From a virus, in IMG/VR virus record IMGVR_UViG_3300048904_000313, positions 1 to 64,000 of that record: 64,000 nucleotides of DNA; one strand, 5' to 3'. Shown here one piece after another: positions 1 through 64,000 of this stretch. Positions within the stretch are counted from its first letter, which is position 1. Each line of letters begins with the position of its first letter. Both the position numbers and the translations under genes were made by a program. Under the pieces are notes generated by a model. That model did no database searches and was not told the DNA's origin. It saw nothing but the letters and a program-made list of their open reading frames with translations.

Positions 1-51
1 GTGGCCCCCCCCCCCCGGCGGGCGATCCGCGCACCGCCGGCGGGCGGGCCG

Positions 52-489
52 CTAGCGGACCTGCTTGCGGTACTCGGCGAAGGCCCGCAGGCGGTCGTCC
101 GAGAGGGCGTCTACGGCCCGCGAGAGGGTCTCTCGGGCTGCCTTCCAGGCGGCAACCCGTGCCGGCCGCTCCTGCATCGCCTGGTGGCCAGCGGGGAGGT
201 CGATGGCCGTGCGGGCCTCGTTGGTGGCGTGCTCGAGGACCAAGATCTCCTCGAACTCGCCGTCCACGTGGTTCTGAGCGGCCTCCTCCTGGCGCGCGTC
301 GAACCGGGCCAGGTAGTTCTCCATCGAGGTCTTGCCGTTGGCCTCAACCACGTCGTAGGGGCTGTGGAAGCCACACAGGTGCCGGCCGCCAACGGTGTGG
401 ACTGCCGGCGAGGCCTGGCCGTCGTTGCCGACGCAGCGGAAGCCGGTGGGGTTGCAGGTGGTGCCGGCGGGGGCGAGCGTGGCGGTCAT
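52..489 (-). CDS. Small cysteine-containing phage protein, function unknown
   Basis: 145 residues. The ATG at 489 follows the purine-rich leader AGGAACAGGAAG; longer in-frame extensions would run through the promoter cassette. The N-terminal third has Cys12, Cys19 and Cys39 with His36 and His41, a possible small metal site. The rest is acidic and helical. It is the leftmost gene of the array of individually promoted small leftward genes, a place where phages usually keep host-takeover functions, but no specific function is recognised. Confidence 0.75.
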   Translation of the reverse strand: MTATLAPAGTTCNPTGFRCVGNDGQASPAVHTVGGRHLCGFHSPYDVVEANGKTSMENYLARFDARQEEAAQNHVDGEFEEILVLEHATNEARTAIDLPAGHQAMQERPARVAAWKAARETLSRAVDALSDDRLRAFAEYRKQVR

Positions 490-517
490 GGTTTCCTCTT
501 CCTGTTCCTGACTGGCT

Positions 518-575
518 GATGGTACCATCTTACACCCTGCCGGCCACTCTTGTCCACACCTGTTTTCAAGATCTT
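518..575 (-). promoter_or_regulatory. Promoter-operator cassette for gene 52-489
   Basis: On the minus strand: -35 TGGACA (551-556), 18 bp, -10 TAAGAT (527-532). The perfect palindrome GATGGTACCATC (518-529) overlaps the -10 and start site. The 8-bp palindrome AAGATCTT (568-575) lies upstream. Unlike most copies, the -35 here is not inside a tight hairpin; a separate hairpin follows at 587-614. Confidence 0.7.
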
Positions 576-586
576 TGCCGGCGTGG

Positions 587-614
587 CCGGCCGGCGGATG
601 TGGCCGCCGGCCGG
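587..614 (-). terminator. GC-rich hairpin downstream of gene 623-841
   Basis: Perfect 11-bp arms (CCGGCCGGCGG and its complement) around a 6-nt loop, 9 nt after the stop codon of the leftward gene 623-841. No U tract, which is common for actinobacterial terminators. A 9-bp inverted pair GCCGGCCAC/GTGGCCGGC (538-546, 583-591) could form a competing fold. Confidence 0.55.
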
Positions 615-622
615 CGATCAGC

Positions 623-841
623 CTACTTGATCTTCGGCTTGTTGTAGCCACAGCGGCAGGAGCGGTCCGACATGCGGCGCTCGTGGACCTCCTCGGGCCG
701 GCCGTCCTCGCCGTCCGCCACGTAGCAGGAGACGATCAGGTCGTGGATCTTGACGCCGTTGGCGATCACGTCCTCGGCCTGCAGCCGGTCCGCCTCCTGG
801 CGCTCGGCCGGCGTGGCGTGGGCGTCGAGGTTGAGGTTCAT
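623..841 (-). CDS. Small acidic protein with C-terminal CxC motif, unknown
   Basis: 72 residues. The ATG at 841 lies after a GGAACGAAGGAG-like leader. The N-terminal half is a charged helix; the C-terminus has Cys39 and a Cys62-x-Cys64 motif in a basic tail ending in Lys residues. It has its own promoter cassette (868-928). Function not recognised. Confidence 0.72.
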   Translation of the reverse strand: MNLNLDAHATPAERQEADRLQAEDVIANGVKIHDLIVSCYVADGEDGRPEEVHERRMSDRSCRCGYNKPKIK

Positions 842-867
842 GATCCGCTCCTTCGTTCCTGTTCCTG

Positions 868-928
868 CCTGGTGATACCAGGATACACCACCGCGGGGTG
901 TGGTGTCCACACCCCGCGGCAAGATCTT
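868..928 (-). promoter_or_regulatory. Promoter-operator cassette for gene 623-841
   Basis: Minus strand: -35 TGGACA (904-909), 18 bp, -10 TATCCT (880-885). The -35 lies at the edge of a hairpin with perfect 13-bp arms (891-903/907-919). The downstream dyad is CCTGGT-GAT-ACCAGG (868-882), and AAGATCTT is at 921-928. Dyad symmetry is kept although the sequence differs from the first cassette. Confidence 0.72.
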
Positions 929-2005
929 TCAGGCGTTGATCGACTCCTGGTTCGCCGGCGAGTCGGTGACCGCCGGCGAGGCGAACGCCTTGCCCCGCTC
1001 GCGGCCGGCAACGTAGGCCGAGCGGTCGTACTGCAGGGCCCTCGCGGGCTTGAGGTCACTGTGGTGCAGGCTCATGTATGCCTCGACCCGAGCCTGCCTG
1101 TCGGCGACGACAAGGGCCTTCGAGCCCGTCCCGTCCTCGGCCACGTACTCGCTGGTGCTCTGCGTGAGCCGGTCGGCGATGCCCTGACCGAAGCCCCGCA
1201 TGAAGCCTCGACGGGCCTTGCAGCCTGCGAGCGAGTGGTGGCCACCCATGCTGCGCGAGGCGGACGAGGCGAGGCGAGAGACCACGTCAGCCTGCCGCTC
1301 CATGGCGAGCTCCATGATCAGGAAGAAGTCCTTGATCTTGGCCACGACGTCGGCCTGAGCGATCACGTGCAGCTGGACGATGTCGTGCTTGTAGCCGAGT
1401 CCCTTGAACCGCTGGTGCGTGGTGTAGCCGTTGGCCCCGAAGGCCCTGACGACGGGCCAGAACGCGGCGATCCTGTGCGGGGCGTGGCCCCCCTGCACGT
1501 TGATCGGCACGGACCAGGTGATGATCTCGTCGTCACCCTGGCCCACCTCGCCACCCTCGGCCTGCCGCGTCTCCTCCGCCTCGATGCTGTGCTTGGCCAT
1601 GAGAGATGCTGCGCGGCCGAGGTACTGCTCCGCGAGCTCCGGCGCCAGCGTCGGGTCGTTGCCGGCGGCGAGCAGCTTCCGGATCTTCTCGATGGCCTGC
1701 TCTCGCGGGTCCACGGGCTTCGACTCGGTGGCGGCCGGCGTGTCCTGCGGCTCGGGCGCGGCCGGCCAGTTGGCGATCAGCACCTCGACGGCCGTGGAGC
1801 CGGTGGTGCCCTCGGGGAGGTGGTACTCGACGCCGTCCTGGTGCTCGTCGATCACGAACCGCCACTGCCGCTCGTCCTTGAGGAAGCGGAGGCGCGCCGT
1901 GCCCTGCGCGGTGACGACCTTGTAGTGGCCGTCCTCCTTGGTCACCGTGACGCCGTCCTCGAGTGCCTTGGTCTGGCCGGTCTTGAGGTTGCCGAGCTTG
2001 ATCAT
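929..2005 (-). CDS. DUF2786-domain protein
   Basis: 358 residues, ATG at 2005. Residues about 100-145 match the DUF2786 pattern: a helical segment with IRKLLA, then LMAKHSIE, as found in many actinophage proteins. The N-terminal 90 residues look like a small beta-rich domain, and a Pro/Ala/Glu linker joins the two. The C-terminal 200 residues are mixed alpha/beta with conserved-looking His and Arg positions. DUF2786 proteins have no established reaction. This is the largest gene of the left array. Confidence 0.8.
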   Translation of the reverse strand: MIKLGNLKTGQTKALEDGVTVTKEDGHYKVVTAQGTARLRFLKDERQWRFVIDEHQDGVEYHLPEGTTGSTAVEVLIANWPAAPEPQDTPAATESKPVDPREQAIEKIRKLLAAGNDPTLAPELAEQYLGRAASLMAKHSIEAEETRQAEGGEVGQGDDEIITWSVPINVQGGHAPHRIAAFWPVVRAFGANGYTTHQRFKGLGYKHDIVQLHVIAQADVVAKIKDFFLIMELAMERQADVVSRLASSASRSMGGHHSLAGCKARRGFMRGFGQGIADRLTQSTSEYVAEDGTGSKALVVADRQARVEAYMSLHHSDLKPARALQYDRSAYVAGRERGKAFASPAVTDSPANQESINA

Positions 2006-2048
2006 TTCATGCTCCCTGTTCCGATTCCTGGTCTTCCTGGGCTGTTCT

Positions 2049-2094
2049 GGTACTACCTTACCACCCGGCGGAGGTGGTTGTCCACCCCCGCCGG
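2049..2094 (-). promoter_or_regulatory. Promoter-operator cassette for gene 929-2005
   Basis: Minus strand: -35 TGGACA (2079-2084), 18 bp, -10 TAAGGT (2055-2060). Hairpin arms of 13 bp with one mismatch are at 2065-2077/2082-2094. The start-site dyad is GGTA-C-TACC (2049-2057). AAGATCTT is absent from this copy. Confidence 0.68.
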
Positions 2095-2104
2095 CGGTTT
2101 CCTG

Positions 2105-2320
2105 CTACTTCTTCGCCTCGGTGATCACCGCGCCGGCCGGCGACAGGTCCCTGATCAGCTTCGGCTCACGCGTCGTGACCCGGCCGCGGAAGTGGTTGGG
2201 CGCGTCCTTGCGGGCGGCCGTGGCGTTGGGGTAGCGCCCGGTGACGTAGTACTTCTTGCCGTACGAGTACACGGTGGTCTCGTAGATCGCGTCCCCGGTG
2301 AGGTCCGGCGTGCGTGCCAT
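2105..2320 (-). CDS. Small basic protein, unknown
   Basis: 71 residues; the ATG at 2320 directly follows the AGGAACAGGAAGCGAGACACACC leader region. The sequence alternates Tyr/Thr/Lys, with a segment around residues 14-30 rich in Tyr that suggests a small beta hairpin, then a basic helix. No Cys. One of the individually promoted small left-array genes. Confidence 0.72.
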   Translation of the reverse strand: MARTPDLTGDAIYETTVYSYGKKYYVTGRYPNATAARKDAPNHFRGRVTTREPKLIRDLSPAGAVITEAKK

Positions 2321-2351
2321 GGTGTGTCTCGCTTCCTGTTCCTGACTGGCT

Positions 2352-2408
2352 GATGGTACCATCTTACCGCCGGCGAGTGCGGTTGTCCACACTCGCCGGC
2401 AAGATCTT
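2352..2408 (-). promoter_or_regulatory. Promoter-operator cassette for gene 2105-2320 (best consensus copy)
   Basis: Minus strand: -35 TGGACA (2384-2389), 17 bp, -10 TAAGAT (2361-2366). Hairpin arms GCCGGCGAGTG (2369-2379) and complement (2390-2400) place the -35 in the loop. The operator-like palindrome GATGGTACCATC is at 2352-2363 and AAGATCTT at 2401-2408. Confidence 0.75.
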
Positions 2409-2723
2409 TCAGACGGTCTCGTCGAGCAGGGCGTCCAGCCACTCGTACGGGTCCATGCCGTCGATGGTCGCCTGGCCGTCGATCTCCACCACGTCGCCCC
2501 TCTCCAGGGCGATGTTGCTGAGACGGGCGATGCCGAGCACGAGCTGCGCCGTGGAGGCCTCCAGCACGCCCTTGTAGGCCGGCGCGGTGGTGCCGTCCTC
2601 CCAGTCGAGCTCGGCCACGCTCACGGTGTCGAGCGCGTGCTTGATCGCCAGCGGCCGGCTGAGGTGCGGGTAGCTCTGGCGCACGTCCTGGACGGTGAGC
2701 TCGATGGCGCTGAGGAGGTTCAT
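2409..2723 (-). CDS. Small acidic helical protein, unknown
   Basis: 104 residues, ATG at 2723 preceded by a GGAACAGGAAGCAGGGATC leader. Predominantly helical and acidic, ending in an Asp/Glu-rich tail. No Cys, membrane segment or recognised motif. The stop lies directly next to the AAGATCTT of the following cassette, as for most genes in this array. Confidence 0.74.
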   Translation of the reverse strand: MNLLSAIELTVQDVRQSYPHLSRPLAIKHALDTVSVAELDWEDGTTAPAYKGVLEASTAQLVLGIARLSNIALERGDVVEIDGQATIDGMDPYEWLDALLDETV

Positions 2724-2751
2724 GATCCCTGCTTCCTGTTCCGTTTCCTGC

Positions 2752-2810
2752 TGACGTAGTCATCATATCCTGGGTGAGGGTGTGTTGTCCACACCCTCAC
2801 CCAAGATCTT
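2752..2810 (-). promoter_or_regulatory. Promoter-operator cassette for gene 2409-2723
   Basis: Minus strand: -35 TGGACA (2786-2791), 18 bp, -10 TATGAT (2762-2767). Perfect 14-bp hairpin arms are at 2771-2784/2790-2803. The start-site dyad is TGAC-GTA-GTCA (2752-2762), a different sequence with the same geometry. AAGATCTT is at 2803-2810. Confidence 0.72.
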
Positions 2811-2813
2811 TTG

Positions 2814-3251
2814 TCAGCTCTCGGCCGGCTGCGTCAGGCACATGTGGAGCTCGCCACCGCGGTACTGCGAGGTGCACTCGTCCACCAGGAAGAAGCCGTA
2901 GGGCGTGTAGCTGGCCCCGTCCCTGCTGGTGTGCGAGGGGCGCATGTACAGGCTCACGCAGGCGCTGTAGTCGCGACGCGCCACCGGCTTCTTGCTGCAC
3001 GTCGTGGCCGCGTTGACCATCTTGCTGAAGCGGTGCGGGCCGGCCTTCTTGGCGCAGACCACGTCGTAGGTGGCGTGGCTCCACTTGAGGTGGCACGTCC
3101 AGTCCTTGCCCACCGCCTTCTTGGCGAAGGCGAGAGAGGCCCGCTCGCCGCCGTCGGGGCCACGGTGGTGGCTGGCGGCGTGAGCCGGCGAACCCAGGCC
3201 GGCGAAGGCGATCACGAGGCCGGCGGTGACGGTGGCGAATCCCTTGAGCAT
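2814..3251 (-). CDS. Predicted secreted small cysteine-rich protein
   Basis: 145 residues. The N-terminus is a Sec signal peptide: Lys3, a hydrophobic core through about residue 20, then SPAHA-A as a likely signal-peptidase I site near residue 25. The mature part of about 120 residues has six Cys, consistent with disulfides outside the membrane. An early-expressed exported phage protein could act at the cell surface, for example in superinfection exclusion, but that is inference. Confidence 0.78.
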   Translation of the reverse strand: MLKGFATVTAGLVIAFAGLGSPAHAASHHRGPDGGERASLAFAKKAVGKDWTCHLKWSHATYDVVCAKKAGPHRFSKMVNAATTCSKKPVARRDYSACVSLYMRPSHTSRDGASYTPYGFFLVDECTSQYRGGELHMCLTQPAES

Positions 3252-3281
3252 GATCTTCTCTCTTCCTGTTCCTGTCCTGCT

Positions 3282-3328
3282 GTTGGTACAACCTTACCAT
3301 GTGGCGGGGGCGGTTGTCCACCCCCGCC
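3282..3328 (-). promoter_or_regulatory. Promoter-operator cassette for gene 2814-3251
   Basis: Minus strand: -35 TGGACA (3315-3320), 18 bp, -10 TAAGGT (3291-3296). Hairpin arms GGCGGGGG/CCCCCGCC are at 3303-3310/3321-3328. The start-site dyad is GTTG-GTA-CAAC (3282-3292), a class shared with cassettes at 5131, 12994 and 17065. Confidence 0.7.
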
Positions 3329-3334
3329 GGCGGT

Positions 3335-3523
3335 TCACTTCTTGGCGTGGCGCACCGAGGGCGCGGTGTAGCTGATCAGCGTGCCGGCCGCCACCTGGCG
3401 GTCCAGGTCCGCCCTGAAGATCTGCTTGGCGGCCCCCGCGCTGCTGGCCTCGACCGGCACGCTCACGGTGCCGGTGGAGCCGTCCGCGTTGCGGACGCTG
3501 GCCTTGACGACGTACTTGTTCAC
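3335..3523 (-). CDS. Small beta-rich protein, unknown (GTG start)
   Basis: 62 residues. GTG at 3523 is chosen because it follows a GGGACCAGGAA site; the upstream ATG would place the promoter inside the gene. The sequence has alternating Val/Thr strands (residues 3-27) followed by one amphipathic helix and a short basic tail. Function not recognised. Confidence 0.7.
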   Translation of the reverse strand: MNKYVVKASVRNADGSTGTVSVPVEASSAGAAKQIFRADLDRQVAAGTLISYTAPSVRHAKK

Positions 3524-3556
3524 TTCCTGGTCCCTTCGTTCCTGGCTGATAGGACC

Positions 3557-3604
3557 AGTATACGCCGGCGGGCGCAGCGTGTCCACACCCGCCGGCAAGA
3601 TCTT
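3557..3604 (-). promoter_or_regulatory. Promoter cassette for gene 3335-3523
   Basis: Minus strand: -35 TGGACA (3580-3585), 17 bp, -10 TATACT (3557-3562). Hairpin arms GCCGGCGGG/CCCGCCGGC are at 3564-3572/3588-3596 and AAGATCTT at 3597-3604. The start-site dyad is degenerate in this copy. Confidence 0.68.
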
Positions 3605-3859
3605 TCAGCCAACGAAGCGGAGCGCGAGATCGCGCCGGCCCTTGTCGGTGATCTGGAAGTACGACAGGTCACCGCCAGCGGCGTGGCGCGTCACGGGCTC
3701 GATGTAGCCCTGCGTGCCCAGGTACACGGCCGTGCGGGTGTCGATGCCGGCCTCCTGCAGGGCGTTGCCCCAGTCGCCGACCACGCCGCCCGGGGCGAGC
3801 GCGATCTTGGCGAGCGCGAGGAGCTGCTCGTCGGTGAGGTGGGTCGTGAACATCTGCAT
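3605..3859 (-). CDS. Small protein with possible winged-helix fold
   Basis: 84 residues, ATG at 3859 after a GGAAGAGAGAAGG leader. The order of helices and the C-terminal YFQITDKGRRDLA segment resemble the wing and last helix of small winged-helix proteins, where 'ITDKGR' is common. That is a pattern impression only. It could be an early transcription regulator. Confidence 0.7.
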   Translation of the reverse strand: MQMFTTHLTDEQLLALAKIALAPGGVVGDWGNALQEAGIDTRTAVYLGTQGYIEPVTRHAAGGDLSYFQITDKGRRDLALRFVG

Positions 3860-3887
3860 GGCCGGCCTTCTCTCTTCCTGTTCCTGC

Positions 3888-3927
3888 CTGGTGATACCAG
3901 TGTACCCTGTGGCGGTGGCAATGTCCA
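3888..3927 (-). promoter_or_regulatory. Promoter-operator for gene 3605-3859
   Basis: Minus strand: -35 TGGACA (3922-3927), 17 bp, -10 TACACT (3899-3904). The start-site dyad CTGGT-GAT-ACCAG (3888-3900) matches the cassette at 868. The -35 hairpin is poor; a separate hairpin lies upstream at 3953-3974. Confidence 0.65.
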
Positions 3928-3952
3928 CACTTGGTGGCCACTCCCATCGTCC

Positions 3953-3974
3953 GCCGGCGGCCACAGCCGCCGGC
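3953..3974 (-). terminator. Hairpin downstream of gene 3985-4149
   Basis: Perfect 9-bp arms GCCGGCGGC/GCCGCCGGC around CACA, 10 nt after the stop codon of the leftward gene. Likely intrinsic terminator without a U tract. It stands in for the hairpin that is fused to the promoter in other cassettes. Confidence 0.55.
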
Positions 3975-3984
3975 GAGCGGGTGA

Positions 3985-4149
3985 TCACTTGTCGGCGTGG
4001 CCGGCGCAGACCTTGATCGTTCCCATGAACATCGGGACGATGAACGTGGCGCGGTTGGCACAGCCCCGCCAGTACATGCACCGCACGTTGCTGGCGAACA
4101 TGATCGGGCGGGCGAGCGGGTTCTTGATCTTCGAGATGCGGACTGACAT
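3985..4149 (-). CDS. Small zinc-ribbon-like protein
   Basis: 54 residues, ATG at 4149. Cys24, Cys30, Cys48 and His51 (CxxxxxC then CxxH near the C-terminus) could bind one zinc. The rest is hydrophobic beta. Such tiny zinc proteins are common in actinophages, and none has a defined role here. Confidence 0.68.
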   Translation of the reverse strand: MSVRISKIKNPLARPIMFASNVRCMYWRGCANRATFIVPMFMGTIKVCAGHADK

Positions 4150-4176
4150 GGCCGGCCTTCCTGTTCCTGTTCCCGT

Positions 4177-4235
4177 CTGGTGGTACCAGCTTACCCTGGA
4201 AGCGGGTGCTTGTCCACACCCGCTCCCAAGATCTT
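4177..4235 (-). promoter_or_regulatory. Promoter-operator cassette for gene 3985-4149
   Basis: Minus strand: -35 TGGACA (4211-4216), 17 bp, -10 TAAGCT (4188-4193). Hairpin arms AGCGGGTG/CACCCGCT are at 4201-4208/4217-4224. The dyad is CTGGT-GGT-ACCAG (4177-4189), and AAGATCTT is at 4228-4235. Confidence 0.7.
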
Positions 4236-4499
4236 CTAGAGCGGCTCGACGGCGCCCTCCATGATCGCCTCGGCGAAGCTCTGCAGGGCCAGGTCCTCGT
4301 CCTCCCACTCCTTGATCATGACCTTCAGGATGTCGGCGGGCTCGCCGTCGAAGCTGATCGACGCGATCTCGCCGTTCCACGACCCCGCGACCAGGGCCAC
4401 GTCCACCTGCGCCCCGTCCTCCAGGATGTGTGTGCCCGTGGTGGCGTCGAGGTGGCTCTGCTCGAGGAAGGTCATCTGGGTGATAAGGCGGCTGATCAT
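4236..4499 (-). CDS. Small acidic protein, unknown
   Basis: 87 residues, ATG at 4499. Strongly acidic, with an N-terminal helix, a central beta region and a C-terminal helix rich in Glu/Asp/Ala. Acidic small early proteins in phages sometimes mimic DNA or inhibit host factors; nothing here proves that. Confidence 0.72.
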   Translation of the reverse strand: MISRLITQMTFLEQSHLDATTGTHILEDGAQVDVALVAGSWNGEIASISFDGEPADILKVMIKEWEDEDLALQSFAEAIMEGAVEPL

Positions 4500-4528
4500 G
4501 GCGGTCTCGCTTCCTGTTCCTGTCCGGC

Positions 4529-4586
4529 TGGTAGTACCATCCTACACCCCGGTGGGTGCATTGTCCACACCCACCGGGAAGATCTT
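4529..4586 (-). promoter_or_regulatory. Promoter-operator cassette for gene 4236-4499
   Basis: Minus strand: -35 TGGACA (4562-4567), 17 bp, -10 TAGGAT (4539-4544). Perfect 11-bp hairpin arms CCCGGTGGGTG and complement are at 4548-4558/4568-4578. The dyad is TGGTA-G-TACCA (4529-4539), and AAGATCTT is at 4579-4586. Confidence 0.72.
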
Positions 4587-4587
4587 T

Positions 4588-4806
4588 TCAGCCGCGCCGG
4601 CCGCCGGCGATGACCTCCGCGAACGTGGCCCGCTCCTGCGCCAGGCGCACCTGGCGGCTGCTGCGCCCCGGCACCCAGGCCGCTCGCACCGGCTCGGCCA
4701 CGGGGATGAGCTCCACGCCCCTGGCCTCCAAGCGGGCCGCCATGGCGTCCGTGAGGGCCTTCGTGCCGGCGACCTTGCCGTTGCGGACGAGCGTGTAGTG
4801 CGCCAT
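4588..4806 (-). CDS. Small basic protein, unknown
   Basis: 72 residues, ATG at 4806. The N-terminus (HYTLVRNGKVAG) looks like a short beta hairpin followed by a helix; the C-terminal half is Arg-rich. No Cys and no membrane segment. Function unknown. Confidence 0.7.
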   Translation of the reverse strand: MAHYTLVRNGKVAGTKALTDAMAARLEARGVELIPVAEPVRAAWVPGRSSRQVRLAQERATFAEVIAGGRRG

Positions 4807-4842
4807 GATGGGTCTCGCTTCCTGTTCCGTTTCCTGCTTGCT

Positions 4843-4897
4843 GGTACTACCTTACCACCTGGAGGTGGGTGCTGTCCACACCCACCTCCAAGATCTT
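4843..4897 (-). promoter_or_regulatory. Promoter-operator cassette for gene 4588-4806
   Basis: Minus strand: -35 TGGACA (4873-4878), 18 bp, -10 TAAGGT (4849-4854). Perfect 12-bp hairpin arms are at 4860-4871/4879-4890. The dyad is GGTA-C-TACC (4843-4851), and AAGATCTT is at 4890-4897. Confidence 0.72.
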
Positions 4898-5104
4898 CTA
4901 CTCGCCGGCCGGCGGCCGGCCGCTGCAGCCGTACGCGCTCGGGAGCAGCTCCACCAGGGCGTTCCACTCCCCGACCGTGTGGCACACCACGCACTGCCCC
5001 ATCGGGCCCTGGTCGTCCGCGTGCTGCCGGCCGACGGGCACGACCTGGTGCGGCCTGGTCAGGCGCGGCGTGGGGGTGGTGGAGGTGACGGGCGCGATGG
5101 TCAT
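4898..5104 (-). CDS. Small protein with CxxC motif, unknown
   Basis: 68 residues, ATG at 5104. A Pro/Thr-rich N-terminal 25 residues is followed by Cys38-x-x-Cys41 with a nearby His and Cys60, a plausible zinc site. Function unknown. Confidence 0.7.
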   Translation of the reverse strand: MTIAPVTSTTPTPRLTRPHQVVPVGRQHADDQGPMGQCVVCHTVGEWNALVELLPSAYGCSGRPPAGE

Positions 5105-5130
5105 TTCCTGGTCCCTTCCTGATTCCTGCT

Positions 5131-5186
5131 GTTGGTACAACCTTACCATGCCGGCGAGTGCCTGTCCACACCCGCCGGCATGATCT
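5131..5186 (-). promoter_or_regulatory. Promoter-operator cassette for gene 4898-5104
   Basis: Minus strand: -35 TGGACA (5163-5168), 17 bp, -10 TAAGGT (5140-5145). Hairpin arms of 13 bp with one mismatch are at 5148-5160/5169-5181. The dyad GTTG-GTA-CAAC is at 5131-5141. The AAGATCTT element is degenerate. Confidence 0.68.
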
Positions 5187-5187
5187 T

Positions 5188-5331
5188 TTACGCCAGGTCC
5201 AGGGCGGCGTCCAGGCCACACTGCGCGTGCGCCACGACCCGCTTGTCGTTGACCTTGTCCCAGAACTCGCCGGCGGGGTCCGTCATGAAGTCGGTGGCCT
5301 CACCGCACAGCTCGCACTCGTATTCTTCCAT
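5188..5331 (-). CDS. 47-residue zinc-finger-like peptide
   Basis: ATG at 5331, stop at 5188-5190. Cys6-x-x-Cys9 with His35 and Cys38 gives a complete four-ligand set. The protein is acidic. It is accepted because it fills the expected slot between two cassettes and has the standard leader. Confidence 0.65.
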   Translation of the reverse strand: MEEYECELCGEATDFMTDPAGEFWDKVNDKRVVAHAQCGLDAALDLA

Positions 5332-5355
5332 CGTTCCTGTTCCCTTCCTGGCTGG

Positions 5356-5411
5356 TGGTACCATCATACCCTGGGTGTGGACGCCATGTCCACACCCAGG
5401 AGCAAGATCTT
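5356..5411 (-). promoter_or_regulatory. Promoter-operator cassette for gene 5188-5331
   Basis: Minus strand: -35 TGGACA (5387-5392), 18 bp, -10 TATGAT (5363-5368). Perfect 12-bp hairpin arms CTGGGTGTGGAC and complement are at 5371-5382/5388-5399. The dyad TGGTACCA is at 5356-5363 and AAGATCTT at 5404-5411. Confidence 0.72.
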
Positions 5412-5588
5412 CTACTCGAACGCGGCACCCAGGCGCTTGATCGCCACGTCCACGACGTGATCACTGTTGCCCACGGCCTCGACGATCTCCGCCGCCTGGG
5501 GGAAGGCGTCGTCCCAGTCCTCGGCCAGGAACGTGGTGTCGTGCGCCTGCTTGTTGTTGAAGTTGACGATCACCTGAAACTCGAACAT
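5412..5588 (-). CDS. 58-residue acidic protein, unknown
   Basis: ATG at 5588, stop at 5412-5414. The N-terminus is a beta strand (EFQVIVNF), followed by two amphipathic acidic helices; no Cys. It is the first gene transcribed in the left array and has two tandem cassettes upstream, so it may be the most strongly expressed. Confidence 0.66.
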   Translation of the reverse strand: MFEFQVIVNFNNKQAHDTTFLAEDWDDAFPQAAEIVEAVGNSDHVVDVAIKRLGAAFE

Positions 5589-5660
5589 GTCGCTTCCTCT
5601 TCACTGTACGCTGGCGGTTCGCTGGCGTATACTGGGGGCAGGCGTTCCGCCCTGCCCTGC

Positions 5661-5709
5661 TGGTACCATCATACCACCTGGCGGTGGCGGTGTCCACATC
5701 CGCCTCCAG
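5661..5709 (-). promoter_or_regulatory. Proximal promoter cassette for gene 5412-5588
   Basis: Minus strand: -35 TGGACA (5691-5696), 17 bp, -10 TATGAT (5668-5673), dyad TGGTACCA (5661-5668). The -35 hairpin is imperfect. The long leader also holds a hairpin with 7-bp arms GGGCAGG/CCTGCCC (5636-5657), giving a roughly 70-nt untranslated leader unlike the other genes. Confidence 0.68.
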
Positions 5710-5752
5710 GTTTCCGCTGCCCCCCTGGGCCGGCCGGTTATCCTGTCTGGCT

Positions 5753-5790
5753 GATGGGACCATCCTATGGCGGCCAGCACCGTTTGTCCA
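5753..5790 (-). promoter_or_regulatory. Distal promoter cassette for gene 5412-5588
   Basis: Minus strand: -35 TGGACA (5785-5790), 17 bp, -10 TAGGAT (5762-5767), dyad GATGG-GA-CCATC (5753-5764). No coding sequence separates it from the proximal cassette 90 bp downstream, so the two act in tandem. Confidence 0.66.
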
Positions 5791-5855
5791 CACGATTTGG
5801 TAAAGACGGGGTAAAACCCGCCGGCCGGCTCCGCCGGCCGTGGCCGGCACCGGAT

Positions 5856-5969
5856 TTATGGCCATACGGGGGAAATATGGACATACAGGCCGACATATGG
5901 CCATACGGGCTGTTTGGGCCGAAATATGGCCATACAGGGCCCTATGTACCGACATGTGGCCATCTGGGC
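5856..5969. repeat. Five phased palindromic iterons, consensus ATATGGCCATACRGG
   Basis: Copies begin with ATGG (or variants) at 5858, 5877, 5897, 5926 and 5956. The spacings of 19, 20, 29 and 30 bp are near two and three helical turns, so all copies face the same side of the helix. The core TATGGCCATA is itself a 10-bp palindrome. The last copy (GTGGCCATCTGG) is degenerate. Typical of initiator, partition or repressor binding arrays. Confidence 0.65.
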
Positions 5970-6047
5970 CAAATGGGACACTTGTACCACTCTGTCCCGC
6001 CGCCAAGGTCATCTTCTTCGCCACGCAAAAAGGTCGTTTGCAAATTT

Positions 6048-6080
6048 CCGCGCGCGCGCGTGCGTGTGCGTGTGTATTTG
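6048..6080. other. Alternating purine-pyrimidine tract (Z-DNA-prone)
   Basis: A CG-repeat run passes into GT-rich alternation ending in GTATTTGTG. It is the only such tract noticed in the window and lies about 80 bp from the iterons. Confidence 0.5.
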
Positions 6081-6147
6081 TGACTCTCTCGCTCAAACTT
6101 TCCGTTGTGCGAGCTCGACACTGCCGTCACCAGGCACAGCGACTGCG

Positions 6148-6252
6148 TCACCAGGAGAAGAGCGCCTCAATCAGCGCGCCAATGGCGTCACCGACCACGC
6201 TCAGCCAGTCAATCGCGCCACCTCGCCCGCTGCGCTGCCGTCGCTTCCTCAT
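6148..6252 (-). CDS. Candidate 34-residue cationic amphipathic peptide
   Basis: ATG at 6252 with a strong upstream GGAGAGGAAGAG site; stop at 6148. The first 12 residues carry seven Arg/Lys, followed by a Trp-flanked hydrophobic helix with two acidic residues (segment WLSVVGDAIGALIEALFSW). A TATATAGG-like -10 lies just upstream. Composition suggests membrane association. Its shortness makes the call tentative. Confidence 0.42.
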   Translation of the reverse strand: MRKRRQRSGRGGAIDWLSVVGDAIGALIEALFSW

Positions 6253-6519
6253 CGCTCTTCCTCTCCGTATCCTATATAGGCACGAGAGCCGTTGCGGCGG
6301 CCGTTCCAGGGCCACCGCCGGCCGTTCCGCCACCTCCACCCCGGTTCCTACCTGCCGTTGGGCCAACTTTTCCCCGAGCCAGGGTCCTCGCTGCGAAAAG
6401 TGTTCCCAAGAGCAGTGATGGCCGTTCAGAAAAGCGTTTTGAAACGCTTTCTTGGGCCACACACTGACTCTCGGCGGAAAATCAGGCAAAAATGTGGCGT
6501 ATATGGGGGTATATGGGGG
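6253..6519. other. Intergenic region with inverted and direct repeats
   Basis: No gene recognised. It contains the inverted repeat AAAGCGTTT-TG-AAACGCTTT (6431-6450), too AT-rich for a normal terminator here and more like an operator. A direct repeat of GTATATGGGG with a 10-bp period (6499-6519) directly abuts the stop codon of the leftward gene 6520-7293. Confidence 0.45.
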
Positions 6520-7293
6520 CTACTGGGGGGTCTTTCGCTTGCGCCTGGCCACCGCCGCGGCGTTGGCGCAGTCCGAGCACTTGCCCATCCGCCGCGTCAG
6601 CTTCGCGTTGTCGCGGTAGAAGGAGTCCAGGGGCTTCGTGACGCCACACTCGGCGCACTTCTGCTCGCCAGCCAGGAGCACGGCCCGCGCCGCGCGCTGG
6701 GCGGGGCGCAGCTGGCTCTCGTCCAGGGTGAGGAGCTCCTCCACGGTGAGCGCTGGCTCCCGCGTGCTCACTCGTGGCGCTGGCTCAGCCACGGCAGGCT
6801 TCAACTCGGTGGCGATGGCCGCCACACTCTGCCGCGCGCGCTCCGCCGCCTCGAACTTCGCCACCTGGCAGCCGTGCGGGCAGCACTCCAGGACCACGCA
6901 GCCGCCGCCAGCGGCGCACGGCGCGTTGCCGTCGGTGGCCGGCAGCGCCACGGGCTCAGGCTCAGGCTTGCGCTCCACGGCTGGGGTAGGAACCGGCACC
7001 CGGACCTCCACCGTCTTCACCGTGACGGGACACACGTGGTCAGCCAGGTGCTCCCGGGTGCACACGCCACTGCCATGTCCTACCCTGCCAGGGAGCACGC
7101 GGCCGGCTCGCACCTGGCGAGCGTACGCGTTGACCACGTCCAGGGCGGCGTCCACCAGGTGCTGTGGCTTCTGCCACCCCGTGAGAGCGTACAGCGCGCG
7201 CTCCACGTCATCCAGGGAGACGGGGTCCTCCGTGGTGCCGAGCTTCAGCACGTCGAGGTCGACGGCCAGGGGTCCAGCGGGTGGTGATGGCAT
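6520..7293 (-). CDS. Protein with C-terminal zinc ribbon, possible DNA-binding
   Basis: 257 residues, ATG at 7293. The C-terminal 45 residues hold a CxxCG ... KPLDSFY ... CxxC ribbon followed by a basic tail, a module often found next to phage HNH endonucleases. No HNH motif is present here. The middle is Pro/Val/Glu-rich and holds a Cys cluster (CVVLECCPHGC, about residues 132-142). A central role is unknown; DNA binding is a reasonable guess. Confidence 0.72.
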   Translation of the reverse strand: MPSPPAGPLAVDLDVLKLGTTEDPVSLDDVERALYALTGWQKPQHLVDAALDVVNAYARQVRAGRVLPGRVGHGSGVCTREHLADHVCPVTVKTVEVRVPVPTPAVERKPEPEPVALPATDGNAPCAAGGGCVVLECCPHGCQVAKFEAAERARQSVAAIATELKPAVAEPAPRVSTREPALTVEELLTLDESQLRPAQRAARAVLLAGEQKCAECGVTKPLDSFYRDNAKLTRRMGKCSDCANAAAVARRKRKTPQ

Positions 7294-7317
7294 GAGTCTC
7301 CTCTCTCAGTCACTCCG

Positions 7318-7361
7318 CTCGTCTACGAGCCTACCTTACCGGCATAGACACCGGCTGTACA
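7318..7361 (-). promoter_or_regulatory. Leftward promoter-operator for gene 6520-7293
   Basis: Minus strand: -35 TGTACA (7356-7361), 17 bp, -10 TAAGGT (7333-7338). A dyad CTCGT-CT-ACGAG (7318-7329) lies just after the -10, the same geometry as the left-array cassettes with another sequence. Confidence 0.62.
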
Positions 7362-7517
7362 CTGTGGCGAGCCACATTCCTGCTCTACGCGTGAGGCATT
7401 TTTTCCGCTCGTGCGTGGCACAAGCTATCCTCTCGCCAACTCTTTGCCCCCTCTCGCCTCCGCCCACCCAGCCTCAGGGGAGTTTATCATCCCTGACCCC
7501 GAGTGCCCCTCAGACGG

Positions 7518-7766
7518 TCACACAGCCCTTTGGTCAGGTCTCCCTGAGCTCGTTCTCACCCCGGGTGTTCTCGTGCCCGTCGTCGAACCTGACCCGTACA
7601 GCTTGTCCGCCGTCCAGACCTCCCTCACCGTTCCCACCGTGCCCGTCACCGGGTCTCGGCCGTCGATGTCGGTGTACCACTTCCCGTTGAGGTCCCTGAC
7701 GCGGTCCCCCACCTTCAGCTTCCCCGTGAAGGCCTTCCGGTACCCCGTGTCTCGCTTCCCTGCCAC
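7518..7766 (-). CDS. Small basic protein, possible KOW/SH3-like fold
   Basis: 82 residues using GTG at 7766, chosen because AGGGAGGAAG lies 6-7 nt upstream; a GTG 24 nt earlier is in frame but has a poorer site. The segment LKVGDRVRDLNG...GTVGTVREVW resembles the short barrel of KOW/SH3-like proteins. The C-terminal 25 residues are Gly/Thr/Ser/Arg-rich and probably disordered. Confidence 0.62.
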   Translation of the reverse strand: MAGKRDTGYRKAFTGKLKVGDRVRDLNGKWYTDIDGRDPVTGTVGTVREVWTADKLYGSGSTTGTRTPGVRTSSGRPDQRAV

Positions 7767-7790
7767 CGTCTCTTCCTCCCTGTCGTGCAC

Positions 7791-8163
7791 CGAGCGTAAC
7801 CGCTCCCCTGTTCCTACCGTTCCCCTGTTCCTGCCTCGCTGCTAACGCGGCTCCAACAGCTCTCTTGGTTCCCTCCTTTCCTTCCTTTCCTATATCCTCC
7901 TATACCTTGCTATCTAGTAGGAACAGTAGGAACAGTAGGAACAGTAATAGGAAAGAGGGAGGTCAGAGGGGGTATCAGCTCCAAGTTGATCTTGCTCTCG
8001 AGGAGGAACACCAGGAGGAACACTGCCCCCTCGAGGCGGGAACACTCACCGTCCACACCCCTTCCCTCCCCTCCTCCCTCTCGTCCACACCACCCTGTTC
8101 CTTCCGTTCCCACCGGCGGGAACAGGTCAGGCAGGAACACTCCCGCCCACCCGTCCGTTACGC
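7791..8163. other. Noncoding gap rich in GGAACA motifs
   Basis: No supported gene. It has three perfect tandem copies of GTAGGAACA (7917-7943) and further GGAACA or TGTTCC copies, about eleven in all on both strands. The ribosome-site leaders of many genes contain the same AGGAACA string. A short leftward open frame here lacks a start site and has repeat-derived composition. Confidence 0.5.
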
Positions 8164-9837
8164 TCAGTTGCCGCGCATCGCCTTCGCCCACCGGGCGGCC
8201 TCCCGGATGGCCGCCAGTTCCGCCGCCATCGCCTCCGCCCGCGCCTGGTACTCCGGCAGCAGCTTGACGCCGGTGTAGTAGTACGCGAGGACGCCCTCCT
8301 TGCGCTTCCGCTTCCGCTTCACGCTCGGGAACGCGGCCTTCAGCTCTCGCCCGAAGCGGTCCGACTGCGCCGTGTCGTCCTTGAACCCACCGCGGGTCTC
8401 CGCGTACATGCCGTACAGCTCGTCCACCCAGATCCAGTGGTCCTCCGAGTCGCCCAGCTCACAGTGGTCCCGGACGAACGGCCGTACCGGGTTGCCCGCG
8501 TCCCGCAGCTCCTCCGAGACCTCCGTCGAGTCAGCCGGGTCGGTGAACCGCCCCCGGTTCTCGTCGAGCCGCCTCAGGCCCGCGAGCGCCCAGTTCAGGA
8601 TGCCCGGGAGCTCCGCGAGGAAGAGGTCCTTGAACTCGTCGTCTCGCTTCTCCCGTCCCACGAAGCTCTTCGTGAACACCAGCACCAGCATGCGCGTCTG
8701 CATGGCGCCTACCTCGTCCGGGAACTGCAGCAGCTCGTTCGCCGCCATCATGATGCGCGTGGGCAGACGGACGGTCAGCGGCTCCTTGTTCTTCCGGTCC
8801 ACGGTCAGGGGCGCCTCACCGATGACGCTGAGCAGCCGTTCCATTGCCGTGTACACGTTGTCCGGGCGCGGCGGCAGCCGCACGTCGTCGAAGATGGCCA
8901 GGGGCCGCCCCATGAGCGGCTGCAGGCCGAACTGTCCCGCGAACCCGTGCATGGTCGGGCCGGCCACGTTCATCAGGCCGATGAGCGACGACAGGATGAG
9001 CGCGATGGTGCCCTTGCCCGACCGCGACGGCCCGAGCATGTACAGCATCTTCTGCAGGTCGGTCCGCCCCGACACGACGTAGCCGAACCACTCCTGCAGC
9101 AGCGCGATCGAGTCCGGAGACAGGATCGAGTCCAGGTACGTGAGCCATCGCCGGCACTCCGCCGCCACGTCGTACTCGAACGGCAGCGCGTAGGTGTTCA
9201 GGTACGCGTCGGTGTGCTCGAACACCTCCTGCGTGACGGGGTCCAGGAGCGTGTTGGTGAACGACACGAGCCGGTCCGCCCGCGTCTCGTCGACGAACGG
9301 CGGCACCTCCCGGTCGGTGGGGAAGACCAGCCACGAGCCGGCCTCCGCCTCGTCGTCCACCTCGCAGCAGGCCTCCAGCGCCTTCTGGACGTTGGACACC
9401 TTCGCCTTGAGCGGCTCCCAACGGCGGATCTGGACCTCGCGGTCACCCTCCGCGTTCTCGGTGAAGTGCTCGTAGTCGGCGCGGTTGAGCACCCGCCACA
9501 GCGAGAGCTCCACCGCCCGGTCACTGGCCTGCCGGTAGTGGGAGCCGACGTGGTCCCACCAGTCCCCGCGCCAGAACACGGTGCGGGTCACCGGGCTGCC
9601 AGCCACCGTGCGGACGTCGTCCCAGCGGTCGAGCAGGTCCACCGCCACCGGCATCGGCGCGTTCGGGTTCGCGGTGAGGAAGCGGTCTCGGTTCGGCTCG
9701 CGACGCGGCGTGGCCTCCCCGTCCCCGTTGCCCTCTCCCCCGCCGCCCGCCGCCACCGCTACCGGCTGCGGCGGGTGAGCCATCATTGACTCCACGGCCT
9801 CCAGCACCTCGGCTGGGGTCTCCCAGGTATCAGTCAC
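8164..9837 (-). CDS. SF3 replicative helicase (phage/plasmid primase D5/P4-type C-terminal part)
   Basis: 557 residues; GTG at 9837 overlaps the stop of the upstream primase gene (GTGA). Walker A is GPSRSGKGT (about 269-277). Walker B is AIFDDV, and motif C includes RIMMAANELLQFPDE, all in the order of superfamily 3 helicases of the P4/D5 type. The N-terminal 250 residues form the usual D5-like domain. It unwinds DNA at the phage fork and pairs with the separate primase-polymerase encoded just upstream. A basic KRKRKRK segment near the C-terminus may contact DNA. Confidence 0.92.
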   Translation of the reverse strand: MTDTWETPAEVLEAVESMMAHPPQPVAVAAGGGGEGNGDGEATPRREPNRDRFLTANPNAPMPVAVDLLDRWDDVRTVAGSPVTRTVFWRGDWWDHVGSHYRQASDRAVELSLWRVLNRADYEHFTENAEGDREVQIRRWEPLKAKVSNVQKALEACCEVDDEAEAGSWLVFPTDREVPPFVDETRADRLVSFTNTLLDPVTQEVFEHTDAYLNTYALPFEYDVAAECRRWLTYLDSILSPDSIALLQEWFGYVVSGRTDLQKMLYMLGPSRSGKGTIALILSSLIGLMNVAGPTMHGFAGQFGLQPLMGRPLAIFDDVRLPPRPDNVYTAMERLLSVIGEAPLTVDRKNKEPLTVRLPTRIMMAANELLQFPDEVGAMQTRMLVLVFTKSFVGREKRDDEFKDLFLAELPGILNWALAGLRRLDENRGRFTDPADSTEVSEELRDAGNPVRPFVRDHCELGDSEDHWIWVDELYGMYAETRGGFKDDTAQSDRFGRELKAAFPSVKRKRKRKEGVLAYYYTGVKLLPEYQARAEAMAAELAAIREAARWAKAMRGN

Positions 9838-10949
9838 GCCTCTCCCTCAGCCACCTTGTAGAGGTGCCGGCGGTACGCCGACTCGATCGTGTACGCCGCG
9901 TTGCGGCTCTCGAGGTTGGACACCGGCGCGGCGGCCTTCAGCACGGCCATCTCCACCACGTCCTTGTCCCACCCGCCCTCCAGGAGGTTGAGCGTGCACT
10001 GGTAGATCGCGAGGTTCCAGCCCCCGACGCGGTTCGCCTCCGCCACCACGTCCAGCTCCCCCTGCACCCACGCCCGCAGCAGGTTGCCGTCCGCCTCCCC
10101 GGTGGGCAGCGCCAGCACTCGTCGCCGGCCCTGCGTCGCCACCAGGTTGAGGGCCTGCCGCCGCTCCCGGCCCACGGCGGGCAGGTGATGGTTGACGTCC
10201 CGCAGCCACCGCGCGAGCCAGTCCGGCATCGTCATCACCGGGAAGTCTCGCACCACCTCGTAGCCCGGCGTCGGCGGCGCGGCCACCCAGGACCGGTCAC
10301 TGCCCGCGTTGTGCGCCACCACGTCGACTCGCCACTCGTGGCGGTGCCCACTGTTCGACAGCTTGATCTGCGGGTTCTCGCGGAAGTAGAAGTGGTGCCC
10401 GCCCGACTTCGTCTCCACCGTGTACGTGGAGAGCTCCACCATCGAGTGACCCAGCCCCTCCACCTCTCGCTGCAGGTCGGCCAGGCCGTACTTCACCACC
10501 TCCGGCTGCCGCACCTCCAGGCGAGCGCTGCTGCCGGTCACCACGAAGTCGGTCTCCGCGTCGTACCGCTTCACGTCGCAGTCGATCACCACGAGCCCTG
10601 ACGAGGCGGGAAACAGCGCGATGTCGCAGGGCTGCGGCTTCTGCCCGCGCCTGAACCGGTAGCCGTTCGTCACCGCGTCGTGGAGCTCCGCCCACGTGAT
10701 CGAGCCGCTCTGGTTCCAGTACTTCTCCGCGTAGTCGCGGTCACCCTGCGTGGCGTCCTTGCTCAGGTTCTCCGGCCGAGAGATGGCCGGCCGCCTGGGG
10801 TAGTCGTCGGTCTTGCGGTAGAGGGGGCGGTGCTGCCACACGCCCTCCGGGTTCCAGTGCGCCGGGTACGGCTCGCCCGCGAACTGGGTCTCTTCCGGGG
10901 TCTCTTCACTGTCTGCCGCCTGGCTCAGCGCGGCCATGTTCAGCGTCAC
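9834..10949 (-). CDS. Bifunctional primase-polymerase (Prim-Pol, AEP family)
   Basis: 371 residues from GTG at 10949 (AGAGGTGG about 8 nt upstream); a longer in-frame ATG at 11012 overlaps a likely -10. The Prim-Pol fold is seen in VVIDCDVK, which carries the DxD-type acidic metal residues, and the later GGHHFYF. It makes primers, and perhaps extends them, for the SF3 helicase gene that overlaps its end by 4 nt. Splitting primase and helicase into two genes is common in actinophages. Confidence 0.9.
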   Translation of the reverse strand: MTLNMAALSQAADSEETPEETQFAGEPYPAHWNPEGVWQHRPLYRKTDDYPRRPAISRPENLSKDATQGDRDYAEKYWNQSGSITWAELHDAVTNGYRFRRGQKPQPCDIALFPASSGLVVIDCDVKRYDAETDFVVTGSSARLEVRQPEVVKYGLADLQREVEGLGHSMVELSTYTVETKSGGHHFYFRENPQIKLSNSGHRHEWRVDVVAHNAGSDRSWVAAPPTPGYEVVRDFPVMTMPDWLARWLRDVNHHLPAVGRERRQALNLVATQGRRRVLALPTGEADGNLLRAWVQGELDVVAEANRVGGWNLAIYQCTLNLLEGGWDKDVVEMAVLKAAAPVSNLESRNAAYTIESAYRRHLYKVAEGEA

Positions 10950-11072
10950 CGAAGCGCCACCTCTGTCCGTTTCAAGCCTGAACAGGGTATAGTAGCCCGC
11001 ATAACGCGTCACCTCTCCTCAATCCCGTGGTGATGCCCATCCTACCTGGCGCGCCAACGCCAAGAGGAGACG

Positions 11073-11105
11073 AGGAAGGCCCCCGGCCAAAGCCAGGGGC
11101 CTTCT
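11073..11105. terminator. Hairpin terminator between leftward operons
   Basis: Arms GAAGGCCCC/GGGGCCTTC around a 12-nt loop, with a short pyrimidine run on the plus strand. It lies between the stop of gene 11165-11503 and the primase start. Confidence 0.65.
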
Positions 11106-11121
11106 TCCGTGTCTGACCAAC

Positions 11122-11168
11122 CTTATACCCGAACTCTGCCGCTGACCAGGGGCGTTGTCCCTGGTCAG
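11122..11168 (-). promoter_or_regulatory. Hairpin plus leftward promoter for the primase-helicase operon
   Basis: Hairpin arms CTGACCAGGG and complement (11142-11151/11159-11168) overlap the stop codon of gene 11165-11503. A TATAAG -10 (11122-11127) lies downstream with a weak -35. The arrangement copies the fused hairpin-promoter design of the left array. Confidence 0.42.
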
Positions 11169-11503
11169 AAGCCTGCCGCGTCGTCCGCCGACGCGGCGCA
11201 GTCGCCACAGAAGACGCTGCGAGGCTTGGGTCCCTTCGCCAGGTCGTGGAGGACCTTCACCGGCGCCTCGCCGTGCGAGAGCGCGTGACACGGCACCTCG
11301 ACCTCCCGCACCATCTGCAGCGCGAGCACCCTGGTCTCCGGGGTGGTGATCATCACGGCGCCGTCGCGGCCGTCGTCGTAGATCGTGCGCATGGCGCTGT
11401 CGTAGTGGTGCGGTGAGTTCGAGCTCACCGTGTAGGTGCTGCCGTTCGCCGCCGGCTTGAACTTGTCGTGGCGCTTGAGCTCGCCCACCGTCGTCTCGAT
11501 CAC
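11165..11503 (-). CDS. Unknown protein with C-terminal CxxC
   Basis: 112 residues. GTG at 11503 overlaps the preceding stop (GTGA), which favours it over longer starts. Mixed alpha/beta; the C-terminus has VFCGDCAAS (Cys-x-x-Cys) and two further possible ligands. Last gene of an overlapping trio 11924-11165. Confidence 0.68.
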   Translation of the reverse strand: MIETTVGELKRHDKFKPAANGSTYTVSSNSPHHYDSAMRTIYDDGRDGAVMITTPETRVLALQMVREVEVPCHALSHGEAPVKVLHDLAKGPKPRSVFCGDCAASADDAAGF

Positions 11504-11736
11504 TTCTTCCGCCCTCTCTTCAGGTTCCGCTCCGTGGCCGCGCACGACGCGCAGCCCATGCTCTTGCCGGTGGTCACGTTGCTGGCGACGACGTCGTCGG
11601 TGAAGCCGCATTCGCACCTCACGCGCCACTTCGAGTAGTTGCCACCCTGGTACCCGAGCCGCTGTATCAGCGTCCAGCGACCGAACTTCTGGCCGACCTC
11701 ATACTTGTGGGCTGGCCCGCTCTTCTCGCTGCCCAT
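11500..11736 (-). CDS. Small zinc-ribbon protein, paralogue A
   Basis: 78 residues, ATG at 11736 sharing 1 nt with the previous stop (TGATG). The pattern GQKFGRW ... W.VRCECG ... GCASC matches the zinc-ribbon module usually found before AP2/HNH domains in phages, but stands alone here. It is clearly related to the next upstream gene, pointing to a tandem duplication. Basic C-terminus. Confidence 0.72.
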   Translation of the reverse strand: MGSEKSGPAHKYEVGQKFGRWTLIQRLGYQGGNYSKWRVRCECGFTDDVVASNVTTGKSMGCASCAATERNLKRGRKK

Positions 11737-11924
11737 CAGTCGCTCCGCTTGAGGCAGCCACAGCTTCGGGTGACTCCCTGCATGAGGTTGCTGGCGCGTA
11801 CCGGCGTCTCGTTGCCGCAGTCGCAGTCGCACTTCCAGCGCGCCTCGCCGCGGGACCCGGACGGCAGCTGACTCACCACCTTGAGTCGGCCGAACCGCTG
11901 GCCGGTCAGGTCTTTCGCCTTCAC
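11736..11924 (-). CDS. Small zinc-ribbon protein, paralogue B
   Basis: 62 residues, GTG at 11924 with GAGGAA just upstream. GQRFGRLKVV, then WKCDCDCGN and SCGCLKR form a compact four-Cys ribbon. This is the same module as its downstream neighbour. Probably binds nucleic acid or a protein partner; no catalytic domain is attached. Confidence 0.75.
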   Translation of the reverse strand: MKAKDLTGQRFGRLKVVSQLPSGSRGEARWKCDCDCGNETPVRASNLMQGVTRSCGCLKRSD

Positions 11925-11937
11925 TTCCTCACCCTCT

Positions 11938-12207
11938 CTACCTGTTCCGTCCCTCTCGTGGCACCCGGGTTGGGAGCCACAGCTCTCGGAAGAGCATGGT
12001 GAGGAGCCGGCCCTCCTCGTGCACCGCGTCGTGACGGAGCGTGCCGTCCACCCAGCGGGCGAGGAGCAGCGCGCCAGCGCGGTGCGAGACCTGCCAGTAC
12101 ACCACGTCTTCCAGCTTGCGGAGCACGTTCCAGGCCTCGACCGGCTCGAGGGCCTCGCGTTCGAAGCCCTCGTTGCCCCTCTCGTCGCCGCTCTCAGTCG
12201 CTGGCAC
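11938..12207 (-). CDS. Small protein, unknown
   Basis: 89 residues using GTG at 12207, overlapping the preceding gene by 14 nt; the longer frame upstream is a shadow of that gene. Helical and charged, with a hydrophobic segment around VVYWQVSHRAGALLLARWV. No motif recognised. The start is uncertain. Confidence 0.6.
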   Translation of the reverse strand: MPATESGDERGNEGFEREALEPVEAWNVLRKLEDVVYWQVSHRAGALLLARWVDGTLRHDAVHEEGRLLTMLFRELWLPTRVPREGRNR

Positions 12208-12964
12208 CCTGGGCCTTAGCGTCCCGCTGCCAGCGCCGCACGGTGACCAGGAGGGCGTTCCGCATCCCCCGCCAGCCCGCGAACAGCGCCCAGCTGTTGG
12301 CCTGCGCGACCAGCTGCAGGTCCTCCGGCTCCATGTTGAGCCGGAGCCGCTGGCAGCCGGCCACGAGCACGTGCCCGTCCAGGTCACCGTCGGCGCGGTA
12401 GACGAGGACCGGCTCCTCGAGGTAGCCCTCCAGCACGATCACGTCGGTACGGGAGCGCACCGTCGCGCCGTCTCCCACGTTGCCGAGTCGCAGCTGCGCG
12501 TCCCCGGAGAGGTGCGCGTTCCCGTTGACGACCGCTCGGCCGCACACGTACGCGTTCTCCTCCATCACGGCGTTGTCGCTCACGCTGCCGTTGCCGGAGA
12601 CGCAGACGTTGCCCGAGACGCGTGCCTGGCCACCGACGTACCCGCGCTCGGAGATGACCGCCCAGCCGCTCACCACCGCGTCACCCACCACCTGGGCGTT
12701 CTCCATGACGCGAGCGTAGTACCGCACCACCGCGTCATTGCCGATCTTGGCGTCGTTGGTGACCATGGCGTTCTCCATGACCACGGCATTACCGTATACC
12801 CAGCACTTGCCGGCGTGGGAGAGCGACATCTCATCGGCGATGAAGCCGCCGAGGTCGCCCTTCTGCACCCCGCGCCTCACGTCTCGCAGGGCGCGGATGC
12901 GCTTGACGGTCTTCCCGTCCACCACCTTGGTCTCGTCGGTGAACTCGTACTTCTTCTCGTTCAT
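12194..12964 (-). CDS. Left-handed beta-helix protein with hexapeptide repeats
   Basis: 256 residues, ATG at 12964. From about residue 50 to 170 it has many imperfect six-residue turns of the type [VA]-x-[GN]-[ND]-A, characteristic of left-handed beta-helices. The N-terminus has a small beta domain and the C-terminus a helical part. Similar phage and enterobacterial YdcK-like proteins have no known activity, and no acyltransferase catalytic His is evident. It has its own cassette-type promoter. Confidence 0.75.
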   Translation of the reverse strand: MNEKKYEFTDETKVVDGKTVKRIRALRDVRRGVQKGDLGGFIADEMSLSHAGKCWVYGNAVVMENAMVTNDAKIGNDAVVRYYARVMENAQVVGDAVVSGWAVISERGYVGGQARVSGNVCVSGNGSVSDNAVMEENAYVCGRAVVNGNAHLSGDAQLRLGNVGDGATVRSRTDVIVLEGYLEEPVLVYRADGDLDGHVLVAGCQRLRLNMEPEDLQLVAQANSWALFAGWRGMRNALLVTVRRWQRDAKAQGASD

Positions 12965-12993
12965 CGCTTCCTCGTCTCTTCCGGTTCCACCCT

Positions 12994-13031
12994 GTTGATA
13001 CAACAATACCAACAGTGTCTGCGTCTGTCCA
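12994..13031 (-). promoter_or_regulatory. Promoter-operator for gene 12194-12964
   Basis: Minus strand: -35 TGGACA (13026-13031), 17 bp, -10 TATTGT (13003-13008). The dyad GTTG-ATA-CAAC (12994-13004) belongs to the class seen at 3282 and 5131, about 8-10 kb away. Confidence 0.68.
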
Positions 13032-13037
13032 GCCCCC

Positions 13038-13334
13038 TCAGCCCTGTCGCGTCGCAACCTGTCGCATGAGGGAGCCACACCGCTCGCAGAGGTCCAGCCA
13101 CCGCCACTCCCGCCGGCCCTGCCGCTGCGAGAGAAACGTCTCCGCTGCCGGCACGCCACAGCGCAGGCAGGGGTGGTCCTCGTGGACGAGCCGGCGGTGG
13201 ACCGCCACCTCCGTCTGGAACCGCGCCCAGTCGGGTGCGGCCTCCAGGAGGTCGGGCACCGCGTCCAGGAGGTTCAGCATGGCGAGCATGGAGGCGAGGT
13301 CGTCCGCCTCCCCGCCGTCCCGTACCGCGCTCAC
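13038..13334 (-). CDS. Zinc-ribbon protein, unknown
   Basis: 98 residues from GTG at 13334, which forms a GTGA overlap with the preceding stop; an in-frame GTG 9 nt earlier is possible. The second half has CLRCG ... CERCG, a clear four-Cys ribbon separated by about 25 residues. The N-terminus is a hydrophobic helix. Function unknown. Confidence 0.68.
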   Translation of the reverse strand: MSAVRDGGEADDLASMLAMLNLLDAVPDLLEAAPDWARFQTEVAVHRRLVHEDHPCLRCGVPAAETFLSQRQGRREWRWLDLCERCGSLMRQVATRQG

Positions 13335-13510
13335 CGACAGCACCGCCTCTCACTGTCGTCCGCCGCCTTGATCGCTGCCAGACCGGCAAGTCGCGCCTCG
13401 TCCGCGGAGATCCGCAGAAGGTGACAGGTCCCATCCACGAAGATGGTCACCTCCACCTCCCCGTCTCCCTCGTAGCCACGCTTGGCCTCGAACCCCACGG
13501 AGTCGATCAC
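13331..13510 (-). CDS. 59-residue protein, unknown
   Basis: GTG at 13510 overlaps the previous stop (GTGA). The N-terminal two thirds form a predicted beta sheet (EVEVTIFVDG), then one helix and a Cys-Cys-Arg end. Accepted because both ends interlock with neighbouring genes by 4-nt overlaps. Confidence 0.6.
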   Translation of the reverse strand: MIDSVGFEAKRGYEGDGEVEVTIFVDGTCHLLRISADEARLAGLAAIKAADDSERRCCR

Positions 13511-13734
13511 AACACCTCCAGGTGTCTTGCCGTCTCCACGCGGGTGACGTGGTACTGGTTCGCGTACGTGGTGATCACGTCCTCGACGCTCAGCTCCGTC
13601 TGGACGAGGAACGTGTGGTGCTTACCCGTCTGATCGGTACACGTCTCGTCGCCCAGCGGGCACTCCCCAGTGACCTTGTTCAACGGGTCGTGGCCGGGGG
13701 TGCCCGCCAGCTTGACGGTGACGACGTACAGCAT
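13507..13734 (-). CDS. Small protein with two Cys, unknown
   Basis: 75 residues, ATG at 13734 after a strong GGAAGGGAAGGAAGG leader. Beta-rich N-terminus, two Cys (25 and 32), and a C-terminal helix. Function unknown. Confidence 0.68.
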   Translation of the reverse strand: MLYVVTVKLAGTPGHDPLNKVTGECPLGDETCTDQTGKHHTFLVQTELSVEDVITTYANQYHVTRVETARHLEVL

Positions 13735-13752
13735 AGCCCTTCCTTCCCTTCC

Positions 13753-15144
13753 TCAGTACCGTGCCACAACCAGGCGTGACCGGGCCCGCGTCACCGCGGT
13801 GTACATCCAGCGGGCGTAGTCCTGCGGGGACTCCTCCAGCACGAGGACGTCCTCCCACTCCGAGCCCTGCGCCTTGTGCGCCGTGATGGCGTAGGCGTAG
13901 TCCCACAGCCTGGCACCCACCGGTCGCTCGTTCAGGGCGAGCGGCTTGTCTCGCCCGAACTGCGCCAACGCCACGTTGGCGACCAGCACGTTGCCGAGCT
14001 CCTCCAGGTTCACGACCAGGTCGCAAGTCTTCGCTCGCTCCGCCACCACGGCCATGACGGTGCCCTGCATGCCGTTGTGCGCGGTGACTGTGTCGCCCAG
14101 GTCGAGGCCGCCCCACGCCGTGTCGGGGCCGATCACGTTGCGGACCAGGGGCACCGCGCACCGGGCCAGGGCCACCACGCGATCACCAGCCCGTACCACC
14201 GGGCCGGAGCCGTGGAACTTCTTGTTGACGTTCGCGCGCAGCTTATTCCACGGGCAGATGATCGCTGGCGGCTCCACCCCGCGCTCACGGTACCGCTCCG
14301 GCCGGAGGAGGTCACCCACGCCTGGCTCGTTGCGGCCGATGATGAGGGTACGGCCGTCCCCGTACACGCCGAGACCCGGCTTCTTCCCGCCGCGGAAGGC
14401 CAGGGCGACGTCCACGATGCCGCTGGTGTCGTTCGCTTGCCGGTGGTTCTCCAGGAGGGAGACGTCGGGGTTGGCCGTCCAGCGGTTCATGCGGGCGAGG
14501 ACGGGCGGCAGCTGGCCGTGGTCTCCCACCAGGAGCACCGGCACGCCGAAGGCGCGAATGCGGAGGAGGTCCTCCTCCGACACCATCGACGACTCGTCGA
14601 TGACGAGTAGGTCGGCGTGGCTGCGGAGGTAGGGGCGGTCGTCCCAGCGGAGCTGCTCGTCCACCACGCAGGTGTCCTTGCACGTGCCACACGGCTCAAA
14701 GGCGCGCGGGCAGGAGCAGTCCTCCGGGTTGCCACAGGTGCAGTTCGTGAGGCCGAGGTCTCGCACCGGCCGCCGTGACTTGAGGCAGACCGTGCGGGAG
14801 TTGGGGTAGTACACCAGGCTGTGGAACGTGTTGACGCGCTCCCGCGCCCCCGGGTCCAGTTTCCCGCGCAGCACCCTGGCTGCCTTGTGGGTGGGCACCG
14901 CGAACGAGACGCGGCAGGCCAGGCTGGCCTCCAGCCAGCGCATGACCGTGGTCTTGCCGGTGCCGGCCTCGCCGCCGAGAGAGTAGACGGGGGCCTCCCC
15001 GCCCTCCAGCCCGTGGGTGTGCTCGTAGGGCGCGCACTGCTCATCGTCGCAGTAGCGGACGCTGCCGTCCACGCTGGCGAACCACGCGCCGATCCGCTTG
15101 ATCGCCGCGTCCTGGTCAGGACTCAGGTCCTGAAGGCTCAGCAT
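13753..15144 (-). CDS. RecD/Dda-like SF1B DNA helicase with cysteine-rich insertion
   Basis: 463 residues, ATG at 15144. Motif I is GGEAGTGKTT (about 57-66), motif II is VIDESS, motif III is LVGDHGQLPPV, and the C-terminal motif V/VI region is AITAHKAQGSEW ... YTAVTRAR. This is the usual AAA_30 plus UvrD_C_2 layout, 5'-3' polarity expected. Between motifs Ia and II lies a block with nine Cys (CTCGNPEDCSC ... CGTCKDTC, about residues 134-160), probably a zinc-binding insertion absent from Dda. Likely a fork or recombination helicase. Confidence 0.9.
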   Translation of the reverse strand: MLSLQDLSPDQDAAIKRIGAWFASVDGSVRYCDDEQCAPYEHTHGLEGGEAPVYSLGGEAGTGKTTVMRWLEASLACRVSFAVPTHKAARVLRGKLDPGARERVNTFHSLVYYPNSRTVCLKSRRPVRDLGLTNCTCGNPEDCSCPRAFEPCGTCKDTCVVDEQLRWDDRPYLRSHADLLVIDESSMVSEEDLLRIRAFGVPVLLVGDHGQLPPVLARMNRWTANPDVSLLENHRQANDTSGIVDVALAFRGGKKPGLGVYGDGRTLIIGRNEPGVGDLLRPERYRERGVEPPAIICPWNKLRANVNKKFHGSGPVVRAGDRVVALARCAVPLVRNVIGPDTAWGGLDLGDTVTAHNGMQGTVMAVVAERAKTCDLVVNLEELGNVLVANVALAQFGRDKPLALNERPVGARLWDYAYAITAHKAQGSEWEDVLVLEESPQDYARWMYTAVTRARSRLVVARY

Positions 15145-15424
15145 CGTACGCCTCCCTCAGTTTCTCGAAGTACGTGGCCGCCGTGGCAGCAACCGGTGCC
15201 AGCTTGACCATGGCCTCGGTGACGAGGCTGAGGTCGGGCAGGTCGTGGATCGGACGATCGCGGCGAAGCTGCCACACCGGATCGCAGAACGTGTCCAGGT
15301 GCGGGGGCACGACGCGGCGAGGCTGCTCAGGAACGCGATAGGCGTGGCACCCGCAGGCCCGCCAGCCACCGGTTCGGTGACTGCGGGACCGCAGGGCCAT
15401 CTGCCGGCGATAGCGCCTGTTCAT
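15116..15424 (-). CDS. Basic protein, unknown
   Basis: 102 residues, ATG at 15424. It overlaps the helicase start by 29 nt. The N-terminal 40 residues are very Arg-rich; the C-terminal half is an acidic helix. Overlap and codon composition leave some doubt, but no better frame covers 15145-15424. Confidence 0.58.
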   Translation of the reverse strand: MNRRYRRQMALRSRSHRTGGWRACGCHAYRVPEQPRRVVPPHLDTFCDPVWQLRRDRPIHDLPDLSLVTEAMVKLAPVAATAATYFEKLREAYDAEPSGPES

Positions 15425-15434
15425 CCGCGGTCTC

Positions 15435-15629
15435 TCAGAGACCCTGGGCGTGCGCGCGAGCCTTCATCTTGGCCTTCTCGCGCAGCGCCGGCCCGTTCGT
15501 GTCGAAGCCGCCACCGGGGCACGGCGTGTCACGCGTGGTGTGTACGGGCACCAGGCCGTTGGGGAGCAGCAGGTAGAACCCACCACACGGCTCCCACGGG
15601 CACTCATACCGCTCTCCCTGACTTCTCAC
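15435..15629 (-). CDS. Small zinc-ribbon-like protein
   Basis: 64 residues, GTG at 15629 in a GTGA overlap with the previous gene. ECPWEPCGG, then a His and a later Cys, look like an actinobacterial zinc ribbon. The basic C-terminal helix may bind nucleic acid. Confidence 0.62.
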   Translation of the reverse strand: MRSQGERYECPWEPCGGFYLLLPNGLVPVHTTRDTPCPGGGFDTNGPALREKAKMKARAHAQGL

Positions 15630-15856
15630 AGACGCGTGTCCTCGCTTCCTTGTTGGTCCTTCATGTCGTAGGCCAGGGACGTCTTCAGGTCACCGGCCAC
15701 GTCTTCCGCACTGAACTGCCGCAGCGTGAGGTCGGACAGCGTCAGCCGTCGCTCCTCCCTGCCGTCCTCGTTGAGGAGCACCAGGTCCCGGTCACCCTCC
15801 AGCGCCACGCTGAACAGCACGCGACGCTGAGGGGTGGCCTTGGCTTGGGGTCCCAC
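15626..15856 (-). CDS. Small protein, unknown
   Basis: 76 residues, GTG at 15856, two nt after the previous stop. Predicted beta strands (residues 12-29) with an acidic turn, then helices. No motif recognised. Confidence 0.6.
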   Translation of the reverse strand: MGPQAKATPQRRVLFSVALEGDRDLVLLNEDGREERRLTLSDLTLRQFSAEDVAGDLKTSLAYDMKDQQGSEDTRL

Positions 15857-15858
15857 GG

Positions 15859-16023
15859 CTACGGCTTGCCGATCTTGCGGGTGCCGATGACCTTGTCGAA
15901 GCGGCCCTTGAACTGCCTCTCGAACTTCTGCTTGGCCTCGGTCTCGCTCGCCGCCTCCGTGCTCACCTCCGCGGTCTCCTTGCGGCCCCTGCGGGTGAAC
16001 TCGTAGTGGATGCCGATCTTCAC
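15859..16023 (-). CDS. 54-residue basic protein, unknown
   Basis: GTG at 16023, in a GTGA overlap with the upstream stop; this start is preferred over a longer frame that would run inside the neighbour. Beta strand, then a Lys/Arg-rich helix. Unknown. Confidence 0.62.
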   Translation of the reverse strand: MKIGIHYEFTRRGRKETAEVSTEAASETEAKQKFERQFKGRFDKVIGTRKIGKP

Positions 16024-16412
16024 GTCACTTCCTCCATCTCTACGAGGCGCAGCGGCAGCCGCAGTCGTCCCTGCTCGTCGTGAGGGTACGCCTTCGCCTC
16101 GTCTCGGGTGTACAGCTTCAGCCACGCGTCGGCGGCCACGTCCAGGAAGTCACAGTACGGCCGGCCCGTGTCGCGCAGCTTCACCAGCACCGACAGCCGG
16201 TGGTGGGTCGGCAGCTCGCGGCTCGGGTCCGTCTTCAGGTCAACCTGAACCAGTGTGAACACGTGGTTGCCGTCGGGGTCCAGGCTCGCCGCGATCCCGT
16301 CGGGGAGGTTGCGACTGAACCCGGTCTTCTTGGCGTCCACGTACAGCTGCATCAGGTCGGCCGTACCCGCCACGCGGCTCTCACCGAGAGCCGCGAGGGT
16401 GATCTCACTCAT
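16020..16412 (-). CDS. Unknown protein, alpha/beta
   Basis: 130 residues, ATG at 16412 with a GGAAGGAACAGG leader. Two alternating beta segments and a C-terminal helix; one Cys. First gene of the overlapping set 16412-15116 and has its own promoter. Confidence 0.7.
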   Translation of the reverse strand: MSEITLAALGESRVAGTADLMQLYVDAKKTGFSRNLPDGIAASLDPDGNHVFTLVQVDLKTDPSRELPTHHRLSVLVKLRDTGRPYCDFLDVAADAWLKLYTRDEAKAYPHDEQGRLRLPLRLVEMEEVT

Positions 16413-16434
16413 CCTGTTCCTTCCTGCTCACTTC

Positions 16435-16471
16435 CTGGTCCCAGCATACCAGCTCGGATCAGCGGAGTCCA
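16435..16471 (-). promoter_or_regulatory. Promoter-operator for gene 16020-16412
   Basis: Minus strand: -35 TGGACT (16466-16471), 17 bp, -10 TATGCT (16443-16448), dyad CTGG-TC-CCAG (16435-16444). The -35 lies inside the end of the upstream gene 16459-16830. Confidence 0.6.
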
Positions 16472-16830
16472 ACGTAGTTCCAGAGCGCGAGGGTCGACAC
16501 CGTACCGTCTGACCACTCAACGGTGGCCTCGTAGTAGGTGTCCCTCTCCGGCGGGCAGACCAGCTCCCCGTCGTCCCAGAGGCCGTCGCAGTGGACGAGG
16601 TGACCCTCTCCCAGGTCGGAGACCACGACCGGCGGCGCCCACCGCCCGTCGCGCATCATCTCCTTGACCCTCGCGAACTCCCGCACCGCCCAGCCGGGCG
16701 CGGTGGCCTGCCACGGCCCGTGCAGATGCACGTCGTGGATCCACCGGGCGCTGAGCCCGTCCTCCCCCTCACGCGTCTCCAGCACGCTGCCGTCCGCCTG
16801 GACGGTCCGCACCGTGTTGTCCTCGCTCAC
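16459..16830 (-). CDS. Unknown beta-rich protein
   Basis: 123 residues, GTG at 16830 overlapping the previous stop. The C-terminal half has repeated beta strands with Trp and acidic turns (WSDGTVSTLALWNY), the middle a helix. Unknown. Confidence 0.68.
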   Translation of the reverse strand: MSEDNTVRTVQADGSVLETREGEDGLSARWIHDVHLHGPWQATAPGWAVREFARVKEMMRDGRWAPPVVVSDLGEGHLVHCDGLWDDGELVCPPERDTYYEATVEWSDGTVSTLALWNYVGLR

Positions 16831-17045
16831 CGGATCTTCAGCTCCGACGTGCGAAGGCGAGCGTGGTCGGGACGGCCGACCACGTGCCAGGGGTAGTAGT
16901 CGGGGTGACCGGTGGGCTTGCCACCCACGACGTCCTTGCGAGGCTTGTGCTCCACGACCTCGTTCGGGTAGTCCGAGCGGGTGGAGCCCACCAGGGTCTC
17001 GCCGGACGCGATGGCCGCCAAGGCCTCGCTCTGTGTCAGGTGCAT
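16827..17045 (-). CDS. Small protein, unknown; first leftward gene at the divergent switch
   Basis: 72 residues, ATG at 17045 with GGAAGAGACG upstream. N-terminal helix (LTQSEALAAIASGE), then a basic, Pro/His-rich region. Its position next to the divergent promoter pair would suit a regulator, but no DNA-binding motif is clear. Confidence 0.66.
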   Translation of the reverse strand: MHLTQSEALAAIASGETLVGSTRSDYPNEVVEHKPRKDVVGGKPTGHPDYYPWHVVGRPDHARLRTSELKIR

Positions 17046-17064
17046 CGTCTCTTCCCTCCGTTCC

Positions 17065-17108
17065 GTTGTGCCAACCGTATACCTATATGCGCGGGAGAGT
17101 CCAGTCAA
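17065..17108 (-). promoter_or_regulatory. Leftward promoter-operator at the divergent switch
   Basis: Minus strand: TGGACT (17098-17103) and TATACG (17076-17081) with 16 bp between; TTGACT (17103-17108) is an alternative -35 with TAGGTA. The dyad GTTG-TGC-CAAC (17065-17075) abuts the -10, as in the left-array cassettes. Confidence 0.58.
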
Positions 17109-17117
17109 CGTCGGGAG

Positions 17118-17146
17118 TGTACATCCCGGTTGACGGGGTGTATACT
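17118..17146 (+). promoter_or_regulatory. Rightward promoter TGTACA-N17-TATACT
   Basis: TGTACA at 17118-17123, 17 bp, TATACT at 17141-17146. It starts the rightward half of the genome and is separated from the leftward -35 by only about 10 bp, so both may answer to one regulator. Confidence 0.7.
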
Positions 17147-17258
17147 CAGCTCAGCACGTCACGGTGCGGCCCCGCTTCACCCACGTTCCTCTCCTTGGTC
17201 GGTCGGTGCCGGGGTGAGCGGGGGTCACCGTGACTCAGGAAGAGGAAGGAAGCCGTTC

Positions 17259-17618
17259 GTGAGTGAGCTCGCAGACCCGGTAGCGGTTCCCGCGTCCCCG
17301 ACGCGGTCCCGTCTCAACCCCTACGCCCCGGTGGGCGCCAGGCACTTCCGTCCCCGCGACGTGGCCTACGTCGTGGCGGCACCCCTGGCTCACCGCCAGC
17401 AGGGCGAGCAGTTCTGGGTGGTCACGTCCGCCACCTGGCTCGCCGGCTGGGAGGTCAACAAGCGAGTGCGCTTGGCGACCGCCACCCACGCGGTGGAGGT
17501 CACCGTCAAGGGGATCATGGACTTCGCCACCGTTACGGCGGAGGGCTCCATTCCCAACCTGCGCATGCCGCACTGGCAGGCGCAGCCGCAGTCAAGGAAG
17601 GAAGCGATCAAGAAGTGA
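17259..17618 (+). CDS. Unknown protein, first rightward gene
   Basis: 119 residues, GTG at 17259 preceded by GGAAGAGGAAGGAAG. The central part is beta-rich with Trp residues, ending in a basic tail. It overlaps the HU-like gene by 4 nt, so the two are co-translated and may work together on DNA. Confidence 0.66.
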   Translation: MSELADPVAVPASPTRSRLNPYAPVGARHFRPRDVAYVVAAPLAHRQQGEQFWVVTSATWLAGWEVNKRVRLATATHAVEVTVKGIMDFATVTAEGSIPNLRMPHWQAQPQSRKEAIKK

Positions 17619-18064
17619 CTGGACACCTGAACCAGCAGTACCTGCACGAGCGCGTGGCGGCGGACGCCAACGTGCCCATTGAGGTCGCGAAGCGCGTCGT
17701 GGAGTCCTATCAGGACGTGATCCTGCGCGCTCTCATCGCCGGCGAGTCCGTGCGTCAGACCAACTTCATGTCGCTCCACGTGGTGGAGCGCAACGAGCGG
17801 CAGGCTCACAACCCGCAGACCGGGGAGAAGGTCACCGTGCCGGCCACGAAGACCGTCAAGGTCACCGTCCTGCCCCGCGTCCTGGAGCTGGTGCGGACCG
17901 GCACCATGGAGATCGACGGCCAGCTCGTGACCACTCGCAAGCTTCCCAAGGGCGCAAAGGGCATCGTGCCCGTCGTCACCGCGGACCCCCGCGTGAAGAA
18001 GCCGCGGGTCCGCGTGGCCAAGCCGCGCCCCAAGAAGCGCGTGAGTGCCCGCAAGACCGCCTGA
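17615..18064 (+). CDS. HU-family DNA-bending protein with basic tail
   Basis: 149 residues, GTG at 17615. Residues 1-95 follow the HU layout: two N-terminal helices, then beta arms around the 'NPQTGEKVTVPATKTVKV' segment that inserts in the minor groove. The C-terminal 45 residues are Lys/Arg/Pro-rich, like the tails of actinobacterial HU. Expected to compact or bend phage DNA or displace host nucleoid proteins. Second gene of the first rightward operon. Confidence 0.88.
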   Translation: MTGHLNQQYLHERVAADANVPIEVAKRVVESYQDVILRALIAGESVRQTNFMSLHVVERNERQAHNPQTGEKVTVPATKTVKVTVLPRVLELVRTGTMEIDGQLVTTRKLPKGAKGIVPVVTADPRVKKPRVRVAKPRPKKRVSARKTA

Positions 18065-18072
18065 TCAACTGC

Positions 18073-18107
18073 CAGGGTGTACAGGCACCCTGACTCACTG
18101 GTAACCT
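18073..18107 (+). promoter_or_regulatory. Rightward promoter TGTACA-N18-TAACCT with overlapping hairpin
   Basis: TGTACA (18078-18083) sits in the hairpin CAGGGTG/CACCCTG (18073-18092), and TAACCT is at 18102-18107. A second pair CTGACTC/GAGTCAG brackets the -10. Same hairpin-promoter fusion as in the left arm, now rightward. Confidence 0.62.
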
Positions 18108-18160
18108 GCGAGTCAGGTTGTCAGACCCCGTCGAGACACTGGAACGAGGAGAACAAGCGC

Positions 18161-18442
18161 ATGACCCAGCCTACTCCCCCGTGGGGCACCCCCACCGGCA
18201 CCATCAGCGACTCCACCAGCCCCGTCGCGGAGACCCAGCTGCTGGCGCCCATCGGCCAGGTGAAGCCGCAGCAGCCGCAGCGTCCCACCCGCGAGATGGT
18301 GGAGCTCCGCGTCACCGCGGTGCACTACGCCAACAAGATCCTCGGTGAGCAGCCCACCGCGACCCCGGACACCGCGCTGGCCAGCACCCTGCGGGTGGCG
18401 AAGGGACTGGAGGAGTACCTCCTGACCGGAAAGACCGCGTGA
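18161..18442 (+). CDS. Unknown protein with Pro/Thr-rich N-terminus
   Basis: 93 residues, ATG at 18161 with GGAACGAGGAG upstream. First 40 residues are low-complexity Pro/Thr/Ser/Gln; the C-terminal half is two helices ending in a short basic tail. Overlaps the next gene by 4 nt. Confidence 0.68.
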   Translation: MTQPTPPWGTPTGTISDSTSPVAETQLLAPIGQVKPQQPQRPTREMVELRVTAVHYANKILGEQPTATPDTALASTLRVAKGLEEYLLTGKTA

Positions 18443-18990
18443 GCAGTGACGACCGGGAGGGTGGGGAGCGCACCGCGCTCCTCACCTTCCCGGGCTGTGA
18501 CGGGGTGCCGTGGGAGGACAGTGGGGAGGGCGGCCAGTACGTGATGCTGGTCGTGCCTGAGCCCGAGGACCACGGCAACAACTGTCACGTGGACGTGTCC
18601 ACGTACCTGCGGCTCCCTCGGCCGGCGAACCGCGTCACCACGGAGCTGACGTACCCCGACGTCTGTCACACTCGGAACGATCTCTGGAGCCGCGACGGCT
18701 ACCTGGACGGTTTCCGCGAGAGTGGCGACGTCTACAAGCACTTCAGCGACGCCGGTGACACGCGTCTCGCCGCCTGGGCGCTGCGCGCTCGCTCGGAGGG
18801 GGAGTTCAGCAAGCCGGTGCTGGCTGCCATCCTCCTTGGCAGTGACAGCCAGTCCAGGTGGTCCGAGCAGCACAGCGCGTACTGGACCGCCACGCACGCC
18901 GACCTGACGTTCCGTGGCCGGCTTCTCTACGACACGCTGAGGAGCTTCCACCAGACGGAGCCGCTTCTCCTGACCTTCCTGGACACCTGA
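18439..18990 (+). CDS. Unknown protein, 183 residues
   Basis: GTG at 18439 (GTGA overlap). Mixed alpha/beta, with three Cys in the first half and several Trp and Tyr. No catalytic signature recognised. Shares 1 nt with the following gene. Confidence 0.68.
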   Translation: MSSDDREGGERTALLTFPGCDGVPWEDSGEGGQYVMLVVPEPEDHGNNCHVDVSTYLRLPRPANRVTTELTYPDVCHTRNDLWSRDGYLDGFRESGDVYKHFSDAGDTRLAAWALRARSEGEFSKPVLAAILLGSDSQSRWSEQHSAYWTATHADLTFRGRLLYDTLRSFHQTEPLLLTFLDT

Positions 18991-19166
18991 TGCGAGTCCC
19001 CGACGCCCCCGACGGCATCACCATGGAAGAGTGGCGGCGCGCGGTGGCACTGCTCGCCGCCACCGCCACCCACGGTGAGAACACCACACTCTCTCCCGTC
19101 ATGCGCGAGAGCAACGTGCTCACCAGTGCCAAGAAGTTCGAGGTCTATCTGCGGGAAGGCCGCTGA
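18990..19166 (+). CDS. 58-residue helical protein, unknown
   Basis: ATG at 18990 in a TGATG overlap. Starts with a TMEEWRRAVALLAAT helix and ends with a Lys/Glu helix. No Cys. Unknown. Confidence 0.62.
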   Translation: MRVPDAPDGITMEEWRRAVALLAATATHGENTTLSPVMRESNVLTSAKKFEVYLREGR

Positions 19167-19171
19167 GGGAG

Positions 19172-19200
19172 TGTACACACGCTCTCTCAGGTGATACGGT
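19172..19200 (+). promoter_or_regulatory. Rightward promoter TGTACA-N17-TACGGT
   Basis: TGTACA (19172-19177) and TACGGT (19195-19200), 17 bp apart; imperfect inverted repeats GAGGGAG/CTCTCTC surround the -35. Serves gene 19240-19614 and the two membrane genes. Confidence 0.62.
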
Positions 19201-19239
19201 TGACTCAGTCAGTCAGGAACTGGAAGAGACGAGGAAGCG

Positions 19240-19614
19240 ATGAACCTGCGAGAGGCCCGTCAGGCCATCAAGGCCGTCATGCAGGCGGTCGAGGAGCCGA
19301 GCCGAGTGCCGGGCGCCACGATCAAGCGCATCGACTTCGGTCCGAACGGCGCCGTGACCAGGGGCGAGGTGGTGAGCGTCGCTCGTCGCACCTGGGGTGG
19401 CGTCCCCGGCTGGTCCTGGGTGGTGCGGGAGCGCGGTCAGTTCGGCCGTCGCACCCACTACACCTGGTGGCTGGAGAAGGCCGTCATGCAGCCCACGGAG
19501 TGGGAGGCCGGCACGCTCGTGGCGTACACCGTGACGGGTAACCCGGACAAGGACACCTTCCAGGAGCTCGCCGACACCCACGAGATCAAGATCGAGGGCC
19601 TCGCGCTCTCCTAG
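19240..19614 (+). CDS. Unknown protein, 124 residues
   Basis: ATG at 19240 after GAGACGAGGAAGCG. N-terminal helix, then a Trp-rich beta region (residues 50-80) and a C-terminal helix. No motif recognised; lies before two small membrane proteins. Confidence 0.7.
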   Translation: MNLREARQAIKAVMQAVEEPSRVPGATIKRIDFGPNGAVTRGEVVSVARRTWGGVPGWSWVVRERGQFGRRTHYTWWLEKAVMQPTEWEAGTLVAYTVTGNPDKDTFQELADTHEIKIEGLALS

Positions 19615-19626
19615 GAGAACTCAACC

Positions 19627-19851
19627 ATGAAGAAGCAGCCCATCGAGCTGGCCAGTGTCTTCAGCGACCAGATGAACGCCATCGAGGCCGCGTCGACGAC
19701 GAACAAGGTCATCGACGCGATCATCGTCTTCGGCATCGCCGCCGGCGCGAACGTGGTGGCTGACCGCACCAACCTGCCCATCATGAAGTGGATCTGCTGG
19801 GGCTTCAGCGGCCTCGGCGCCTACATCCTCTACCTCGCGTTCTTCGCCTAG
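19627..19851 (+). CDS. Small membrane protein
   Basis: 74 residues, ATG at 19627 after AGGAGAACTCAACC. Two hydrophobic stretches (about 28-44 and 52-73) with a short charged link suggest two membrane passes. It may act with the next gene. Not a typical holin position, because the lysis genes are in the right arm. Confidence 0.7.
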   Translation: MKKQPIELASVFSDQMNAIEAASTTNKVIDAIIVFGIAAGANVVADRTNLPIMKWICWGFSGLGAYILYLAFFA

Positions 19852-19866
19852 AAGGGAACCAACCAC

Positions 19867-20085
19867 ATGCACGTCCTCCTCGCCGTTCACGACAGTGGCG
19901 GTGCCATGCAGCAGCTCAAGGACGCTCCCTGGTGGGAGCAGCTCGCCGGCGCGGCTGGCCTCGGCGTCGGTGCCTACCTCGTCCACAAGTACTTCGGCGA
20001 CAGCATGGCTGGTGAGATCGCGCAGTTCCTGCTCGGTCTCGGCGCCCTGATCCTGCTCTACCACGGCATCTTCGGCGACAGCTGA
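19867..20085 (+). CDS. Small membrane protein
   Basis: 72 residues from ATG at 19867 (GAAGGGAACC upstream); ATG at 19906 is an alternative. Hydrophobic stretches at about 24-40 and 48-68, the first Gly/Ala-rich. Paired with the preceding membrane gene. Possible superinfection-exclusion pair (inference). Confidence 0.66.
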   Translation: MHVLLAVHDSGGAMQQLKDAPWWEQLAGAAGLGVGAYLVHKYFGDSMAGEIAQFLLGLGALILLYHGIFGDS

Positions 20086-20092
20086 GGCCGAC

Positions 20093-20120
20093 GGCGGGCA
20101 CCCCTCACGGGGTGTCCGCC
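20093..20120 (+). terminator. Intrinsic terminator
   Basis: Twelve-bp stem GGCGGGCACCCC/GGGGTGTCCGCC (one G-T) with a TCAC loop, followed by TTCGT. Immediately after the membrane-gene pair. Confidence 0.72.
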
Positions 20121-20137
20121 TTCGTCAGTGCGGAGAC

Positions 20138-20166
20138 TGTACAGCGGTCCCCAGGTGTGATAGGCT
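20138..20166 (+). promoter_or_regulatory. Rightward promoter TGTACA-N17-TAGGCT
   Basis: TGTACA (20138-20143) and TAGGCT (20161-20166), 17 bp apart, preceding gene 20207-20629. Confidence 0.65.
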
Positions 20167-20206
20167 GTAACCAGCAGCCAGGAAGAGATCAGGAAGCGAG
20201 GACGTC

Positions 20207-20629
20207 ATGAGCACTCAGACAGCCGCCACAGAGACGGTCAAGAGCAGCGGGATCAAGGACGCGGATGAGTTCGCGGCCCAGGCGCGTGAGCTCGGTCTGG
20301 ACGTCAAGGTGAAGATCACCAACAGCGAGCCGGTGTACTTCCGTGACGGCAAGGAGATGCTGCCGGCGGTCCTCAACGTGTGCGTCGTGGTGAACATCCC
20401 GGTGCCGGAGTCGGTCAACGACACCGCGCTGGGACTCGCGGAGCGCTGCAACACCCTCTACAGCTACTGGACCAAGCGGCAGTCGCCGCGGGCTCGTGGC
20501 CGCTGGGTGCAGGGCAGCCACTCCACCCTCGGACACTCCGAGGACATGCACGTCAAGCACCGGGTCGTCACCCGTCTCGAGGGCATGGCGCGTGACCTGC
20601 AGATGCTGCAGAAGCTGGCTCAGGACTGA
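20207..20629 (+). CDS. Unknown protein, 140 residues
   Basis: ATG at 20207. Predominantly beta in the centre (VKVKITNSEPVYFRDGKE) with a C-terminal helix. A single-gene unit with its own promoter and terminator. Function unknown. Confidence 0.7.
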   Translation: MSTQTAATETVKSSGIKDADEFAAQARELGLDVKVKITNSEPVYFRDGKEMLPAVLNVCVVVNIPVPESVNDTALGLAERCNTLYSYWTKRQSPRARGRWVQGSHSTLGHSEDMHVKHRVVTRLEGMARDLQMLQKLAQD

Positions 20630-20634
20630 CTCCG

Positions 20635-20662
20635 TTTCAACTGATCACTGGCCTGGTATAAT
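20635..20662 (+). promoter_or_regulatory. Rightward promoter with TATAAT -10
   Basis: A perfect TATAAT (20657-20662) with extended TGG; -35 TTTCAA (20635-20640) at 16 bp. The leader from the predicted start to the first ATG is only about 10 nt. Confidence 0.6.
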
Positions 20663-20679
20663 GGCCTTGTAGGGAACCG

Positions 20680-20709
20680 ATGAGAAGAGAGTGGGTGACA
20701 CCCCGATGA
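20680..20709 (+). CDS. Nine-residue leader peptide coupled to the next gene
   Basis: ATG at 20680 with an AGGGAACCG site 1 nt upstream; encodes MRREWVTPR and stops at TGA 20707-20709, overlapping the ATG of the next gene (ATGA). The downstream gene lacks a good ribosome site of its own, so translation of the leader may be needed for it. The translation rests only on sequence reading. Confidence 0.45.
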   Translation: MRREWVTPR

Positions 20710-21248
20710 CCGATGCGAACGTGACAGCCTCTCCAGCCGAGGGCAAGCTGCGGCGTCTCCGCGACAGCTACCGTGAGGTGGAGTTCGTGGGTGAGCTCCT
20801 CAGCGAGGTGAGCACCGACAACAACAGCTCACCGCGCTGGACGGAGATGGAGCTGTACAAGATCACTGACGGTCCGAGCACGGGCAAGTACGTGCTCAGC
20901 GTCATGGGTCGCAGCGTGGTCTACCACGGCCACAACGGCGCGTGCAACTCCGGTGTGCCGGTCTCCGTCAAGGAGATCAGCGAGGAGTTCGAGCCGTGCC
21001 ACCGTTGCAACCCGCCGTCGCCTGCGAAGCTCGGCGCGACCCTGACCGTGGACCTGGAGGAGGACCGTCCTCAGGTGCACGTCGTGGGCGACCCGCAGGA
21101 GCTCCTGCGCAAGCTGCACAACCCGCGGGCCAACGCCATCAGTGGCCCCGGCCAGCGTCTCCTCGCGATCGCCGCACTGCACGACGACGGCGAGACCGTG
21201 AAGGACGAGGGCATCTTCAACGCGATCAACCGGGTCGAGCGACTCTGA
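20706..21248 (+). CDS. Unknown protein with CxxC, 180 residues
   Basis: ATG at 20706, coupled to the leader peptide; GTG at 20691 is an alternative. A central beta domain with Cys-x-x-Cys (CHRC) and a further Cys could bind zinc. The C-terminus is helical. Function unknown. Confidence 0.7.
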   Translation: MTDANVTASPAEGKLRRLRDSYREVEFVGELLSEVSTDNNSSPRWTEMELYKITDGPSTGKYVLSVMGRSVVYHGHNGACNSGVPVSVKEISEEFEPCHRCNPPSPAKLGATLTVDLEEDRPQVHVVGDPQELLRKLHNPRANAISGPGQRLLAIAALHDDGETVKDEGIFNAINRVERL

Positions 21249-21287
21249 GAGCGCTCACCGTCAACTGAAGAAAGGAACGAGGGACCG

Positions 21288-21701
21288 ATGGGACTGTTCG
21301 GAAGTGGCCGCAAGCCGGTGGTAGGTGGCGTGGTCTTAAGCTCCGACGGCGCGACGTTCCTCGCCGCGCAGCGGAGCTACCCACCCGCCCTGGCAGGGCG
21401 GTGGGAGCTCCCTGGCGGCAAGTCGGAGCCCGGTGAGCGGCCGCCGGACACGCTGAAGCGCGAGCTCCTGGAGGAGCTCGGCATCCGCGTCAACGTGACG
21501 GTGAAGCTCAGCGGCAGCGTCAACGTGCCCAACTCCGACCTGAAGCTTCAGGTCTGGGTGGCACGTCTGGTGAGCGGCCGGCCACGCCTCATCGAGGGGC
21601 ATCAGCAGATCAGGTGGTTGACCAGGGACCAGTTGTGGTCAGTCAACTGGCTGGACTCCAACAAGTCGTTCGTCAGGCAGATCCCAGCTCACCTGACGTA
21701 G
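21288..21701 (+). CDS. Nudix hydrolase (MutT-like)
   Basis: 137 residues, ATG at 21288. The Nudix box is complete: G43-G-K-SEPGE, then REL-L-EELGI about 20 residues later, giving the metal-binding Glu residues. It hydrolyses a nucleoside diphosphate derivative, commonly 8-oxo-dGTP or another modified dNTP; specificity cannot be read from sequence. It could clean up unwanted nucleotides for the modification pathway proposed downstream. Confidence 0.88.
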   Translation: MGLFGSGRKPVVGGVVLSSDGATFLAAQRSYPPALAGRWELPGGKSEPGERPPDTLKRELLEELGIRVNVTVKLSGSVNVPNSDLKLQVWVARLVSGRPRLIEGHQQIRWLTRDQLWSVNWLDSNKSFVRQIPAHLT

Positions 21702-21705
21702 CCTG

Positions 21706-21734
21706 TGTACATTTGACGCTGGTACTGGTAACCT
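21706..21734 (+). promoter_or_regulatory. Rightward promoter TGTACA-N17-TAACCT with flanking dyad
   Basis: TGTACA (21706-21711), 17 bp, TAACCT (21729-21734). CTGGTAC and GTACCAG bracket the -10 (about 21719-21743), the same GTACCA half-site used in left-arm operators. Confidence 0.65.
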
Positions 21735-21775
21735 GGGTACCAGCAGGGAGGAACCGGAACAGGAAGAGGAAGACG

Positions 21776-22291
21776 ATGACCAACGCCGCGTACCAGAGCA
21801 CCAGGACGACCGCTGCCGACATGAAGGTGGCGATCGCGTTTGAGAAGACGGTGCACATCCTCTACGGCGAGACCAAGGTCGACGGAGACGTCGCCACCGG
21901 CCTCGTCGAGTGGCGGGAGATCGAGCCGCACGAGGTCCGTCAGAGCAAGGACGGCAACCTCTACGTGGTTGCGATGTGCCGCCTCCGCGGCGAGCGTCGT
22001 CACTTCCGCCTGGACCGGATCAGCCACTACAACTCCGGTACACGCGGGTTCATCCTCCCCTGGCCCGAGAAGGCCGACCCGGAGGAGATCACCGACTGGT
22101 GGGGTCTCACCAGCCAGACCGGCACCACCGTGCTGCAGGTCGAGCTCAACACCGATGGCCAGCCCAACCCCTACGCTCTGGTCCTGAAGAAGGCGCAGAC
22201 GGAGTCGGGCAAGGTGCGGGCGGTGGTCAAGGCCGAGCGCGGCATCAGCATCCGACGGCTGCGTCGGAAGGACGTTCTCGCCTGGAGGTGA
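21776..22291 (+). CDS. WYL-domain-like protein
   Basis: 171 residues, ATG at 21776 after GGAACAGGAAGAGGAAG. Residues about 40-85 read like the WYL core: EWREIEPHEVR, DGNLYVVAMCRLRGERR, FRLDRI. There is no N-terminal winged helix, so it is a stand-alone WYL-like ligand-sensing domain followed by a C-terminal basic region. WYL proteins often regulate transcription or nuclease systems. It is a candidate regulator of the phage's own promoters. Confidence 0.72.
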   Translation: MTNAAYQSTRTTAADMKVAIAFEKTVHILYGETKVDGDVATGLVEWREIEPHEVRQSKDGNLYVVAMCRLRGERRHFRLDRISHYNSGTRGFILPWPEKADPEEITDWWGLTSQTGTTVLQVELNTDGQPNPYALVLKKAQTESGKVRAVVKAERGISIRRLRRKDVLAWR

Positions 22292-22292
22292 G

Positions 22293-22565
22293 ATGAGCAG
22301 GGCAAAGTACGAGCGCTACGAAAAGCGCTACAACGAGCGCACTGCCGTCGCGGCGGTCAACACCAACACCAGGTGGACCGTCGCGGAGGAGGCGCGACTC
22401 CTCAGAACGTGGTGTCGCGCCGCCGCCTCGCCGGCAGCGCGAATCCACGTGGCCAAGGTCCTCGGCCGGACATACGTGGCGTGTGCCAAGCGGCACGCGT
22501 ACCTTCACGTCCGACGAGGCAACTGGCGGGGTTGCAAGGCCGATCCCCGCCGGCGAGGGAGCTAG
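22293..22565 (+). CDS. Small basic SANT/HTH-like DNA-binding protein
   Basis: 90 residues, ATG at 22293, 1 nt after the WYL gene stop. RWTVAEEARLL followed by a second helix and RTYVACAKRHAYLH resembles a SANT/Myb-type or tri-helical DNA-binding fold. Strongly basic. Co-transcribed with the WYL-like gene, so the pair may form a regulator. Confidence 0.68.
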   Translation: MSRAKYERYEKRYNERTAVAAVNTNTRWTVAEEARLLRTWCRAAASPAARIHVAKVLGRTYVACAKRHAYLHVRRGNWRGCKADPRRRGS

Positions 22566-22584
22566 AGATGGCAGGCTCAGGGCG

Positions 22585-22613
22585 TGTACATCTCGTCCGC
22601 CAACTGGTAGGTT
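22585..22613 (+). promoter_or_regulatory. Rightward promoter TGTACA-N17-TAGGTT
   Basis: TGTACA (22585-22590), 17 bp, TAGGTT (22608-22613). A dyad CCAAC/GTTGG (22600-22615) encloses the -10. Confidence 0.65.
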
Positions 22614-22648
22614 GGCTAGGAACGAACAGGAAGGGAAGGGAACCAGGG

Positions 22649-23992
22649 GTGACAAGCACCAACGACTTGCCGGACGTCTCACCGACCGGTATCAATGACA
22701 GCGCCAAGATGGTCTGGCAGATGGTCCAGGCGTCGTACTCGTTCCAGAAGTACGCCAGTCCCGGCAAGCTCCAGGGTCTCCCCGGGAAGTACTGGTCGGG
22801 TGCCGTCAACTCGGTCATCAACGAGCTCTGGCCCGCTCTCAACGACCGGATGCTGACCACCAAGGAGGAGGCGGAGGAGCTCAAGCTCGCTCTCAACCGC
22901 TTCCTGCGGGTCAACCGCGCCATGGTCTGCACCCGCGACGGTGGCCTGGTCAAGAAGTCGGTGTGGTTCGTGGCCACCCACTGGCCCGAGCTCACCGTCA
23001 GTCCGGGACCCAAGCAGGGTGCCAAGGCGTCAGAGAGCCCGGTTGCGGACGTCGTCACCGACGAGGCGGCCACCGCGAGTCCCACCACCATGGGCGTGTC
23101 GGCTACCCCGCTCGACGTGTTCAAGCTCAGCAAGCCGCCGGCTCCCGCCGCGGTGACGGAAGAGAGAAGTGAGGAAGAGATGACACCCACGTTCACGGAG
23201 CCGGTGATCGCGCCCGTCGAGGACGACGACGACGTGGTCGAGCACGAGTGCCGCAAGGACGGCTGCGACGAGAAGTTCGAGGGGGTGCACTGGCGCGCCA
23301 CCCACGAGATGAAGCACGGGTTCCGCGTCAACATGGACGGCACCGTCACGAGCTTCGACCCGAACGCACCGACCCCCGATGAGGAGGAGGTCCAGAACCT
23401 CATCATCAAGGTCTGCAGGGACCAGGAGCCGATGAACCAGGCTCAGATCGTGGAGGCCGTCCGTACGGACACGCCGACGGCGAAGTCCCCCACCATCAAG
23501 ATCATCCTGCAGATCCTCACCGACGACGGCTGGTTCGAGCTCGTCAAGCACTCCATCGAGGGCAAGAAGGGCCACACCCGCCGCTACAAGTACCTCGGCG
23601 AGCCGGTCAAGAAGGCCCGCAAGAAGGTGACCAAGCCCCTCGCTGAGGCGGTGGACGAGACCATCGACAAGCTGACCGAGAACGGTGGCTTCATGGAGAC
23701 CGCGATCAGCACCGTCCGTGGCGAGAACGACCAGTCGCGGGTGGAGCGGTACCGCAGCCTCATCGAGGAGCTGCTGGCCGACCTGGCCGAGATCGACGAC
23801 CTGCGCGACCAGATCAAGCGGATGGAGCAGAGCAACGAGCTCCTCGAGGCGGAGCTCAAGCGCACCGCCAAGGAGCGGGACGACGCGTGGGAGAAGGCCA
23901 AGACCATCGGCAGCGAGGAGCTGGCGCGAGTCACGGCCGAGCGGGACGAGCTCCAGGGTAAGCTGGACACCCTCAAGCAGATCTTCAACTGA
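22649..23992 (+). CDS. Large zinc-finger and coiled-coil protein, unknown
   Basis: 447 residues, GTG at 22649 after GGAAGGGAAGGGAACC. N-terminal helical domain (1-115), a Pro/Ala/Thr linker with an acidic run, a C2H2-type finger (C-x4-C ... H-x4-H, about 198-220), a winged-helix-like segment (about 250-325), and a C-terminal coiled coil (about 365-447). The layout suggests a DNA- or protein-scaffolding role. It starts the operon leading to nucleotide metabolism. Confidence 0.75.
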   Translation: MTSTNDLPDVSPTGINDSAKMVWQMVQASYSFQKYASPGKLQGLPGKYWSGAVNSVINELWPALNDRMLTTKEEAEELKLALNRFLRVNRAMVCTRDGGLVKKSVWFVATHWPELTVSPGPKQGAKASESPVADVVTDEAATASPTTMGVSATPLDVFKLSKPPAPAAVTEERSEEEMTPTFTEPVIAPVEDDDDVVEHECRKDGCDEKFEGVHWRATHEMKHGFRVNMDGTVTSFDPNAPTPDEEEVQNLIIKVCRDQEPMNQAQIVEAVRTDTPTAKSPTIKIILQILTDDGWFELVKHSIEGKKGHTRRYKYLGEPVKKARKKVTKPLAEAVDETIDKLTENGGFMETAISTVRGENDQSRVERYRSLIEELLADLAEIDDLRDQIKRMEQSNELLEAELKRTAKERDDAWEKAKTIGSEELARVTAERDELQGKLDTLKQIFN

Positions 23993-24019
23993 GCTGTACC
24001 AGCGACAAGGAACGACGCG

Positions 24020-24421
24020 ATGACGGACATCTCCGCGCCTGACGATCACCAGCGCACCCGACCGGGTGAGGTCTGGGAGGCTCAGCTGCTGACGGGGGTG
24101 TCCGTCACGGCCGAAAAGCCACTCACTCACGGTGAGGCGCGAGAGGCCAACCAAGCGGTTCACGACGTCGTTGGCAAGCTCGCCGCGCTCACCGTTCGGC
24201 GGCAGTGCAACCAGCACGCCTGCACGCTGCCCTCAACGGGGGCGTGCGAGCACGAGAACGCGCGGCGGGATGCCGACTACCTGCGGCACGTGCTAGACGT
24301 TCTCGGGCTGCCTCAGGACTTCCAGCAGGTCACTGAGGCCGACCGCGCCGGCCTGCTCGACGCGATGGCGCAGAAGCAGGCCATCGGCGTGGACCGGTAC
24401 GAGACGATCATCGAGGACTGA
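24020..24421 (+). CDS. Unknown protein with Cys/His cluster
   Basis: 133 residues, ATG at 24020. A helix-rich protein with CNQHACTL ... GACEHE in the middle that could bind a metal. Located between the coiled-coil protein and the nucleotide kinase. Confidence 0.68.
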   Translation: MTDISAPDDHQRTRPGEVWEAQLLTGVSVTAEKPLTHGEAREANQAVHDVVGKLAALTVRRQCNQHACTLPSTGACEHENARRDADYLRHVLDVLGLPQDFQQVTEADRAGLLDAMAQKQAIGVDRYETIIED

Positions 24422-24435
24422 CCCCTTCCCGACCC

Positions 24436-24464
24436 TGGGCGGACGCTTCCCGGGGTGATAGATT
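24436..24464 (+). promoter_or_regulatory. Possible rightward promoter
   Basis: TAGATT (24459-24464) with a weak -35 (TGGGCG) at 17 bp; position suits the kinase operon. Weaker than the TGTACA promoters. Confidence 0.35.
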
Positions 24465-24495
24465 GATCCAGAACTGAGTGAAGGGAAGAGACCGC

Positions 24496-25461
24496 ATGGC
24501 ACTCATTCTGCTTGAGGGTGTCGACGGCGGTGGCAAGTCCACGCTGGCCGACCGTATCGAGGAGACGTTCAAGTTCCTCACCGAGGACGACCCCAACCCG
24601 CCCCAGGTCGTCCGGATTCACAAGGGCAAGCCCACCCCCAACCTGGACGCGTTCCAGGAGTACGAGCTTCCCCTGGAGCGGTTCGACCTCCGCGACCTGA
24701 TCCACTCAGCGCGAGACCTCGTCATCATGGACCGCTGGCACGCTGGCGAGATCCCCTACGGCACGATCTACCGTGGCTCCAGCCGCCTGGACCAGGCCGG
24801 CCTCCTGCACGTGGAGCTCGTCCTCAGCGCGGTGGGCGCGGTGAAGGTGCTCGCTCAACCCGACGAGGTGGACCTCGTCAAGTTCCGTCTCAAGGCGCGG
24901 GGCGAGGACTTCCTGCAGCCTGAGCACGTGGACCGTGTCTGGCAGTGGTACGAGTCCCTGAAGAAGCTGTACGGCTACGTCCGCGCCAGTGACACCGCCC
25001 CGTCTGAGCTGATCCAGCTCGCCAGGGAGCGAGCCCTGGACTCTCATCGCACGGTGCCGCAGTCCTGGCCAGGGTACGTGGGCAGTCAGTTCCCGCGTCT
25101 TCTCCTGGTGGGAGACCAGCGGAACGACGGCCCCCGCGCTCGCCATGAGTTCGTCCGCGCCTTCACGCCGTGTCTCGGTGGCAGCTCCGCGGTCTACCTC
25201 CTCAACACGCTCAACCTGGCGGACATCCGTCGCGAGGTGGGCATCGTCAACGCTCACGAGCCGGGTGTGGATCTCACGCTGATCGACAAGATCGAGCCGC
25301 GGCCGGCCGTCGTGGCGCTTGGTCGCCTCGCGTCGAAGACGCTGACCGACGCCGGCGTGGAGCACGAGGCAGTGCCGCATCCTCAGTGGACGCGTCGCTT
25401 CCGCAACCAGAAGATGGGCTGGTATGCCCAGGAGATCAAGGAGGCCGCCGGATGGAAGTGA
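24496..25461 (+). CDS. dNMP (thymidylate-like) kinase fused to a UDG-like C-terminal domain
   Basis: 321 residues, ATG at 24496 with AAGGGAAGAG upstream. The N-terminal 175 residues are a P-loop kinase: GVDGGGKST (8-16), then DRWHAGEIPYG like the DR[SY] motif of thymidylate kinases. The C-terminal 130 residues have LLLVGDQRN ... NTLN ... ALGRLA ... VPHPQWTRRF, which resembles the uracil-DNA-glycosylase-like fold but lacks convincing catalytic residues. Family members phosphorylate dTMP; with the neighbouring dCMP-modifying enzyme it may act on a modified dCMP, like T4 gp1 (inference). Confidence 0.8.
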   Translation: MALILLEGVDGGGKSTLADRIEETFKFLTEDDPNPPQVVRIHKGKPTPNLDAFQEYELPLERFDLRDLIHSARDLVIMDRWHAGEIPYGTIYRGSSRLDQAGLLHVELVLSAVGAVKVLAQPDEVDLVKFRLKARGEDFLQPEHVDRVWQWYESLKKLYGYVRASDTAPSELIQLARERALDSHRTVPQSWPGYVGSQFPRLLLVGDQRNDGPRARHEFVRAFTPCLGGSSAVYLLNTLNLADIRREVGIVNAHEPGVDLTLIDKIEPRPAVVALGRLASKTLTDAGVEHEAVPHPQWTRRFRNQKMGWYAQEIKEAAGWK

Positions 25462-26387
25462 TCGCCAAGACCGGCTCTGAGGCGTACGTGGAGCTGATGC
25501 AGGCTGTCCTCAACGAGGGTGAGCCGACGTCTCCACGTGGCCAGCTGACGTTTGAGCTGCTGAACGTCACCGTCCAGGTGGAGGACCTCGAGGAGGCGCA
25601 CGTCCTCAACACGGCGAGGAAAGTCAACACCAAGATCCTCGCCACCGAGTACATGCACCTGCTCGGCGGCCTGAGCTCCCTTGAGCAGCTCGACCTCGCG
25701 TCCGGTGGGCGGTTCTCCCAGTTCGCGAACGGCGGCCGTCTCCTGGGCGCCTACGGCCCTCGAATCAGGCGTCAGCTGCCCAGGGTCGTTGAGCTTCTGA
25801 GCCGCGACCCCGACACCCGGCAGGCGGTCCTCTCCATCTGGACCGGCCGGGAGCACGAGGTCGACTCCAGGGACGTGCCCTGCACCCTGACCGTGCAGTT
25901 CCTCCTTCGCGACAACCAGCTTCACGTCCGCGTCTCCATGCGCTCTAATGATGTGGTGCTCGGCATTCCCTACGACTGGTGGATGTTCAGCCGGCTAGGC
26001 ATGTCGGTGGCGTCGGCCCTGGGCGTGGAGACCGGCTCGTACACGCACACCGTTGGCTCCATGCACCTGTACGACCGCGACCTCGGCATCGCCAACGACG
26101 TGGAAGACATCGGCTTCCTCGCCAAGCCTCGCCTGGCGGTTCCCCCGGCTCTCACCTACGTCGGTGACCGGGAGGACAAGGTCTTCCGAATGATCAAGCT
26201 GATGCAGGTGGCGGAGGACATCTGTCTCGACGACCCGTCGCACTGGGGCGCCGACTACCTCGGCATGGACTGGTACCACGGTCACGTGCCGCGGATCACC
26301 GACGTCAAGCAGTGTGTCAGCTGCCACTGCGTGGTCAAGACCGCTGAGATGTCGGAGCACCCACAGTTCTGCAAGGCCTGCAACTGA
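25452..26387 (+). CDS. Thymidylate-synthase family enzyme, predicted dCMP-specific (hydroxymethylase or methylase)
   Basis: 311 residues, ATG at 25452, overlapping the kinase by 10 nt. The catalytic Cys is C144 (DVPCT). R164-S and D167 match the phosphate/base-binding RSxD of thymidylate synthase; H205 and Y207 (MHLY) match the ribose-binding pair. The residue equivalent to E. coli TS Asn177 is Asp175 (GIPYD). That is the change known to switch preference from dUMP to dCMP, as in T4 dCMP hydroxymethylase. A C-terminal CxxC...CxxC ribbon (about 287-310) is an unusual addition. The product could be hydroxymethyl-dCMP or methyl-dCMP. Confidence 0.82.
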   Translation: MEVIAKTGSEAYVELMQAVLNEGEPTSPRGQLTFELLNVTVQVEDLEEAHVLNTARKVNTKILATEYMHLLGGLSSLEQLDLASGGRFSQFANGGRLLGAYGPRIRRQLPRVVELLSRDPDTRQAVLSIWTGREHEVDSRDVPCTLTVQFLLRDNQLHVRVSMRSNDVVLGIPYDWWMFSRLGMSVASALGVETGSYTHTVGSMHLYDRDLGIANDVEDIGFLAKPRLAVPPALTYVGDREDKVFRMIKLMQVAEDICLDDPSHWGADYLGMDWYHGHVPRITDVKQCVSCHCVVKTAEMSEHPQFCKACN

Positions 26388-26923
26388 TGACGTCGTGGCT
26401 GCAGCGAGAGCTGCTGCAACGCTATGACGGGAGGCAGATCTCGTGGGACGAGCTGTGGCTCAACGCCGCCTGCATGCTCGCCATGCGAAGTCGGTGTTCG
26501 CGCGACCGCGTTGGCGCCGTCATGGTGACCGACGACGATCGGGTCATCTCCGCCGGCTACAACGGCGCGCCGCCTACGTTCGCTGGTGACAAGAAGGGAC
26601 CGTGTGCGGAGTGGTGTCCCCGCGCCATGCACACGCCTCTCGGCGAGCCTGGTAACCCCGGTTATCAGGACTGTCACGCCACGCACGCGGAGATGAACTG
26701 TCTCAAGCGAGCCCCCGCGGTCGAGGCCACGATGACCACGCGGCTGTACGTCAGTCGCATGCCATGCTATCCCTGCGCCAAGGAGATCGGCTCCACGTAT
26801 GCGACGCACAACCTGCGTCAGCTCATCGTGCCGGTGAGCCATGAGGTCAACGTGCAGCACGGTGACGTCAGCCGGTCGGCGTCGTTCCTGGCTCAGTGTG
26901 GGATCAAGGTTCGCTTCGTCTAG
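26387..26923 (+). CDS. dCMP deaminase
   Basis: 178 residues, ATG at 26387, overlapping the preceding stop. Zinc motif H100-A-E and P-C127-Y-P-C130 is that of cytidine/deoxycytidylate deaminases, with Glu102 as proton shuttle. It converts dCMP to dUMP, feeding thymidylate and diverting dCMP from the host pool. T-even phages carry the same activity next to dCMP hydroxymethylase. Confidence 0.92.
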   Translation: MTSWLQRELLQRYDGRQISWDELWLNAACMLAMRSRCSRDRVGAVMVTDDDRVISAGYNGAPPTFAGDKKGPCAEWCPRAMHTPLGEPGNPGYQDCHATHAEMNCLKRAPAVEATMTTRLYVSRMPCYPCAKEIGSTYATHNLRQLIVPVSHEVNVQHGDVSRSASFLAQCGIKVRFV

Positions 26924-26937
26924 CCAGGCTGACCTGG

Positions 26938-26998
26938 TATAGTTGACCCCAGACGGCAGCCCGTTGCGATTTCCGAGGTGGCGGCTGGGCTGCCGTCT
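26938..26998 (+). promoter_or_regulatory. TATAGT promoter followed by a 12-bp leader hairpin of the DNA polymerase mRNA
   Basis: An extended TGG-TATAGT (26938-26943) is followed about 8 nt later by perfect arms AGACGGCAGCCC (26951-26962) and complement (26987-26998) around a 24-nt loop. The transcript would begin with the hairpin. It could stabilise, attenuate or regulate the polymerase message; no U tract follows. Confidence 0.55.
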
Positions 26999-27027
26999 AA
27001 CTAGGAACGAGCGAGAGACGTGGTACG

Positions 27028-28806
27028 TTGACAGACTCCCCGCTTTCCAACGTCGAGCTGCACCTGGTGCAGAGCATCGACGACCTGATGGACATGAAGC
27101 GCTGGGCAGGCGAGCGCCGCGAGACCCCCATGGGAGCGGACACCGAGTCGGGTGACCTTTCGCCGTGGCACAGCAACCTTCGCACCATCCAGCTTGGCGA
27201 CAAGCATCACGGCTGGTGCGTCCCGTGGGACCAGTGGGGCGGCGGTGCCCTCGAGATCCTCCAGAACTACGAGGGCTCGTTCACGTGGCACAACCTCCCC
27301 CACGACGCCAAGTTCATGAAGGTCCACGCGGGCTACGACATCCCGTGGCACCGCACGGATGACACGCTCATCGGGGCGCGGATCCAGGACCCAGGGCGGC
27401 CCGCGGGACTGAAGCCGCTGGTCAGCAAGCTCGTCGACAAGACGGCATTGGCCGGCCAGAAGGCCCTCGATGACGGCATGAAGGCGCAGAAGTGGACGTG
27501 GGCCACGGTCCCGTTGAGCTTCGCGCCGTACTGGATCTACGCTGCGATGGACCCGGTACTCAACTGCCACCTCTGGGAGAAAATAATCCCGGACGTGCAA
27601 AGTCGGTTCGGCGCGGTCTACGACCTCGAGATGGCGATCGTCCGCATCGCTACCAAGATGATGCTCAAGGGCGCGCAGCTCGACCCCGTCTACATCGAGA
27701 CGGAGCGGCAGAAGCTCCAGCAGTTCAGCACCGAGGCCAGGCTGTGGCTGAAGGTCACGTACGGCATCACCAGTCCGTTGTCGGCCGGCCAGATCAGTCG
27801 CGCTCTCACACAGCTTGGCGTGGAGATCAGCGTCTTCACCGACGCCGGTGCGCCGAAGATGGACAAGGACACGCTGGAGTTCTACCAGAAGACCTCGTTC
27901 AACCCCGCCGTCCAGGAGCTCTGCCGCTACGTCCTTGCCGTCCGTCACGCGGACAAGCTGCGAGGCACGTACCTCGACAACTTCATGTCCATGGCGGACT
28001 CCAACGGGATCATCCACGCCAGCATCAACACGCTGGCGGCCAGGACAAGTCGGATGTCCATGTCCGACCCGAACTTCCAGAACCTGCCTCGCGACGACAA
28101 GATGATCCGTGGATCGGTCGTCCCACGGGAGGGCAACGTTCTCGTCACGTGTGACCTGGACCAGGTGGAGGCGCGCTTCGGCGCTCACTTCAGCGAGGAC
28201 CCCGGTCTCGTGGAGGCCTTCAGCATCGCCGACAACGGCGGCACGGACTTCTTCTGCACCGTGGCCAGTGGCATCTACGCCGATGAGATCACGAACAAGA
28301 AGGACCCGCGTCGCCAGCCGACGAAGAACGTCTTCTATGGCTCGCTGTATGGAGCTGGCGCAAAGAAGATGGCGGAGACGGCCGGCATCCCGTTCGAGCA
28401 GATGGACCCGGTCAAGCGCGCGTTCGACTCGACCTACCCTGGTCTCAAGGCGGCGCTGGATCGCGTCTACCGCGAGGCGATGGAGCGGGAGAAGCCGTAC
28501 ATCGTCACCCCGTTCGGCCGTCACATCCCTCTGGACCGCGACCGCGCGTACACCCAGGGTCTCAACAGCCTCATCCAGGGGCATGCCGCGGAGTACTTCA
28601 AGGTCAGCCTGACCCGCATGGAAGCGGCGGACCTCGACCAGTTCCTCCTCATCCCGGTGCACGACGAGGTCGTGGCTGACGTGCCGGAGGACATGGCGGA
28701 AGAGGTGGCTCGCGCCATCGCGGAGTGCATGTCGGACGCGGACACCTATCGTGTCAAGATCAGCGCCGGCGCGGACATCCTCAAGGAGAGGTGGCAGAAG
28801 GTATGA
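27028..28806 (+). CDS. DNA polymerase, family A, with 3'-5' exonuclease domain
   Basis: 592 residues with TTG at 27028 as start; an upstream GTG reads into a stop, and the next ATG (27088) would remove the first strand of the exonuclease domain. The exonuclease motif I is D38-T-E40. Motif A is CDLDQVEARF (about 375-384), motif B is RRQPTKNVFYGSLYG (about 427-441), and motif C is PVHDEV (about 543-548). No 5' nuclease domain. It replicates the phage genome. If a modified dCTP is made, this enzyme must accept it. Confidence 0.94.
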   Translation: MTDSPLSNVELHLVQSIDDLMDMKRWAGERRETPMGADTESGDLSPWHSNLRTIQLGDKHHGWCVPWDQWGGGALEILQNYEGSFTWHNLPHDAKFMKVHAGYDIPWHRTDDTLIGARIQDPGRPAGLKPLVSKLVDKTALAGQKALDDGMKAQKWTWATVPLSFAPYWIYAAMDPVLNCHLWEKIIPDVQSRFGAVYDLEMAIVRIATKMMLKGAQLDPVYIETERQKLQQFSTEARLWLKVTYGITSPLSAGQISRALTQLGVEISVFTDAGAPKMDKDTLEFYQKTSFNPAVQELCRYVLAVRHADKLRGTYLDNFMSMADSNGIIHASINTLAARTSRMSMSDPNFQNLPRDDKMIRGSVVPREGNVLVTCDLDQVEARFGAHFSEDPGLVEAFSIADNGGTDFFCTVASGIYADEITNKKDPRRQPTKNVFYGSLYGAGAKKMAETAGIPFEQMDPVKRAFDSTYPGLKAALDRVYREAMEREKPYIVTPFGRHIPLDRDRAYTQGLNSLIQGHAAEYFKVSLTRMEAADLDQFLLIPVHDEVVADVPEDMAEEVARAIAECMSDADTYRVKISAGADILKERWQKV

Positions 28807-29300
28807 CCCGTCGCCTTGCCGCCGTCCCTGACCCACCGGACAAGCCCGGTGGCGACCCCAGCGTCGTGCTGTGGTTCGACCCCGGGCTCACCACGGGGTG
28901 GGCCTACCTGGAGATGGCCAGCTCGTTCAACAGTGGCCAGGCGCCGTTCGAGTCCATCGGTGAGCTGCTCACCGGCTGGGCGGAGATCCTCGGTCCCAAC
29001 CTCTGGGTGGGGTGGGAGCTGTACAACGTCACCCAGGGTGGCGGCAAGGCGGGCACGCCCAAGTACAGCCTGGAGACCATCGGCATGCTGAAGTGGATCT
29101 GTCACGCTCACGACGTGACGGTCCTGAAGGCCATGCCGTCCGCGTCGCGGAAGCTCGGCGACGAGATCAAGCTGAAGAAGCTGGACTGGCGGAAGCGTGG
29201 ACAGGTCCACGCAAACGACGCCGCCATGCACCTCTTGGCGTGGCATCTTCGAGAGAAGAAGCTGCCCCCTCACCTGCTCTCGCGGGTGCTCGCCGACTAG
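28803..29300 (+). CDS. RuvC-like Holliday-junction resolvase
   Basis: 165 residues, ATG at 28803 (ATGA overlap with the polymerase). RNase H-fold acidic residues are seen in FDPGLTTGWA (strand 1 Asp), WELYNV (Glu) and HANDAAMHLLAW (Asp near the end), the phage RuvC-like pattern. Likely resolves branched replication intermediates before packaging. Confidence 0.82.
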   Translation: MTRRLAAVPDPPDKPGGDPSVVLWFDPGLTTGWAYLEMASSFNSGQAPFESIGELLTGWAEILGPNLWVGWELYNVTQGGGKAGTPKYSLETIGMLKWICHAHDVTVLKAMPSASRKLGDEIKLKKLDWRKRGQVHANDAAMHLLAWHLREKKLPPHLLSRVLAD

Positions 29301-29302
29301 TG

Positions 29303-29319
29303 GTCTCCACTGCGGAGAC
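29303..29319 (+). terminator. Short hairpin after the resolvase gene
   Basis: GTCTCC/GGAGAC with a 5-nt loop, just after the stop and before the next promoter. Weak as a terminator. Confidence 0.4.
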
Positions 29320-29330
29320 AAGATCAACTG

Positions 29331-29359
29331 TTTACATCCGAGCTTACGCCTGGTAGACT
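29331..29359 (+). promoter_or_regulatory. Rightward promoter TTTACA-N17-TAGACT
   Basis: TTTACA (29331-29336), 17 bp, TAGACT (29354-29359) with TGG before the -10. Drives the SNF2/recombination operon. Confidence 0.66.
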
Positions 29360-29390
29360 GGTTACAGCAGATACGGAAGGGACAACGGAA

Positions 29391-29579
29391 GTGAACGTGA
29401 TCTCCGACGCCCTCGTAGCCAAGCGCAAGGGTTGTCCCTCCTGTGGAGCTCGACCCAACGTCGCCTGCAGTGAGATCGGACGGCAGTACGTGCCCCTCGC
29501 CGAGACCCATCTGGCTCGCCTCGCTCTCGTCAGTGAGGCGTATCAGGGAGAGGACCCACGCGTCAATGCCGAAAGCTGA
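29391..29579 (+). CDS. Small zinc-finger protein
   Basis: 62 residues, GTG at 29391. GCPSCGARPNVACSE followed by a downstream His matches a common actinobacterial/phage zinc finger. It overlaps the SNF2 gene by 14 nt and may be its partner. Confidence 0.72.
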   Translation: MNVISDALVAKRKGCPSCGARPNVACSEIGRQYVPLAETHLARLALVSEAYQGEDPRVNAES

Positions 29580-31479
29580 CCTCTTCACGCACGAGAACAG
29601 CAGCGTCATCAGCATCGCTACCACCTACCAGGACCGTCATCTCATGACGGAGCTGCCGGGTGGCCGCTTCAACCGTCAGCTCCAGGGCTGGCTGGCCCCG
29701 CTCAGCTGGGCCACCTGCGTGACCCTGCGCGGCCTCTTCGGGGACCGCCTTGAGATCGGGGAGGACCTTCAGGCGTGGGCGTGGGAGACCCGCAACTCGC
29801 GGATCGAGCCCGCCTACCGCATCCGGAACCTGCTCGAGCTGCCACCTGACATGCCGTTCCCCGAGCTCGACGAGGTCGAGGAGGGCCGGCCACTCAAGCT
29901 CTTTCCGTACCAGCGCGTCGATGTGAAGTTCCTGCTCCTCAACGAGCGGGCGCTCCTCGCCAACGAGCCGGGCCTCGGCAAGACGGGCGTGCTGATCCGC
30001 TTCCTCCAGGTGCTCAAGCACCTCGGTCGGGAGCCGTTCCCCGCGGTGGTGATCTGCCCGAACAGCCTCAAGTTCGCGGTGTGGGAGGGAGAGTTCGCGG
30101 CGTGGGCACCGGAGATCAACGTCCAGGTGGTGGACGGCTCCGCCGGCAAGCGACGGAAGCAGTTGGCCAACCAGGCCGACGTGTACGTGATCAACTGGGA
30201 CAGCGTCCGTCTTCACTCGCGGATGGCGGCCTATGGCTCCATCAACCTGTCAGACAACGACAGGCTGCCGAAGGAGCTCAACGAGCTCAACCCGCGCGTC
30301 GTGCTCATGGACGAGGCGCATCGCCTGAAGTCTCCGCAGACGGCGTGGACCAGGGCGGCGTGGGCAGTGGCTCACCAGGCTCGCTACCGAGTGGCGGCGA
30401 CCGGCACTCCGGTGACCGATCACGTGGGTGACTGGTGGTCTCTCGGCCACGCGCTCGAGCCAACGTGGCTGCCGGCCAAGACGAAGTTCATGGACCGGTA
30501 CGCTCAGGTGTCACTGAACTTCTTCGGTGGCGCGGAAGTGGTGGGGATCAACCCCAACACGAAGGACGAGCTCTTCTCCATCATCGATCCTCTCACCCGT
30601 CGCGTTCCCAAGAAGCTCGCGCTGCCACAGCTGCCACCCAAGCTGCCGCCGCAGATCCGGCACACCCCGATGGCGACGAAGCAGCAGAAGGCCTACGACC
30701 AGATGCGAGAGCAGATGCTCGCCATGCTGGACGGCGGACTTCTCGTGGCAGGTGACGACCGCGTCAAGTTCCTCAGGCTGATGCAGTTTGCCGCCGCCTC
30801 CGCGGAGCTCGTGACCGTCACCAAGCGAGTGCCGGTGAGGACGGAGCGGTTCGTGGAGGACCTCGATCCGCGTCTCACGCTCGACGACCTTTACGACGAC
30901 GATGATGACTTTGTCCACCCACTGGAGGGCAAGACCGTCACCGACGTGACGTACGAGGAACGAGAGGTGACTCAGGTAAGGCTGACGAGTCCCTCCGCCA
31001 AGGTGGACGACCTCGTGGACCTGCTGGAGGAGATGGGAGAGGCACCCCTCGTGGTAGCCGCGGTCTCCCGTCAGCTCATCGAACTGGCCGGCAAGAAGCT
31101 GGAGCAGCTGAAGATCCCCCACGGCTACATCACGGGGGCTCAGACTCCCGCGGAACGCCGAGTGGCGATGAACTCCTTCCAGGCTGGCAACATCCGAGTG
31201 ATCCTTCTCACTCTCGGCGCCGGGGCGGAGGGCATCACCCTCACCCGCGCCGACACCATGTTGTTCATGCAGGAGGACTTCAGCGAGGTCACGAACCAGC
31301 AGGCTCAGGATCGAGTCTACCGCATCGGCTCGGAGATCCACGCCAGCATCCGCATCATCAAGCAGATCACGCCGGGAAGCGTGGAGGAGCGGAAGCTCGA
31401 GCTGCTGGAGGGCAAGCGCATTCGCATGGAGGAGATCCTGCGGGACGAGGACTCGATCCGATACCTCCTGGGAGGGTGA
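29566..31479 (+). CDS. SNF2-family helicase/ATPase
   Basis: 637 residues, ATG at 29566. Walker A is NEPGLGKT, motif Ia is VICPNSL, motif II is LMDEAHRLKS, motif III is AATGTPV, and the C-terminal lobe has LLTLGAGAEGITLT and QAQDRVYRIGS. An acidic insertion (LYDDDDDF) separates the lobes. Such phage proteins translocate on DNA and remodel forks or recombination intermediates. It is followed directly by a Cas4-like nuclease, Sak4 and SSB-like genes. Confidence 0.92.
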   Translation: MPKADLFTHENSSVISIATTYQDRHLMTELPGGRFNRQLQGWLAPLSWATCVTLRGLFGDRLEIGEDLQAWAWETRNSRIEPAYRIRNLLELPPDMPFPELDEVEEGRPLKLFPYQRVDVKFLLLNERALLANEPGLGKTGVLIRFLQVLKHLGREPFPAVVICPNSLKFAVWEGEFAAWAPEINVQVVDGSAGKRRKQLANQADVYVINWDSVRLHSRMAAYGSINLSDNDRLPKELNELNPRVVLMDEAHRLKSPQTAWTRAAWAVAHQARYRVAATGTPVTDHVGDWWSLGHALEPTWLPAKTKFMDRYAQVSLNFFGGAEVVGINPNTKDELFSIIDPLTRRVPKKLALPQLPPKLPPQIRHTPMATKQQKAYDQMREQMLAMLDGGLLVAGDDRVKFLRLMQFAAASAELVTVTKRVPVRTERFVEDLDPRLTLDDLYDDDDDFVHPLEGKTVTDVTYEEREVTQVRLTSPSAKVDDLVDLLEEMGEAPLVVAAVSRQLIELAGKKLEQLKIPHGYITGAQTPAERRVAMNSFQAGNIRVILLTLGAGAEGITLTRADTMLFMQEDFSEVTNQQAQDRVYRIGSEIHASIRIIKQITPGSVEERKLELLEGKRIRMEEILRDEDSIRYLLGG

Positions 31480-32451
31480 GTGGACGACGTACTGAAGCTC
31501 AGCAACAGCACCATCACCGCCTACAAACGGTGCGCCAGGCACTGGTACCTGGCGTACCACCTCGGCTACGGCAAGCGGCCAGACCGTGACTCCACGACTA
31601 CCGTCGCCACCCTCGGCACCAGGGTGCACTGCGCCCTGGAGGCCTACTACGGCTACGACATCGACCCTCTCGCCGCCCTGCGGGTGATCTACTACCTCGC
31701 CGTGAAGGAACGTCCCTTCGACGAGGCGGAGCTGGACAAGCAGCACCGCTACGCCAAGGCGATGGTGGAAGGCTTCCTGCAGTGGTCGGAAGAGGAGGGG
31801 ATCGACTCGGCGCTGGAGGTCATCGAGACCGAGCACCTCGTCAAGCGGCCACTCCTTCTCGACGACGGCGCCGTCGTCACCCTGATGGCGAAGCTCGACC
31901 AGAAGGTGCGGCGCAAGACCGACAACGCGGTGCTCTTCCGTGACTGGAAGACCGTGGGCAGCCTCACCAAGTCTCACCTGCTCATCGTCGACGAGCAGAT
32001 GAGGTTCTACTCCCTGCTCGAGGCCCTGAGTGCCAGCGAGACGGGCGAACGAGCGGACGGGGGACTGTACACCATGCTCCTCCGCTCGATGCGCACACCT
32101 AAAGCCAACGGCCCCTTCTTCCGGGAGGTCGAGGTCAGGTTCAACCAGCACGACCACGACTCCATGCTGAAGCGAACCAAGGCCGTGGTGACCGACATCC
32201 ACGTCACCGAGCAGAAGCTTCGCGCCGGCGCCGATCACCGTGCGGTGGCCTACCCGAGCCCTGACCCGAACGGGTACTGCGGCTGGTGGTGCCCGTTCAC
32301 CCTCATCTGTCCGATGATGGATGACGGCAGCCGGTGGGAGGACGCCTTGCAGGCGAACTTCGTCAAGCGTGACCCGTACGGGTACTATGGTACGGGTCTG
32401 ATCGACCAGGTGAGGGCTGCCCTCGCCCCTGGAAAGACCGAAGGGAAGTGA
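31480..32451 (+). CDS. Cas4/RecB-like PD-(D/E)XK exonuclease with Fe-S cysteines
   Basis: 323 residues, GTG at 31480 with no gap after the SNF2 stop. Cys18 in the N-terminal helix and CGWWCPFTLIC near the C-terminus give the four Cys of a Cas4/AddB-type iron-sulfur cluster. The nuclease core has FRDWKT (Asp, Lys). It probably resects DNA ends for the Sak4/SSB recombination pathway. No cas genes or CRISPR array are present. Confidence 0.85.
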   Translation: MDDVLKLSNSTITAYKRCARHWYLAYHLGYGKRPDRDSTTTVATLGTRVHCALEAYYGYDIDPLAALRVIYYLAVKERPFDEAELDKQHRYAKAMVEGFLQWSEEEGIDSALEVIETEHLVKRPLLLDDGAVVTLMAKLDQKVRRKTDNAVLFRDWKTVGSLTKSHLLIVDEQMRFYSLLEALSASETGERADGGLYTMLLRSMRTPKANGPFFREVEVRFNQHDHDSMLKRTKAVVTDIHVTEQKLRAGADHRAVAYPSPDPNGYCGWWCPFTLICPMMDDGSRWEDALQANFVKRDPYGYYGTGLIDQVRAALAPGKTEGK

Positions 32452-32455
32452 CAGA

Positions 32456-33181
32456 TTGACCGACCTCGGGATGTCCCTGCTCGTGCATGGACCCTCCAAA
32501 TCTGGCAAGTCCACCCTGGGTGACACCACCCCCGGACCGCGTCTCGTTCTCGACGCGGAGATGGGTTCCAGGTTCACCCCGTCGAAGAAGGTCGTCTGGG
32601 ACCCCACCCAGTACGCGCCACCGGAGCCCAGCGAAGACTGGGACACCGCGATCGTCTACGTCCGCGACTACAAGTCCGTGGCACGGGCCTACGAGTGGCT
32701 GAACAGCGGCAAGCACCCGTTCAACTCCGTGGTCCTGGACTCCATCTCGGAGATCCAGCAGCGTGCCATCGACGCTCTCGTCGGCGCGGACATCATGAAG
32801 ACCCAAGACTGGGGTACGATCCTCAGGCAGATCTCGGACCTCGTCCGCAAGTTCCGAGACCTGACCACCAACCCCATCAAGCCTCTCGACGCGGTCGTCC
32901 TCATCGCGATGACCAAGCAGCGAGACGATGGCAGCTGGTATCCGTACGTCCAGGGCTCCCTGGCTACGGTGCTGCCGTACCACGTCGACGTCTGTGCCTA
33001 CCTCCAGAACGTGACCCTGGAGGACGGGATCTCCACCGCTCGTCGCCTGTTCGTCGGCCCGATCAATGGGTACGTGACGGGTGAGCGAGTGGCGGGACGC
33101 CTCGGCACCTACCTCGACAACGCGAACGTCACGGACATGCTTGGCATGGTACGTGGCGATCTCGAGCCCAACAGCAACTGA
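32456..33181 (+). CDS. Sak4-like RecA-fold ATPase (single-strand annealing)
   Basis: 241 residues. TTG at 32456 is the only plausible start next to the preceding stop. Walker A is GPSKSGKST (12-20) and Walker B is FNSVVLDS. Length and position between a RecB-like nuclease and an SSB-like protein fit phage Sak4, a RecA-core annealing protein. Confidence 0.85.
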   Translation: MTDLGMSLLVHGPSKSGKSTLGDTTPGPRLVLDAEMGSRFTPSKKVVWDPTQYAPPEPSEDWDTAIVYVRDYKSVARAYEWLNSGKHPFNSVVLDSISEIQQRAIDALVGADIMKTQDWGTILRQISDLVRKFRDLTTNPIKPLDAVVLIAMTKQRDDGSWYPYVQGSLATVLPYHVDVCAYLQNVTLEDGISTARRLFVGPINGYVTGERVAGRLGTYLDNANVTDMLGMVRGDLEPNSN

Positions 33182-33201
33182 GAACGGAGCGGATTCGACA
33201 C

Positions 33202-33879
33202 ATGGCCAGCTTCTCTTGGAATGACCTTCAGCAGGCTGCTGACGACGCCGGGTTCGGCGTCATCCCCGCCGGTGACTACGAGTGCTCGGTGAAGACCGCG
33301 GAGCACAAGAAGACGGGCACCGGCAAGGACAAGATCGCCGTTCGCTTCGTCGTCACCACCGGCCCGTCTGAGGGCAAGGCGGTCTTCAACGACTTCGTGA
33401 TCAGCCCGGACAACGGCACCGCGCTCGGGTTCTTCTTCCGCCACATGAAGGCGCTGGGTCTCGGCCCGGACTACTTCGCCTCCAACCCCGACCTCGGCAA
33501 GGTCGCGGGTGACCTGGTCGGCCGCAGCTGTGTGGTCACCGTCGGCATCCGTCAGTGGAACGAGGAGGACCGCAACGAGGTCAAGGGCATCAAGGCCTCG
33601 GCTGGCGCGGCCGCTCCCATGACGGCAGCCAGCGCGGGCCCACAGCCGATGGCGGCTCAGCCGGCCACCCGGCCGCAGCCGATGGCTCACCCGCAGCCCA
33701 CCGCTCAGCCTCAGCCGACTGCCCAGCCGCAGCCGGTCTCCACGGAGAAGAAGGCGAAGAAGGAGGAGCCGAAGGACGAGGCGCCTGAGGCTCCCACCGC
33801 GGAGCCGCAGGACGCTCCGCCGGCGGCGGAGGCAGAGGCCGCCACCGACGCACCGGCGAAGCCCAAGCTGCCGTTCTGA
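33202..33879 (+). CDS. SSB-like protein (DUF669 type)
   Basis: 225 residues, ATG at 33202. The N-terminal 130 residues form an OB-like domain of the DUF669 type found beside Sak4. A long Gln/Pro/Ala repeat linker follows, then an acidic tail ending in KLPF, similar to the SSB tip that recruits partners. Binds single-stranded phage DNA. Confidence 0.82.
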   Translation: MASFSWNDLQQAADDAGFGVIPAGDYECSVKTAEHKKTGTGKDKIAVRFVVTTGPSEGKAVFNDFVISPDNGTALGFFFRHMKALGLGPDYFASNPDLGKVAGDLVGRSCVVTVGIRQWNEEDRNEVKGIKASAGAAAPMTAASAGPQPMAAQPATRPQPMAHPQPTAQPQPTAQPQPVSTEKKAKKEEPKDEAPEAPTAEPQDAPPAAEAEAATDAPAKPKLPF

Positions 33880-34625
33880 TGGACGAGGCTCAGCCGATCC
33901 GACGCGGCGCTGCCAGGGAGGAGCGCCGCTTCGATCAGACGCAGCTCCGCGCCACGAAGTACGGGGAGCGGGTTCACCGCGACTATGCCGCTCACTTCTT
34001 CAAGTGGGGGTTCGCCACCAGGCACATCGGTCCCGAGGACCGCGTCCTGGAGGTCGGCTGTGGCAGTGAGCTTCCCCTCGTCAACGTGTTGCGGATGGGT
34101 GGCAGGTACAACCCCGCCAGCTACGTGGGTGCTGACCTCAACAAGGTCAGCGTCTACCGGCCGGAGTGGGCGACGATCCACGATCACTTCAACTTCGTGG
34201 ACCGGTACCTGGAGCTCGCCACTGAGGACGCGTACACCGTGGGCGTGTGCATCGAGGCCATCGAGCACATGAACGCGGAGGACGGCCTCAAGCTGCTGGA
34301 GGGGTTCCGCACCCTCCTGACGGACGACGGCAAGCTCATCCTCTCCACGCCCGTGTTCAACGGGCGGGCGGCGAAGAACCACATCCACGAGTACACGATC
34401 CCCGAGCTTCAGGCGGCGATCGAGCACACGGGCTGGCAGGTCGAGGCGCGCTACGGCACCTTCGCCTCGTACCGGGACATCGTCAAGGTGGCGACACCAG
34501 AGCACCGCCAGGTATTGGACGGCATCCGCCAGCTGTACAGCGAGGAGGTCACGGCCTGCTTCCTCGCCCCGCTGTACCCCGACCACAGTCGGAACAACGT
34601 CTGGGTCCTAACACCCAGGGGTTGA
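33879..34625 (+). CDS. Class I SAM-dependent methyltransferase
   Basis: 248 residues, ATG at 33879, sharing 1 nt with the previous gene. Motif I is VLEVGCGSELP, an acidic residue ends strand 2 (GADLN), and CIEAIEHM plus DDGKLILSTP follow the UbiE/class I order. Substrate unknown. It stands at the head of the putative modification genes. Confidence 0.82.
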   Translation: MDEAQPIRRGAAREERRFDQTQLRATKYGERVHRDYAAHFFKWGFATRHIGPEDRVLEVGCGSELPLVNVLRMGGRYNPASYVGADLNKVSVYRPEWATIHDHFNFVDRYLELATEDAYTVGVCIEAIEHMNAEDGLKLLEGFRTLLTDDGKLILSTPVFNGRAAKNHIHEYTIPELQAAIEHTGWQVEARYGTFASYRDIVKVATPEHRQVLDGIRQLYSEEVTACFLAPLYPDHSRNNVWVLTPRG

Positions 34626-34666
34626 CAGGGTGTCGCCACCGTGCTAGAGTCTGAGCCGGTGGCGAC
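34622..34666 (+). promoter_or_regulatory. Consensus rightward promoter with large operator dyad
   Basis: TTGACA (34622-34627), 17 bp, TAGAGT (34645-34650). Perfect 9-bp arms GTCGCCACC (34632-34640) and complement (34658-34666) enclose the -10, so the promoter is probably repressible. It controls the pyrophosphatase-glycosyltransferase-mutase-methyltransferase genes. Confidence 0.7.
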
Positions 34667-34712
34667 GCCCTCACTGGAAGAGAAGCGTGAAGCGACCAAG
34701 AGGAGACCTGTA

Positions 34713-35189
34713 GTGGAGTTCAACCAGTGGATCGCCGAGCAGCGCGCGTATCAGCGCGAGACGTTCGGCGTCGACTACACCCTGATGGCCAACGACGTGG
34801 ACGCCCTCACGGCCTACGTCACGATGAACCTGAACGCGGCCTTCCTCGAGCTGGCGGAGACCCAGCAGGAGGTGCCGTGGAAGCCGTGGGCCGAGACGGA
34901 GGACCGCGCCAAGGTGTGGTCGACCGGCCGTGACAAGGTCGTCGGTGAGATCGTGGACGTGCTGATGTTCGTCGGCAACGTCCTCACCGCGGTCGACTGC
35001 TCCGACTCGGAGCTGGCCACCCGCTACGAGGCGAAGATGGCGGTCAACCGCCAGCGCCAGGCGGCGGGCTACGACAACACCAACAAGTGCGACGGCTGTG
35101 GCCGGGCGTTCGACGACCACGGCGTCAAGCTCGCCGGCGTGATGAACGGCAAGCCGCACTGCGAGAAGTGCTGGGAGGCGTTCGCGTGA
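34713..35189 (+). CDS. All-alpha NTP pyrophosphatase (MazG/dUTPase-2-like) with zinc ribbon
   Basis: 158 residues; GTG at 34713 is chosen because AGAGGAGA lies 5-6 nt upstream and earlier starts overlap the promoter. E46/E49 in FLELAETQQE and E79-x-x-D82 in GEIVDVL form the metal-binding ExxE...ExxD signature. The C-terminus adds CDGCG ... CEKC. Family members hydrolyse dUTP, dCTP or other NTPs. T4 gp56 of this fold removes dCTP so that only hydroxymethyl-dCTP enters DNA; that role would fit here (inference). Confidence 0.78.
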   Translation: MEFNQWIAEQRAYQRETFGVDYTLMANDVDALTAYVTMNLNAAFLELAETQQEVPWKPWAETEDRAKVWSTGRDKVVGEIVDVLMFVGNVLTAVDCSDSELATRYEAKMAVNRQRQAAGYDNTNKCDGCGRAFDDHGVKLAGVMNGKPHCEKCWEAFA

Positions 35190-36205
35190 AGCTCCTCATG
35201 ACGGGTACCACGAAGCAGCAGGTCGGGGGCGGCACCGCCCTCGGCTACGAGCCGGTGGCCGACCTCTTCGCTAAGGGCCTTCGCCTGGCCGGCCACGAGG
35301 TCGAGCACCGCAAGACCACCATCGGCGAGGACCTCGCCCCCTACGACGCGGTGCTGGTCGGTCTCGTGCCGTTCTTCTCCATCGCGTCCAACCAGCTCTA
35401 CCACGCGCTCGACGTCATCGAGCGCGCGGAGAAGAGCGGTCACCCGCTGCTCTTCTTCGTGGACGACTGGGCGTTCCCCCGCCTGGTGGCCAACCTCAAC
35501 ACTCACATCCGTCACCCCTGGCAGCTGACGAAGGAGTTCTTCAGCGGCAGGGCCAGCTACGACTGGGCGTGCTCCCGCAAGGAAGAGCTCCAGGTTCTCG
35601 TGGAGCGGATGCGCTATCAGCCGTGGGCACCCACCATCGTGCCGGCGTTCACCTGGGGTGACCATCACAAGCTGACGGGGGAGGTGGAGATGATGACGCA
35701 GCCTCACTACGTCGACGTCTCCTCTCTCGCCATGGAGTACCCGCTCACCTTCCCGCCAGAGCGGGAGCGACGCTGGGTGCTCGGCACGATCAGCGACCAG
35801 CGGAAGTGGATGGACTCCCTCGGCCTCGGCTGGGAGGTCAATCACCTCGGGACGCGGGCCTCAAAGGCCCCCGAGAAGATGCCTGAGAGCCAGCTCGTGC
35901 AGCTCTACGCGGAGTCCTGGGGAGTTCTCAGCCCGCCGTACAAGCGGATCCTCGGGACAGGCTGGTGGCGCAACCGCGCCGTCTACGCCGCGAGGGCCGG
36001 CGCGATCCTGCTCAGCGACCCCGGTGAGATGCCGCAGCTGGGTGAGGCGTACCAGCTCAAGCCCGCCGAGGTCGAGGCCATGACGGACACCGAGCTCTGC
36101 AGCCTGGCGGCGGCACAGCGGCAGGCTCTCTTCAGCTGTCAGCCGTCCACCGGCCAGGTAGCGGCTCAGCTCGACGCGATCGTGCAGGGAGTGGTCAACA
36201 AGTGA
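35186..36205 (+). CDS. Glycosyltransferase (GT-B-like)
   Basis: 339 residues, GTG at 35186 (GTGA overlap). An N-terminal Rossmann start (KLLMTGTTK ... GLRLAGHEVEHR) and a C-terminal domain with ARAGAILLSDPGEMPQLGEAY look like a two-domain GT-B enzyme; the donor-binding Asp/Glu region is in that C-terminal segment. Acceptor unknown. Its translational coupling to UDP-galactopyranose mutase suggests UDP-galactofuranose as donor, and its genomic context suggests modified DNA as a possible acceptor. Confidence 0.72.
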   Translation: MKLLMTGTTKQQVGGGTALGYEPVADLFAKGLRLAGHEVEHRKTTIGEDLAPYDAVLVGLVPFFSIASNQLYHALDVIERAEKSGHPLLFFVDDWAFPRLVANLNTHIRHPWQLTKEFFSGRASYDWACSRKEELQVLVERMRYQPWAPTIVPAFTWGDHHKLTGEVEMMTQPHYVDVSSLAMEYPLTFPPERERRWVLGTISDQRKWMDSLGLGWEVNHLGTRASKAPEKMPESQLVQLYAESWGVLSPPYKRILGTGWWRNRAVYAARAGAILLSDPGEMPQLGEAYQLKPAEVEAMTDTELCSLAAAQRQALFSCQPSTGQVAAQLDAIVQGVVNK

Positions 36206-37284
36206 AGTGCGTGGTGGTTGGCGCCGGCTTGGCCGGCGCCACCGCCGCTCGCAAGGTGAGCCTTCACCCCGACTGGGAGGTCGAGGTCTACGAGGCAGCA
36301 CCTGAGGTGGGCGGCAACCTGAGAGCCAGCTCCATTGCTGGCGTCCTGTACGAGCCCTTCGGGCCACACATCTTCCACACCAACAACCTCGTTGCCTGGG
36401 ACTGGATCACCAGCTACGCCAAGCTGGTGCCGTATCAGCACACGGTCAAGAGTCAACTGGCCAACGGCCGCATCCTCTCCTGGCCTCCCCAGGTGGAGGA
36501 GCTGAAGACGCTGCCGGAGTGGTCGAGGATCGCCGCGGAGCTCGACGCGCGGCCGGCTTCTCCCTCCGCGGCGAACTTCGAGAGCTACGCCATCGAGGTC
36601 ATGGGCGCCACGCTCTACGCCTGGTTCTGCGAGGAGTACACGCGCAAGCAGTGGGGGACCGACCCTCACCTGCTGAGCTCCAGGTTCGCACCGAAGCGGA
36701 TCGACCTTCGCACGGACGGCGATCGGCGACTCTTCCGCGATCAGGACCAGGGTTGGGTGGCGGGTGGCTTCCAGAACCTCGTCCACGCGCTGCTGCACAA
36801 CATCCCGGTCCACACTGGACGAGAGCTCACTCTCTCCACGCTGCCGGCGGCGGACGCCTACGTCATTACCGCGCCCCTGGACGACTTCCTCGGTGAGGAG
36901 CCCCTTCCCTGGCGCGGCGTCCGCAGTGAGGCCACCTACTACCCCGACCGCGTGGGTCGTTCGCTCCCCGCACCGGTGCTCAACCGGCCGGGCGCGGAGG
37001 TCCCGTGGACTCGGGAGGTGGAGACCAGGCAGATGGCGGGCCAGGACACACTGGGCACCGTCATCGTGAGGGAGTACCCTGGGGCCAGCACCAGGTACTA
37101 CCCGGTGGACGACGTCGACGGGGAGAACCGTGCCCGGTGGCGGGCGCTGCGAGACGAGCTCAAGATCCACCTGCCCAACGCCCACCTGGCCGGTCGCCTG
37201 GCCAACTACGTCTACATCGACATGGACCAGGCCATCGTCCAGGCTCTCAACGCCGCAGGACGGATCACGAGGGGAACAGAGTGA
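36202..37284 (+). CDS. glf: UDP-galactopyranose mutase
   Basis: 360 residues, GTG at 36202 (GTGA overlap). FAD-binding GAGLAGATAAR, the GGN turn, GPHIFHTN (matching the GPHIFHT of bacterial UGMs) and STRYYPVDD near the C-terminus are all as expected. It interconverts UDP-galactopyranose and UDP-galactofuranose using reduced FAD. Rare in phages. Flanked without gaps by a glycosyltransferase and a C5-methyltransferase homologue. Confidence 0.9.
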   Translation: MKCVVVGAGLAGATAARKVSLHPDWEVEVYEAAPEVGGNLRASSIAGVLYEPFGPHIFHTNNLVAWDWITSYAKLVPYQHTVKSQLANGRILSWPPQVEELKTLPEWSRIAAELDARPASPSAANFESYAIEVMGATLYAWFCEEYTRKQWGTDPHLLSSRFAPKRIDLRTDGDRRLFRDQDQGWVAGGFQNLVHALLHNIPVHTGRELTLSTLPAADAYVITAPLDDFLGEEPLPWRGVRSEATYYPDRVGRSLPAPVLNRPGAEVPWTREVETRQMAGQDTLGTVIVREYPGASTRYYPVDDVDGENRARWRALRDELKIHLPNAHLAGRLANYVYIDMDQAIVQALNAAGRITRGTE

Positions 37285-38543
37285 CCTACACGTTCATCGA
37301 CAACCAGGGCTTCGCCGGCGGCTTCGCCTGTGGCGCCACCCAGGCGGGCTTCCACCTGGTCGGCAAGCTGGAGAAGCCGGGTGGCTTCGGCGTCCCGCTG
37401 ATGGAGGCCAACCGCGTCTTCCTCGGCGACGACTGGGAGGCACAGGTCGGCGATCCCAGCAGCTGGAAGGCCGTCAAGGCCGACGTCATCGTTGCCACGC
37501 CACCCTGCAGCGGCTTCTCCTCCATGACAGCCGGCATCGCTGGCATGCACGGCATCGACGCGCCGATCAACCAGTGCATGAAGGACCTGATCGGCTACGC
37601 CATCAAGGTCAAGCCCACGGTCGTCTGCATGGAGTCGGTCGGCCAGGCGTACACCAAGGGTCTCGACCTGATGCGGCGGCTGCGTCAGACGCTCAGCGAC
37701 GAGACGGGGCTCACGTATCACGCCACGCACGTGATGCAGAACAACCTCTCCACGGGTGGCTGCACCAACCGCCGGCGGTACTTCCTCGTGTTGAGCCAGG
37801 TGCCCTTCGGCGTGGAACGCTACGACCTGAAGCGAGTCGCCACCGTGGGTGACGCGCTCGAGGACCTGCGCAACCTCGACATCACCTGGGACCCTCAGGC
37901 GTACGAGGACGAGCCGACCTGGTGGTCCGCGGAGCGTCGCTCCAAGACCGGCATGGTGGACGGCCACATGGACCCGCCCGACGGCCCGTACAAGCGTCGC
38001 ATCTACGACATGGCGCAGAGCCCCGACGCCGTGGAGTGGAAGGCGGGCGAGGGCGACACGGACATGCTCCGTCGCTGGTACGAGACGCACGGCTCGCTCC
38101 CCGACTCCTGGGACTACGTCTCCGCTGGCAAGGAGAAGAGCCGTACTGAACAGATGGTGGAGCGCGGCTTCAAGATGGGCGGCTTCTCCAAGCCGAAGCA
38201 CTGGCCGTGGGACGTCCCAGGCCGCGTGATCAACGGCTCCGGCCCGATCCAGGTGTGGCACCCCGACGGCCGCTTCTCCACGCACCGGGAGATCGCTCGC
38301 CTGATGGGCTTCCCCGACGACTGGGTGGTCGGCACTGCGAAGGACACCCGCGCCCTCACCTCCTACTGGGGCAAGGGCACGTCCGTCTCGCCGGCGAAGT
38401 GGCTGATGGACTGGGTGCGCAACAGCCTGGACGGCAACCCTGGTTCCTACGTAGGCGAGGAACTGGCGGCAGGTGACCGCTTCATCACGGTCGCCCCGGA
38501 CTGGAAGCCGGTCTGGGAGGCACAGACCGCCACGGCAGCCTGA
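37281..38543 (+). CDS. DNA C5-cytosine methyltransferase family protein
   Basis: 420 residues, GTG at 37281 (GTGA overlap). An N-terminal GGFACG segment replaces the usual motif I. Motif IV is TPPC76SGFSS with the catalytic Cys; motif VI reads MESV instead of ENV; motif VIII is NRRRYFLV. A long target-recognition region and motif IX/X (IARLMGFPDDW, SYWGKGTSVSP) follow. It may make 5-methylcytosine at a site, or provide a DNA-level cytosine modification used by the neighbouring glycosyltransferase. Confidence 0.85.
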   Translation: MTYTFIDNQGFAGGFACGATQAGFHLVGKLEKPGGFGVPLMEANRVFLGDDWEAQVGDPSSWKAVKADVIVATPPCSGFSSMTAGIAGMHGIDAPINQCMKDLIGYAIKVKPTVVCMESVGQAYTKGLDLMRRLRQTLSDETGLTYHATHVMQNNLSTGGCTNRRRYFLVLSQVPFGVERYDLKRVATVGDALEDLRNLDITWDPQAYEDEPTWWSAERRSKTGMVDGHMDPPDGPYKRRIYDMAQSPDAVEWKAGEGDTDMLRRWYETHGSLPDSWDYVSAGKEKSRTEQMVERGFKMGGFSKPKHWPWDVPGRVINGSGPIQVWHPDGRFSTHREIARLMGFPDDWVVGTAKDTRALTSYWGKGTSVSPAKWLMDWVRNSLDGNPGSYVGEELAAGDRFITVAPDWKPVWEAQTATAA

Positions 38544-38552
38544 CCTGCCACG

Positions 38553-38588
38553 TCCAACCCCTTCCAAACTCGTTGAGGAAGGGGTTGG
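38553..38588 (+). terminator. Strong hairpin terminator after the modification operon
   Basis: Perfect 12-bp arms CCAACCCCTTCC and complement with an 11-nt loop. Its right arm overlaps the -35 of the next promoter. Confidence 0.75.
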
Positions 38589-38615
38589 ACAACTCCCTGA
38601 CCTGTGCTGTAGGTT
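38586..38615 (+). promoter_or_regulatory. Rightward promoter for tRNA-Pro and secreted-protein genes
   Basis: TGGACA (38586-38591), 18 bp, TAGGTT (38610-38615). CTGTGCTG and CAGCACAG lie on either side of the -10. Same fused terminator-promoter layout as elsewhere. Confidence 0.6.
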
Positions 38616-38649
38616 GTTCTCAGCAGCACAGCACGGAACGAAGCGACAA

Positions 38650-38723
38650 CGGGACGTAGTTCAACTTGGTAGAGCACCTGGTTTGGGACCAGGATGTTGG
38701 GGGTTCAAATCCCTCCGTCCCGA
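38650..38723 (+). tRNA. tRNA-Pro (anticodon TGG)
   Basis: Acceptor CGGGACG pairs with CGTCCCG, giving the C1-G72 pair typical of bacterial tRNA-Pro. The anticodon stem CCTGG/CCAGG holds loop TTTGGGA, and the T-loop is TTCAAAT. CCA is not encoded. Confidence 0.93.
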
Positions 38724-38736
38724 CGTGAGGACTGGG

Positions 38737-38790
38737 CACGGGTAGAGCGTAAGACATGCGCGCTTACGGCTCCAGGGTAGAAACCCCGTG
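38737..38790 (+). ncRNA. Structured element of unknown type after tRNA-Pro
   Basis: Outer pair CACGGG/CCCGTG (38737-38742, 38785-38790) encloses a second stem of 9 bp with one bulge (38745-38753/38763-38772). It recalls part of a tRNA (GGTAGAGC-like segment) but cannot be folded as one. Could be a processing signal, leader structure or tRNA remnant. Confidence 0.35.
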
Positions 38791-38830
38791 GCATCTGACA
38801 ACTGCTTAGCAAGGAAGGGAAGGGAAGCGA

Positions 38831-39226
38831 GTGAGCAAGAACACGACCAACGCCGGCAGCGTCGGCAAGGCGATCGGCGCTGGCGTCCTCGGTCTCGCGG
38901 TCTTCGGCGGCGTCATCTTCGGCGGCTGGGAGGCGGGTTGGTGGTTCACCAACCAGAACGCGAACCGTGAGGGTCACGTCATCCGCAACAGCTACTCCAA
39001 CCAGCAGACGCTGCGGGACCAGATCACCAAGGGCCTCGGTGACGTGACGGACATGGACCGTCAGATCACTCAGGCGAAGGGCGACAACGCCACCGCGCTG
39101 ACTGCCCAGCGGCACGCCATCGCCAACCAGGTCTGCCAGGAGGCAGTGCAGGTAAGCGGTGATCCGCTGCCGTCCGATCAGGCCGACTGGGTGTCCCAGA
39201 ACTGCGTCATGGGGAGCGCGAAGTGA
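38831..39226 (+). CDS. Membrane-anchored small protein
   Basis: 131 residues, GTG at 38831 after GGAAGGGAAGGGAAGCGA. One Gly-rich hydrophobic segment (about 15-38) followed by an extended helical, Gln/Asn-rich outer domain with two Cys. Overlaps the lipoprotein gene by 4 nt. Confidence 0.72.
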   Translation: MSKNTTNAGSVGKAIGAGVLGLAVFGGVIFGGWEAGWWFTNQNANREGHVIRNSYSNQQTLRDQITKGLGDVTDMDRQITQAKGDNATALTAQRHAIANQVCQEAVQVSGDPLPSDQADWVSQNCVMGSAK

Positions 39227-39819
39227 AGAAGACGATCCAGGTCCGCACCAAGTACCTCGTCCTCGGGACCGCCATGGTCGGCGTTCTCACCCTGACGGCC
39301 GGTGCCTGCGACGATGGTGGCAGCAGCAGCGGTCAGGACAAGGAGAACAAGCAGCAGGCACAGTCCACGAACTCCCTGGTCACCAACCAGCCGATCCCGC
39401 ACTTCAACTACTCGCAGATCCGGCAGAACCTGAAGGAGATCGAGGCGGCGGAGGCCAACGGCGTCCAGACCACCACGTTCTTCTTCAACCAGGGCGTCCA
39501 GGACCCGATCGACTCCTGCCCGTCCATCGGCGCGCCGATCCCCACCACGGACCAGCTCTCCAACCCGCAGCAGACCACGGACGGCCACTACAACGGCAAC
39601 TACGGTCTCACCACGATCGGGCAGATGGACCCCACCGGCGTCTACACCGGTGACTCCAGCGGCACGTACGTGATGTGCGTCGGCGGCAACGGCAAGACCT
39701 ACGCCTCCTACTGGGAGGGCTACGTCAAGACCGTCTTCGCCAACGCCACCTGGGACAAGGCCACGCACAGCGTCAAGGTGCTGGGCGACCCGTCCTTCAA
39801 GTTCACCGGCAAGAAGTAG
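39223..39819 (+). CDS. Predicted lipoprotein
   Basis: 198 residues, GTG at 39223. Basic N-terminus, hydrophobic core, then LTAGAC-DDGGSSS: a Cys after a near-consensus lipobox and a Ser/Gly tether, typical of Gram-positive lipoproteins. The mature domain of about 165 residues has two more Cys and is beta-rich. Phage lipoproteins often block superinfection (established for several phages, inferred here). Confidence 0.75.
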   Translation: MKKTIQVRTKYLVLGTAMVGVLTLTAGACDDGGSSSGQDKENKQQAQSTNSLVTNQPIPHFNYSQIRQNLKEIEAAEANGVQTTTFFFNQGVQDPIDSCPSIGAPIPTTDQLSNPQQTTDGHYNGNYGLTTIGQMDPTGVYTGDSSGTYVMCVGGNGKTYASYWEGYVKTVFANATWDKATHSVKVLGDPSFKFTGKK

Positions 39820-39831
39820 GGGGACCGGGAC

Positions 39832-40233
39832 GTGCGGATCAAGAAGGCTCTCGCCTCCGCCGGCGTCGCGCTGGCACTCGTCGGTGGCGTCGACGCCACC
39901 ACCACGGCCTGCGGCAAGGGCGTCGGCGGCTACAGTGACGCTGGGTATGTGGACGAGGTGCAGTACGGGTACTACGACCCGGGCTACGCCGGCGACGCGG
40001 CGCACTACCACTACTACCCGCACCCCAAGCAGGTGCACATCCCCGCGAGCCAGTACCGCAAGTACCGGTACGAGTACCAGCCACACGGGACGCAGCACAC
40101 GGTGACCGTCCACCGCACGACGACCACCACGACGCATCACAGCAAGACCGGTCACAAGATCACGACGCGTCACGTCACGTCCCGCCGGACCACGACGACG
40201 ACTCGACGCAGCACCACGAGCCGTCACCACTGA
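39832..40233 (+). CDS. Predicted exported His/Thr/Tyr-rich protein
   Basis: 133 residues, GTG at 39832 after GGGGGACCGGGAC. Signal-like N-terminus (basic, then hydrophobic to about residue 20) with a Cys near position 27. Middle is Tyr/Gly-rich, C-terminal 50 residues are almost only Thr, Arg and His. Likely cell-surface or wall-associated. Unknown function. Confidence 0.68.
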   Translation: MRIKKALASAGVALALVGGVDATTTACGKGVGGYSDAGYVDEVQYGYYDPGYAGDAAHYHYYPHPKQVHIPASQYRKYRYEYQPHGTQHTVTVHRTTTTTTHHSKTGHKITTRHVTSRRTTTTTRRSTTSRHH

Positions 40234-40245
40234 TCCACTTGCCGC

Positions 40246-40282
40246 GGGACCCTGGCCAGGTGCCAGGGTCCCGTGGTAGGGT
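40246..40282 (+). promoter_or_regulatory. Terminator hairpin fused to the tRNA-cluster promoter
   Basis: Perfect arms GGGACCCTGG/CCAGGGTCCC (40246-40255/40263-40272) terminate the upstream genes. TGGCCA (40253-40258), 18 bp and TGG-TAGGGT (40277-40282) form the promoter of the four-tRNA cluster. Confidence 0.6.
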
Positions 40283-40312
40283 ACAGGGGAGGATGGACAT
40301 CCATCACCTCGT

Positions 40313-40389
40313 AGCGGGATGGCGCAGTTCGGTAGCGCGTGGGGCTCATAACCCTGAGGCCGTGGGTTCAAATCCCACTCCCGCCACCA
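40313..40389 (+). tRNA. tRNA-Met (CAT), initiator-like
   Basis: 77 nt with encoded CCA. Loop CTCATAA, T-loop TTCAAAT. Two initiator features are present: an unpaired 1-72 position (A-C) and three consecutive G-C pairs (GGG/CCC) at the base of the anticodon loop. An elongator identity cannot be excluded. Confidence 0.88.
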
Positions 40390-40390
40390 A

Positions 40391-40466
40391 TGACTTGTAG
40401 CTCAATCGGCAGAGCATCGCACTGTTAATGCGGGTGTTGCAGGTTCGAGTCCTGCCAGGTCAGCCA
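40391..40466 (+). tRNA. tRNA-Asn (anticodon GTT)
   Basis: 76 nt with encoded CCA, one nt after the previous tRNA. Acceptor TGACTTG/CAGGTCA, loop CTGTTAA, T-loop TTCGAGT, discriminator G. Confidence 0.93.
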
Positions 40467-40467
40467 T

Positions 40468-40543
40468 GCGTCTGTAGCTCAGCGGCCAGAGCAGCCGTCT
40501 CCAAAGCGGCTAGTCCCAGGTTCGAGTCCTGGCAGGCGTGCCA
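40468..40543 (+). tRNA. tRNA-Trp (anticodon CCA)
   Basis: 76 nt with encoded CCA. Acceptor GCGTCTG/CAGGCGT, stem GCCGT/GCGGC, loop CTCCAAA, discriminator G as in other tRNA-Trp. Confidence 0.92.
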
Positions 40544-40544
40544 T

Positions 40545-40616
40545 TCCCCGTTGGTGTAATTGGCAACACACCACGCTCTGGACGTGGCATTCGAGGTTCG
40601 AATCCTCGGTGGGGAG
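40545..40616 (+). tRNA. tRNA-Gln (anticodon CTG)
   Basis: Acceptor TCCCCGT/GTGGGGA with the U1-A72 pair typical of tRNA-Gln, loop CTCTGGA, T-loop TTCGAAT, discriminator G. CCA is not encoded. Confidence 0.9.
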
Positions 40617-40626
40617 CTCGCAAGTA

Positions 40627-40695
40627 ACGGGCGGAGTAAGGAAGCCCAGGGCCACGAGAGTCAGATGGGAATCCTTTTCCTTAGTCCACGCCCGT
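40627..40695 (+). ncRNA. tRNA-sized nested hairpin of unknown type
   Basis: Outer arms ACGGGCG/CGCCCGT (7 bp) and inner arms TAAGGAA/TTCCTTA (7 bp) enclose a 33-nt loop. The size and 7-bp closing stem recall a tRNA, but there is no T-arm. Directly follows tRNA-Gln. Confidence 0.4.
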
Positions 40696-40720
40696 GGAGG
40701 TCCCGGCAGTCGCTTGTGGT

Positions 40721-40773
40721 GAGGGTCTCGTCCCGCCACGTCTCTTAGCCGGAGGCCAGCGAGACGAGACCTC
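40721..40773 (+). terminator. Hairpin closing the tRNA region
   Basis: GAGGGTCTCGTC and GACGAGACCTC pair with one bulge over about 11 bp. Located before the next promoter; probably ends the tRNA transcript. Confidence 0.45.
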
Positions 40774-40794
40774 TCAACTCTCGCGACGAGGGTG

Positions 40795-40823
40795 TGTACA
40801 GCAGCGTCAATCTCTGGTATTGT
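40795..40823 (+). promoter_or_regulatory. Rightward promoter TGTACA-N17-TATTGT
   Basis: TGTACA (40795-40800), 17 bp, TGG-TATTGT (40818-40823), upstream of the DUF932 gene. Confidence 0.67.
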
Positions 40824-40868
40824 TTCTCTCGTCAGCAGGAACCAGGAAGTTCAGGAACGGAGAGCATC

Positions 40869-41840
40869 ATGACTGTCGCAACCATCGAGACCCCCGTAGT
40901 CACCGAGCCCAAGGCCATCCGGCAGATGCCGTGGCAGGACCTCGTCTCCCCCGGCATCGTCGCCGGCAACGTCGAGGCGAAGGACGGCCTCACCAGCCAG
41001 GAGATGCTGAAGGCCGCAGACCTCGACTGGGACGTCGCGAAGCGTCCGCTCTGGCGCCGCATGAGCGACGGCACCTTCAAGCAGCACAGCTCCCGAAGCG
41101 AGATCTACCGTGTGGACAACGACGCGGAGCTCGGCGACTGCAAGAGTCGCTACGTGCCCTTCCAGAACCGCGAGGCCTTCGCCTTCGGTGACGCGCTCGT
41201 CGAGCAGGGCGTCGGCAAGTGGACCGTGGCCGGCCAGCAGAACGACGGCAAGCGAGTCTTCATGGTCATGGAGCTCGGTGAGGGCTTCGACGTCCTCGGT
41301 GGCGACAGCTACCAGACCTATCTCTTCCTCCGCACCAGCCACGGTGACGGCACCAGCATCAGCGCCTCGGTCATCCCGTTCCGCCTGCAGTGCACCAACC
41401 AGTCCGCCCTCGCTCGTCGTGAGGCGCTCTCCTCCTGGTCGATCCCGCACACCACCACGGTGTCGGAGCGCCTCGAGGAGGCCCGCAACGCGCTCAAGCT
41501 GACCATGGACTACGAGGCGGAGTTCGCCAAGCTGGCGGAGCAGCTGGCCTCGGTCAAGGTCACCGACGAGCAGATCAAGATGCTGCTCAACAACGCGGTG
41601 CCCACCAACCGCGCTCGCCGCGACGACGTGATCGCCGACGTGATCGCCAACATCCAGACGTCGCCCACCGCGGAGGAGTTCCGTGGCACCGGCTACTGGG
41701 TGCTGAACGGCGCCACTGAGTACTACGACCACGTCAAGACGCAGCGCAACGGCAACGCCCGCTTCGAGTCGATCATGTTCGGCGAGGGCCGCACCGTCCG
41801 CGACGCGCTCAGCCAGGCCATCCTGGCCCTGGCCGCCTGA
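40869..41840 (+). CDS. DUF932 / phage-plasmid-like protein
   Basis: 323 residues, ATG at 40869. The order of features (N-terminal WRRMSDG..., central FLRTSHGDGTSISASVIPFRLQCTNQ, C-terminal helices with a YDH near the end) matches the DUF932 family of phage and plasmid proteins. Function is not established; often a highly expressed non-structural gene. It has its own promoter and terminator. Confidence 0.82.
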   Translation: MTVATIETPVVTEPKAIRQMPWQDLVSPGIVAGNVEAKDGLTSQEMLKAADLDWDVAKRPLWRRMSDGTFKQHSSRSEIYRVDNDAELGDCKSRYVPFQNREAFAFGDALVEQGVGKWTVAGQQNDGKRVFMVMELGEGFDVLGGDSYQTYLFLRTSHGDGTSISASVIPFRLQCTNQSALARREALSSWSIPHTTTVSERLEEARNALKLTMDYEAEFAKLAEQLASVKVTDEQIKMLLNNAVPTNRARRDDVIADVIANIQTSPTAEEFRGTGYWVLNGATEYYDHVKTQRNGNARFESIMFGEGRTVRDALSQAILALAA

Positions 41841-41862
41841 TCCAAGCCGGCCACCCCTGACT

Positions 41863-41907
41863 GGCGCCGGCGGGAGGGAGTACCTGACCCCTCTCGTCGG
41901 CGCCTTT
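41863..41907 (+). terminator. Intrinsic terminator after the DUF932 gene
   Basis: Stem GGCGCCG...GAGGG against CCCTC...CGGCGCC, with two mismatches, followed by TTT. Confidence 0.68.
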
Positions 41908-41936
41908 CCATGTTCATCAGCTTGAAGGAGTCCACG

Positions 41937-42248
41937 TTGACCGACACCCCTCAACCGGCCAAGGAGTTCGGTGGCTACACCGACGTGGCCAAGGCTCTCG
42001 CCATAGCCTTCCCCAACCCGCAGGAGAGGGGCCTCAAGGCGTTCACTCGTCAGCAGGTGCACGTCTGGTGGCTTCGTCGAGAGCGCAACCTCTTCCCCGG
42101 AAAGTACCCGCGGGTCGTGAACGGGGTCAAGAAGGAACTCTTCAGGGTCTCTGAGGTTGTCGACTGGTACCGTGGGTATGTACCCAGTACGGGCGGCCGA
42201 CAGGCGGCGAGCGGGTCACAGGAGACCGCACAGGAGACTGCTTCGTAA
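41937..42248 (+). CDS. Helix-turn-helix (excisionase/MerR-like) DNA-binding protein
   Basis: 103 residues with TTG at 41937; GAAGGAG lies 6 nt upstream, the best ribosome site in the area, so it is preferred over the ATG at 41910. GYTDVAKAL... FTRQQVHVWWLRR ... LFRVSEVVDWYRG looks like a small winged HTH of the excisionase type. No integrase is present, so a regulatory role is more likely than excision. Confidence 0.72.
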   Translation: MTDTPQPAKEFGGYTDVAKALAIAFPNPQERGLKAFTRQQVHVWWLRRERNLFPGKYPRVVNGVKKELFRVSEVVDWYRGYVPSTGGRQAASGSQETAQETAS

Positions 42249-42252
42249 CCTG

Positions 42253-42281
42253 TTTACATTCTGCCTCGACCCTGGTACTGT
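42253..42281 (+). promoter_or_regulatory. Rightward promoter TTTACA-N17-TACTGT
   Basis: TTTACA (42253-42258), 17 bp, TGG-TACTGT (42276-42281), before the Cys-rich gene. Confidence 0.66.
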
Positions 42282-42329
42282 TAGTCTCGTCGGGACAGGA
42301 AGCGAGACGAACGGAAGGTCGAGAGCCAA

Positions 42330-42674
42330 GTGGACACTCACCCGCAGGCCCTGGTCGTCAGCAAGCCGTGCAGCGGCTTCATGCACGGCAACTGCAAGGA
42401 CGACGAGTGTGGCTGCAACTGCCACCAGGTCTGCGCCAAGTGCATGGTCAAGTGCCAGGCTACCTACGACGCCTCCGAGGTCATCGGCGAGGAGCAGCTC
42501 GTCTGCGCCGAGTGCTACGTTCTCATCACCAAGAACCGGAAGAAGCCCCGCTGCGAGGCCGAGGATTGCCAGTCGACCACGGCGTACCGCGACCCCGCGG
42601 TGGGGAACTTCTACCTCTGCATGGACTGCCATCAGCAGCACGCCATCAACCAGGCGAACCCCCTCGCCAACTAG
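42330..42674 (+). CDS. Cysteine-rich zinc-binding protein
   Basis: 114 residues, GTG at 42330. Fourteen Cys arranged in CxxC-type pairs (CGCNCH, CAKCMVKC, CAEC, CEAEDC, CMDC) suggest two or three zinc sites. No enzymatic motif. Possibly a protein-interaction or nucleic-acid-binding module. Confidence 0.75.
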   Translation: MDTHPQALVVSKPCSGFMHGNCKDDECGCNCHQVCAKCMVKCQATYDASEVIGEEQLVCAECYVLITKNRKKPRCEAEDCQSTTAYRDPAVGNFYLCMDCHQQHAINQANPLAN

Positions 42675-42698
42675 CACGTCAGGAACGGAGCAGGAACC

Positions 42699-43424
42699 AT
42701 GGACAGCAACACGATGCAGCTCGCCGTCATCGCCGACCCGGAGGAGGCGGAGAGCGGAGAGCCGCTGCACCAGCGGTGGCACCTCTTCTCGTCGCGGACG
42801 CCGAAGAAGCACCGCATCCAGGACCTCGTCGCGCGTCTGCGCGGTGACCTCAAGCGCTCCCAGGACCTCAACGAGGAGCTGGGCGGCATGCTCAAGGACG
42901 CGCTCGAGAAGAACGTGGACCTGCAGGAGCAGATGGCGGAGCTCACCGAGAAGCTGCGCGTGGCGGAGGAGGCCAACCGCGTCAACGACATGAGCGTGGA
43001 CTTCAACTTCTCGCCTCGCCGCATCGACGGGCCGGCCGATCAGGCCACCATGCCGGTGCCGGTCGTGGAGATGCAGAAGCTGATGGACGAGCCCAGCGTC
43101 GTGGCGGTAGCAGCCAACGCCGCGACCGCACTCCTGGAGCGAGTCGTGCCCAAGACCACGCAGCAGCCGCAGCTCGTGCCGGCCTACGCGCCGATGGCTG
43201 TGGAGTCCGACCCCGATCTGGACGAGGCGGAGGTCTACAACGAGACCAGCAACGGCTGGAACGTCCGTCGGCCGCAGGTTCCCGTCCCGCCCGTCACCTG
43301 GGGCGGCAAGGTGGCGTCGTCTCGCACCCTGCGGACCAACATGTCCAGCACCGGCACCTTCAGCGTCGTGTCTCTGCAGCAGCGAGGCACCGGTCCCACC
43401 GCGATCCCCGGGCTCACGGGCTAG
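42699..43424 (+). CDS. Coiled-coil protein, unknown
   Basis: 241 residues, ATG at 42699. Residues about 38-95 form a long charged coiled coil; the C-terminal 130 residues are Pro/Val/Thr-rich and probably extended. Last rightward gene before the convergent terminator. Confidence 0.72.
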   Translation: MDSNTMQLAVIADPEEAESGEPLHQRWHLFSSRTPKKHRIQDLVARLRGDLKRSQDLNEELGGMLKDALEKNVDLQEQMAELTEKLRVAEEANRVNDMSVDFNFSPRRIDGPADQATMPVPVVEMQKLMDEPSVVAVAANAATALLERVVPKTTQQPQLVPAYAPMAVESDPDLDEAEVYNETSNGWNVRRPQVPVPPVTWGGKVASSRTLRTNMSSTGTFSVVSLQQRGTGPTAIPGLTG

Positions 43425-43436
43425 AGACAGCTCAAG

Positions 43437-43475
43437 CCGCCCACCCCGGGTGACGACGAGGCCCAGGGTGGGCGG
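43437..43475. terminator. Bidirectional terminator between convergent operons
   Basis: Perfect 10-bp arms CCGCCCACCC/GGGTGGGCGG with a 19-nt loop lie between the rightward early/middle genes and the leftward late genes. Confidence 0.7.
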
Positions 43476-43488
43476 CGGTACTGACGGG

Positions 43489-44337
43489 TTACTTCGTCAC
43501 GATGAAGCCGTGACGGTGACCCAGCTTGGTGAGGGACTCGACGCCGGGAACGCCGTCGACCTGGTCGCTGCCGTGGAAGCCGCACTTCCGCTGCCAGGCC
43601 TTGTACGCCTCAATGGTCAGCGTACCGTACGCGCCGTCGGAAGCGTACTTGGCCGGCAGGAGTCCCTCCGCGTTGAGGGCGTGCTCCACCAGCTTGACGT
43701 CGGTGGCATGCGTGGTGTGACCCTGCGGCAGCTTGGGGTCATGCTCCGCCGCGTAGACGACGTGAGCCAAGCTGACGGTGGGAGTCACCGCGGCGGGGTG
43801 AGCCCACTGCTTGAGGGCGGCGACGTCGGCGAAGTTGCCGAGGTCGGTGTCCAGGGGACGGTCGGTGTACTGGTGGAACCGCCAGGAGTCCTGGATCCGA
43901 GGCTCGCCGGCGGTGACGTAGTCGGCGATCCAGAGGCCGTCCCCACACTTGGAGGTGGTGTCGATGTGCTTCCAAAAGTACTGGTTGCAGTACAGCACCA
44001 CCTTGTGGCCAGGCTTCGCCTTCTTCACGTCGGCGAGCGCGACGTCCTTGTCCGCGCAGCTGACGCCAGCGTCCTCCCAGTCGAGGGCGAGCACGTCGCC
44101 CTCCTGCAGGGTGGCCTCGCTGAGGAAGTGCGACACCTGGGCGGCCATCGATCCCGGACGAAGGAAGTGGTAGAAGCCGACCACGAGGCCGTGCTTCCGC
44201 GCCCAGGCGGCCTGAGCCACCATGTGCGGGTTGACGTAGCTGGTTCCCTCCGTGGCCTTGATGAACACGAAGGAGAGACCGGTCACGGCTGGCTGCGAAG
44301 CCTGGTAGCCCGCCCAGTCCTGGCCCTTGACGCTCAC
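43489..44337 (-). CDS. Endolysin: GH25 lysozyme with peptidoglycan-binding domain
   Basis: 282 residues, GTG at 44337 (GTGA overlap with holin). The GH25 domain (1-190) has QDWAGYQ with Asp7, FIKATEGTSY, ALD86WE88D carrying the DxE catalytic pair, and WIADY. The C-terminal 75 residues form a PG_binding_1-type domain (VKLVEHALNAEGL ... YGTLTIEAYKAWQ). Cleaves the glycan strand of peptidoglycan at lysis. No mycolyl esterase accompanies it. Confidence 0.93.
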   Translation of the reverse strand: MSVKGQDWAGYQASQPAVTGLSFVFIKATEGTSYVNPHMVAQAAWARKHGLVVGFYHFLRPGSMAAQVSHFLSEATLQEGDVLALDWEDAGVSCADKDVALADVKKAKPGHKVVLYCNQYFWKHIDTTSKCGDGLWIADYVTAGEPRIQDSWRFHQYTDRPLDTDLGNFADVAALKQWAHPAAVTPTVSLAHVVYAAEHDPKLPQGHTTHATDVKLVEHALNAEGLLPAKYASDGAYGTLTIEAYKAWQRKCGFHGSDQVDGVPGVESLTKLGHRHGFIVTK

Positions 44338-44759
44338 TCGCGCTCACCCGCCTGGAGCGCTCGACGCATCGCGCGCTGGTTGAGCTTGGTGGTGGTGGTG
44401 ACGTGAGTGACGGCGCTGATCACGCCGAGGATGGCGACCAGCAGCGTCTGAACGGCACCGCTCAGGTTGGTGTCGATCAGGCCAGCGGTGCCTGCCGTGG
44501 TGACGACGGCAACGAGCAGGGAGACGACTGCCTGCGGGGACTTGAAGACCTTGCCCCAGTTGATGGTGGTCATGTGTGGCTCCGTATCTTCACGATGTTC
44601 TGGGTGACCCAGGAGGACGCGCAGCTCGTGGATGGTGTCGTGGAGCAGCGTCACACGGTGACGCATCCACAGGTGGTGGACCCAGACGACGGGAATCCAC
44701 GCGACGTTGGCGGCCAGGTTGGGCCAGATGGCCGTCCAGAAGTGATGAAGGCCGGCCAT
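44334..44759 (-). CDS. Holin-like membrane protein with possible dual start
   Basis: 141 residues from ATG at 44759. An internal ATG at 44573 has a better site (GGAG, 6 nt away) and would give a 79-residue holin with two hydrophobic segments (about 80-96 and 107-125 of the long form). The long form adds an N-terminal Trp-rich hydrophobic segment. It is coupled to the endolysin by a 4-nt overlap. Long and short forms could act as antiholin and holin. Confidence 0.72.
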   Translation of the reverse strand: MAGLHHFWTAIWPNLAANVAWIPVVWVHHLWMRHRVTLLHDTIHELRVLLGHPEHREDTEPHMTTINWGKVFKSPQAVVSLLVAVVTTAGTAGLIDTNLSGAVQTLLVAILGVISAVTHVTTTTKLNQRAMRRALQAGERE

Positions 44760-44767
44760 CTGATTCG

Positions 44768-45496
44768 TCAGACCACCGGCTGGACCACGTCCCCGCCCTC
44801 ATGGAGGAGCAGGTCGAAGTCGTTCCAGGAGAGCCACACGTGGCCGTGGTCTCCCCACTCGGTTCCCCAGCTGTTGCGGATGAGAACGCGCTGGTGAGTG
44901 GTGTCGTCCGCGGTGACGCACACCTGGTGGCCGCCGGCCACTCCGCTGTGCTCATCCACGTTGAGGACGAGGCCGCCACCGCCACATGGCGCCGCGTTGA
45001 CCGGCGTGAACATGGACTCATACCAGGTGACACCGATGGAGATCGGACCGTGGTTGAGCAGTCGCAGCGCGGTGTGCAGGTTGCGCGTGTGATGGTAGCT
45101 CTTGATCTTGCCCTCGCGCTCCAGCGCCATCATCGACCACGGGCCGGTGGAGCCGGTGTCGTTGGGCGGGTACACGCCAGGGATCTGGCTCTCGTCGAGC
45201 TTGGTCTCCAACTCGTACAGCTTCACCGCGTCGGGCTCGGCGTACGTGACGCCCTTCTTCGCGAAGGGGGCGGTGACCAGACAGCCGAGAGCGGCGTTGG
45301 CGGTGCAGGAGCCGAGCTGACCCTGGTCGAAGCAGGGCTCCGTCTCCTGGTGTGCCACGGTCTTGATGGGCATGAAGCGGTCGAGGACGTGGAGCTGACG
45401 AGCGTCTCGCTCTGGCAGCAGGGCGTCGTGAACCTGATGCCGGCCCAGACGGAAGGGATTCTCAGGCCTCTCGGCCAGGTAACGAAACGCTTGCAT
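44768..45496 (-). CDS. Papain-like (C1A) cysteine peptidase
   Basis: 242 residues from ATG at 45496 (GGGAG 6 nt upstream); ATG at 45538 is an alternative. The full catalytic set is visible: Gln58 or Gln60 and Cys64 in DQGQLGSCTA, His190 in GVAGGHQV, and Asn208 in NSWGTEWG. No signal peptide or long propeptide. In the lysis/adhesin region it may cut host surface proteins, cell-wall cross-links or virion proteins. Papain-type enzymes are uncommon in phages of this kind. Confidence 0.85.
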   Translation of the reverse strand: MQAFRYLAERPENPFRLGRHQVHDALLPERDARQLHVLDRFMPIKTVAHQETEPCFDQGQLGSCTANAALGCLVTAPFAKKGVTYAEPDAVKLYELETKLDESQIPGVYPPNDTGSTGPWSMMALEREGKIKSYHHTRNLHTALRLLNHGPISIGVTWYESMFTPVNAAPCGGGGLVLNVDEHSGVAGGHQVCVTADDTTHQRVLIRNSWGTEWGDHGHVWLSWNDFDLLLHEGGDVVQPVV

Positions 45497-45549
45497 ATGA
45501 ACTCCCACAGGTCTGGGTGATCGGTCTTTAGAGCGCATCCTCGCTGTTT

Positions 45550-45882
45550 CTAGCTGGGGGTACGGATGAGCTGCAGAACGCCTATGACGAGAAGGGCGAT
45601 GCTGAGCAGCGTGGGTATCGTCCATCTCCGCCACTCGACTTGCGCCTTGTCGTTCTCCGCGTGGATCGTGTTGACCGTCTCCACTTCGCTTATCAGTCCC
45701 TGGAGACTGACGAACTGAGTGCGGATGTTGGCCACCTCCCGAGCGAGCTCCAAGAGCTCAACACGGTCGGCCTTGTGATCCAGCTTCGTGTTGAGGTTCT
45801 CGAGTTCTCTTTTGATGTCCTCGAACAACTCCTTCACCGTGTAGCTGACATGAACGGTGGAGACCTGTTCTTCGGCTGCCAT
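45550..45882 (-). CDS. XhlA-like membrane-anchored coiled-coil lysis protein
   Basis: 110 residues from ATG at 45882. Residues 12-75 form a coiled coil; the C-terminal 22 residues (WTIPTLLSIALLVIGVLQLI) are a membrane segment. Same design as the hemolysin XhlA-type accessory holins. Confidence 0.72.
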   Translation of the reverse strand: MAAEEQVSTVHVSYTVKELFEDIKRELENLNTKLDHKADRVELLELAREVANIRTQFVSLQGLISEVETVNTIHAENDKAQVEWRRWTIPTLLSIALLVIGVLQLIRTPS

Positions 45883-45937
45883 ATCACGTCGTCCTTGCCT
45901 CGGGGTTGGGCAACTGGTTGGCATCGTTGTCATGGTC

Positions 45938-45966
45938 ATCATAACCAATGCGTATCAACGTGGACA
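45938..45966 (-). promoter_or_regulatory. Possible lysis-cassette promoter
   Basis: Minus strand TATGAT (45938-45943) with TGTCCA (45961-45966) at 17 bp, in the gap between tail and lysis genes. The -35 match is modest. Confidence 0.35.
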
Positions 45967-45974
45967 GGCCGGGC

Positions 45975-48287
45975 CTAGTTCAGCTGGGTGATCCCGGTCG
46001 GCGGCCACTGGTGGACGCCGTCGTAGTCCATTTCAGCCACCGAGGAAAGGGTGCTGGGGTCAGTCTGGAGGAACGAGGCGAAGGAGATGTAGAGGGGGTT
46101 GCCCGCCGACGGCGTGGAGCCGAGGGTGGGAACCAAGGCGGCGTACGCGGCGCCCGCCGGCGCGGTGAAGACGTTCTTGAAGAGCGTCCACGTGGCGGCG
46201 CTGATGGACTGACTGTTGCTGGAGGTGCTGAGGTACGTCTGCGTGGAGTCGAACCAGTTGACGCTGAGGGAGAGGTCGTTGTTGAGCGAGGCCATGTAGA
46301 ACCACGAGCTGGCGGTGTACGGGATGCCGGCCGTGATGCGGATCAGCTCAGACGAGACGTACGCCAGGGCTGAGACGCCGTTCGGCGTCAGCAGTCCTGA
46401 GTTGCTGTAGCCGTTGTGGACCTGCGCGGTGGTGGTGACGAGCGTGGCGTTCGTGGGGGTCCACGAGGAGACGCTGGACGTGACGAGCGTGTTGGCGTTG
46501 AGTGGGTCTCGCGGCTCAGTGATCGCGTCGCAGTAGCCGAGCAGTCGGCCGTAGAAGTCGTAGACGTACGTGGACGTCGACATCGCCTGGTTTTCCAGGT
46601 TCGTGAGCGTGCCGTTCGGGTCCTGCCACAGATGGATCGGCTGCCCACCGCCGGGTGTGTTGTCATAGACGGTGATGGGGAACGTGAAGCCGTTGACCTG
46701 TGGCGTCCACGCACCGTTCGTGTACCTGACACGGATCAGATAGGGGGAGAAGCCACTGGTGCTGGTGCTCGCCACGTAGTACTGCGTGTAGTCGTTCAGG
46801 TTCTCGTTGAGGTTGTGCATCACCACGTGATACACGTTGCCAGCCGTCAGTCCCGTGGCTGGCAGCGGCACGGAGAGCATCGGCACCACCAGGGTGTCGG
46901 CACCGAGATAGATCGTGTTCTCGATGATGTTGAGCTGCCAGTTGCCCGGCTCACCATGAGGGAACGCCGCCACCTGAAACGCACCGGTGACGCCGGAGTC
47001 CTGCAGCCACCAGGTGCCGATGCTGTTGGTCATCACCGGCAGCGTCTGACAGGCACTGGTGTACGTGGAGGGAGAGGTCAAGCCGGAGAAGATGACCATC
47101 GCGTTCTCAGTGGCGGTGAACGACCACTGAGCGCCGAGAGCGTAGCAGCCCACCGGCATGTTCTGCCCCGTGTACCACGGGCCAACGGTGCCGTCGGTCT
47201 CATCGATCTTGGCGTAGTAGGTCTTGTTCTGCGTGGTGCCTGAGCTGTTCTGACCCCCACAGACCACGATCCAGCCGTTGATCGCCGCGGCGAACTGCAG
47301 CTGAAGACCGAGGGGAAGCGACGTGGTCTTGGTCCAGCTCTGGATCTGGCCGTTCGCCGCGTTGGCGTAGTAGACGTTGCTGTAGGAGTTGGCCGCCGTG
47401 CCGTCCGCGTTGCCGCCGATGACGTAGACGTAGTCGTTCCACGACGTGGCGGCACCCTGCACGATGACGACGGGGAAGTTGGTCTGCGCCGTCCACGCAC
47501 CGATCGTGCCGGTGTCCGAGTCCCAGCTCGCGGTCCAGACGTTGTTGAAGAAGTTGATGCCGTCGGTGCCACCCACCACCATGATGGAGTCACTGGTGGT
47601 ACACATCATGTGGTACCACGCTGGCTTCGGCAGCGAGGGCTGCAGCGTCGGGTTGCCGATGAAGCCGCCACCCAGGGACTGCACGGTGGCAACTGTGCCA
47701 GCCGCCGCGGAGCCAGTGTAGCCACCGCTGAGGATCATGAAGAGGTTGTCGGTGGTGGGCGTGGCAAACTGTGCCGCGCCGCCGGGACCGATGGCCGGCT
47801 GTGACCAGGGGAAGGCGAAGTCGTTCTGCAGGGAGACCGCGTTGTACTGTGTGGTCACCAGGGGTGGCACGTCGGTGGTGAGGCTGCCCTGGATCGTGAT
47901 GTTGTTCGTCCACGACGCGGGGATCACCGTGCTGCAGATCGGTGCGTTGAGGTTCGGACTGCCACTGCCGTCGTCCGGGCAGAGCGTGAACTTCAGGTCG
48001 CTGCCATTGCCCTGCGGCTGGACCGGCAGGGTGATCCGACTGATCGCGGTCTTGCCCACCGGCATGGTGAACGGCTGGGAGCGGTCCTGGTAGTTCGGAG
48101 GTGCGCTGGTGAGGTTGAGATGCTGGCCGTTGCCACCCGGCTCGTTGGCCAGGATCGAGAGGCCGGGGTAGATGACCTGCGTGTTGGCGGTGCCGAGAAG
48201 CTGGTTCACCTGGCTGGCATGGTTGATGGCCTCGCGGTTGCCACTGAAGCCGTTCTCAGCCGCGCTGCCCGGGGTGTTGAATGCCAC
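45975..48287 (-). CDS. Kelch-like tail adhesin with C-terminal carbohydrate-binding-like domain
   Basis: 770 residues, GTG at 48287. Residues about 180-430 contain repeated turns such as VVGGTDG ... WTAS, VIGGNADG ... YYANA, VCGGQNSSG ... YYAKI, typical of a kelch beta-propeller. The C-terminal 150 residues look like a jelly-roll carbohydrate-binding domain. The N-terminus (SQVNQLLGTANTQVIYPG) resembles that of the neighbouring minor tail genes. Probably a receptor-binding or branched fibre protein. Confidence 0.75.
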   Translation of the reverse strand: MAFNTPGSAAENGFSGNREAINHASQVNQLLGTANTQVIYPGLSILANEPGGNGQHLNLTSAPPNYQDRSQPFTMPVGKTAISRITLPVQPQGNGSDLKFTLCPDDGSGSPNLNAPICSTVIPASWTNNITIQGSLTTDVPPLVTTQYNAVSLQNDFAFPWSQPAIGPGGAAQFATPTTDNLFMILSGGYTGSAAAGTVATVQSLGGGFIGNPTLQPSLPKPAWYHMMCTTSDSIMVVGGTDGINFFNNVWTASWDSDTGTIGAWTAQTNFPVVIVQGAATSWNDYVYVIGGNADGTAANSYSNVYYANAANGQIQSWTKTTSLPLGLQLQFAAAINGWIVVCGGQNSSGTTQNKTYYAKIDETDGTVGPWYTGQNMPVGCYALGAQWSFTATENAMVIFSGLTSPSTYTSACQTLPVMTNSIGTWWLQDSGVTGAFQVAAFPHGEPGNWQLNIIENTIYLGADTLVVPMLSVPLPATGLTAGNVYHVVMHNLNENLNDYTQYYVASTSTSGFSPYLIRVRYTNGAWTPQVNGFTFPITVYDNTPGGGQPIHLWQDPNGTLTNLENQAMSTSTYVYDFYGRLLGYCDAITEPRDPLNANTLVTSSVSSWTPTNATLVTTTAQVHNGYSNSGLLTPNGVSALAYVSSELIRITAGIPYTASSWFYMASLNNDLSLSVNWFDSTQTYLSTSSNSQSISAATWTLFKNVFTAPAGAAYAALVPTLGSTPSAGNPLYISFASFLQTDPSTLSSVAEMDYDGVHQWPPTGITQLN

Positions 48288-48298
48288 TCGACGTCACC

Positions 48299-49012
48299 TC
48301 ACGCCATGAAGTAGGTTGTCACGATGACGACACCAGCGGCACCCACACCGCCGGCGAACGCGGTGGTGTTGCTGGTGCCGCTCAGTGCGCCTGAGCCGCC
48401 GCCACCGTACGCGTAACCAGCCAGACCGGCGCTGCCACCGGTGATGAAGCCAGCGCCACGACGAGTGTTGCTCAGGTAGCTGTTGCCACCCAGGCCGGCG
48501 TCGAGCATGATCGGTCCCGACAGACCGGAGCCAGCGATGATGCGGCCGTTGCTGCCGTCACCGCCGTGGATCTGGATGCTGCCCGCGGTGCCAGCACCGC
48601 CAGAGCCACCCGTGTTGATCGCTGAGCCGGTGCCAGCTACCTGGCCAGAGCCACCAGCACCACCCGCAGCGGCGATCACGCCGCCGAAGGAAGATGTGCC
48701 ACCGGTACCGCCGTCACCACCGGCAGTGGAGCCGGCGCTTCCAGCGGCGCCAACCGTCACGGTGACGGTAGAACCGAGAGAGCTGGCTGCGAGGTAATCC
48801 TCAGCGTAGCCACCTCCCCCACCGCCGCCAGCACTGGCCGCGTTGCTGCTCGCGGCGGTGACTCCACCGCCGCCCCCTCCACCGGCTTGGACCTGGACGT
48901 GCACCCAGATGGCTCCACCCGGCTTGGTCCAAGTGCCGTTCGCTGAAAAGATCTGAACGTCTGGCATGACGGAGGAGCGAGCCAGGAGCATCAGCTCAAC
49001 GGTTGAGGCCAT
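48299..49012 (-). CDS. Glycine-rich tail adhesin, paralogue 1
   Basis: 237 residues, ATG at 49012. N-terminus TVELMLLARS and VQIFSANGTWTKPGGA, then long Gly-rich loops (GGGGGGG, GGTGGTSSFGG), ending VVIVTTYFMA. This is the glycine-rich domain often found at tips of phage fibres. Nearly the same start and end appear in the next two genes. Confidence 0.8.
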   Translation of the reverse strand: MASTVELMLLARSSVMPDVQIFSANGTWTKPGGAIWVHVQVQAGGGGGGGVTAASSNAASAGGGGGGGYAEDYLAASSLGSTVTVTVGAAGSAGSTAGGDGGTGGTSSFGGVIAAAGGAGGSGQVAGTGSAINTGGSGGAGTAGSIQIHGGDGSNGRIIAGSGLSGPIMLDAGLGGNSYLSNTRRGAGFITGGSAGLAGYAYGGGGSGALSGTSNTTAFAGGVGAAGVVIVTTYFMA

Positions 49013-49025
49013 TTCGCCACCCCTC

Positions 49026-49736
49026 TCACGCCATGAAGTAGGTTGTCACGATGACAACACCGGCTGCGCCGTTGCCACCAGCGTGCGCCGCGCCACCGGT
49101 TCCACCGGTACCGGGACCAGTCACCGCGCCGCTGCCGCCCCCACCATATCCCACCCCGTTGTCGCCGGCGATGTCACCAGTGGTGATGCCCTTGCCACGT
49201 CCACCGCCGCCAAGCTGGCTGCTGCCACCCGTCCCACCGATGGCTCCCGTGCCAGCGCAGCGAGCGCCGGTTCCGCCTCCCCCACCAGGGATGGCGAGCT
49301 CAGCGGTGATCGCGGAGCCACCCGCGGCGCCGTGGCCAGCTTGACCGGTGGTGCCAGCACCGATGAGAGTGCCGCCATCACCGCCCTCAGCGCTGAGAAA
49401 CGAGCCAAAGGTAGAGGTGGCGCCTCCGTTGCCGTTGGCCGCACTCACACCGGTGCCGCCCGCGCCAACGGTCACGGTAACCGTGCTGGTCAGCTCTGAG
49501 GCGGCGAAGGTTGACTCTCCGTAGGCACCGCCACCGCCGCCGGTTCCCGCTGAGGTCTGTGTGTTGGCGGTGCTGGTCGCGGCTGAGCCACCACCCGCGC
49601 CGCCTCCACCCTGGACCTCGACGCGGACCCAGGTAGCGTTGGCTGGCTTGGTCCACGTTCCGTTGGCGGTGAAGATCTGCACCTCTGGCATGCACGTGGA
49701 GCGAGCCAGGAGCATCAGCTCAACGGTTGACGTCAT
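49026..49736 (-). CDS. Glycine-rich tail adhesin, paralogue 2
   Basis: 236 residues, ATG at 49736. Same N-terminal ELMLLARS/VQIFTANGTWTKP and C-terminal VVIVTTYFMA as paralogue 1; the glycine-rich middle differs, suggesting changed specificity. Confidence 0.8.
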   Translation of the reverse strand: MTSTVELMLLARSTCMPEVQIFTANGTWTKPANATWVRVEVQGGGGAGGGSAATSTANTQTSAGTGGGGGAYGESTFAASELTSTVTVTVGAGGTGVSAANGNGGATSTFGSFLSAEGGDGGTLIGAGTTGQAGHGAAGGSAITAELAIPGGGGGTGARCAGTGAIGGTGGSSQLGGGGRGKGITTGDIAGDNGVGYGGGGSGAVTGPGTGGTGGAAHAGGNGAAGVVIVTTYFMA

Positions 49737-49745
49737 CGTGTCTCC

Positions 49746-50435
49746 TCACGCCATGAAGTATGAGGTCACGATGACAATGCCGGCAGAGCCAGCGCCACCG
49801 GAAACGGCTGAGTTGCTCGGCCCGTTGGCGCCACCGGAGCCGCCACCACCGTACAGCGGCGCGGCGTCACCCGCCGTACTGCCGGTGGTGATGCCCTTGC
49901 CGCGAGCGCCGTTGCCGAGTACCGCGCTGCCGCCCGCGCCTCCGATGGCTCCCGTGGTGCCCATGCGTCCACCGGTGGCGCCGCCTCCGCCTGGAATGGC
50001 GATGTCGCCCGTGATCGTGGAGCCACCCGCGCCGCCGTTGCCGAGACCGGGCGTGTTGTCGGCGCCGGACGTGCCGCCACCGACGCCTCCTGAGGCGCTG
50101 ACGACGGAACCGAACGAGGAGGTGCCCCCGTTGTTGCCGGTGGTTCCCGAGACGCCGGTGCCGCCCGCGCCGATCGTGACGGTGACCGTGCTGGTCAAGG
50201 CACTGGCTGCGACGACCGACTCACCGTAGGCGCCACCACCAGCTCCAGCGCCGCCCGAGGTCTGACCCGCAGCGGTTGCGGTTGCGCCACCCCCAGCACC
50301 ACCTCCACCCTGGACCTGTACCTTGACCCAGATCGCGCCGCCAGGCTTCGTCCAGGTGCCGTTCGACGTGAAGATCTGCACGTCTGGTTCAACTGATGCG
50401 CGAGCCAGCAGCATGAGCTCGATGGTTGAGGCCAC
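49746..50435 (-). CDS. Glycine-rich tail adhesin, paralogue 3
   Basis: 229 residues, GTG at 50435 sharing 1 nt with the previous stop (TAGTG). Third copy of the ELMLLARA/VQIFTSNGTWTKPGGA...IVTSYFMA design. Coupled to the upstream minor tail gene. Confidence 0.8.
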   Translation of the reverse strand: MASTIELMLLARASVEPDVQIFTSNGTWTKPGGAIWVKVQVQGGGGAGGGATATAAGQTSGGAGAGGGAYGESVVAASALTSTVTVTIGAGGTGVSGTTGNNGGTSSFGSVVSASGGVGGGTSGADNTPGLGNGGAGGSTITGDIAIPGGGGATGGRMGTTGAIGGAGGSAVLGNGARGKGITTGSTAGDAAPLYGGGGSGGANGPSNSAVSGGAGSAGIVIVTSYFMA

Positions 50436-51181
50436 TATGTCACCGCCGTGATCGAACCACCGGAGTACGTGAGGTTGCGAAAGGACTGCATGTAGCCGGT
50501 GGTGGTCTGGCCGGCCGTGTACTCGGCTATGGTAGCCACTGTATCGTCGGCGTTGTAGTTAAGCCACACCCACCGCGCGCCTGAGTCCTCCCAGAGGATG
50601 ATCGGCTGGATGCCGCTGATCGTCTGGTCCCACACCTCGTAGAGAGACCCGTATGCCTGAGGCGTCCAGGTGATCCCGTCCGGGCTCGTGGAGGTGCCGC
50701 TCACCTGGTTGGACTTCGACCAGTTGAAGTGATGCGTGGAGTCGCCGGTGGCGGAGAGCACGATCCAGTACGTGGTGGAGGCCGTCAGGCCGGTGACGGG
50801 CATCGGGATGACGCTCGTCGCCGGCCCGGTGGCGACGTACTCGGAGGCGAGCGTGGTCGTCCCCAGGATCGTGCTGCTGGGTGCGCCCGCGTTGTTGGTC
50901 CTCAGGGTCACCGTGGTAGGTGGCAGCAGACCGGTGAGGCCACCGGTGGTGCTGATCGTCAAGACAATGTAGCCGGTCTGCGTCTGCCCAACCGCGGTGG
51001 TGAACGACTGAGCGATGTACAAGCCATTGGTCTGCGTGTTGCCCGCGCCAGCTGTGGACTGGTTGGCCTTCCGCAGGCTTGTGTACAGCAGCTGAGCCTT
51101 GTGAGTACCCAGGTTCTGGTTGACCTGAGCGACCTTGGGAGCCTGGCCACTCGTTGCGGCCAGCCAGGTGGGTGTCGACAT
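50435..51181 (-). CDS. Minor tail protein, paralogue of gene 53224-53985
   Basis: 248 residues, ATG at 51181. N-terminal linker with AQVNQNLGTHKAQLLY, a central beta-sandwich (VTGLTASTTYWIVLSATG), and a C-terminal region WEDSGARW ... TYSGGSITAV that matches gene 53224-53985. Probably attaches adhesin parts to the tail. Confidence 0.7.
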   Translation of the reverse strand: MSTPTWLAATSGQAPKVAQVNQNLGTHKAQLLYTSLRKANQSTAGAGNTQTNGLYIAQSFTTAVGQTQTGYIVLTISTTGGLTGLLPPTTVTLRTNNAGAPSSTILGTTTLASEYVATGPATSVIPMPVTGLTASTTYWIVLSATGDSTHHFNWSKSNQVSGTSTSPDGITWTPQAYGSLYEVWDQTISGIQPIILWEDSGARWVWLNYNADDTVATIAEYTAGQTTTGYMQSFRNLTYSGGSITAVT

Positions 51182-51190
51182 GCCCCAACC

Positions 51191-53224
51191 TTACTTGACT
51201 CGAGTGAGACGAAGCCAGCTGTCGGTGAGAACGGTGCTGGTGCTCGCGGTGCCCACGCTGTTGGACACGGTCAACGTGAGGTTGCCGCTCGTGGTGGACA
51301 TGATGAGCTTGCCCTTGAAGAACGCCATGCGGGTGACACCGCTGGCGAAGGTGTATGTGTTGGTGCCACCAATCGTCGACTGATAGTCGGCTGCCGCGGT
51401 GGTGTCGTTCCACTTCATCGTCGCGCCGGCAGGGCCACTCCATGAGAAGACCGTGTTGCCGCTGGTGGCGTTGGAGAAGATCACCGCGGCCTCCACCAGG
51501 TAGGTGGCACTGATCTCCGCGGCCAGGGTGAGCTGTGTGGAGGCAACCTGTGACGTGGTGGTGAACGTCTGGTCGGACGCGGCGATCGCCACCGCGTCGA
51601 CGATGGAGAACTTGTTCCCGTTCGGCATGTACGCCATCAGCGGGATCGCGTTGGCCGTCTGCGAGAAGATCACCGTGCCAGCGGTGGGCGGCGACGTGGG
51701 CGCCGTGGTGGCGTTGTGCAGCTGGATCTCGCCGGAGCCGTTGTCACCCAGGGCGGTGGTGGCACCCACCAGGAGCGTGGGACTCACGTAGCCGATGCCG
51801 GTGGTGGCTCGACCGGTGAAGACGTCGCGTCCCGCGTTGCCGGGGCCGATCTCCTGAGCGCCACTGGCGAGGAGTCGGAAGCGGTCGTTCGTGTCGGCGC
51901 CGTTGACGTTGGTGCTGAGAGCCGTGTTGCCGCTGGCACTCGGCTGCGTGGCGATCTGACCACTGAAGTCCACGCGGGTACGGAAGTTGAAGCGTGAGTT
52001 GTTGTCGACCAGGGCGCCACCAGGCGTGTTGGTGAACCAGTTGGTCGACGCGGCGCTGGTGCCCACGAAGCTGGCGTTGATGAACATCACGTCTTGTCCG
52101 GACGCGATGTTGACCGACTGCTGTACGCCGGCGACACCGATGGAGGTGATCGGACTGGCGAAGTAGGCGTTGGTCACGGCGCCGAGTGTGGCGCCACTCC
52201 AGTTGAGGTCGTAGTTGGAGCCAGCCGCGCCTTGGCCGTTCAGGCTGAAGAACACGTTGCTCAGGTAGACCGGGCCGCCCGTGCCCTCCACGGAGATGCC
52301 GTGGGTGGTGTTGTTGATGATGCGGGAGGTGTCCAGCCGCGTGTGAGTCGCGCCACCGGTGATCCGCAGGCCGATGGAGCCCTGCTGGATGACGCCACCG
52401 GTAATCTGCGTGTTCTGCGGGGAGCCGTTGGGGCCGTCCTCGATGAGCACGTTCGGCCCGGTGGAGCCGGGGCCGAGGGCGTCCAGGTTGGTGATGAAGG
52501 ACGCGGCGGAGTTGCCCTTGATGTGGAGGGCGGAGCCGGTGCCGGCGCTCAGCCAGACGATCGCGTTCTCCACGAGGACGTCCCAGGAGTCCTCGATGCG
52601 GAGGGCGTCCAGGTTCGCGGACGCGCCGCTGGTGACGCCGCCAAACGCCACGGTCACGTCGGTGACGGTCGCGTTCATCTGGTAGCCCTGGGTGGTGTTG
52701 CCCAGGAACTTGAAGCCGGCCGCGCACTGGTTCGCGTAGAGTTGGCTGAGCTGGGTGCCGCGTGGGTTCGAGGTGGAACTGGCTGTCGTGGACTGCGCGT
52801 TGACGCACCAGCCGTTGATGAAGTCGAACGTGACGCGGTTGACCTTGGTGCGACGGACACCGGTGATCCGGATGGCGTCGGCTACGGGGTTGGAGGTCGT
52901 CGTGGAGCTGGCGCCGTAGAACGAGAGGTCTCGGACCTGGCAGTTGTCGCCGGTGAAGGTGATCACTGCGGCGCCGGTGAAGCTGGCACCGATCATCAGC
53001 TTGGAGTTGTCGAGGCTCTCACCCACGAGTGTCACGTCGTCGGCGGTGACCGTCAGCCCCACGCTGTTGAGCAGGTAACTGTTCGCGGTGGAGGGGAAGA
53101 ACACCGCCTTGCCAGCGGTCTGCGCCGCGGTGATCGCCGCCTGGATCGCCGTGGTGTCGTCGGTGACGCCGTCTGCGACGGCTCCGTAGTCCTGTGGCGT
53201 GATGTAGCCGACCAGGTATGGCAT
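51191..53224 (-). CDS. Tailspike-like right-handed beta-helix protein
   Basis: 677 residues, ATG at 53224. It begins YITPQDYGAVADGVTDDTTAIQAAI, the hallmark of the pectate-lyase-3/tailspike N-terminus, followed by many beta-helix rungs (to about 430). The C-terminal 240 residues are a trimerisation/adhesin-like beta region. Likely binds or cleaves surface polysaccharide. Confidence 0.85.
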   Translation of the reverse strand: MPYLVGYITPQDYGAVADGVTDDTTAIQAAITAAQTAGKAVFFPSTANSYLLNSVGLTVTADDVTLVGESLDNSKLMIGASFTGAAVITFTGDNCQVRDLSFYGASSTTTSNPVADAIRITGVRRTKVNRVTFDFINGWCVNAQSTTASSTSNPRGTQLSQLYANQCAAGFKFLGNTTQGYQMNATVTDVTVAFGGVTSGASANLDALRIEDSWDVLVENAIVWLSAGTGSALHIKGNSAASFITNLDALGPGSTGPNVLIEDGPNGSPQNTQITGGVIQQGSIGLRITGGATHTRLDTSRIINNTTHGISVEGTGGPVYLSNVFFSLNGQGAAGSNYDLNWSGATLGAVTNAYFASPITSIGVAGVQQSVNIASGQDVMFINASFVGTSAASTNWFTNTPGGALVDNNSRFNFRTRVDFSGQIATQPSASGNTALSTNVNGADTNDRFRLLASGAQEIGPGNAGRDVFTGRATTGIGYVSPTLLVGATTALGDNGSGEIQLHNATTAPTSPPTAGTVIFSQTANAIPLMAYMPNGNKFSIVDAVAIAASDQTFTTTSQVASTQLTLAAEISATYLVEAAVIFSNATSGNTVFSWSGPAGATMKWNDTTAAADYQSTIGGTNTYTFASGVTRMAFFKGKLIMSTTSGNLTLTVSNSVGTASTSTVLTDSWLRLTRVK

Positions 53225-53985
53225 CAGTTGACCCCCGTGAGGAATCCGCCGGTGTACGAGAGCGTACGTGAGCTGGTGAAGCTGCCGTTCCCGGTCTGGT
53301 CTGTGGTGTACTCGTCGATCGTGGTGAGCTCGTTGGTGCCGTCGTAGCCGTACTTCGTCCAGCGCGCGCCGCTGTCCTCCACCAGGTAGGTCATCAGGCT
53401 GCCGCCCGTCGACGTCTGGTCGTAGACGCGGTACATGAAGCCGAAGGTCTGATCGGTCCAGGCGACGAAGTCGGGCGAGATGGAGCCACCGCTGGTCTGG
53501 TTGTTGTTCTGCCAGACGTAGTAGCTGGTGCTCGTGCCAGCAGCGTTGACGACGACGTGATAGGAGGTGCTTGAGGACAGCCCTGTGACCGGTAGAGGCA
53601 CGACGACCCAGAAGCCTGACGAGTATACCGAGGTCTCCGAGACGGTAGCGCTCGCGAGGGCTGAGCCGATCGGCTCACCGCCGGCGTCGGCGTAGATCCC
53701 CACGGTCAACGGGTCGATGACGTTGGTGATCGCCGAGCCACCCACGACGCTGACCTGCACCCAGACCTCGCTGATCGTGGTCTGGGTGGCGGTGGTCTGA
53801 AACTGCTGCGAGAGGTACTGAGCCTCGGTCGTGGTGTAGACGCCGGTGCCGGTCGACTGGCCAGCGGTGAGGACGGCGCTGTCGAAGATCGCGGTGGCGC
53901 TATGTGGCACCAGGGACTGGTTGACGCCACCCGCGTTACCGGGACCACCCACCACCGCCGCCTTGTAGACGGGGATCTCGGTCAC
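53224..53985 (-). CDS. Minor tail protein, paralogue of gene 50435-51181
   Basis: 253 residues, GTG at 53985. It shares the beta-sandwich (VTGLSSSTSYHVVVNAAG) and C-terminal EDSGARW ... SYTGGFLTGV with gene 50435-51181. The two copies bracket the tailspike gene. Confidence 0.7.
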   Translation of the reverse strand: MTEIPVYKAAVVGGPGNAGGVNQSLVPHSATAIFDSAVLTAGQSTGTGVYTTTEAQYLSQQFQTTATQTTISEVWVQVSVVGGSAITNVIDPLTVGIYADAGGEPIGSALASATVSETSVYSSGFWVVVPLPVTGLSSSTSYHVVVNAAGTSTSYYVWQNNNQTSGGSISPDFVAWTDQTFGFMYRVYDQTSTGGSLMTYLVEDSGARWTKYGYDGTNELTTIDEYTTDQTGNGSFTSSRTLSYTGGFLTGVN

Positions 53986-53986
53986 G

Positions 53987-54511
53987 TCACACCCCCGCGA
54001 GGCTGAAGGACACCTGGAGCAGCAGCGTGTTCGCGGTGTTGAAGCTGACCGTGGGGCTGAACGTCCAGTGATCCATCATCGTGCCAGCGCCAGCGGTGCT
54101 CGTGGCCAGGGCGAAGACGCCGGCCTCGGTGATCGTCTGGTTCGCCGTGGGCTGCGGGAAGTAGAACTGCCACGTGATCTGCGCGTCGAGAGACGGGGTG
54201 GCCGGCACTGAGGCACCGGCACCCACCTGGACGCGACCATACTCGGTGAAGAGAGCGACGTCGGACGCTGCCACCGTGCCGGCACCGGTGCCGATGGCTC
54301 CCCAGAGTGGGGTGAGGTACGTGCCGCTGGTGACGCCGAGGTCGCCCGCGATGTCCTGGATGCCGGACCAGACCAGGGCAGCGGCCATGACGGTCAGTCC
54401 GTTGGTGCAGACGACGTTGTCGCCCTCACGGTGATCCACGACGTTGCCGTCGAGGTCGAACGTGGTGATCGACAGCCGGCCGTGGATGCTGAGAGCGCTC
54501 TTCAGCTCCAT
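53987..54511 (-). CDS. Minor tail/baseplate protein, unknown
   Basis: 174 residues from ATG at 54511; the longer frame to 54856 is a shadow. Beta-rich, with VVCTNGLTVMAAALVW near residue 33 and C-terminal TANTLLLQVSFSLAGV. Probably a structural adaptor. Confidence 0.7.
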   Translation of the reverse strand: MELKSALSIHGRLSITTFDLDGNVVDHREGDNVVCTNGLTVMAAALVWSGIQDIAGDLGVTSGTYLTPLWGAIGTGAGTVAASDVALFTEYGRVQVGAGASVPATPSLDAQITWQFYFPQPTANQTITEAGVFALATSTAGAGTMMDHWTFSPTVSFNTANTLLLQVSFSLAGV

Positions 54512-54726
54512 ACGAAGGTCCCCCAGGTGGCGTTGTCCCAGGTGGCGGTGGAGGCCGTCACCGGGGTAGCGGTGGCTGAGTCCGTGGCCGTCATCGCCTC
54601 GTCCGCCTCCGCGAAGGTGCCGAAGCCGGTCACCGCCTGCGAGCCGGTCATGTCGGTGATCTGCTGGTTCATCGTGCCGAGCACGTCGACCAGGGTGTAC
54701 GGTCGGAAGACGCCACCTGACGCCAC
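54502..54726 (-). CDS. Small tail-associated protein, unknown
   Basis: 74 residues, GTG at 54726, overlapping the next gene by 10 nt. Ala/Thr-rich with Trp near the C-terminus. Unknown. Confidence 0.6.
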   Translation of the reverse strand: MASGGVFRPYTLVDVLGTMNQQITDMTGSQAVTGFGTFAEADEAMTATDSATATPVTASTATWDNATWGTFVWS

Positions 54727-54737
54727 GGTGAGCCTCC

Positions 54738-56138
54738 CTAGATCCTGACGCTGGTGATCTGCATCTGACGGTAGCCACCCGGTACGAAGGTGATGCTGTT
54801 GCCGGTGCAGAGGAACTTCTCGTTGGTGAGACCCCAGCTGTAGTTGTTCTCCGCATCCGGGATGAACTTGTTCGTCACCTTGAACGTCTCACCCGACCTC
54901 ACCCAGCCGTACCAGTCTTCCGTGGTGTTGAACGTGAAGCGTTCCGGGGCGAAGGCGTACTCCGTCCGCTCACGCATGGCCCGAGCCAGGGCCATGGGAA
55001 CGGTCGTCAACGTGGTGTCGTTGATGTACTCCTCGAAGATGCCACGGTTCGGTCCGTTGTACAGCGTCTGAGAGCCGTGATCGTTGGCTTGAGCCACGAC
55101 TGGGACCTCGTAGTTGTACCATATCTTGAGAACCACGCCAGACCCAGGTGCCGCACCGGTGGTGATGAGGAACCACTGACCGATCGTGTTCTGGATCGCC
55201 TGCCACGTGCCACTGCCGGTCTGGCCGGCCTCCACGACGTTCACGTCGTGATGGATGCCGCGGACGTAGAGGGACGGGGTACCGTTGAGCGTGTACCGCA
55301 GCGGCCAGCTCGTCTGGTTGCCGTTGCCGACGAAGGTGTCGGTGGGCGTCGTCTTCAGCACGGTGCCGTGACTGATCACCTGGTTGGCGCCCTGGACGAG
55401 CACGCGGTTGCGAACCGACGCGCCGTCCCACTCGTAGCTGAAGTTGTCGTAGGCGATGTGCCCCTGGGTGGAGGAGCCGTTGACCGCGGTGGGCGTGGTG
55501 GTGAACGTGACGCCGCTGGCGATCGCGGTGCTGGCGTCGTAGAAGTGCAGGTTGCGGTTCTCGTCGACGTACCAGCCGTACGGTGTGGACTGGCTCGCCA
55601 GGGTGGCGAGCTTGCGCCAGGCGTCGCTGAGAGTCACGTAGTTAAGCACAAAGCTGGCCAACTGTGGCCCGGGAGCGACGTACCCGCCGTTGCGGATGGT
55701 CTTCGCGGTGATGCCACAGTTGGCCGCTTGAGTGAGTCGAACCACGATCTGGTCCACCGTCAGGCCGATGAACGTGCCGTTGACGATGATGTTGTCGGCG
55801 TAGAACGTGTAGTCGGTGCACTTCAGGTCCCACTCGTTGAGCGTGGGACTCTGCACCACCAGGGTGGGGTCGTTGGCCACCCCGGCGAAGAGCACCTTGT
55901 TGAGAGTGTTGTCGGTGAGCTTGACCCGGCTCATCACCGGGACGGAGAAGTTGGGCGTGCCGGTGGCCTCGTAGTCGTCGACCAGCGGGAAGTTCGCGGT
56001 GTCACCCTGACGACCGAAGTTCTGGTTGATCGACATCTGGTTCATGGCACCACCCCATGCCAGGTACTTCGTGTAGTCGACCGCGGTGCCGTTGGGCGGG
56101 GTGATCGTGAAAGTGAGGTCAGGAGTAGGAACTGCCAT
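54738..56138 (-). CDS. Minor tail protein (tail-tip/Tal-like)
   Basis: 466 residues, ATG at 56138. It follows the tape measure gene directly. N-terminal beta domain with VMSRVKLTDN and LFAGVAND as in Dit/Tal-type proteins that form the tail-tip ring, then larger beta domains. No peptidase motif. Confidence 0.75.
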   Translation of the reverse strand: MAVPTPDLTFTITPPNGTAVDYTKYLAWGGAMNQMSINQNFGRQGDTANFPLVDDYEATGTPNFSVPVMSRVKLTDNTLNKVLFAGVANDPTLVVQSPTLNEWDLKCTDYTFYADNIIVNGTFIGLTVDQIVVRLTQAANCGITAKTIRNGGYVAPGPQLASFVLNYVTLSDAWRKLATLASQSTPYGWYVDENRNLHFYDASTAIASGVTFTTTPTAVNGSSTQGHIAYDNFSYEWDGASVRNRVLVQGANQVISHGTVLKTTPTDTFVGNGNQTSWPLRYTLNGTPSLYVRGIHHDVNVVEAGQTGSGTWQAIQNTIGQWFLITTGAAPGSGVVLKIWYNYEVPVVAQANDHGSQTLYNGPNRGIFEEYINDTTLTTVPMALARAMRERTEYAFAPERFTFNTTEDWYGWVRSGETFKVTNKFIPDAENNYSWGLTNEKFLCTGNSITFVPGGYRQMQITSVRI

Positions 56139-56141
56139 GTC

Positions 56142-58991
56142 TCACATCCTAATCCGGACGCCACCGGCCGGCAGGATGCGGGTGGCAACCTGCTTGCCGA
56201 TCTTGTTGACGAGCATGTCCATGTCACGGTCCGACATCACTCGACTGTCTCGCAGGTCGAAGATGAGCGTGGTGCCGCCTGCCCCACCGGCCATGCCGGG
56301 AGCCAGGCCACCAGCGAGGCCGGCCGTAGCCGTGTGACTCAGCGTCATCGACTGCCTGGTCTTGGCCGCGTTCATCAGCAGGGTCATGGCCGCCTCGATC
56401 TGAGGCTGAGCCTGCTTGATGCCCTGGCTGAGCATCTTGACGATGTTGCGACCACCGATCTCAGGCGAGCCACCGCCAGAGAGCGGGCCCTTCTTCGCCG
56501 GCGACCAGGGGAGGTGGTCCTTCACCTCGGAGACGACGTCGCCGATGGCGCTGCCCACGGCGCCGATCATCGACTTGACGCCGTTGATCAGGCCCTTGAT
56601 GATGTTCTTGCCCGCGTCCCAGAGCAGCGTGCCAGCGTTGGAGAAGAGGTGCTTGATGAAGTTCCACGTGTCGGTGAGCGCCTGACTGGCGAGCTTCTTG
56701 ACGTCCTTCCACGCCTTGCCCCAGTGACCGGTGATGAGGTCGAGGATCACGCCGATCGTGTTCATGATCAGGTGCATCGCGAACGTGATCGCGTCCTTGA
56801 TCGCGGTCCAGACGAGCTTGACCGCGTCCTTGATGAGACCCCAGACGACCTTCCATCCCTGGTAGAGGATGTAGAGAGCGGCCTTCACGAACTCGAACGC
56901 GACCTTGGCTTCCGTCTTGATGAACTCGAAGACGAAGTGCCAGACCTGCGTGATCTCCTTGCTGTGACTGTGCCACCAGTCGGTGAGGTCCTTGATCCGC
57001 GCTCGAATCCACTGCAGGACGTTCTCGTTGAACCAGTCAGCAAGGTCCTTGACACCCTTGACGAGGGCGTCCCACGCGGCCTTGAACTCTTCCTTGTGAG
57101 CCTTGAACCAGTCGAAGACCGCGCTGATCGCCTTCTGGACGTACGGCATCACGCTCTTGCTGAACCAGTCCACGACCGCGCCAGCGGCCTTCCACGCGGT
57201 CACGAACGCGGCCTTGAGGAAGGTGCCGATCTCGTTGACGATCGTGCGGAAGGTCTTGAAGTGGTTGTAGGCATAGACCACGATCGCCACCAGGGCAGCG
57301 ATCGCCAGCACCACCAGGGTGACGGGGCTCATCAGCACCTGGACCGCGGCGGCGAGAGCCCAGACGATGCCGACCAGGAGGCCGAGGCCGATCAGGCTGC
57401 CGAGCACGATGGCTGTCAGCTTCTGGTGCTTCTCCACCCAGCCGGCGATCGGGGTGAGGACCCTGGCGATGGCGCCGGCGATCTTCGTGACGGCTGGCAG
57501 CAGAGCTGAGCCGATCGCGATGCCCGCGTTGTGGATGGCCGCCTTGGCCTTGTCCATCTTGTAGGCCATGGTCTGCTGCAGCTCGGCGAAGCCCTCCACG
57601 TGACCACTGGTGTCACCCATCGCCTCGCCGATGCCCTTGACAGCGGCGTTGGTTCCCTTGGCGTTCTCACCCGTGGTGAGCAGGGCGACCTGCAGGGCAG
57701 TGGCGGAACCGGTAAGCTTCTTCAGCGCCTCGTTGTAGGTCTGGCCAACGTCGCCAGCGCCCTTCTTCGCGGTCTGCGAGAGCCACTGCAGGGTGCCAGC
57801 CAGACCGTGCTGGTCGAGGTGCGACTGCACGTCGTGAGCGCTCAGGCCGAAGAGCTTGAGCTCCTTCGTCATGACGCCAGTCGGGGTGGCCAGGTTGCGC
57901 ATCGCGTTGGCGATGTTGAACGAGGCACGAGCGGCGGTCATGCCGTGAGCGGTCATCTGCGAGAGAACGCCGACGACGTCGTTGAGCTTGATGTGATAGG
58001 CGCTCGCCATGGGCAGGACGTTGGCCATGGACGAGGCCAGGTTCTGGAAGTTCGTCTTACCGTAGGACACGCCCTTGATGAGTGCGCTGGTGGCCGTGGT
58101 GGCCTTGTCTGCGCTCCAGTGGTAGTCCTGCAGGACGTCGGTGACGGCGTTCGAGACGGTGGCGAAGTCGGCGCCCTCGATCGCGGCACCCTCAGTGGCG
58201 GCGCGCAGCACCTTGAGGCCGGCCGCGCCGTGGTAACCCGCCGACTCGACGGTGTACATGCCCTTGGCCGCCTCGTCGGCGGAGACGCCGACCGAGGCGG
58301 AGATGTCGAGGATGCCCTTCTTGACGAGGTCCAGGTTGGACTTCGACTCACCCGCGCTGGTGACCAGGCGAGTGGTGAGGGTCTGAAAGCTCGTGGCGGC
58401 CTTGACCGACTCGTAGGCCACGGCTGCGGCGGCGATGCCGGCGCCCATGGCAAACTTGCCAGCGGTGCGCATGGCGGTGCCAGCACCTGCCGCGGCGGTG
58501 CCCCAGCGACTCGTGGCTGCAGCGCCGCCAGCGGCTGAGGCGGCAGCGGCGTCAGCCGTGGCTGCCTGGACGCGACTGGCGGCGGCGACCTCTGCGGTCG
58601 TCGTGCGCACCATCTTCTGCGCCGCCGCCAGTCGCTCTGCCGCGGCCGACTGATTGGACATGGCGACGGCGTCGCCCTCCGCGGAGCGGGCCGCGGCGTC
58701 GTTGGCGGCGAGGAGCTCTCGCTCCGCGCCGGCCAGTTCCTGCGTAGCCAGGGCGAGACGGGACTGAGTGGCGCTGAGGTTGGCTTCCGCGACCTCCAGG
58801 GCGTCGGCCCCACTGGCGGTCTGAAGCAGGCTCTCGTCGATCGCTGTGCCCGCCACGCGGGCGGCCTCAGCCGCCCGCTCAGCGGAGGTGGCGAAGCCGT
58901 TGAGGGTCTCGTCGACCCGTTCCATGACTCCGGAGATGCGGTCCTTGGCGTCAAGGATCGCGAGAATGGTGAACGCCTCAACGCCGGCCAC
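56142..58991 (-). CDS. Tail tape measure protein
   Basis: 949 residues, GTG at 58991. N-terminal coiled-coil region rich in Ala/Glu, a central region (about 190-410) like the phage TMP core domain, a hydrophobic patch of about 50 residues near 520-570, and long repeated amphipathic helices to the C-terminus. It sets tail length and may form the DNA-injection channel. Confidence 0.92.
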   Translation of the reverse strand: MAGVEAFTILAILDAKDRISGVMERVDETLNGFATSAERAAEAARVAGTAIDESLLQTASGADALEVAEANLSATQSRLALATQELAGAERELLAANDAAARSAEGDAVAMSNQSAAAERLAAAQKMVRTTTAEVAAASRVQAATADAAAASAAGGAAATSRWGTAAAGAGTAMRTAGKFAMGAGIAAAAVAYESVKAATSFQTLTTRLVTSAGESKSNLDLVKKGILDISASVGVSADEAAKGMYTVESAGYHGAAGLKVLRAATEGAAIEGADFATVSNAVTDVLQDYHWSADKATTATSALIKGVSYGKTNFQNLASSMANVLPMASAYHIKLNDVVGVLSQMTAHGMTAARASFNIANAMRNLATPTGVMTKELKLFGLSAHDVQSHLDQHGLAGTLQWLSQTAKKGAGDVGQTYNEALKKLTGSATALQVALLTTGENAKGTNAAVKGIGEAMGDTSGHVEGFAELQQTMAYKMDKAKAAIHNAGIAIGSALLPAVTKIAGAIARVLTPIAGWVEKHQKLTAIVLGSLIGLGLLVGIVWALAAAVQVLMSPVTLVVLAIAALVAIVVYAYNHFKTFRTIVNEIGTFLKAAFVTAWKAAGAVVDWFSKSVMPYVQKAISAVFDWFKAHKEEFKAAWDALVKGVKDLADWFNENVLQWIRARIKDLTDWWHSHSKEITQVWHFVFEFIKTEAKVAFEFVKAALYILYQGWKVVWGLIKDAVKLVWTAIKDAITFAMHLIMNTIGVILDLITGHWGKAWKDVKKLASQALTDTWNFIKHLFSNAGTLLWDAGKNIIKGLINGVKSMIGAVGSAIGDVVSEVKDHLPWSPAKKGPLSGGGSPEIGGRNIVKMLSQGIKQAQPQIEAAMTLLMNAAKTRQSMTLSHTATAGLAGGLAPGMAGGAGGTTLIFDLRDSRVMSDRDMDMLVNKIGKQVATRILPAGGVRIRM

Positions 58992-59200
58992 TGTTCGCCC
59001 TCCGGTTCGCCGCTTCTTCCTCGCGGTTGGTCAGCTGAATGAAGACGAGGTAGTCCTCGACCTCAGGCCAGGGGAGCTCCAGAAACTGCTCCAGGGTCAA
59101 CCCAAGCCTCTTCCACACCTGCTGCCGGAGCCAGAACCTCCCCAGGCTGTCCAGGTCGGTCTTCCCCGTCCGTACGCTCGTCATCGCCTTCGTCACGAAA
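58978..59200 (-). CDS. Frameshifted C-terminal part of the tail assembly chaperone (T)
   Basis: This frame is open upstream without its own start and encodes FWLRQQVWKRLGL ... WPEVEDYLVF, typical of the second part of tail chaperones that sit just before the tape measure. It is shifted +1 (or -2) relative to gene 59063-59560. A candidate slip is TTT-C on the minus strand at 59197-59200. The exact start of this part is uncertain. Confidence 0.7.
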
Positions 59201-59560
59201 CTGGCGCTGATCAGCCGCCGTACGCGGTGCGTTGGACTTGTCCACAATCTGCCAGAGCTCGTCGAAGACGGGCCCCGGCAGGCGCTGGATGCTCTGGATG
59301 TTGATCGGCCAGACGCGGCCATTGTCGTCGTCGAGGTTCCAGTCCTTGACCGACGCCAGCAGCATCGCCTGGCGGTAGCCGACGACGTCCATCTTCATGA
59401 GGACGTCACCGCCGTTGATCTGCTGGCGGCCCATGAGCTCGTTCTCGGCCTTCTGCCGAGCGCCCTGGGAGAGGATCTCTCGAAGCTCCACCCAGTACCC
59501 TCGCTCGGGGTCGCCTACCGGGACCCGCGTGGTGCCATCATAGGCAGAGAGAAAGCCCAT
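59063..59560 (-). CDS. Tail assembly chaperone (G)
   Basis: 165 residues, ATG at 59560. The N-terminal 115 residues look like the real chaperone; after about residue 125 the composition becomes that of a shadow frame, which fits a programmed shift into the T frame. Lies between major tail and tape measure genes, the standard position. Confidence 0.8.
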   Translation of the reverse strand: MGFLSAYDGTTRVPVGDPERGYWVELREILSQGARQKAENELMGRQQINGGDVLMKMDVVGYRQAMLLASVKDWNLDDDNGRVWPINIQSIQRLPGPVFDELWQIVDKSNAPRTAADQRQFRDEGDDERTDGEDRPGQPGEVLAPAAGVEEAWVDPGAVSGAPLA

Positions 59561-59583
59561 GGCCGCCTCTTTCTTCGTCGTCG

Positions 59584-61026
59584 TCAGTACGGCAGGTAGA
59601 CCGAGTTGGTCACCGTGGCCTGGATGGTGAACTGCGTGTTCCCCGACAGTGGCCGCGTCGCCTCGTAGGTGAGGTTGGACATGACCACGTCCTCCATCTT
59701 GATGTCGTTCGCGTACTTGTCGAGAACGACCTGTGGCAGGAACACCGTAATCGTACCACCGCTGGCGGGGTGAACGAGGGAGAACTGCAGCTGACCCAGG
59801 GTGCCGTTCGCCATGCGGTTGAAGTCACCGTACGTGGCGTCGTTCAGCGACGAGAACACCAGGTCGATGGCGCCGTTGGTGTGCAGCGTCACCGGCGTGA
59901 TGAACGACGGTCCGTGGAAGTTGGAGTAGGTGTACGTCTCCTTCAGACCGTTGTTGATGGCGATCGTGGTGTTGCTGACCTCGGTCCGCAGCGAGCCGAA
60001 GACGTTGAGGTTCGCCTCCGCGAAGACGAACGGCAGCTCGTTGGCGATGGTGATCGCCGTGGGCGTGTTGAGCACGTTGACCGAGCGGCCGGTGCACTCC
60101 ACGCTGATGTCGACCGGGGTGTTGCCGACCGGTGCCTTCATGTCGAACTTGCCCACGCGACAGCCAGCGAACTGCAGCGACTGGAACGAGCCGATGTTCT
60201 TCTCCACCGTCAGCGAGGGCAGGGTGTTCTGCTCGTTGAGGGTGTGAGTGAACGGGCCCGTGGCCACAAGCTCAACGACGGCCTCGCCACTGGCGTGAGC
60301 GTACGTGAGCGCCTGGTCCAGGGTGAGAACCGAGCCGGCGACGTTGGTGATCTTCCGGACCTCAGAGGTCTTGGCACCGGAGACCGTGTTGGCGTCGATC
60401 TGGATGATGTCGTTCTGGGTGAGACCCGTGGCCGACGTGACCGTGATCGAGGTGGCGGTTGCGATCGAGGGCGCGCTCAGGGTCGTGCCGGTCGCGGTCG
60501 TTGCCGCCACGCCGCTGGCGTGAGCGTAGAAGAACGCGTCCGAGAGCGTGATCACCGCGCCGGCGACACTCGCGACGCGACGCGCCTCCTGGTTGCCGTT
60601 CGTGTCCACGATGATCGTCTGGCCGGCCACGAAGCCGGTGCCGGAGGTCAGCGTGATCGTGGTGGCACCGGCCGTGTAGGGGCTGGCGACGGTGGTCGTC
60701 GTGGGCGTCAGGGGAACACCGTAGACGCCCCAGCCCGTGATCGCGTCCGCGCCGACGGCGGCCGACATGACCTGCATGGCGTTGGAGGGGAAGAGAGGGC
60801 CGTTGATCGTGCCCTGGAACTTCGCCTCACCGTAGAGGTTGTAGACCTGCAGGTCGCGCAGACCCTGCATCAGGTGTGGCGAGAACCAACCCGGGTTCTC
60901 CTCCATGGTGTTGGACACCATGGGAAGATACGTGTTGGCCGCCACAGCGGTGCCGAAAACGGTCTCCTTCGCGAACCCGGTCGCGGAGAGAGACCCGTAC
61001 TTCTCAGTGATCGTTGGGTACGCCAC
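59584..61026 (-). CDS. Major tail (tube) protein with two inserted repeats
   Basis: 480 residues, ATG at 61026. N- and C-terminal parts match a tail-tube protein. In the middle (about 110-260) two related segments of about 65 residues occur: TAGATTITLTSGTGF ... FYAHASGVA and SIATATSITVTSATGL ... TYAHASGEA. They probably decorate the tail surface. Larger than usual tube proteins because of this insertion. Confidence 0.85.
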   Translation of the reverse strand: MAYPTITEKYGSLSATGFAKETVFGTAVAANTYLPMVSNTMEENPGWFSPHLMQGLRDLQVYNLYGEAKFQGTINGPLFPSNAMQVMSAAVGADAITGWGVYGVPLTPTTTTVASPYTAGATTITLTSGTGFVAGQTIIVDTNGNQEARRVASVAGAVITLSDAFFYAHASGVAATTATGTTLSAPSIATATSITVTSATGLTQNDIIQIDANTVSGAKTSEVRKITNVAGSVLTLDQALTYAHASGEAVVELVATGPFTHTLNEQNTLPSLTVEKNIGSFQSLQFAGCRVGKFDMKAPVGNTPVDISVECTGRSVNVLNTPTAITIANELPFVFAEANLNVFGSLRTEVSNTTIAINNGLKETYTYSNFHGPSFITPVTLHTNGAIDLVFSSLNDATYGDFNRMANGTLGQLQFSLVHPASGGTITVFLPQVVLDKYANDIKMEDVVMSNLTYEATRPLSGNTQFTIQATVTNSVYLPY

Positions 61027-61288
61027 TGTTCTCCTCGCTCATCTTCTCAGGGTCACCGCCGTCGGTGGCAACCGACTGACCGGGTTCCTCGTCGTGGTGT
61101 CGCTTCCGCGCAGGCTTCGTCTCCTCGACCTCCGCGACCTCGACCTCCTCGACTTCTTCCACATCCGCGCGGGCCAGGAAGGCCGGCGCGAGCTCATCAG
61201 GCACGGTGAACTCCATGCCGGGTTCTACCTCACCCACCGACCCTGTGATGAAGGTCACGGGCACGAGGCCCACGTATCGCAGCTTCAT
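61004..61288 (-). CDS. Small acidic protein, unknown
   Basis: 94 residues, ATG at 61288, overlapping the tail gene by 23 nt. N-terminal beta domain (LRYVGLVPVTFITG), then a Glu/Val-rich acidic stretch (EVEEVEVAEVEE) and a disordered tail. Possible assembly factor. Confidence 0.68.
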   Translation of the reverse strand: MKLRYVGLVPVTFITGSVGEVEPGMEFTVPDELAPAFLARADVEEVEEVEVAEVEETKPARKRHHDEEPGQSVATDGGDPEKMSEENSGVPNDH

Positions 61289-61740
61289 TACAGCTTCCCC
61301 ATGCTCTCGACGACCAGGTTGCGCATCTTGCGGCCGACCACGTGAGCCAGGGGCTTCATCGCCTTCTCAGGGAAGGGGTTAGCCCGAGCGCCTGGGTGAT
61401 TGACCCTCTGCCGGTAGACCCACGCGCCACCCTGCTGCCAGCGCAGCATGCGAGCGTTGCGGGGCACGATGACGTGAGCCGGCGTGCCCTGGATCACGTA
61501 GCGAGCGTAGGGGACGCGGCTGGTGAACTCCACCGTTGCCGACGTCGCACTGACCTTGGGGCGGAAGCTGATCGAGTCGCGCAGCGCGCCGGCGGTGGGC
61601 TTGTTGCTGACGGGAGCCTCCGCCTTGATGGCTCGCTCCAGCAGCTCCCCGCTCTCGACCGCCCACTTGGTGGCGACGGTCTCCCAGCGCCAGCGCGTGG
61701 CGAAGCGCTGGTCGCCCTTCTCGATCGTGATGCTCATCAT
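61288..61740 (-). CDS. HK97 gp10-like head-tail/tail completion protein
   Basis: 150 residues, ATG at 61740 in an ATGA overlap. VPYARYVIQGTPAHVIVPRN and PGARANPFPEKAM are typical of the gp10/minor tail completion family. Confidence 0.78.
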   Translation of the reverse strand: MMSITIEKGDQRFATRWRWETVATKWAVESGELLERAIKAEAPVSNKPTAGALRDSISFRPKVSATSATVEFTSRVPYARYVIQGTPAHVIVPRNARMLRWQQGGAWVYRQRVNHPGARANPFPEKAMKPLAHVVGRKMRNLVVESMGKL

Positions 61741-62216
61741 GCCTGTACCGCCTCGTAGACGTCGAAGCCGAGCCTCGCGGTGTAGTAGAGCATTCGCAGC
61801 GTGGCTGGAGTCCGCTCCGGTGGGTACTCGATGTCGAACTCCTCACCGATCTGAAGGACCTGACTCTTCAGACCGGTGGTGGGATCCTCGATGAAGAGAG
61901 GCATCGTCGTGGTCCAGAGCTTCGTGCAGATGGCGTCGATGATTAGCGGCATCTCTTGATCGATCGTGTCGCTGTCGGGCACCGTCTCATAGGTAACGTA
62001 GACGTCGACGGTCCAGTCGATCCGCTTGAAGCCAGGGCCACGGGGAGCGGTCTGCCGCCTCGCTCGTCCCCTGGAAGCCATGACATACGCCTTCGGCCGG
62101 TCGATGTCCTCGACCATCGGCGGCGTGACGTAGGCCTCCAGCGCCACGTTGAGTCCCGGGATCTGCAGCTCATCGAGCAGACTCCGGACGTAGAGCTGGA
62201 CGGAGTTCAGCGGCAC
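61737..62216 (-). CDS. Tail terminator-like protein
   Basis: 159 residues, GTG at 62216. Alpha/beta with IDWTVDVYVTYE and LRMLYYTARLGFDVYE strands and a helix between, as in the gpU-type tail terminators that cap the tube. Position between connector and tail genes agrees. Confidence 0.7.
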   Translation of the reverse strand: MPLNSVQLYVRSLLDELQIPGLNVALEAYVTPPMVEDIDRPKAYVMASRGRARRQTAPRGPGFKRIDWTVDVYVTYETVPDSDTIDQEMPLIIDAICTKLWTTTMPLFIEDPTTGLKSQVLQIGEEFDIEYPPERTPATLRMLYYTARLGFDVYEAVQA

Positions 62217-62220
62217 GTGA

Positions 62221-62361
62221 TCACCAGCCCTTCGGCTTGTTCACCGTACGGAAGGAGCCACCGTGGACCGCGGAGCGCTTGCTTGCCTTCTTGATCTTGG
62301 CGTGCGACTTCTTTTGCTTGGTCTTCGCGGCGTGGCGACTGGTCTTGCTGCTGCGAGTCAT
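62221..62361 (-). CDS. 46-residue very basic peptide
   Basis: ATG at 62361, stop at 62221. Contains about 13 Lys and 4 Arg, with no acidic residue, and ends in a Gly-Trp. Such a peptide could bind DNA or RNA in the virion. It fills a gap between two structural genes with normal spacing. Confidence 0.62.
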   Translation of the reverse strand: MTRSSKTSRHAAKTKQKKSHAKIKKASKRSAVHGGSFRTVNKPKGW

Positions 62362-62373
62362 CGTCTTGCCTCC

Positions 62374-63327
62374 CTAGATCACGCGCTTGTATGGCTCCAG
62401 GAGGAGTTCGTAGTGGGTGACGAGCTCCTGGATGCCGTGGCCTCCCACGGTCTCCGAGCCAGGCAGGTTCTGGATGCTGACGCTGGTGATGCCCGCGTCG
62501 AGCGCCTGAGTGGTGGCAGCGAGGACGGTGGCCCACAGCACGTCGGCGGGGATCGCGCTCACGGTCACCGACGCGGGGATGCCGCCAGGGTGGTTGAAGA
62601 GGATCGGGCTGGAGAGCGTGATCGTCCCAGGGCCAGCCGGCGCGGTGCCACCGCCGTTGGGAAGCGTGACGTCCGCGTTGGCGGTGACGCTGTTGACGTG
62701 CACTCGCTCAGTGCTGGCGCCGTCGTAGATGAAGACGGTGGCGCCGGCCATGCCGGTGACGTCGTCAACGGTGAGCGTGGTGGCTCCCGCGATCGCGTCT
62801 GCTGACAGGCCAGCGTGCGGCCAGCCATTGACGTAGCTGCAGGCCAGGCGGTAGCCCTGACGGCCGAGACCCCAACCGGCGTAGCCGGGCGCAAGAAGAA
62901 TGGCCTGGCCACCAGCGGCACCGCTGCCACCGGAGACGTAGGAGCCGTAGACGCCGATGAGCGGCACCTCGATGTCCCACATGCCCTGCGGCACCTGAGT
63001 CCACTGACGCGGGAACATCGCGGCTGACGCCGTCTGCATGGCCAGGATCTGCGTGACGGGAGAGCGGGTGAGGATCCAGCGCACGACCCCGGTGTCCTGC
63101 TCCACGTTCACGCGGAAGTCACCGGGGCCGCTTCGCTGCTCATTGTCGATCGTGGACCGGAAGACCTGGTTCACGTAGCCGTCTACAACTTGCGTGGCTC
63201 GCCAGCAGATGTTGGTCTGCTCCGCGAACTGCTGGCTAGACGTGGACTTGGGGAAGGGAATGATCGACCAGGAGATGCCCGTGGGCGCGTTCGTGATCAT
63301 CGACGGGGTCACATACGGCGTGGCCAC
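62374..63327 (-). CDS. Head-tail connector region protein with inserted beta repeat
   Basis: 317 residues, GTG at 63327. The N-terminal 130 residues look like an adaptor protein. The middle (about 175-250) contains AIAGATTLTVDDVTGM ... VTLPNGG, related to the inserted repeats of the major tail protein. Possibly a capsid- or connector-decorating domain. Confidence 0.68.
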   Translation of the reverse strand: MATPYVTPSMITNAPTGISWSIIPFPKSTSSQQFAEQTNICWRATQVVDGYVNQVFRSTIDNEQRSGPGDFRVNVEQDTGVVRWILTRSPVTQILAMQTASAAMFPRQWTQVPQGMWDIEVPLIGVYGSYVSGGSGAAGGQAILLAPGYAGWGLGRQGYRLACSYVNGWPHAGLSADAIAGATTLTVDDVTGMAGATVFIYDGASTERVHVNSVTANADVTLPNGGGTAPAGPGTITLSSPILFNHPGGIPASVTVSAIPADVLWATVLAATTQALDAGITSVSIQNLPGSETVGGHGIQELVTHYELLLEPYKRVI

Positions 63328-63491
63328 TACTCACAGTCTCCCTCCCGCCGTATGCACTTGGCACACAGCCACTTGTTGTTGAACCAGGAACCATGTCTAT
63401 CGCAATATGAGGCGTTGCACGACTGGCAATGTCCAACCGGGATTCGCTTGCTGCGTCCTGTACACAAGCTGCATCGTGGACGACGCCTCAT
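63327..63491 (-). CDS. 54-residue zinc-finger protein
   Basis: ATG at 63491, stop overlapping the next start (TAGTG). Eight Cys and two His (CSLC, CQSC, CDRH, CAKC) form two zinc knuckles. Not expected inside a structural operon, so perhaps a late regulator or assembly factor. Confidence 0.66.
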   Translation of the reverse strand: MRRRPRCSLCTGRSKRIPVGHCQSCNASYCDRHGSWFNNKWLCAKCIRREGDCE

Positions 63492-63530
63492 ACACCTCTC
63501 TCAGCCGGCGGGGGCGGGGCCGGCGGGCGG

Positions 63531-64000
63531 TCAGTTCGTGCGAGCCTTCTTGATGATCTCGAGTTGCGCGACCTTGGAGGGAGCGATCTCCAGGCCGTCC
63601 TTCTTGGCGATCTCCTTGAGCTGGGTGTACGTCAGCTCGTCGAGGTCGTCGGTGCCCGCCTCGGGCTCGCTCTCCGCCGGCGTGACTGGTTCCTCAGTCT
63701 CAGCGGGAGAGGAGTCCTCAGCCCCTGCGAGGGCTGCGACAGGCTTCTTGTTGGCCGCGTCCGACATGTCGGCGCCGCACTCCCCGCAGAACTTCGCGGC
63801 CGGCCCGTTCGAGTGACCGTTGCGGCAGAGATGCGCCATGCTCACGGGAGCGGCGGTGACACTCACCTGGCCGAGCGCCTGCGTCAGCGCCTGTGCCAGA
63901 GCGGTGGGGAGGTGGCTGGCGAGTCCGGCGATCGCCGCCAGGGACTCCGTGTTGCTGATCGCGAGCTCTGCCTGGCCGCGCTTCTCCACGTCCAGTCGGA
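63531..64000 (-). CDS. Zinc ribbon plus HeH/LEM-like protein, runs off the window
   Basis: At least 152 residues; GTG at 63989 is possible, but the frame stays open to the window edge, so the true start may lie beyond. CRNGHSNG ... CGECG is a zinc ribbon; an acidic linker follows; LTYTQLKEIAKKDGL ... LEIIKKA is a C-terminal HeH/Rho-N-like helical motif. Probably a capsid-proximal or DNA-binding protein. Confidence 0.6.
   Translation of the reverse strand, partial: RLDVEKRGQAELAISNTESLAAIAGLASHLPTALAQALTQALGQVSVTAAPVSMAHLCRNGHSNGPAAKFCGECGADMSDAANKKPVAALAGAEDSSPAETEEPVTPAESEPEAGTDDLDELTYTQLKEIAKKDGLEIAPSKVAQLEIIKKARTN

Follow-up and report, generated by a model that had tools for sequence, protein, structure and literature searches.

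The window, a 64,000-nt stretch of a 107,550-base virus record (IMGVR_UViG_3300048904_000313; the virus is known from this contig record alone), most probably encodes a phage pathway for cytosine hypermodification that follows the logic of T4 with a different sugar; to judge from its genes, hydroxymethylcytosine (hmC) in the DNA would be decorated with galactofuranose. A T4-like hydroxymethyl-dC route with glycosylation had been proposed from this one genome (the original prediction), and it is supported here by independent genomes, by the fold of the glycosyltransferase (GT) and by the residues of the hydroxymethylase, with the sugar a prediction.

All of the genes named in the original prediction were recovered by domain and profile matches (Pfam and PHROG) on the + strand with the same coordinates, and the exact 4-nt overlaps joining the pyrophosphatase, GT, UDP-galactopyranose mutase (UGM) and C5-methyltransferase genes are present at 35186-35189, 36202-36205 and 37281-37284. 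These four genes begin 8.25 kb from the thymidylate synthase (TS) homologue, and 5.8 kb separates them from the point where the polymerase gene ends. The 107,550-base record contains a single TS-family gene, and a TET dioxygenase (PF12851) has no match anywhere in it, which rules out a TET route to hmC in this genome.

Features of the predicted cytosine-modification module, with positions in the window
Feature	Coordinates	Strand	Basis
dNMP-kinase-like protein with C-terminal uracil-DNA-glycosylase-like domain (~25006-25458)	24496..25461	+	PHROG 761, hhalign, model
TS-family deoxycytidylate 5-hydroxymethylase (predicted)	25452..26387	+	PF00303, residues, MilA match
dCMP deaminase	26387..26923	+	PF00383 5e-13, PHROG 174 1e-32
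Family A DNA polymerase, replicative setting for the module	27028..28806	+	PF00476 2e-56
Class I SAM-dependent methyltransferase, lying upstream and at most a candidate member of the pathway	33879..34625	+	PF13489 6e-10
All-alpha dCTPase/dUTPase-like NTP pyrophosphohydrolase	34641..35189	+	PF08761 (dUTPase_2) 1.3e-5, PHROG 18650 dUTPase 6.5e-21
Predicted DNA furanosyltransferase with a GT-B fold, from an uncharacterised GT family of viruses	35186..36205	+	PHROG 14998 2e-12, AlphaFold model
UGM homologue, predicted UDP-galactofuranose supplier	36202..37284	+	PF03275 6e-24
C5-cytosine methyltransferase homologue	37281..38543	+	PF00145 2e-15

The TS homologue (PF00303, E=1.1e-25) is predicted to be a dCMP 5-hydroxymethylase. 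Its Glu66, Tyr101, Asp141, Cys144 and Asp175 correspond to Glu60, Tyr96, Asp145, Cys148 and Asp179 of T4 gp42, the catalytic Cys and the Glu60 equivalent thus both being kept. The alignment places the Asp at exactly residue 175, as had been claimed, in the position of the dUMP-selecting Asn, which is Asn in the SPO1 dUMP hydroxymethylase and in four phage TSs. T4 Asp145 is the polar residue of the hydroxymethylation site (T4 residue roles are from PMC6400193); its equivalent Asp141 is Leu in true TSs and Glu in the RB69 type. At the T4 Glu60 and Asp145 positions the 5-hydroxy-dCMP synthases of the RB69 type carry Phe and Glu, and on these diagnostic residues RB69-like synthesis of 5-hydroxycytosine by the window enzyme is rejected. 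The nearest solved relative is the CMP 5-hydroxymethylase MilA (E=1e-25, with thymidylate synthases at 5e-18 or worse), and Arg123 and Ser165 stand where MilA has Lys133 and Ala176; Arg and Ser at those positions are changes that shift MilA from CMP to dCMP (PMC6400193). All of the residues checked separate the enzyme from TSs, from RB69-type 5-hydroxy-dCMP synthases and from MilA-type CMP hydroxymethylases. A single-protein IMG/VR scan with the TS homologue returned no relatives.

The dNMP-kinase-like gene had been correctly described in its N-terminal part, a P-loop kinase (PHROG 761 thymidylate kinase, E=1.6e-12, residues 1-154), and its C-terminal half had been overlooked. This domain is homologous to a protein encoded by a separate gene in T4-like cassettes (hhalign E=5e-9, probability 96%), and its model (pLDDT 86) matches uracil-DNA glycosylases (UDGs; best 1l9g, E=9e-6). 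Orthologues of the pyrophosphohydrolase in L050 and L119 match the T4 gp56 dCTPase at 4e-5 and 2e-8. Actinophages and six T4-like cassettes retain the C5-methyltransferase homologue alongside the module, and its PC-motif Cys and motif VI Glu are kept in all 29 homologues, motif VI reading ESV/ECV in place of ENV in the actinophage group. The original prediction gave it no role, and no function on hmC DNA suggests itself for it, which counts against the pathway reading. For the SAM-dependent methyltransferase BLAST found no relative in related loci.

Compared with 350,542 PDB chains, the AlphaFold model of the GT (pLDDT 94.9, pTM 0.92) has T4 beta-glucosyltransferase as its first match and at ranks 1, 2, 3 and 5 (1j39 best; E 3e-8 to 7e-7; TM about 0.6), in line with the DNA glycosyltransferase role proposed for it. 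Despite this beta-glucosyltransferase-like GT-B fold, we do not file the GT under the T4 family, because no sequence relationship was found. It has no Pfam family above cut-off, its profile gave no GT or other relevant match among PDB sequences, and a single-protein IMG/VR scan detected no relatives; those described below came from narrower alignments. A single scan covering 84,980 cellular genomes confirmed no cellular relative. The GT would transfer a sugar onto hmC in DNA, the activity and the acceptor both being predicted.

The pathway finds its strongest support in the comparison of genomes. The comparative set comprises 104 GT-family virus loci, forming 37 clusters at 80% identity. A UGM gene lies no more than 60 nt from the GT gene in 68 of these (22 clusters), and the nearest GT-UGM pairs touch or overlap in 68 of 69 cases, 49 of them by exactly 4 nt. 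TS-family genes are present in 77 of the 104 loci, and every one of the 75 aligned TS homologues near GT-family genes has Asp at both diagnostic positions together with the catalytic Cys. T4-like contigs have the order gp43 - gp42 - dCMP deaminase - UDG-like - GT - UGM - epimerase - uvsX, with gp42 52% identical to that of T4; the pair sits between gene 42 and uvsX, the position of beta-gt in T4, usually with an epimerase closest to GalE (E to 1e-69). A homologous GT also adjoins UGM in Aeromonas T4-like phages; both phage 25 and phiAS4, Aeromonas phages available in culture, carry the pair as well as gene 42. The Gordonia phages GMA2 and GodonK have the GT but lack UGM, and there the host pool is predicted to supply the galactofuranose. 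Four IMG/VR contigs and the Kyanoviridae phage C48C1 have TET-(epimerase)-GT-UGM operons in which the pair overlaps the TET operon, and no hydroxymethylase was found in the sequence at hand from these five viruses. TET is a second route to hydroxymethylcytosine, unrelated to the hydroxymethylase, and the same sugar-gene pair joins both. The predicted pathway is supported because the GT-UGM pair recurs beside gene 42 at the beta-gt locus and beside TET. It is likely that galactofuranosyl-hydroxymethylcytosine is an undescribed base of many phages, and that a virus-specific GT family and a recruited UGM form a portable unit. This unit would have become linked to TET as well as, in T4-like phages and actinophages, to dCMP hydroxymethylase, and would have gained a GalE-like epimerase in those cases in which the precursor must be made.

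The UGM homologue (PF03275, 85 bits against a cut-off of 26.3; E=2e-36 against PDB UGMs) has the FAD Rossmann motif GAGLAG and keeps the equivalents of D. radiodurans His85, His88, Tyr179, Trp184, Arg198, Arg305, Tyr335, Tyr370 and Asn/Asp372, positions which we take to be active-site residues. One active-site Tyr is replaced, the equivalent of D. radiodurans Tyr209 being Leu177, and the same Leu occurs across the UGM clade. The protein scores 135.8 bits and does not reach the NCBIfam equivalog cut-off of 303.75 (TIGR00031); it is therefore a diverged homologue, and the name mutase is held with care. We infer that the sugar is galactofuranose, and likewise its linkage and the extent of cytosine replacement. 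It appears unlikely that the same DNA glycosylation uses another furanose, the mutase acting on UDP-arabinopyranose, UDP-GalNAc or a deoxysugar nucleotide and the GT attaching, for example, arabinofuranose to hmC. UGM-family mutases can act on related sugars, and the Tyr-to-Leu change would fit such a shift. Arabinosylated cytosine is present in phages RB69 and NP (PMC6024577, PMC13390438), and Providencia PSTRCR_127 has a GT-family member inside an RB69-like arabinose cluster without UGM; the GT family as a whole is therefore not Galf-specific. Against another furanose, GalE, the nearest relative of the T4-like cassettes' epimerase, is a UDP-Glc/UDP-Gal enzyme, none of the 75 TS homologues is of the arabinose-associated 5-hydroxy type, and UGM is the only sugar-building gene of the cassette, consistent with a precursor that is common in the host, such as UDP-galactose. 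No PF01370 epimerase is found in the whole 107.5-kb record, and UDP-galactose must therefore come from the host.

Published annotators have assigned phage UGMs to cell-wall galactofuranose (PMC6630229, PMC10611076), a member of this GT family is present in only 5 of the best 80 UGM loci, and most viral UGMs lack such a setting and hmC genes. These observations favour a role of UGM and GT on the host cell surface or on a virion protein (e.g. in superinfection exclusion), with the hmC neighbours coincidental. We consider this highly unlikely in view of the link between the GT family and hmC-making enzymes: the coupling is repeated in unrelated phages with two unrelated enzymes, hydroxymethylase and TET, the pair occupies the beta-gt slot, and the GT has its nearest fold in T4 beta-glucosyltransferase and no confirmed cellular relative. 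Hardly probable at all is that the DNA lacks hydroxymethylation and the product of the TS homologue is 5-methyl-dCMP, 5-hydroxy-dCMP or dTMP. TS-family enzymes of different phages do yield all these products, and the window enzyme shares only about 37-43% identity with its nearest relatives; against this reading, Asp141, Asp175, Glu66 and Thr145 are hydroxymethylase residues and not those of a TS or 5-hydroxy-dCMP synthase, the typical TS C-terminal tail is missing, and MilA, the closest solved relative, is a 5-hydroxymethylase.

In the galactofuranose pathway the dCTPase-like enzyme would clear dCTP to dCMP, to which the TS homologue would add a hydroxymethyl group at C5; phosphorylation of hmdCMP by the kinase domain, together with a host NDP kinase, would give hmdCTP for incorporation by the phage polymerase, while the dCMP deaminase would feed dTMP synthesis. 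The phage mutase would convert host UDP-galactose to UDP-galactofuranose, from which the GT would move galactofuranose to the hydroxymethyl group in DNA after replication, and the modification may be protective.

With T4 (gp56, gp42, gp1 and alpha- and beta-glucosyltransferase) the module shares a dCTPase, a TS-family dCMP hydroxymethylase whose diagnostic residues agree, a dNMP-kinase-like gene, a dCMP deaminase and a GT-B transferase that in T4-like relatives lies at the beta-gt position. It differs in that the GT is no sequence relative of either T4 transferase (no Pfam match, 12% identity), in the added mutase, with UDP-galactofuranose rather than UDP-glucose as the predicted donor, in the fusion of the kinase to a UDG-like domain and in the C5-methyltransferase homologue of the operon. 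The pentose-cytosine systems of RB69/Mosigvirus and Thanatos (PMC6024577, PMC13390438, PMC12838424) likewise combine a phage-made nucleotide sugar and a GT acting on TS-family-made modified cytosine, but their sugar genes are an isomerase, kinase and nucleotidyltransferase for arabinose, and the RB69 type has Phe/Glu where the window enzyme and T4 have the Glu60/Asp145 equivalents. Phage TET/JBP-linked cytosine hypermodification resembles the module in having the GT-UGM pair directly behind TET (C48C1 and the four contigs), whereas here hmC would arise at the nucleotide level. Bacterial Glf, an enzyme of capsule and cell-wall synthesis, shares PF03275, the FAD motif and most active-site residues with the window UGM, which stands instead in a DNA-modification cassette and in a diverged clade under the equivalog cut-off.

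No paper joining UGM with a hydroxymethylase was found in the openly searchable literature, a search that leaves prior mention possible in subscription and non-commercial-licence papers. If the galactofuranose reading is true, a furanosyl hexose on cytosine would be an added DNA base decoration for which searchable papers gave no description, the GT would represent a DNA glycosyltransferase family new to the papers searched, and the enzymes would offer a means of labelling hmC. In 2010 several gene-42 phages, including Aeromonas phages 25, 31 and 44RR, were without any recognised glucosyltransferase (PMC2993671); the GT and UGM of phage 25 propose an answer, and the question is therefore testable on a cultured phage. 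Phage UGM genes, hitherto read as cell-wall genes (PMC6630229, PMC10611076), would gain another meaning in this setting, and new modified bases bear on restriction, type IV defence and CRISPR evasion.

Every gene named in the original prediction, which proposed that this phage makes galactofuranosylated cytosine, is present in the window, and coordinates verified against start and stop codons bear out the successive overlaps of exactly 4 nt joining the dCTPase-like, glycosyltransferase (GT), UDP-galactopyranose mutase (UGM) and C5-methyltransferase genes. The virus record is 107,550 bases in length, and the nearest relatives of its polymerase and module genes are actinophages, namely Arthrobacter, Microbacterium, Micrococcus and Gordonia phages and the metagenomic DSL-LC01. 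A class I SAM-dependent methyltransferase gene lies just upstream of the cassette; it has no relative in related loci, and its target could be the sugar or something unrelated to the pathway. Five tRNA genes lie immediately downstream.

Coordinates of cassette genes and related features (L-numbers are DNA stretches of related viruses or contigs)
Feature	Source	Position
Kinase-like gene	window	24496-25461
UDG-like domain, C-terminal half of kinase gene	window	25006-25458
TS homologue, predicted dCMP hydroxymethylase	window	25452-26387
dCMP deaminase	window	26387-26923
DNA polymerase A	window	27028-28806
Class I SAM-dependent methyltransferase	window	33879-34625
dCTPase-like gene	window	34641-35189
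GT	window	35186-36205
UGM	window	36202-37284
C5-methyltransferase	window	37281-38543
tRNA genes (Pro, Met, Asn, Trp, Gln)	window	38650-40617
Second GT-family paralogue	L002	20414-21430
Second GT-family paralogue	L050	6947-7939
Second GT-family paralogue	L009	9236-10246
Second GT-family paralogue	L005	22493-23479
Second GT-family paralogue	L143, L145-L149, L150-L151	
Halogenase-like and glycosyltransferase genes	L002 (DSL-LC01)	26149-28793
TET/JBP dioxygenase, GT, UGM	L016 (C48C1)	10493-13940
Separate UDG-like gene	L093	8581-8964
Kurnik module	L247	11543-16389

The thymidylate synthase (TS) homologue is, from its residues, very strongly predicted to be a dCMP hydroxymethylase. Asp175, originally noted at the position of the dUMP-selecting Asn, indeed corresponds to Asp179 of T4 gp42; both thymidylate synthases and the dUMP hydroxymethylase of SPO1 carry Asn there. 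Further diagnostic residues of the T4 enzyme, Glu60, Tyr96, Asp145 and Cys148 (PMC6400193), are matched by Glu66, Tyr101, Asp141 and Cys144, the Asp145 position being Leu in true TSs. Among solved structures its closest relative is the CMP 5-hydroxymethylase MilA, at E=1e-25, with thymidylate synthases reaching 5e-18 at best, and the window protein has Arg and Ser at the positions where K133R and A176S shift MilA from CMP to dCMP (PMC6400193). RB69-type enzymes, whose product is 5-hydroxy-dCMP (PMC13390438), have Phe at the Glu60 position and Glu at the Asp145 position, a pair also present in the Providencia, RL38J1 and Atu_ph04 enzymes.

No Pfam or NCBIfam family matched the GT. An AlphaFold model built with 54 related virus sequences is confident (pLDDT 94.9, pTM 0.92), and Foldseek comparison with the PDB places T4 DNA beta-glucosyltransferase at ranks 1, 2, 3 and 5 (E 3e-8 to 7e-7, TM about 0.6, identity 10-12%). 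As modelled, the GT adopts a GT-B fold, and the closest known structure is a DNA hydroxymethylcytosine (hmC) transferase, to whose family it does not belong by sequence. One genome per species was pattern-scanned across 84,980 bacteria and archaea, and no cellular relative was confirmed. The target of the GT is predicted with high confidence to be hmC in phage DNA. A point against the proposal is that the family is not bound to a single sugar, since its Providencia member sits within an arabinose-type cluster. A second, diverged paralogue adjoins the first GT in many actinophages, which suggests a second sugar or chain extension. In DSL-LC01, a tryptophan-halogenase-like gene and another glycosyltransferase gene lie side by side near the modification module.

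GT-family loci were gathered from IMG/VR and their gene neighbourhoods read, giving 104 loci in 37 clusters at 80% identity. UGM lies within 60 nt of the GT in 68 loci (22 clusters), and 68 of the 69 nearest GT-UGM pairs touch or overlap, 49 of them by exactly 4 nt. A TS-family gene is present in the DNA examined around 77 of the 104, and all 75 alignable TS-family proteins have Asp at both diagnostic positions. Counting against the coupling, neither hydroxymethylase nor TET was found in the DNA examined around 16 GT+UGM loci, most of these short; some have a hydroxymethylase elsewhere in the contig. Actinophage contigs have the order kinase - hydroxymethylase - deaminase - PolA, and later RecA-like - SSB-like - GT - (UGM) - (second GT) - dCTPase - C5-methyltransferase, with UGM in some and not in others. 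T4-like contigs, whose gp42 is 52% identical to that of T4, have the order gp43 - gp42 - deaminase - UDG-like - GT - UGM - epimerase - uvsX, where GT - UGM - epimerase occupies the place of beta-gt in T4. The nearest match to this epimerase is GalE (E=1e-69 in L177, 1e-18 in L093), and thus a chain from UDP-Glc through UDP-Gal and UDP-Galf to hmC-DNA would be encoded in one operon.

A second association comes from the complete phage C48C1, in which no TS-family gene was found, and a TET/JBP dioxygenase gene is followed directly by GT and UGM, with the genes overlapping. Four more contigs (L227, L228, L231 and L233) have TET - (epimerase) - GT - UGM operons of overlapping genes, the epimerase, where present, being GalE-like, and no TS-family gene in the DNA examined. 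One GT-UGM pair is thus coupled to two unrelated enzymes that share the product hmC. This coupling is the strongest argument for hmC in DNA as the acceptor, and supports the pathway as originally interpreted.

The UGM is a diverged PF03275 member (2e-36 to the D. radiodurans UGM) scoring under the NCBIfam equivalog cut-off; nine of ten active-site positions compared are kept, the remaining one being Tyr to Leu. Its product would most likely be UDP-galactofuranose and, given a dCMP hydroxymethylase and GT action on hmC, the sugar is quite probably galactofuranose. Most virus UGMs lie outside such a setting, a member of this GT family being present at only 5 of the best 80 UGM loci, and this rarity counts against the proposed pathway.

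UGM and GT genes adjoin in the Aeromonas T4-like phages 25, phiAS4 and 50AhydR13PP; the annotation of phage 25 lists both as hypothetical proteins that 44RR does not share. Gene-42 phages without recognised glucosyltransferase genes include Aeromonas phages 25, 31 and 44RR (PMC2993671). In Gordonia phages that carry the GT, along with hydroxymethylase, dCTPase and C5-methyltransferase genes, no UGM was found. Gordonia makes galactofuranose for its own wall, and the donor could therefore come from the host. The module of Micrococcus phage Kurnik likewise contains C5-methyltransferase, MazG, hydroxymethylase, deaminase and polymerase genes, and no UGM was found in the half of its genome examined; two glycosyltransferases from a different family fill its GT slot, suggesting an exchangeable sugar. 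Rhizobium phage RL38J1 (L013/L035) and Agrobacterium phage Atu_ph04 (L020/L031) both have a UGM and the RB69-type Phe/Glu residues. RL38JI DNA reportedly contains glycosylated hydroxymethylcytosine, which, on these residues, may be a candidate for re-reading as 5-hydroxycytosine derivatives. Atu_ph04, annotated with a UGM and a TS-family hydroxymethylase, has DNA resistant to nine restriction enzymes, and its authors connected the UGM with the cell wall (PMC6630229).

The C5-methyltransferase homologue accompanies the module with catalytic Cys and Glu intact, and homologues lie within hmC cassettes of two phage groups (the window; L200, L201, L202, L209, L213 and L221); motif VI of the actinophage enzymes is ESV/ECV. 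If all cytosine were replaced, it would be left without a substrate because C5 would already be occupied, a further point against the proposal; it may act on residual cytosine, hmC or host DNA. The model of the uracil-DNA-glycosylase-like (UDG-like) domain best matches 1l9g (E=9e-6), with UdgX 8iij as a further match. In actinophages this domain forms one protein with the dNMP kinase; T4-like cassettes (about 20 contigs) encode it on its own, in a gene flanked by those for dCMP deaminase and GT. It may serve in the quality control of modified bases or nucleotides.

Together these comparisons support the gene set in the window as a variant of phage cytosine glycosylation, with a predicted pathway whose product, by analogy to T4, would protect the phage DNA from nucleases.
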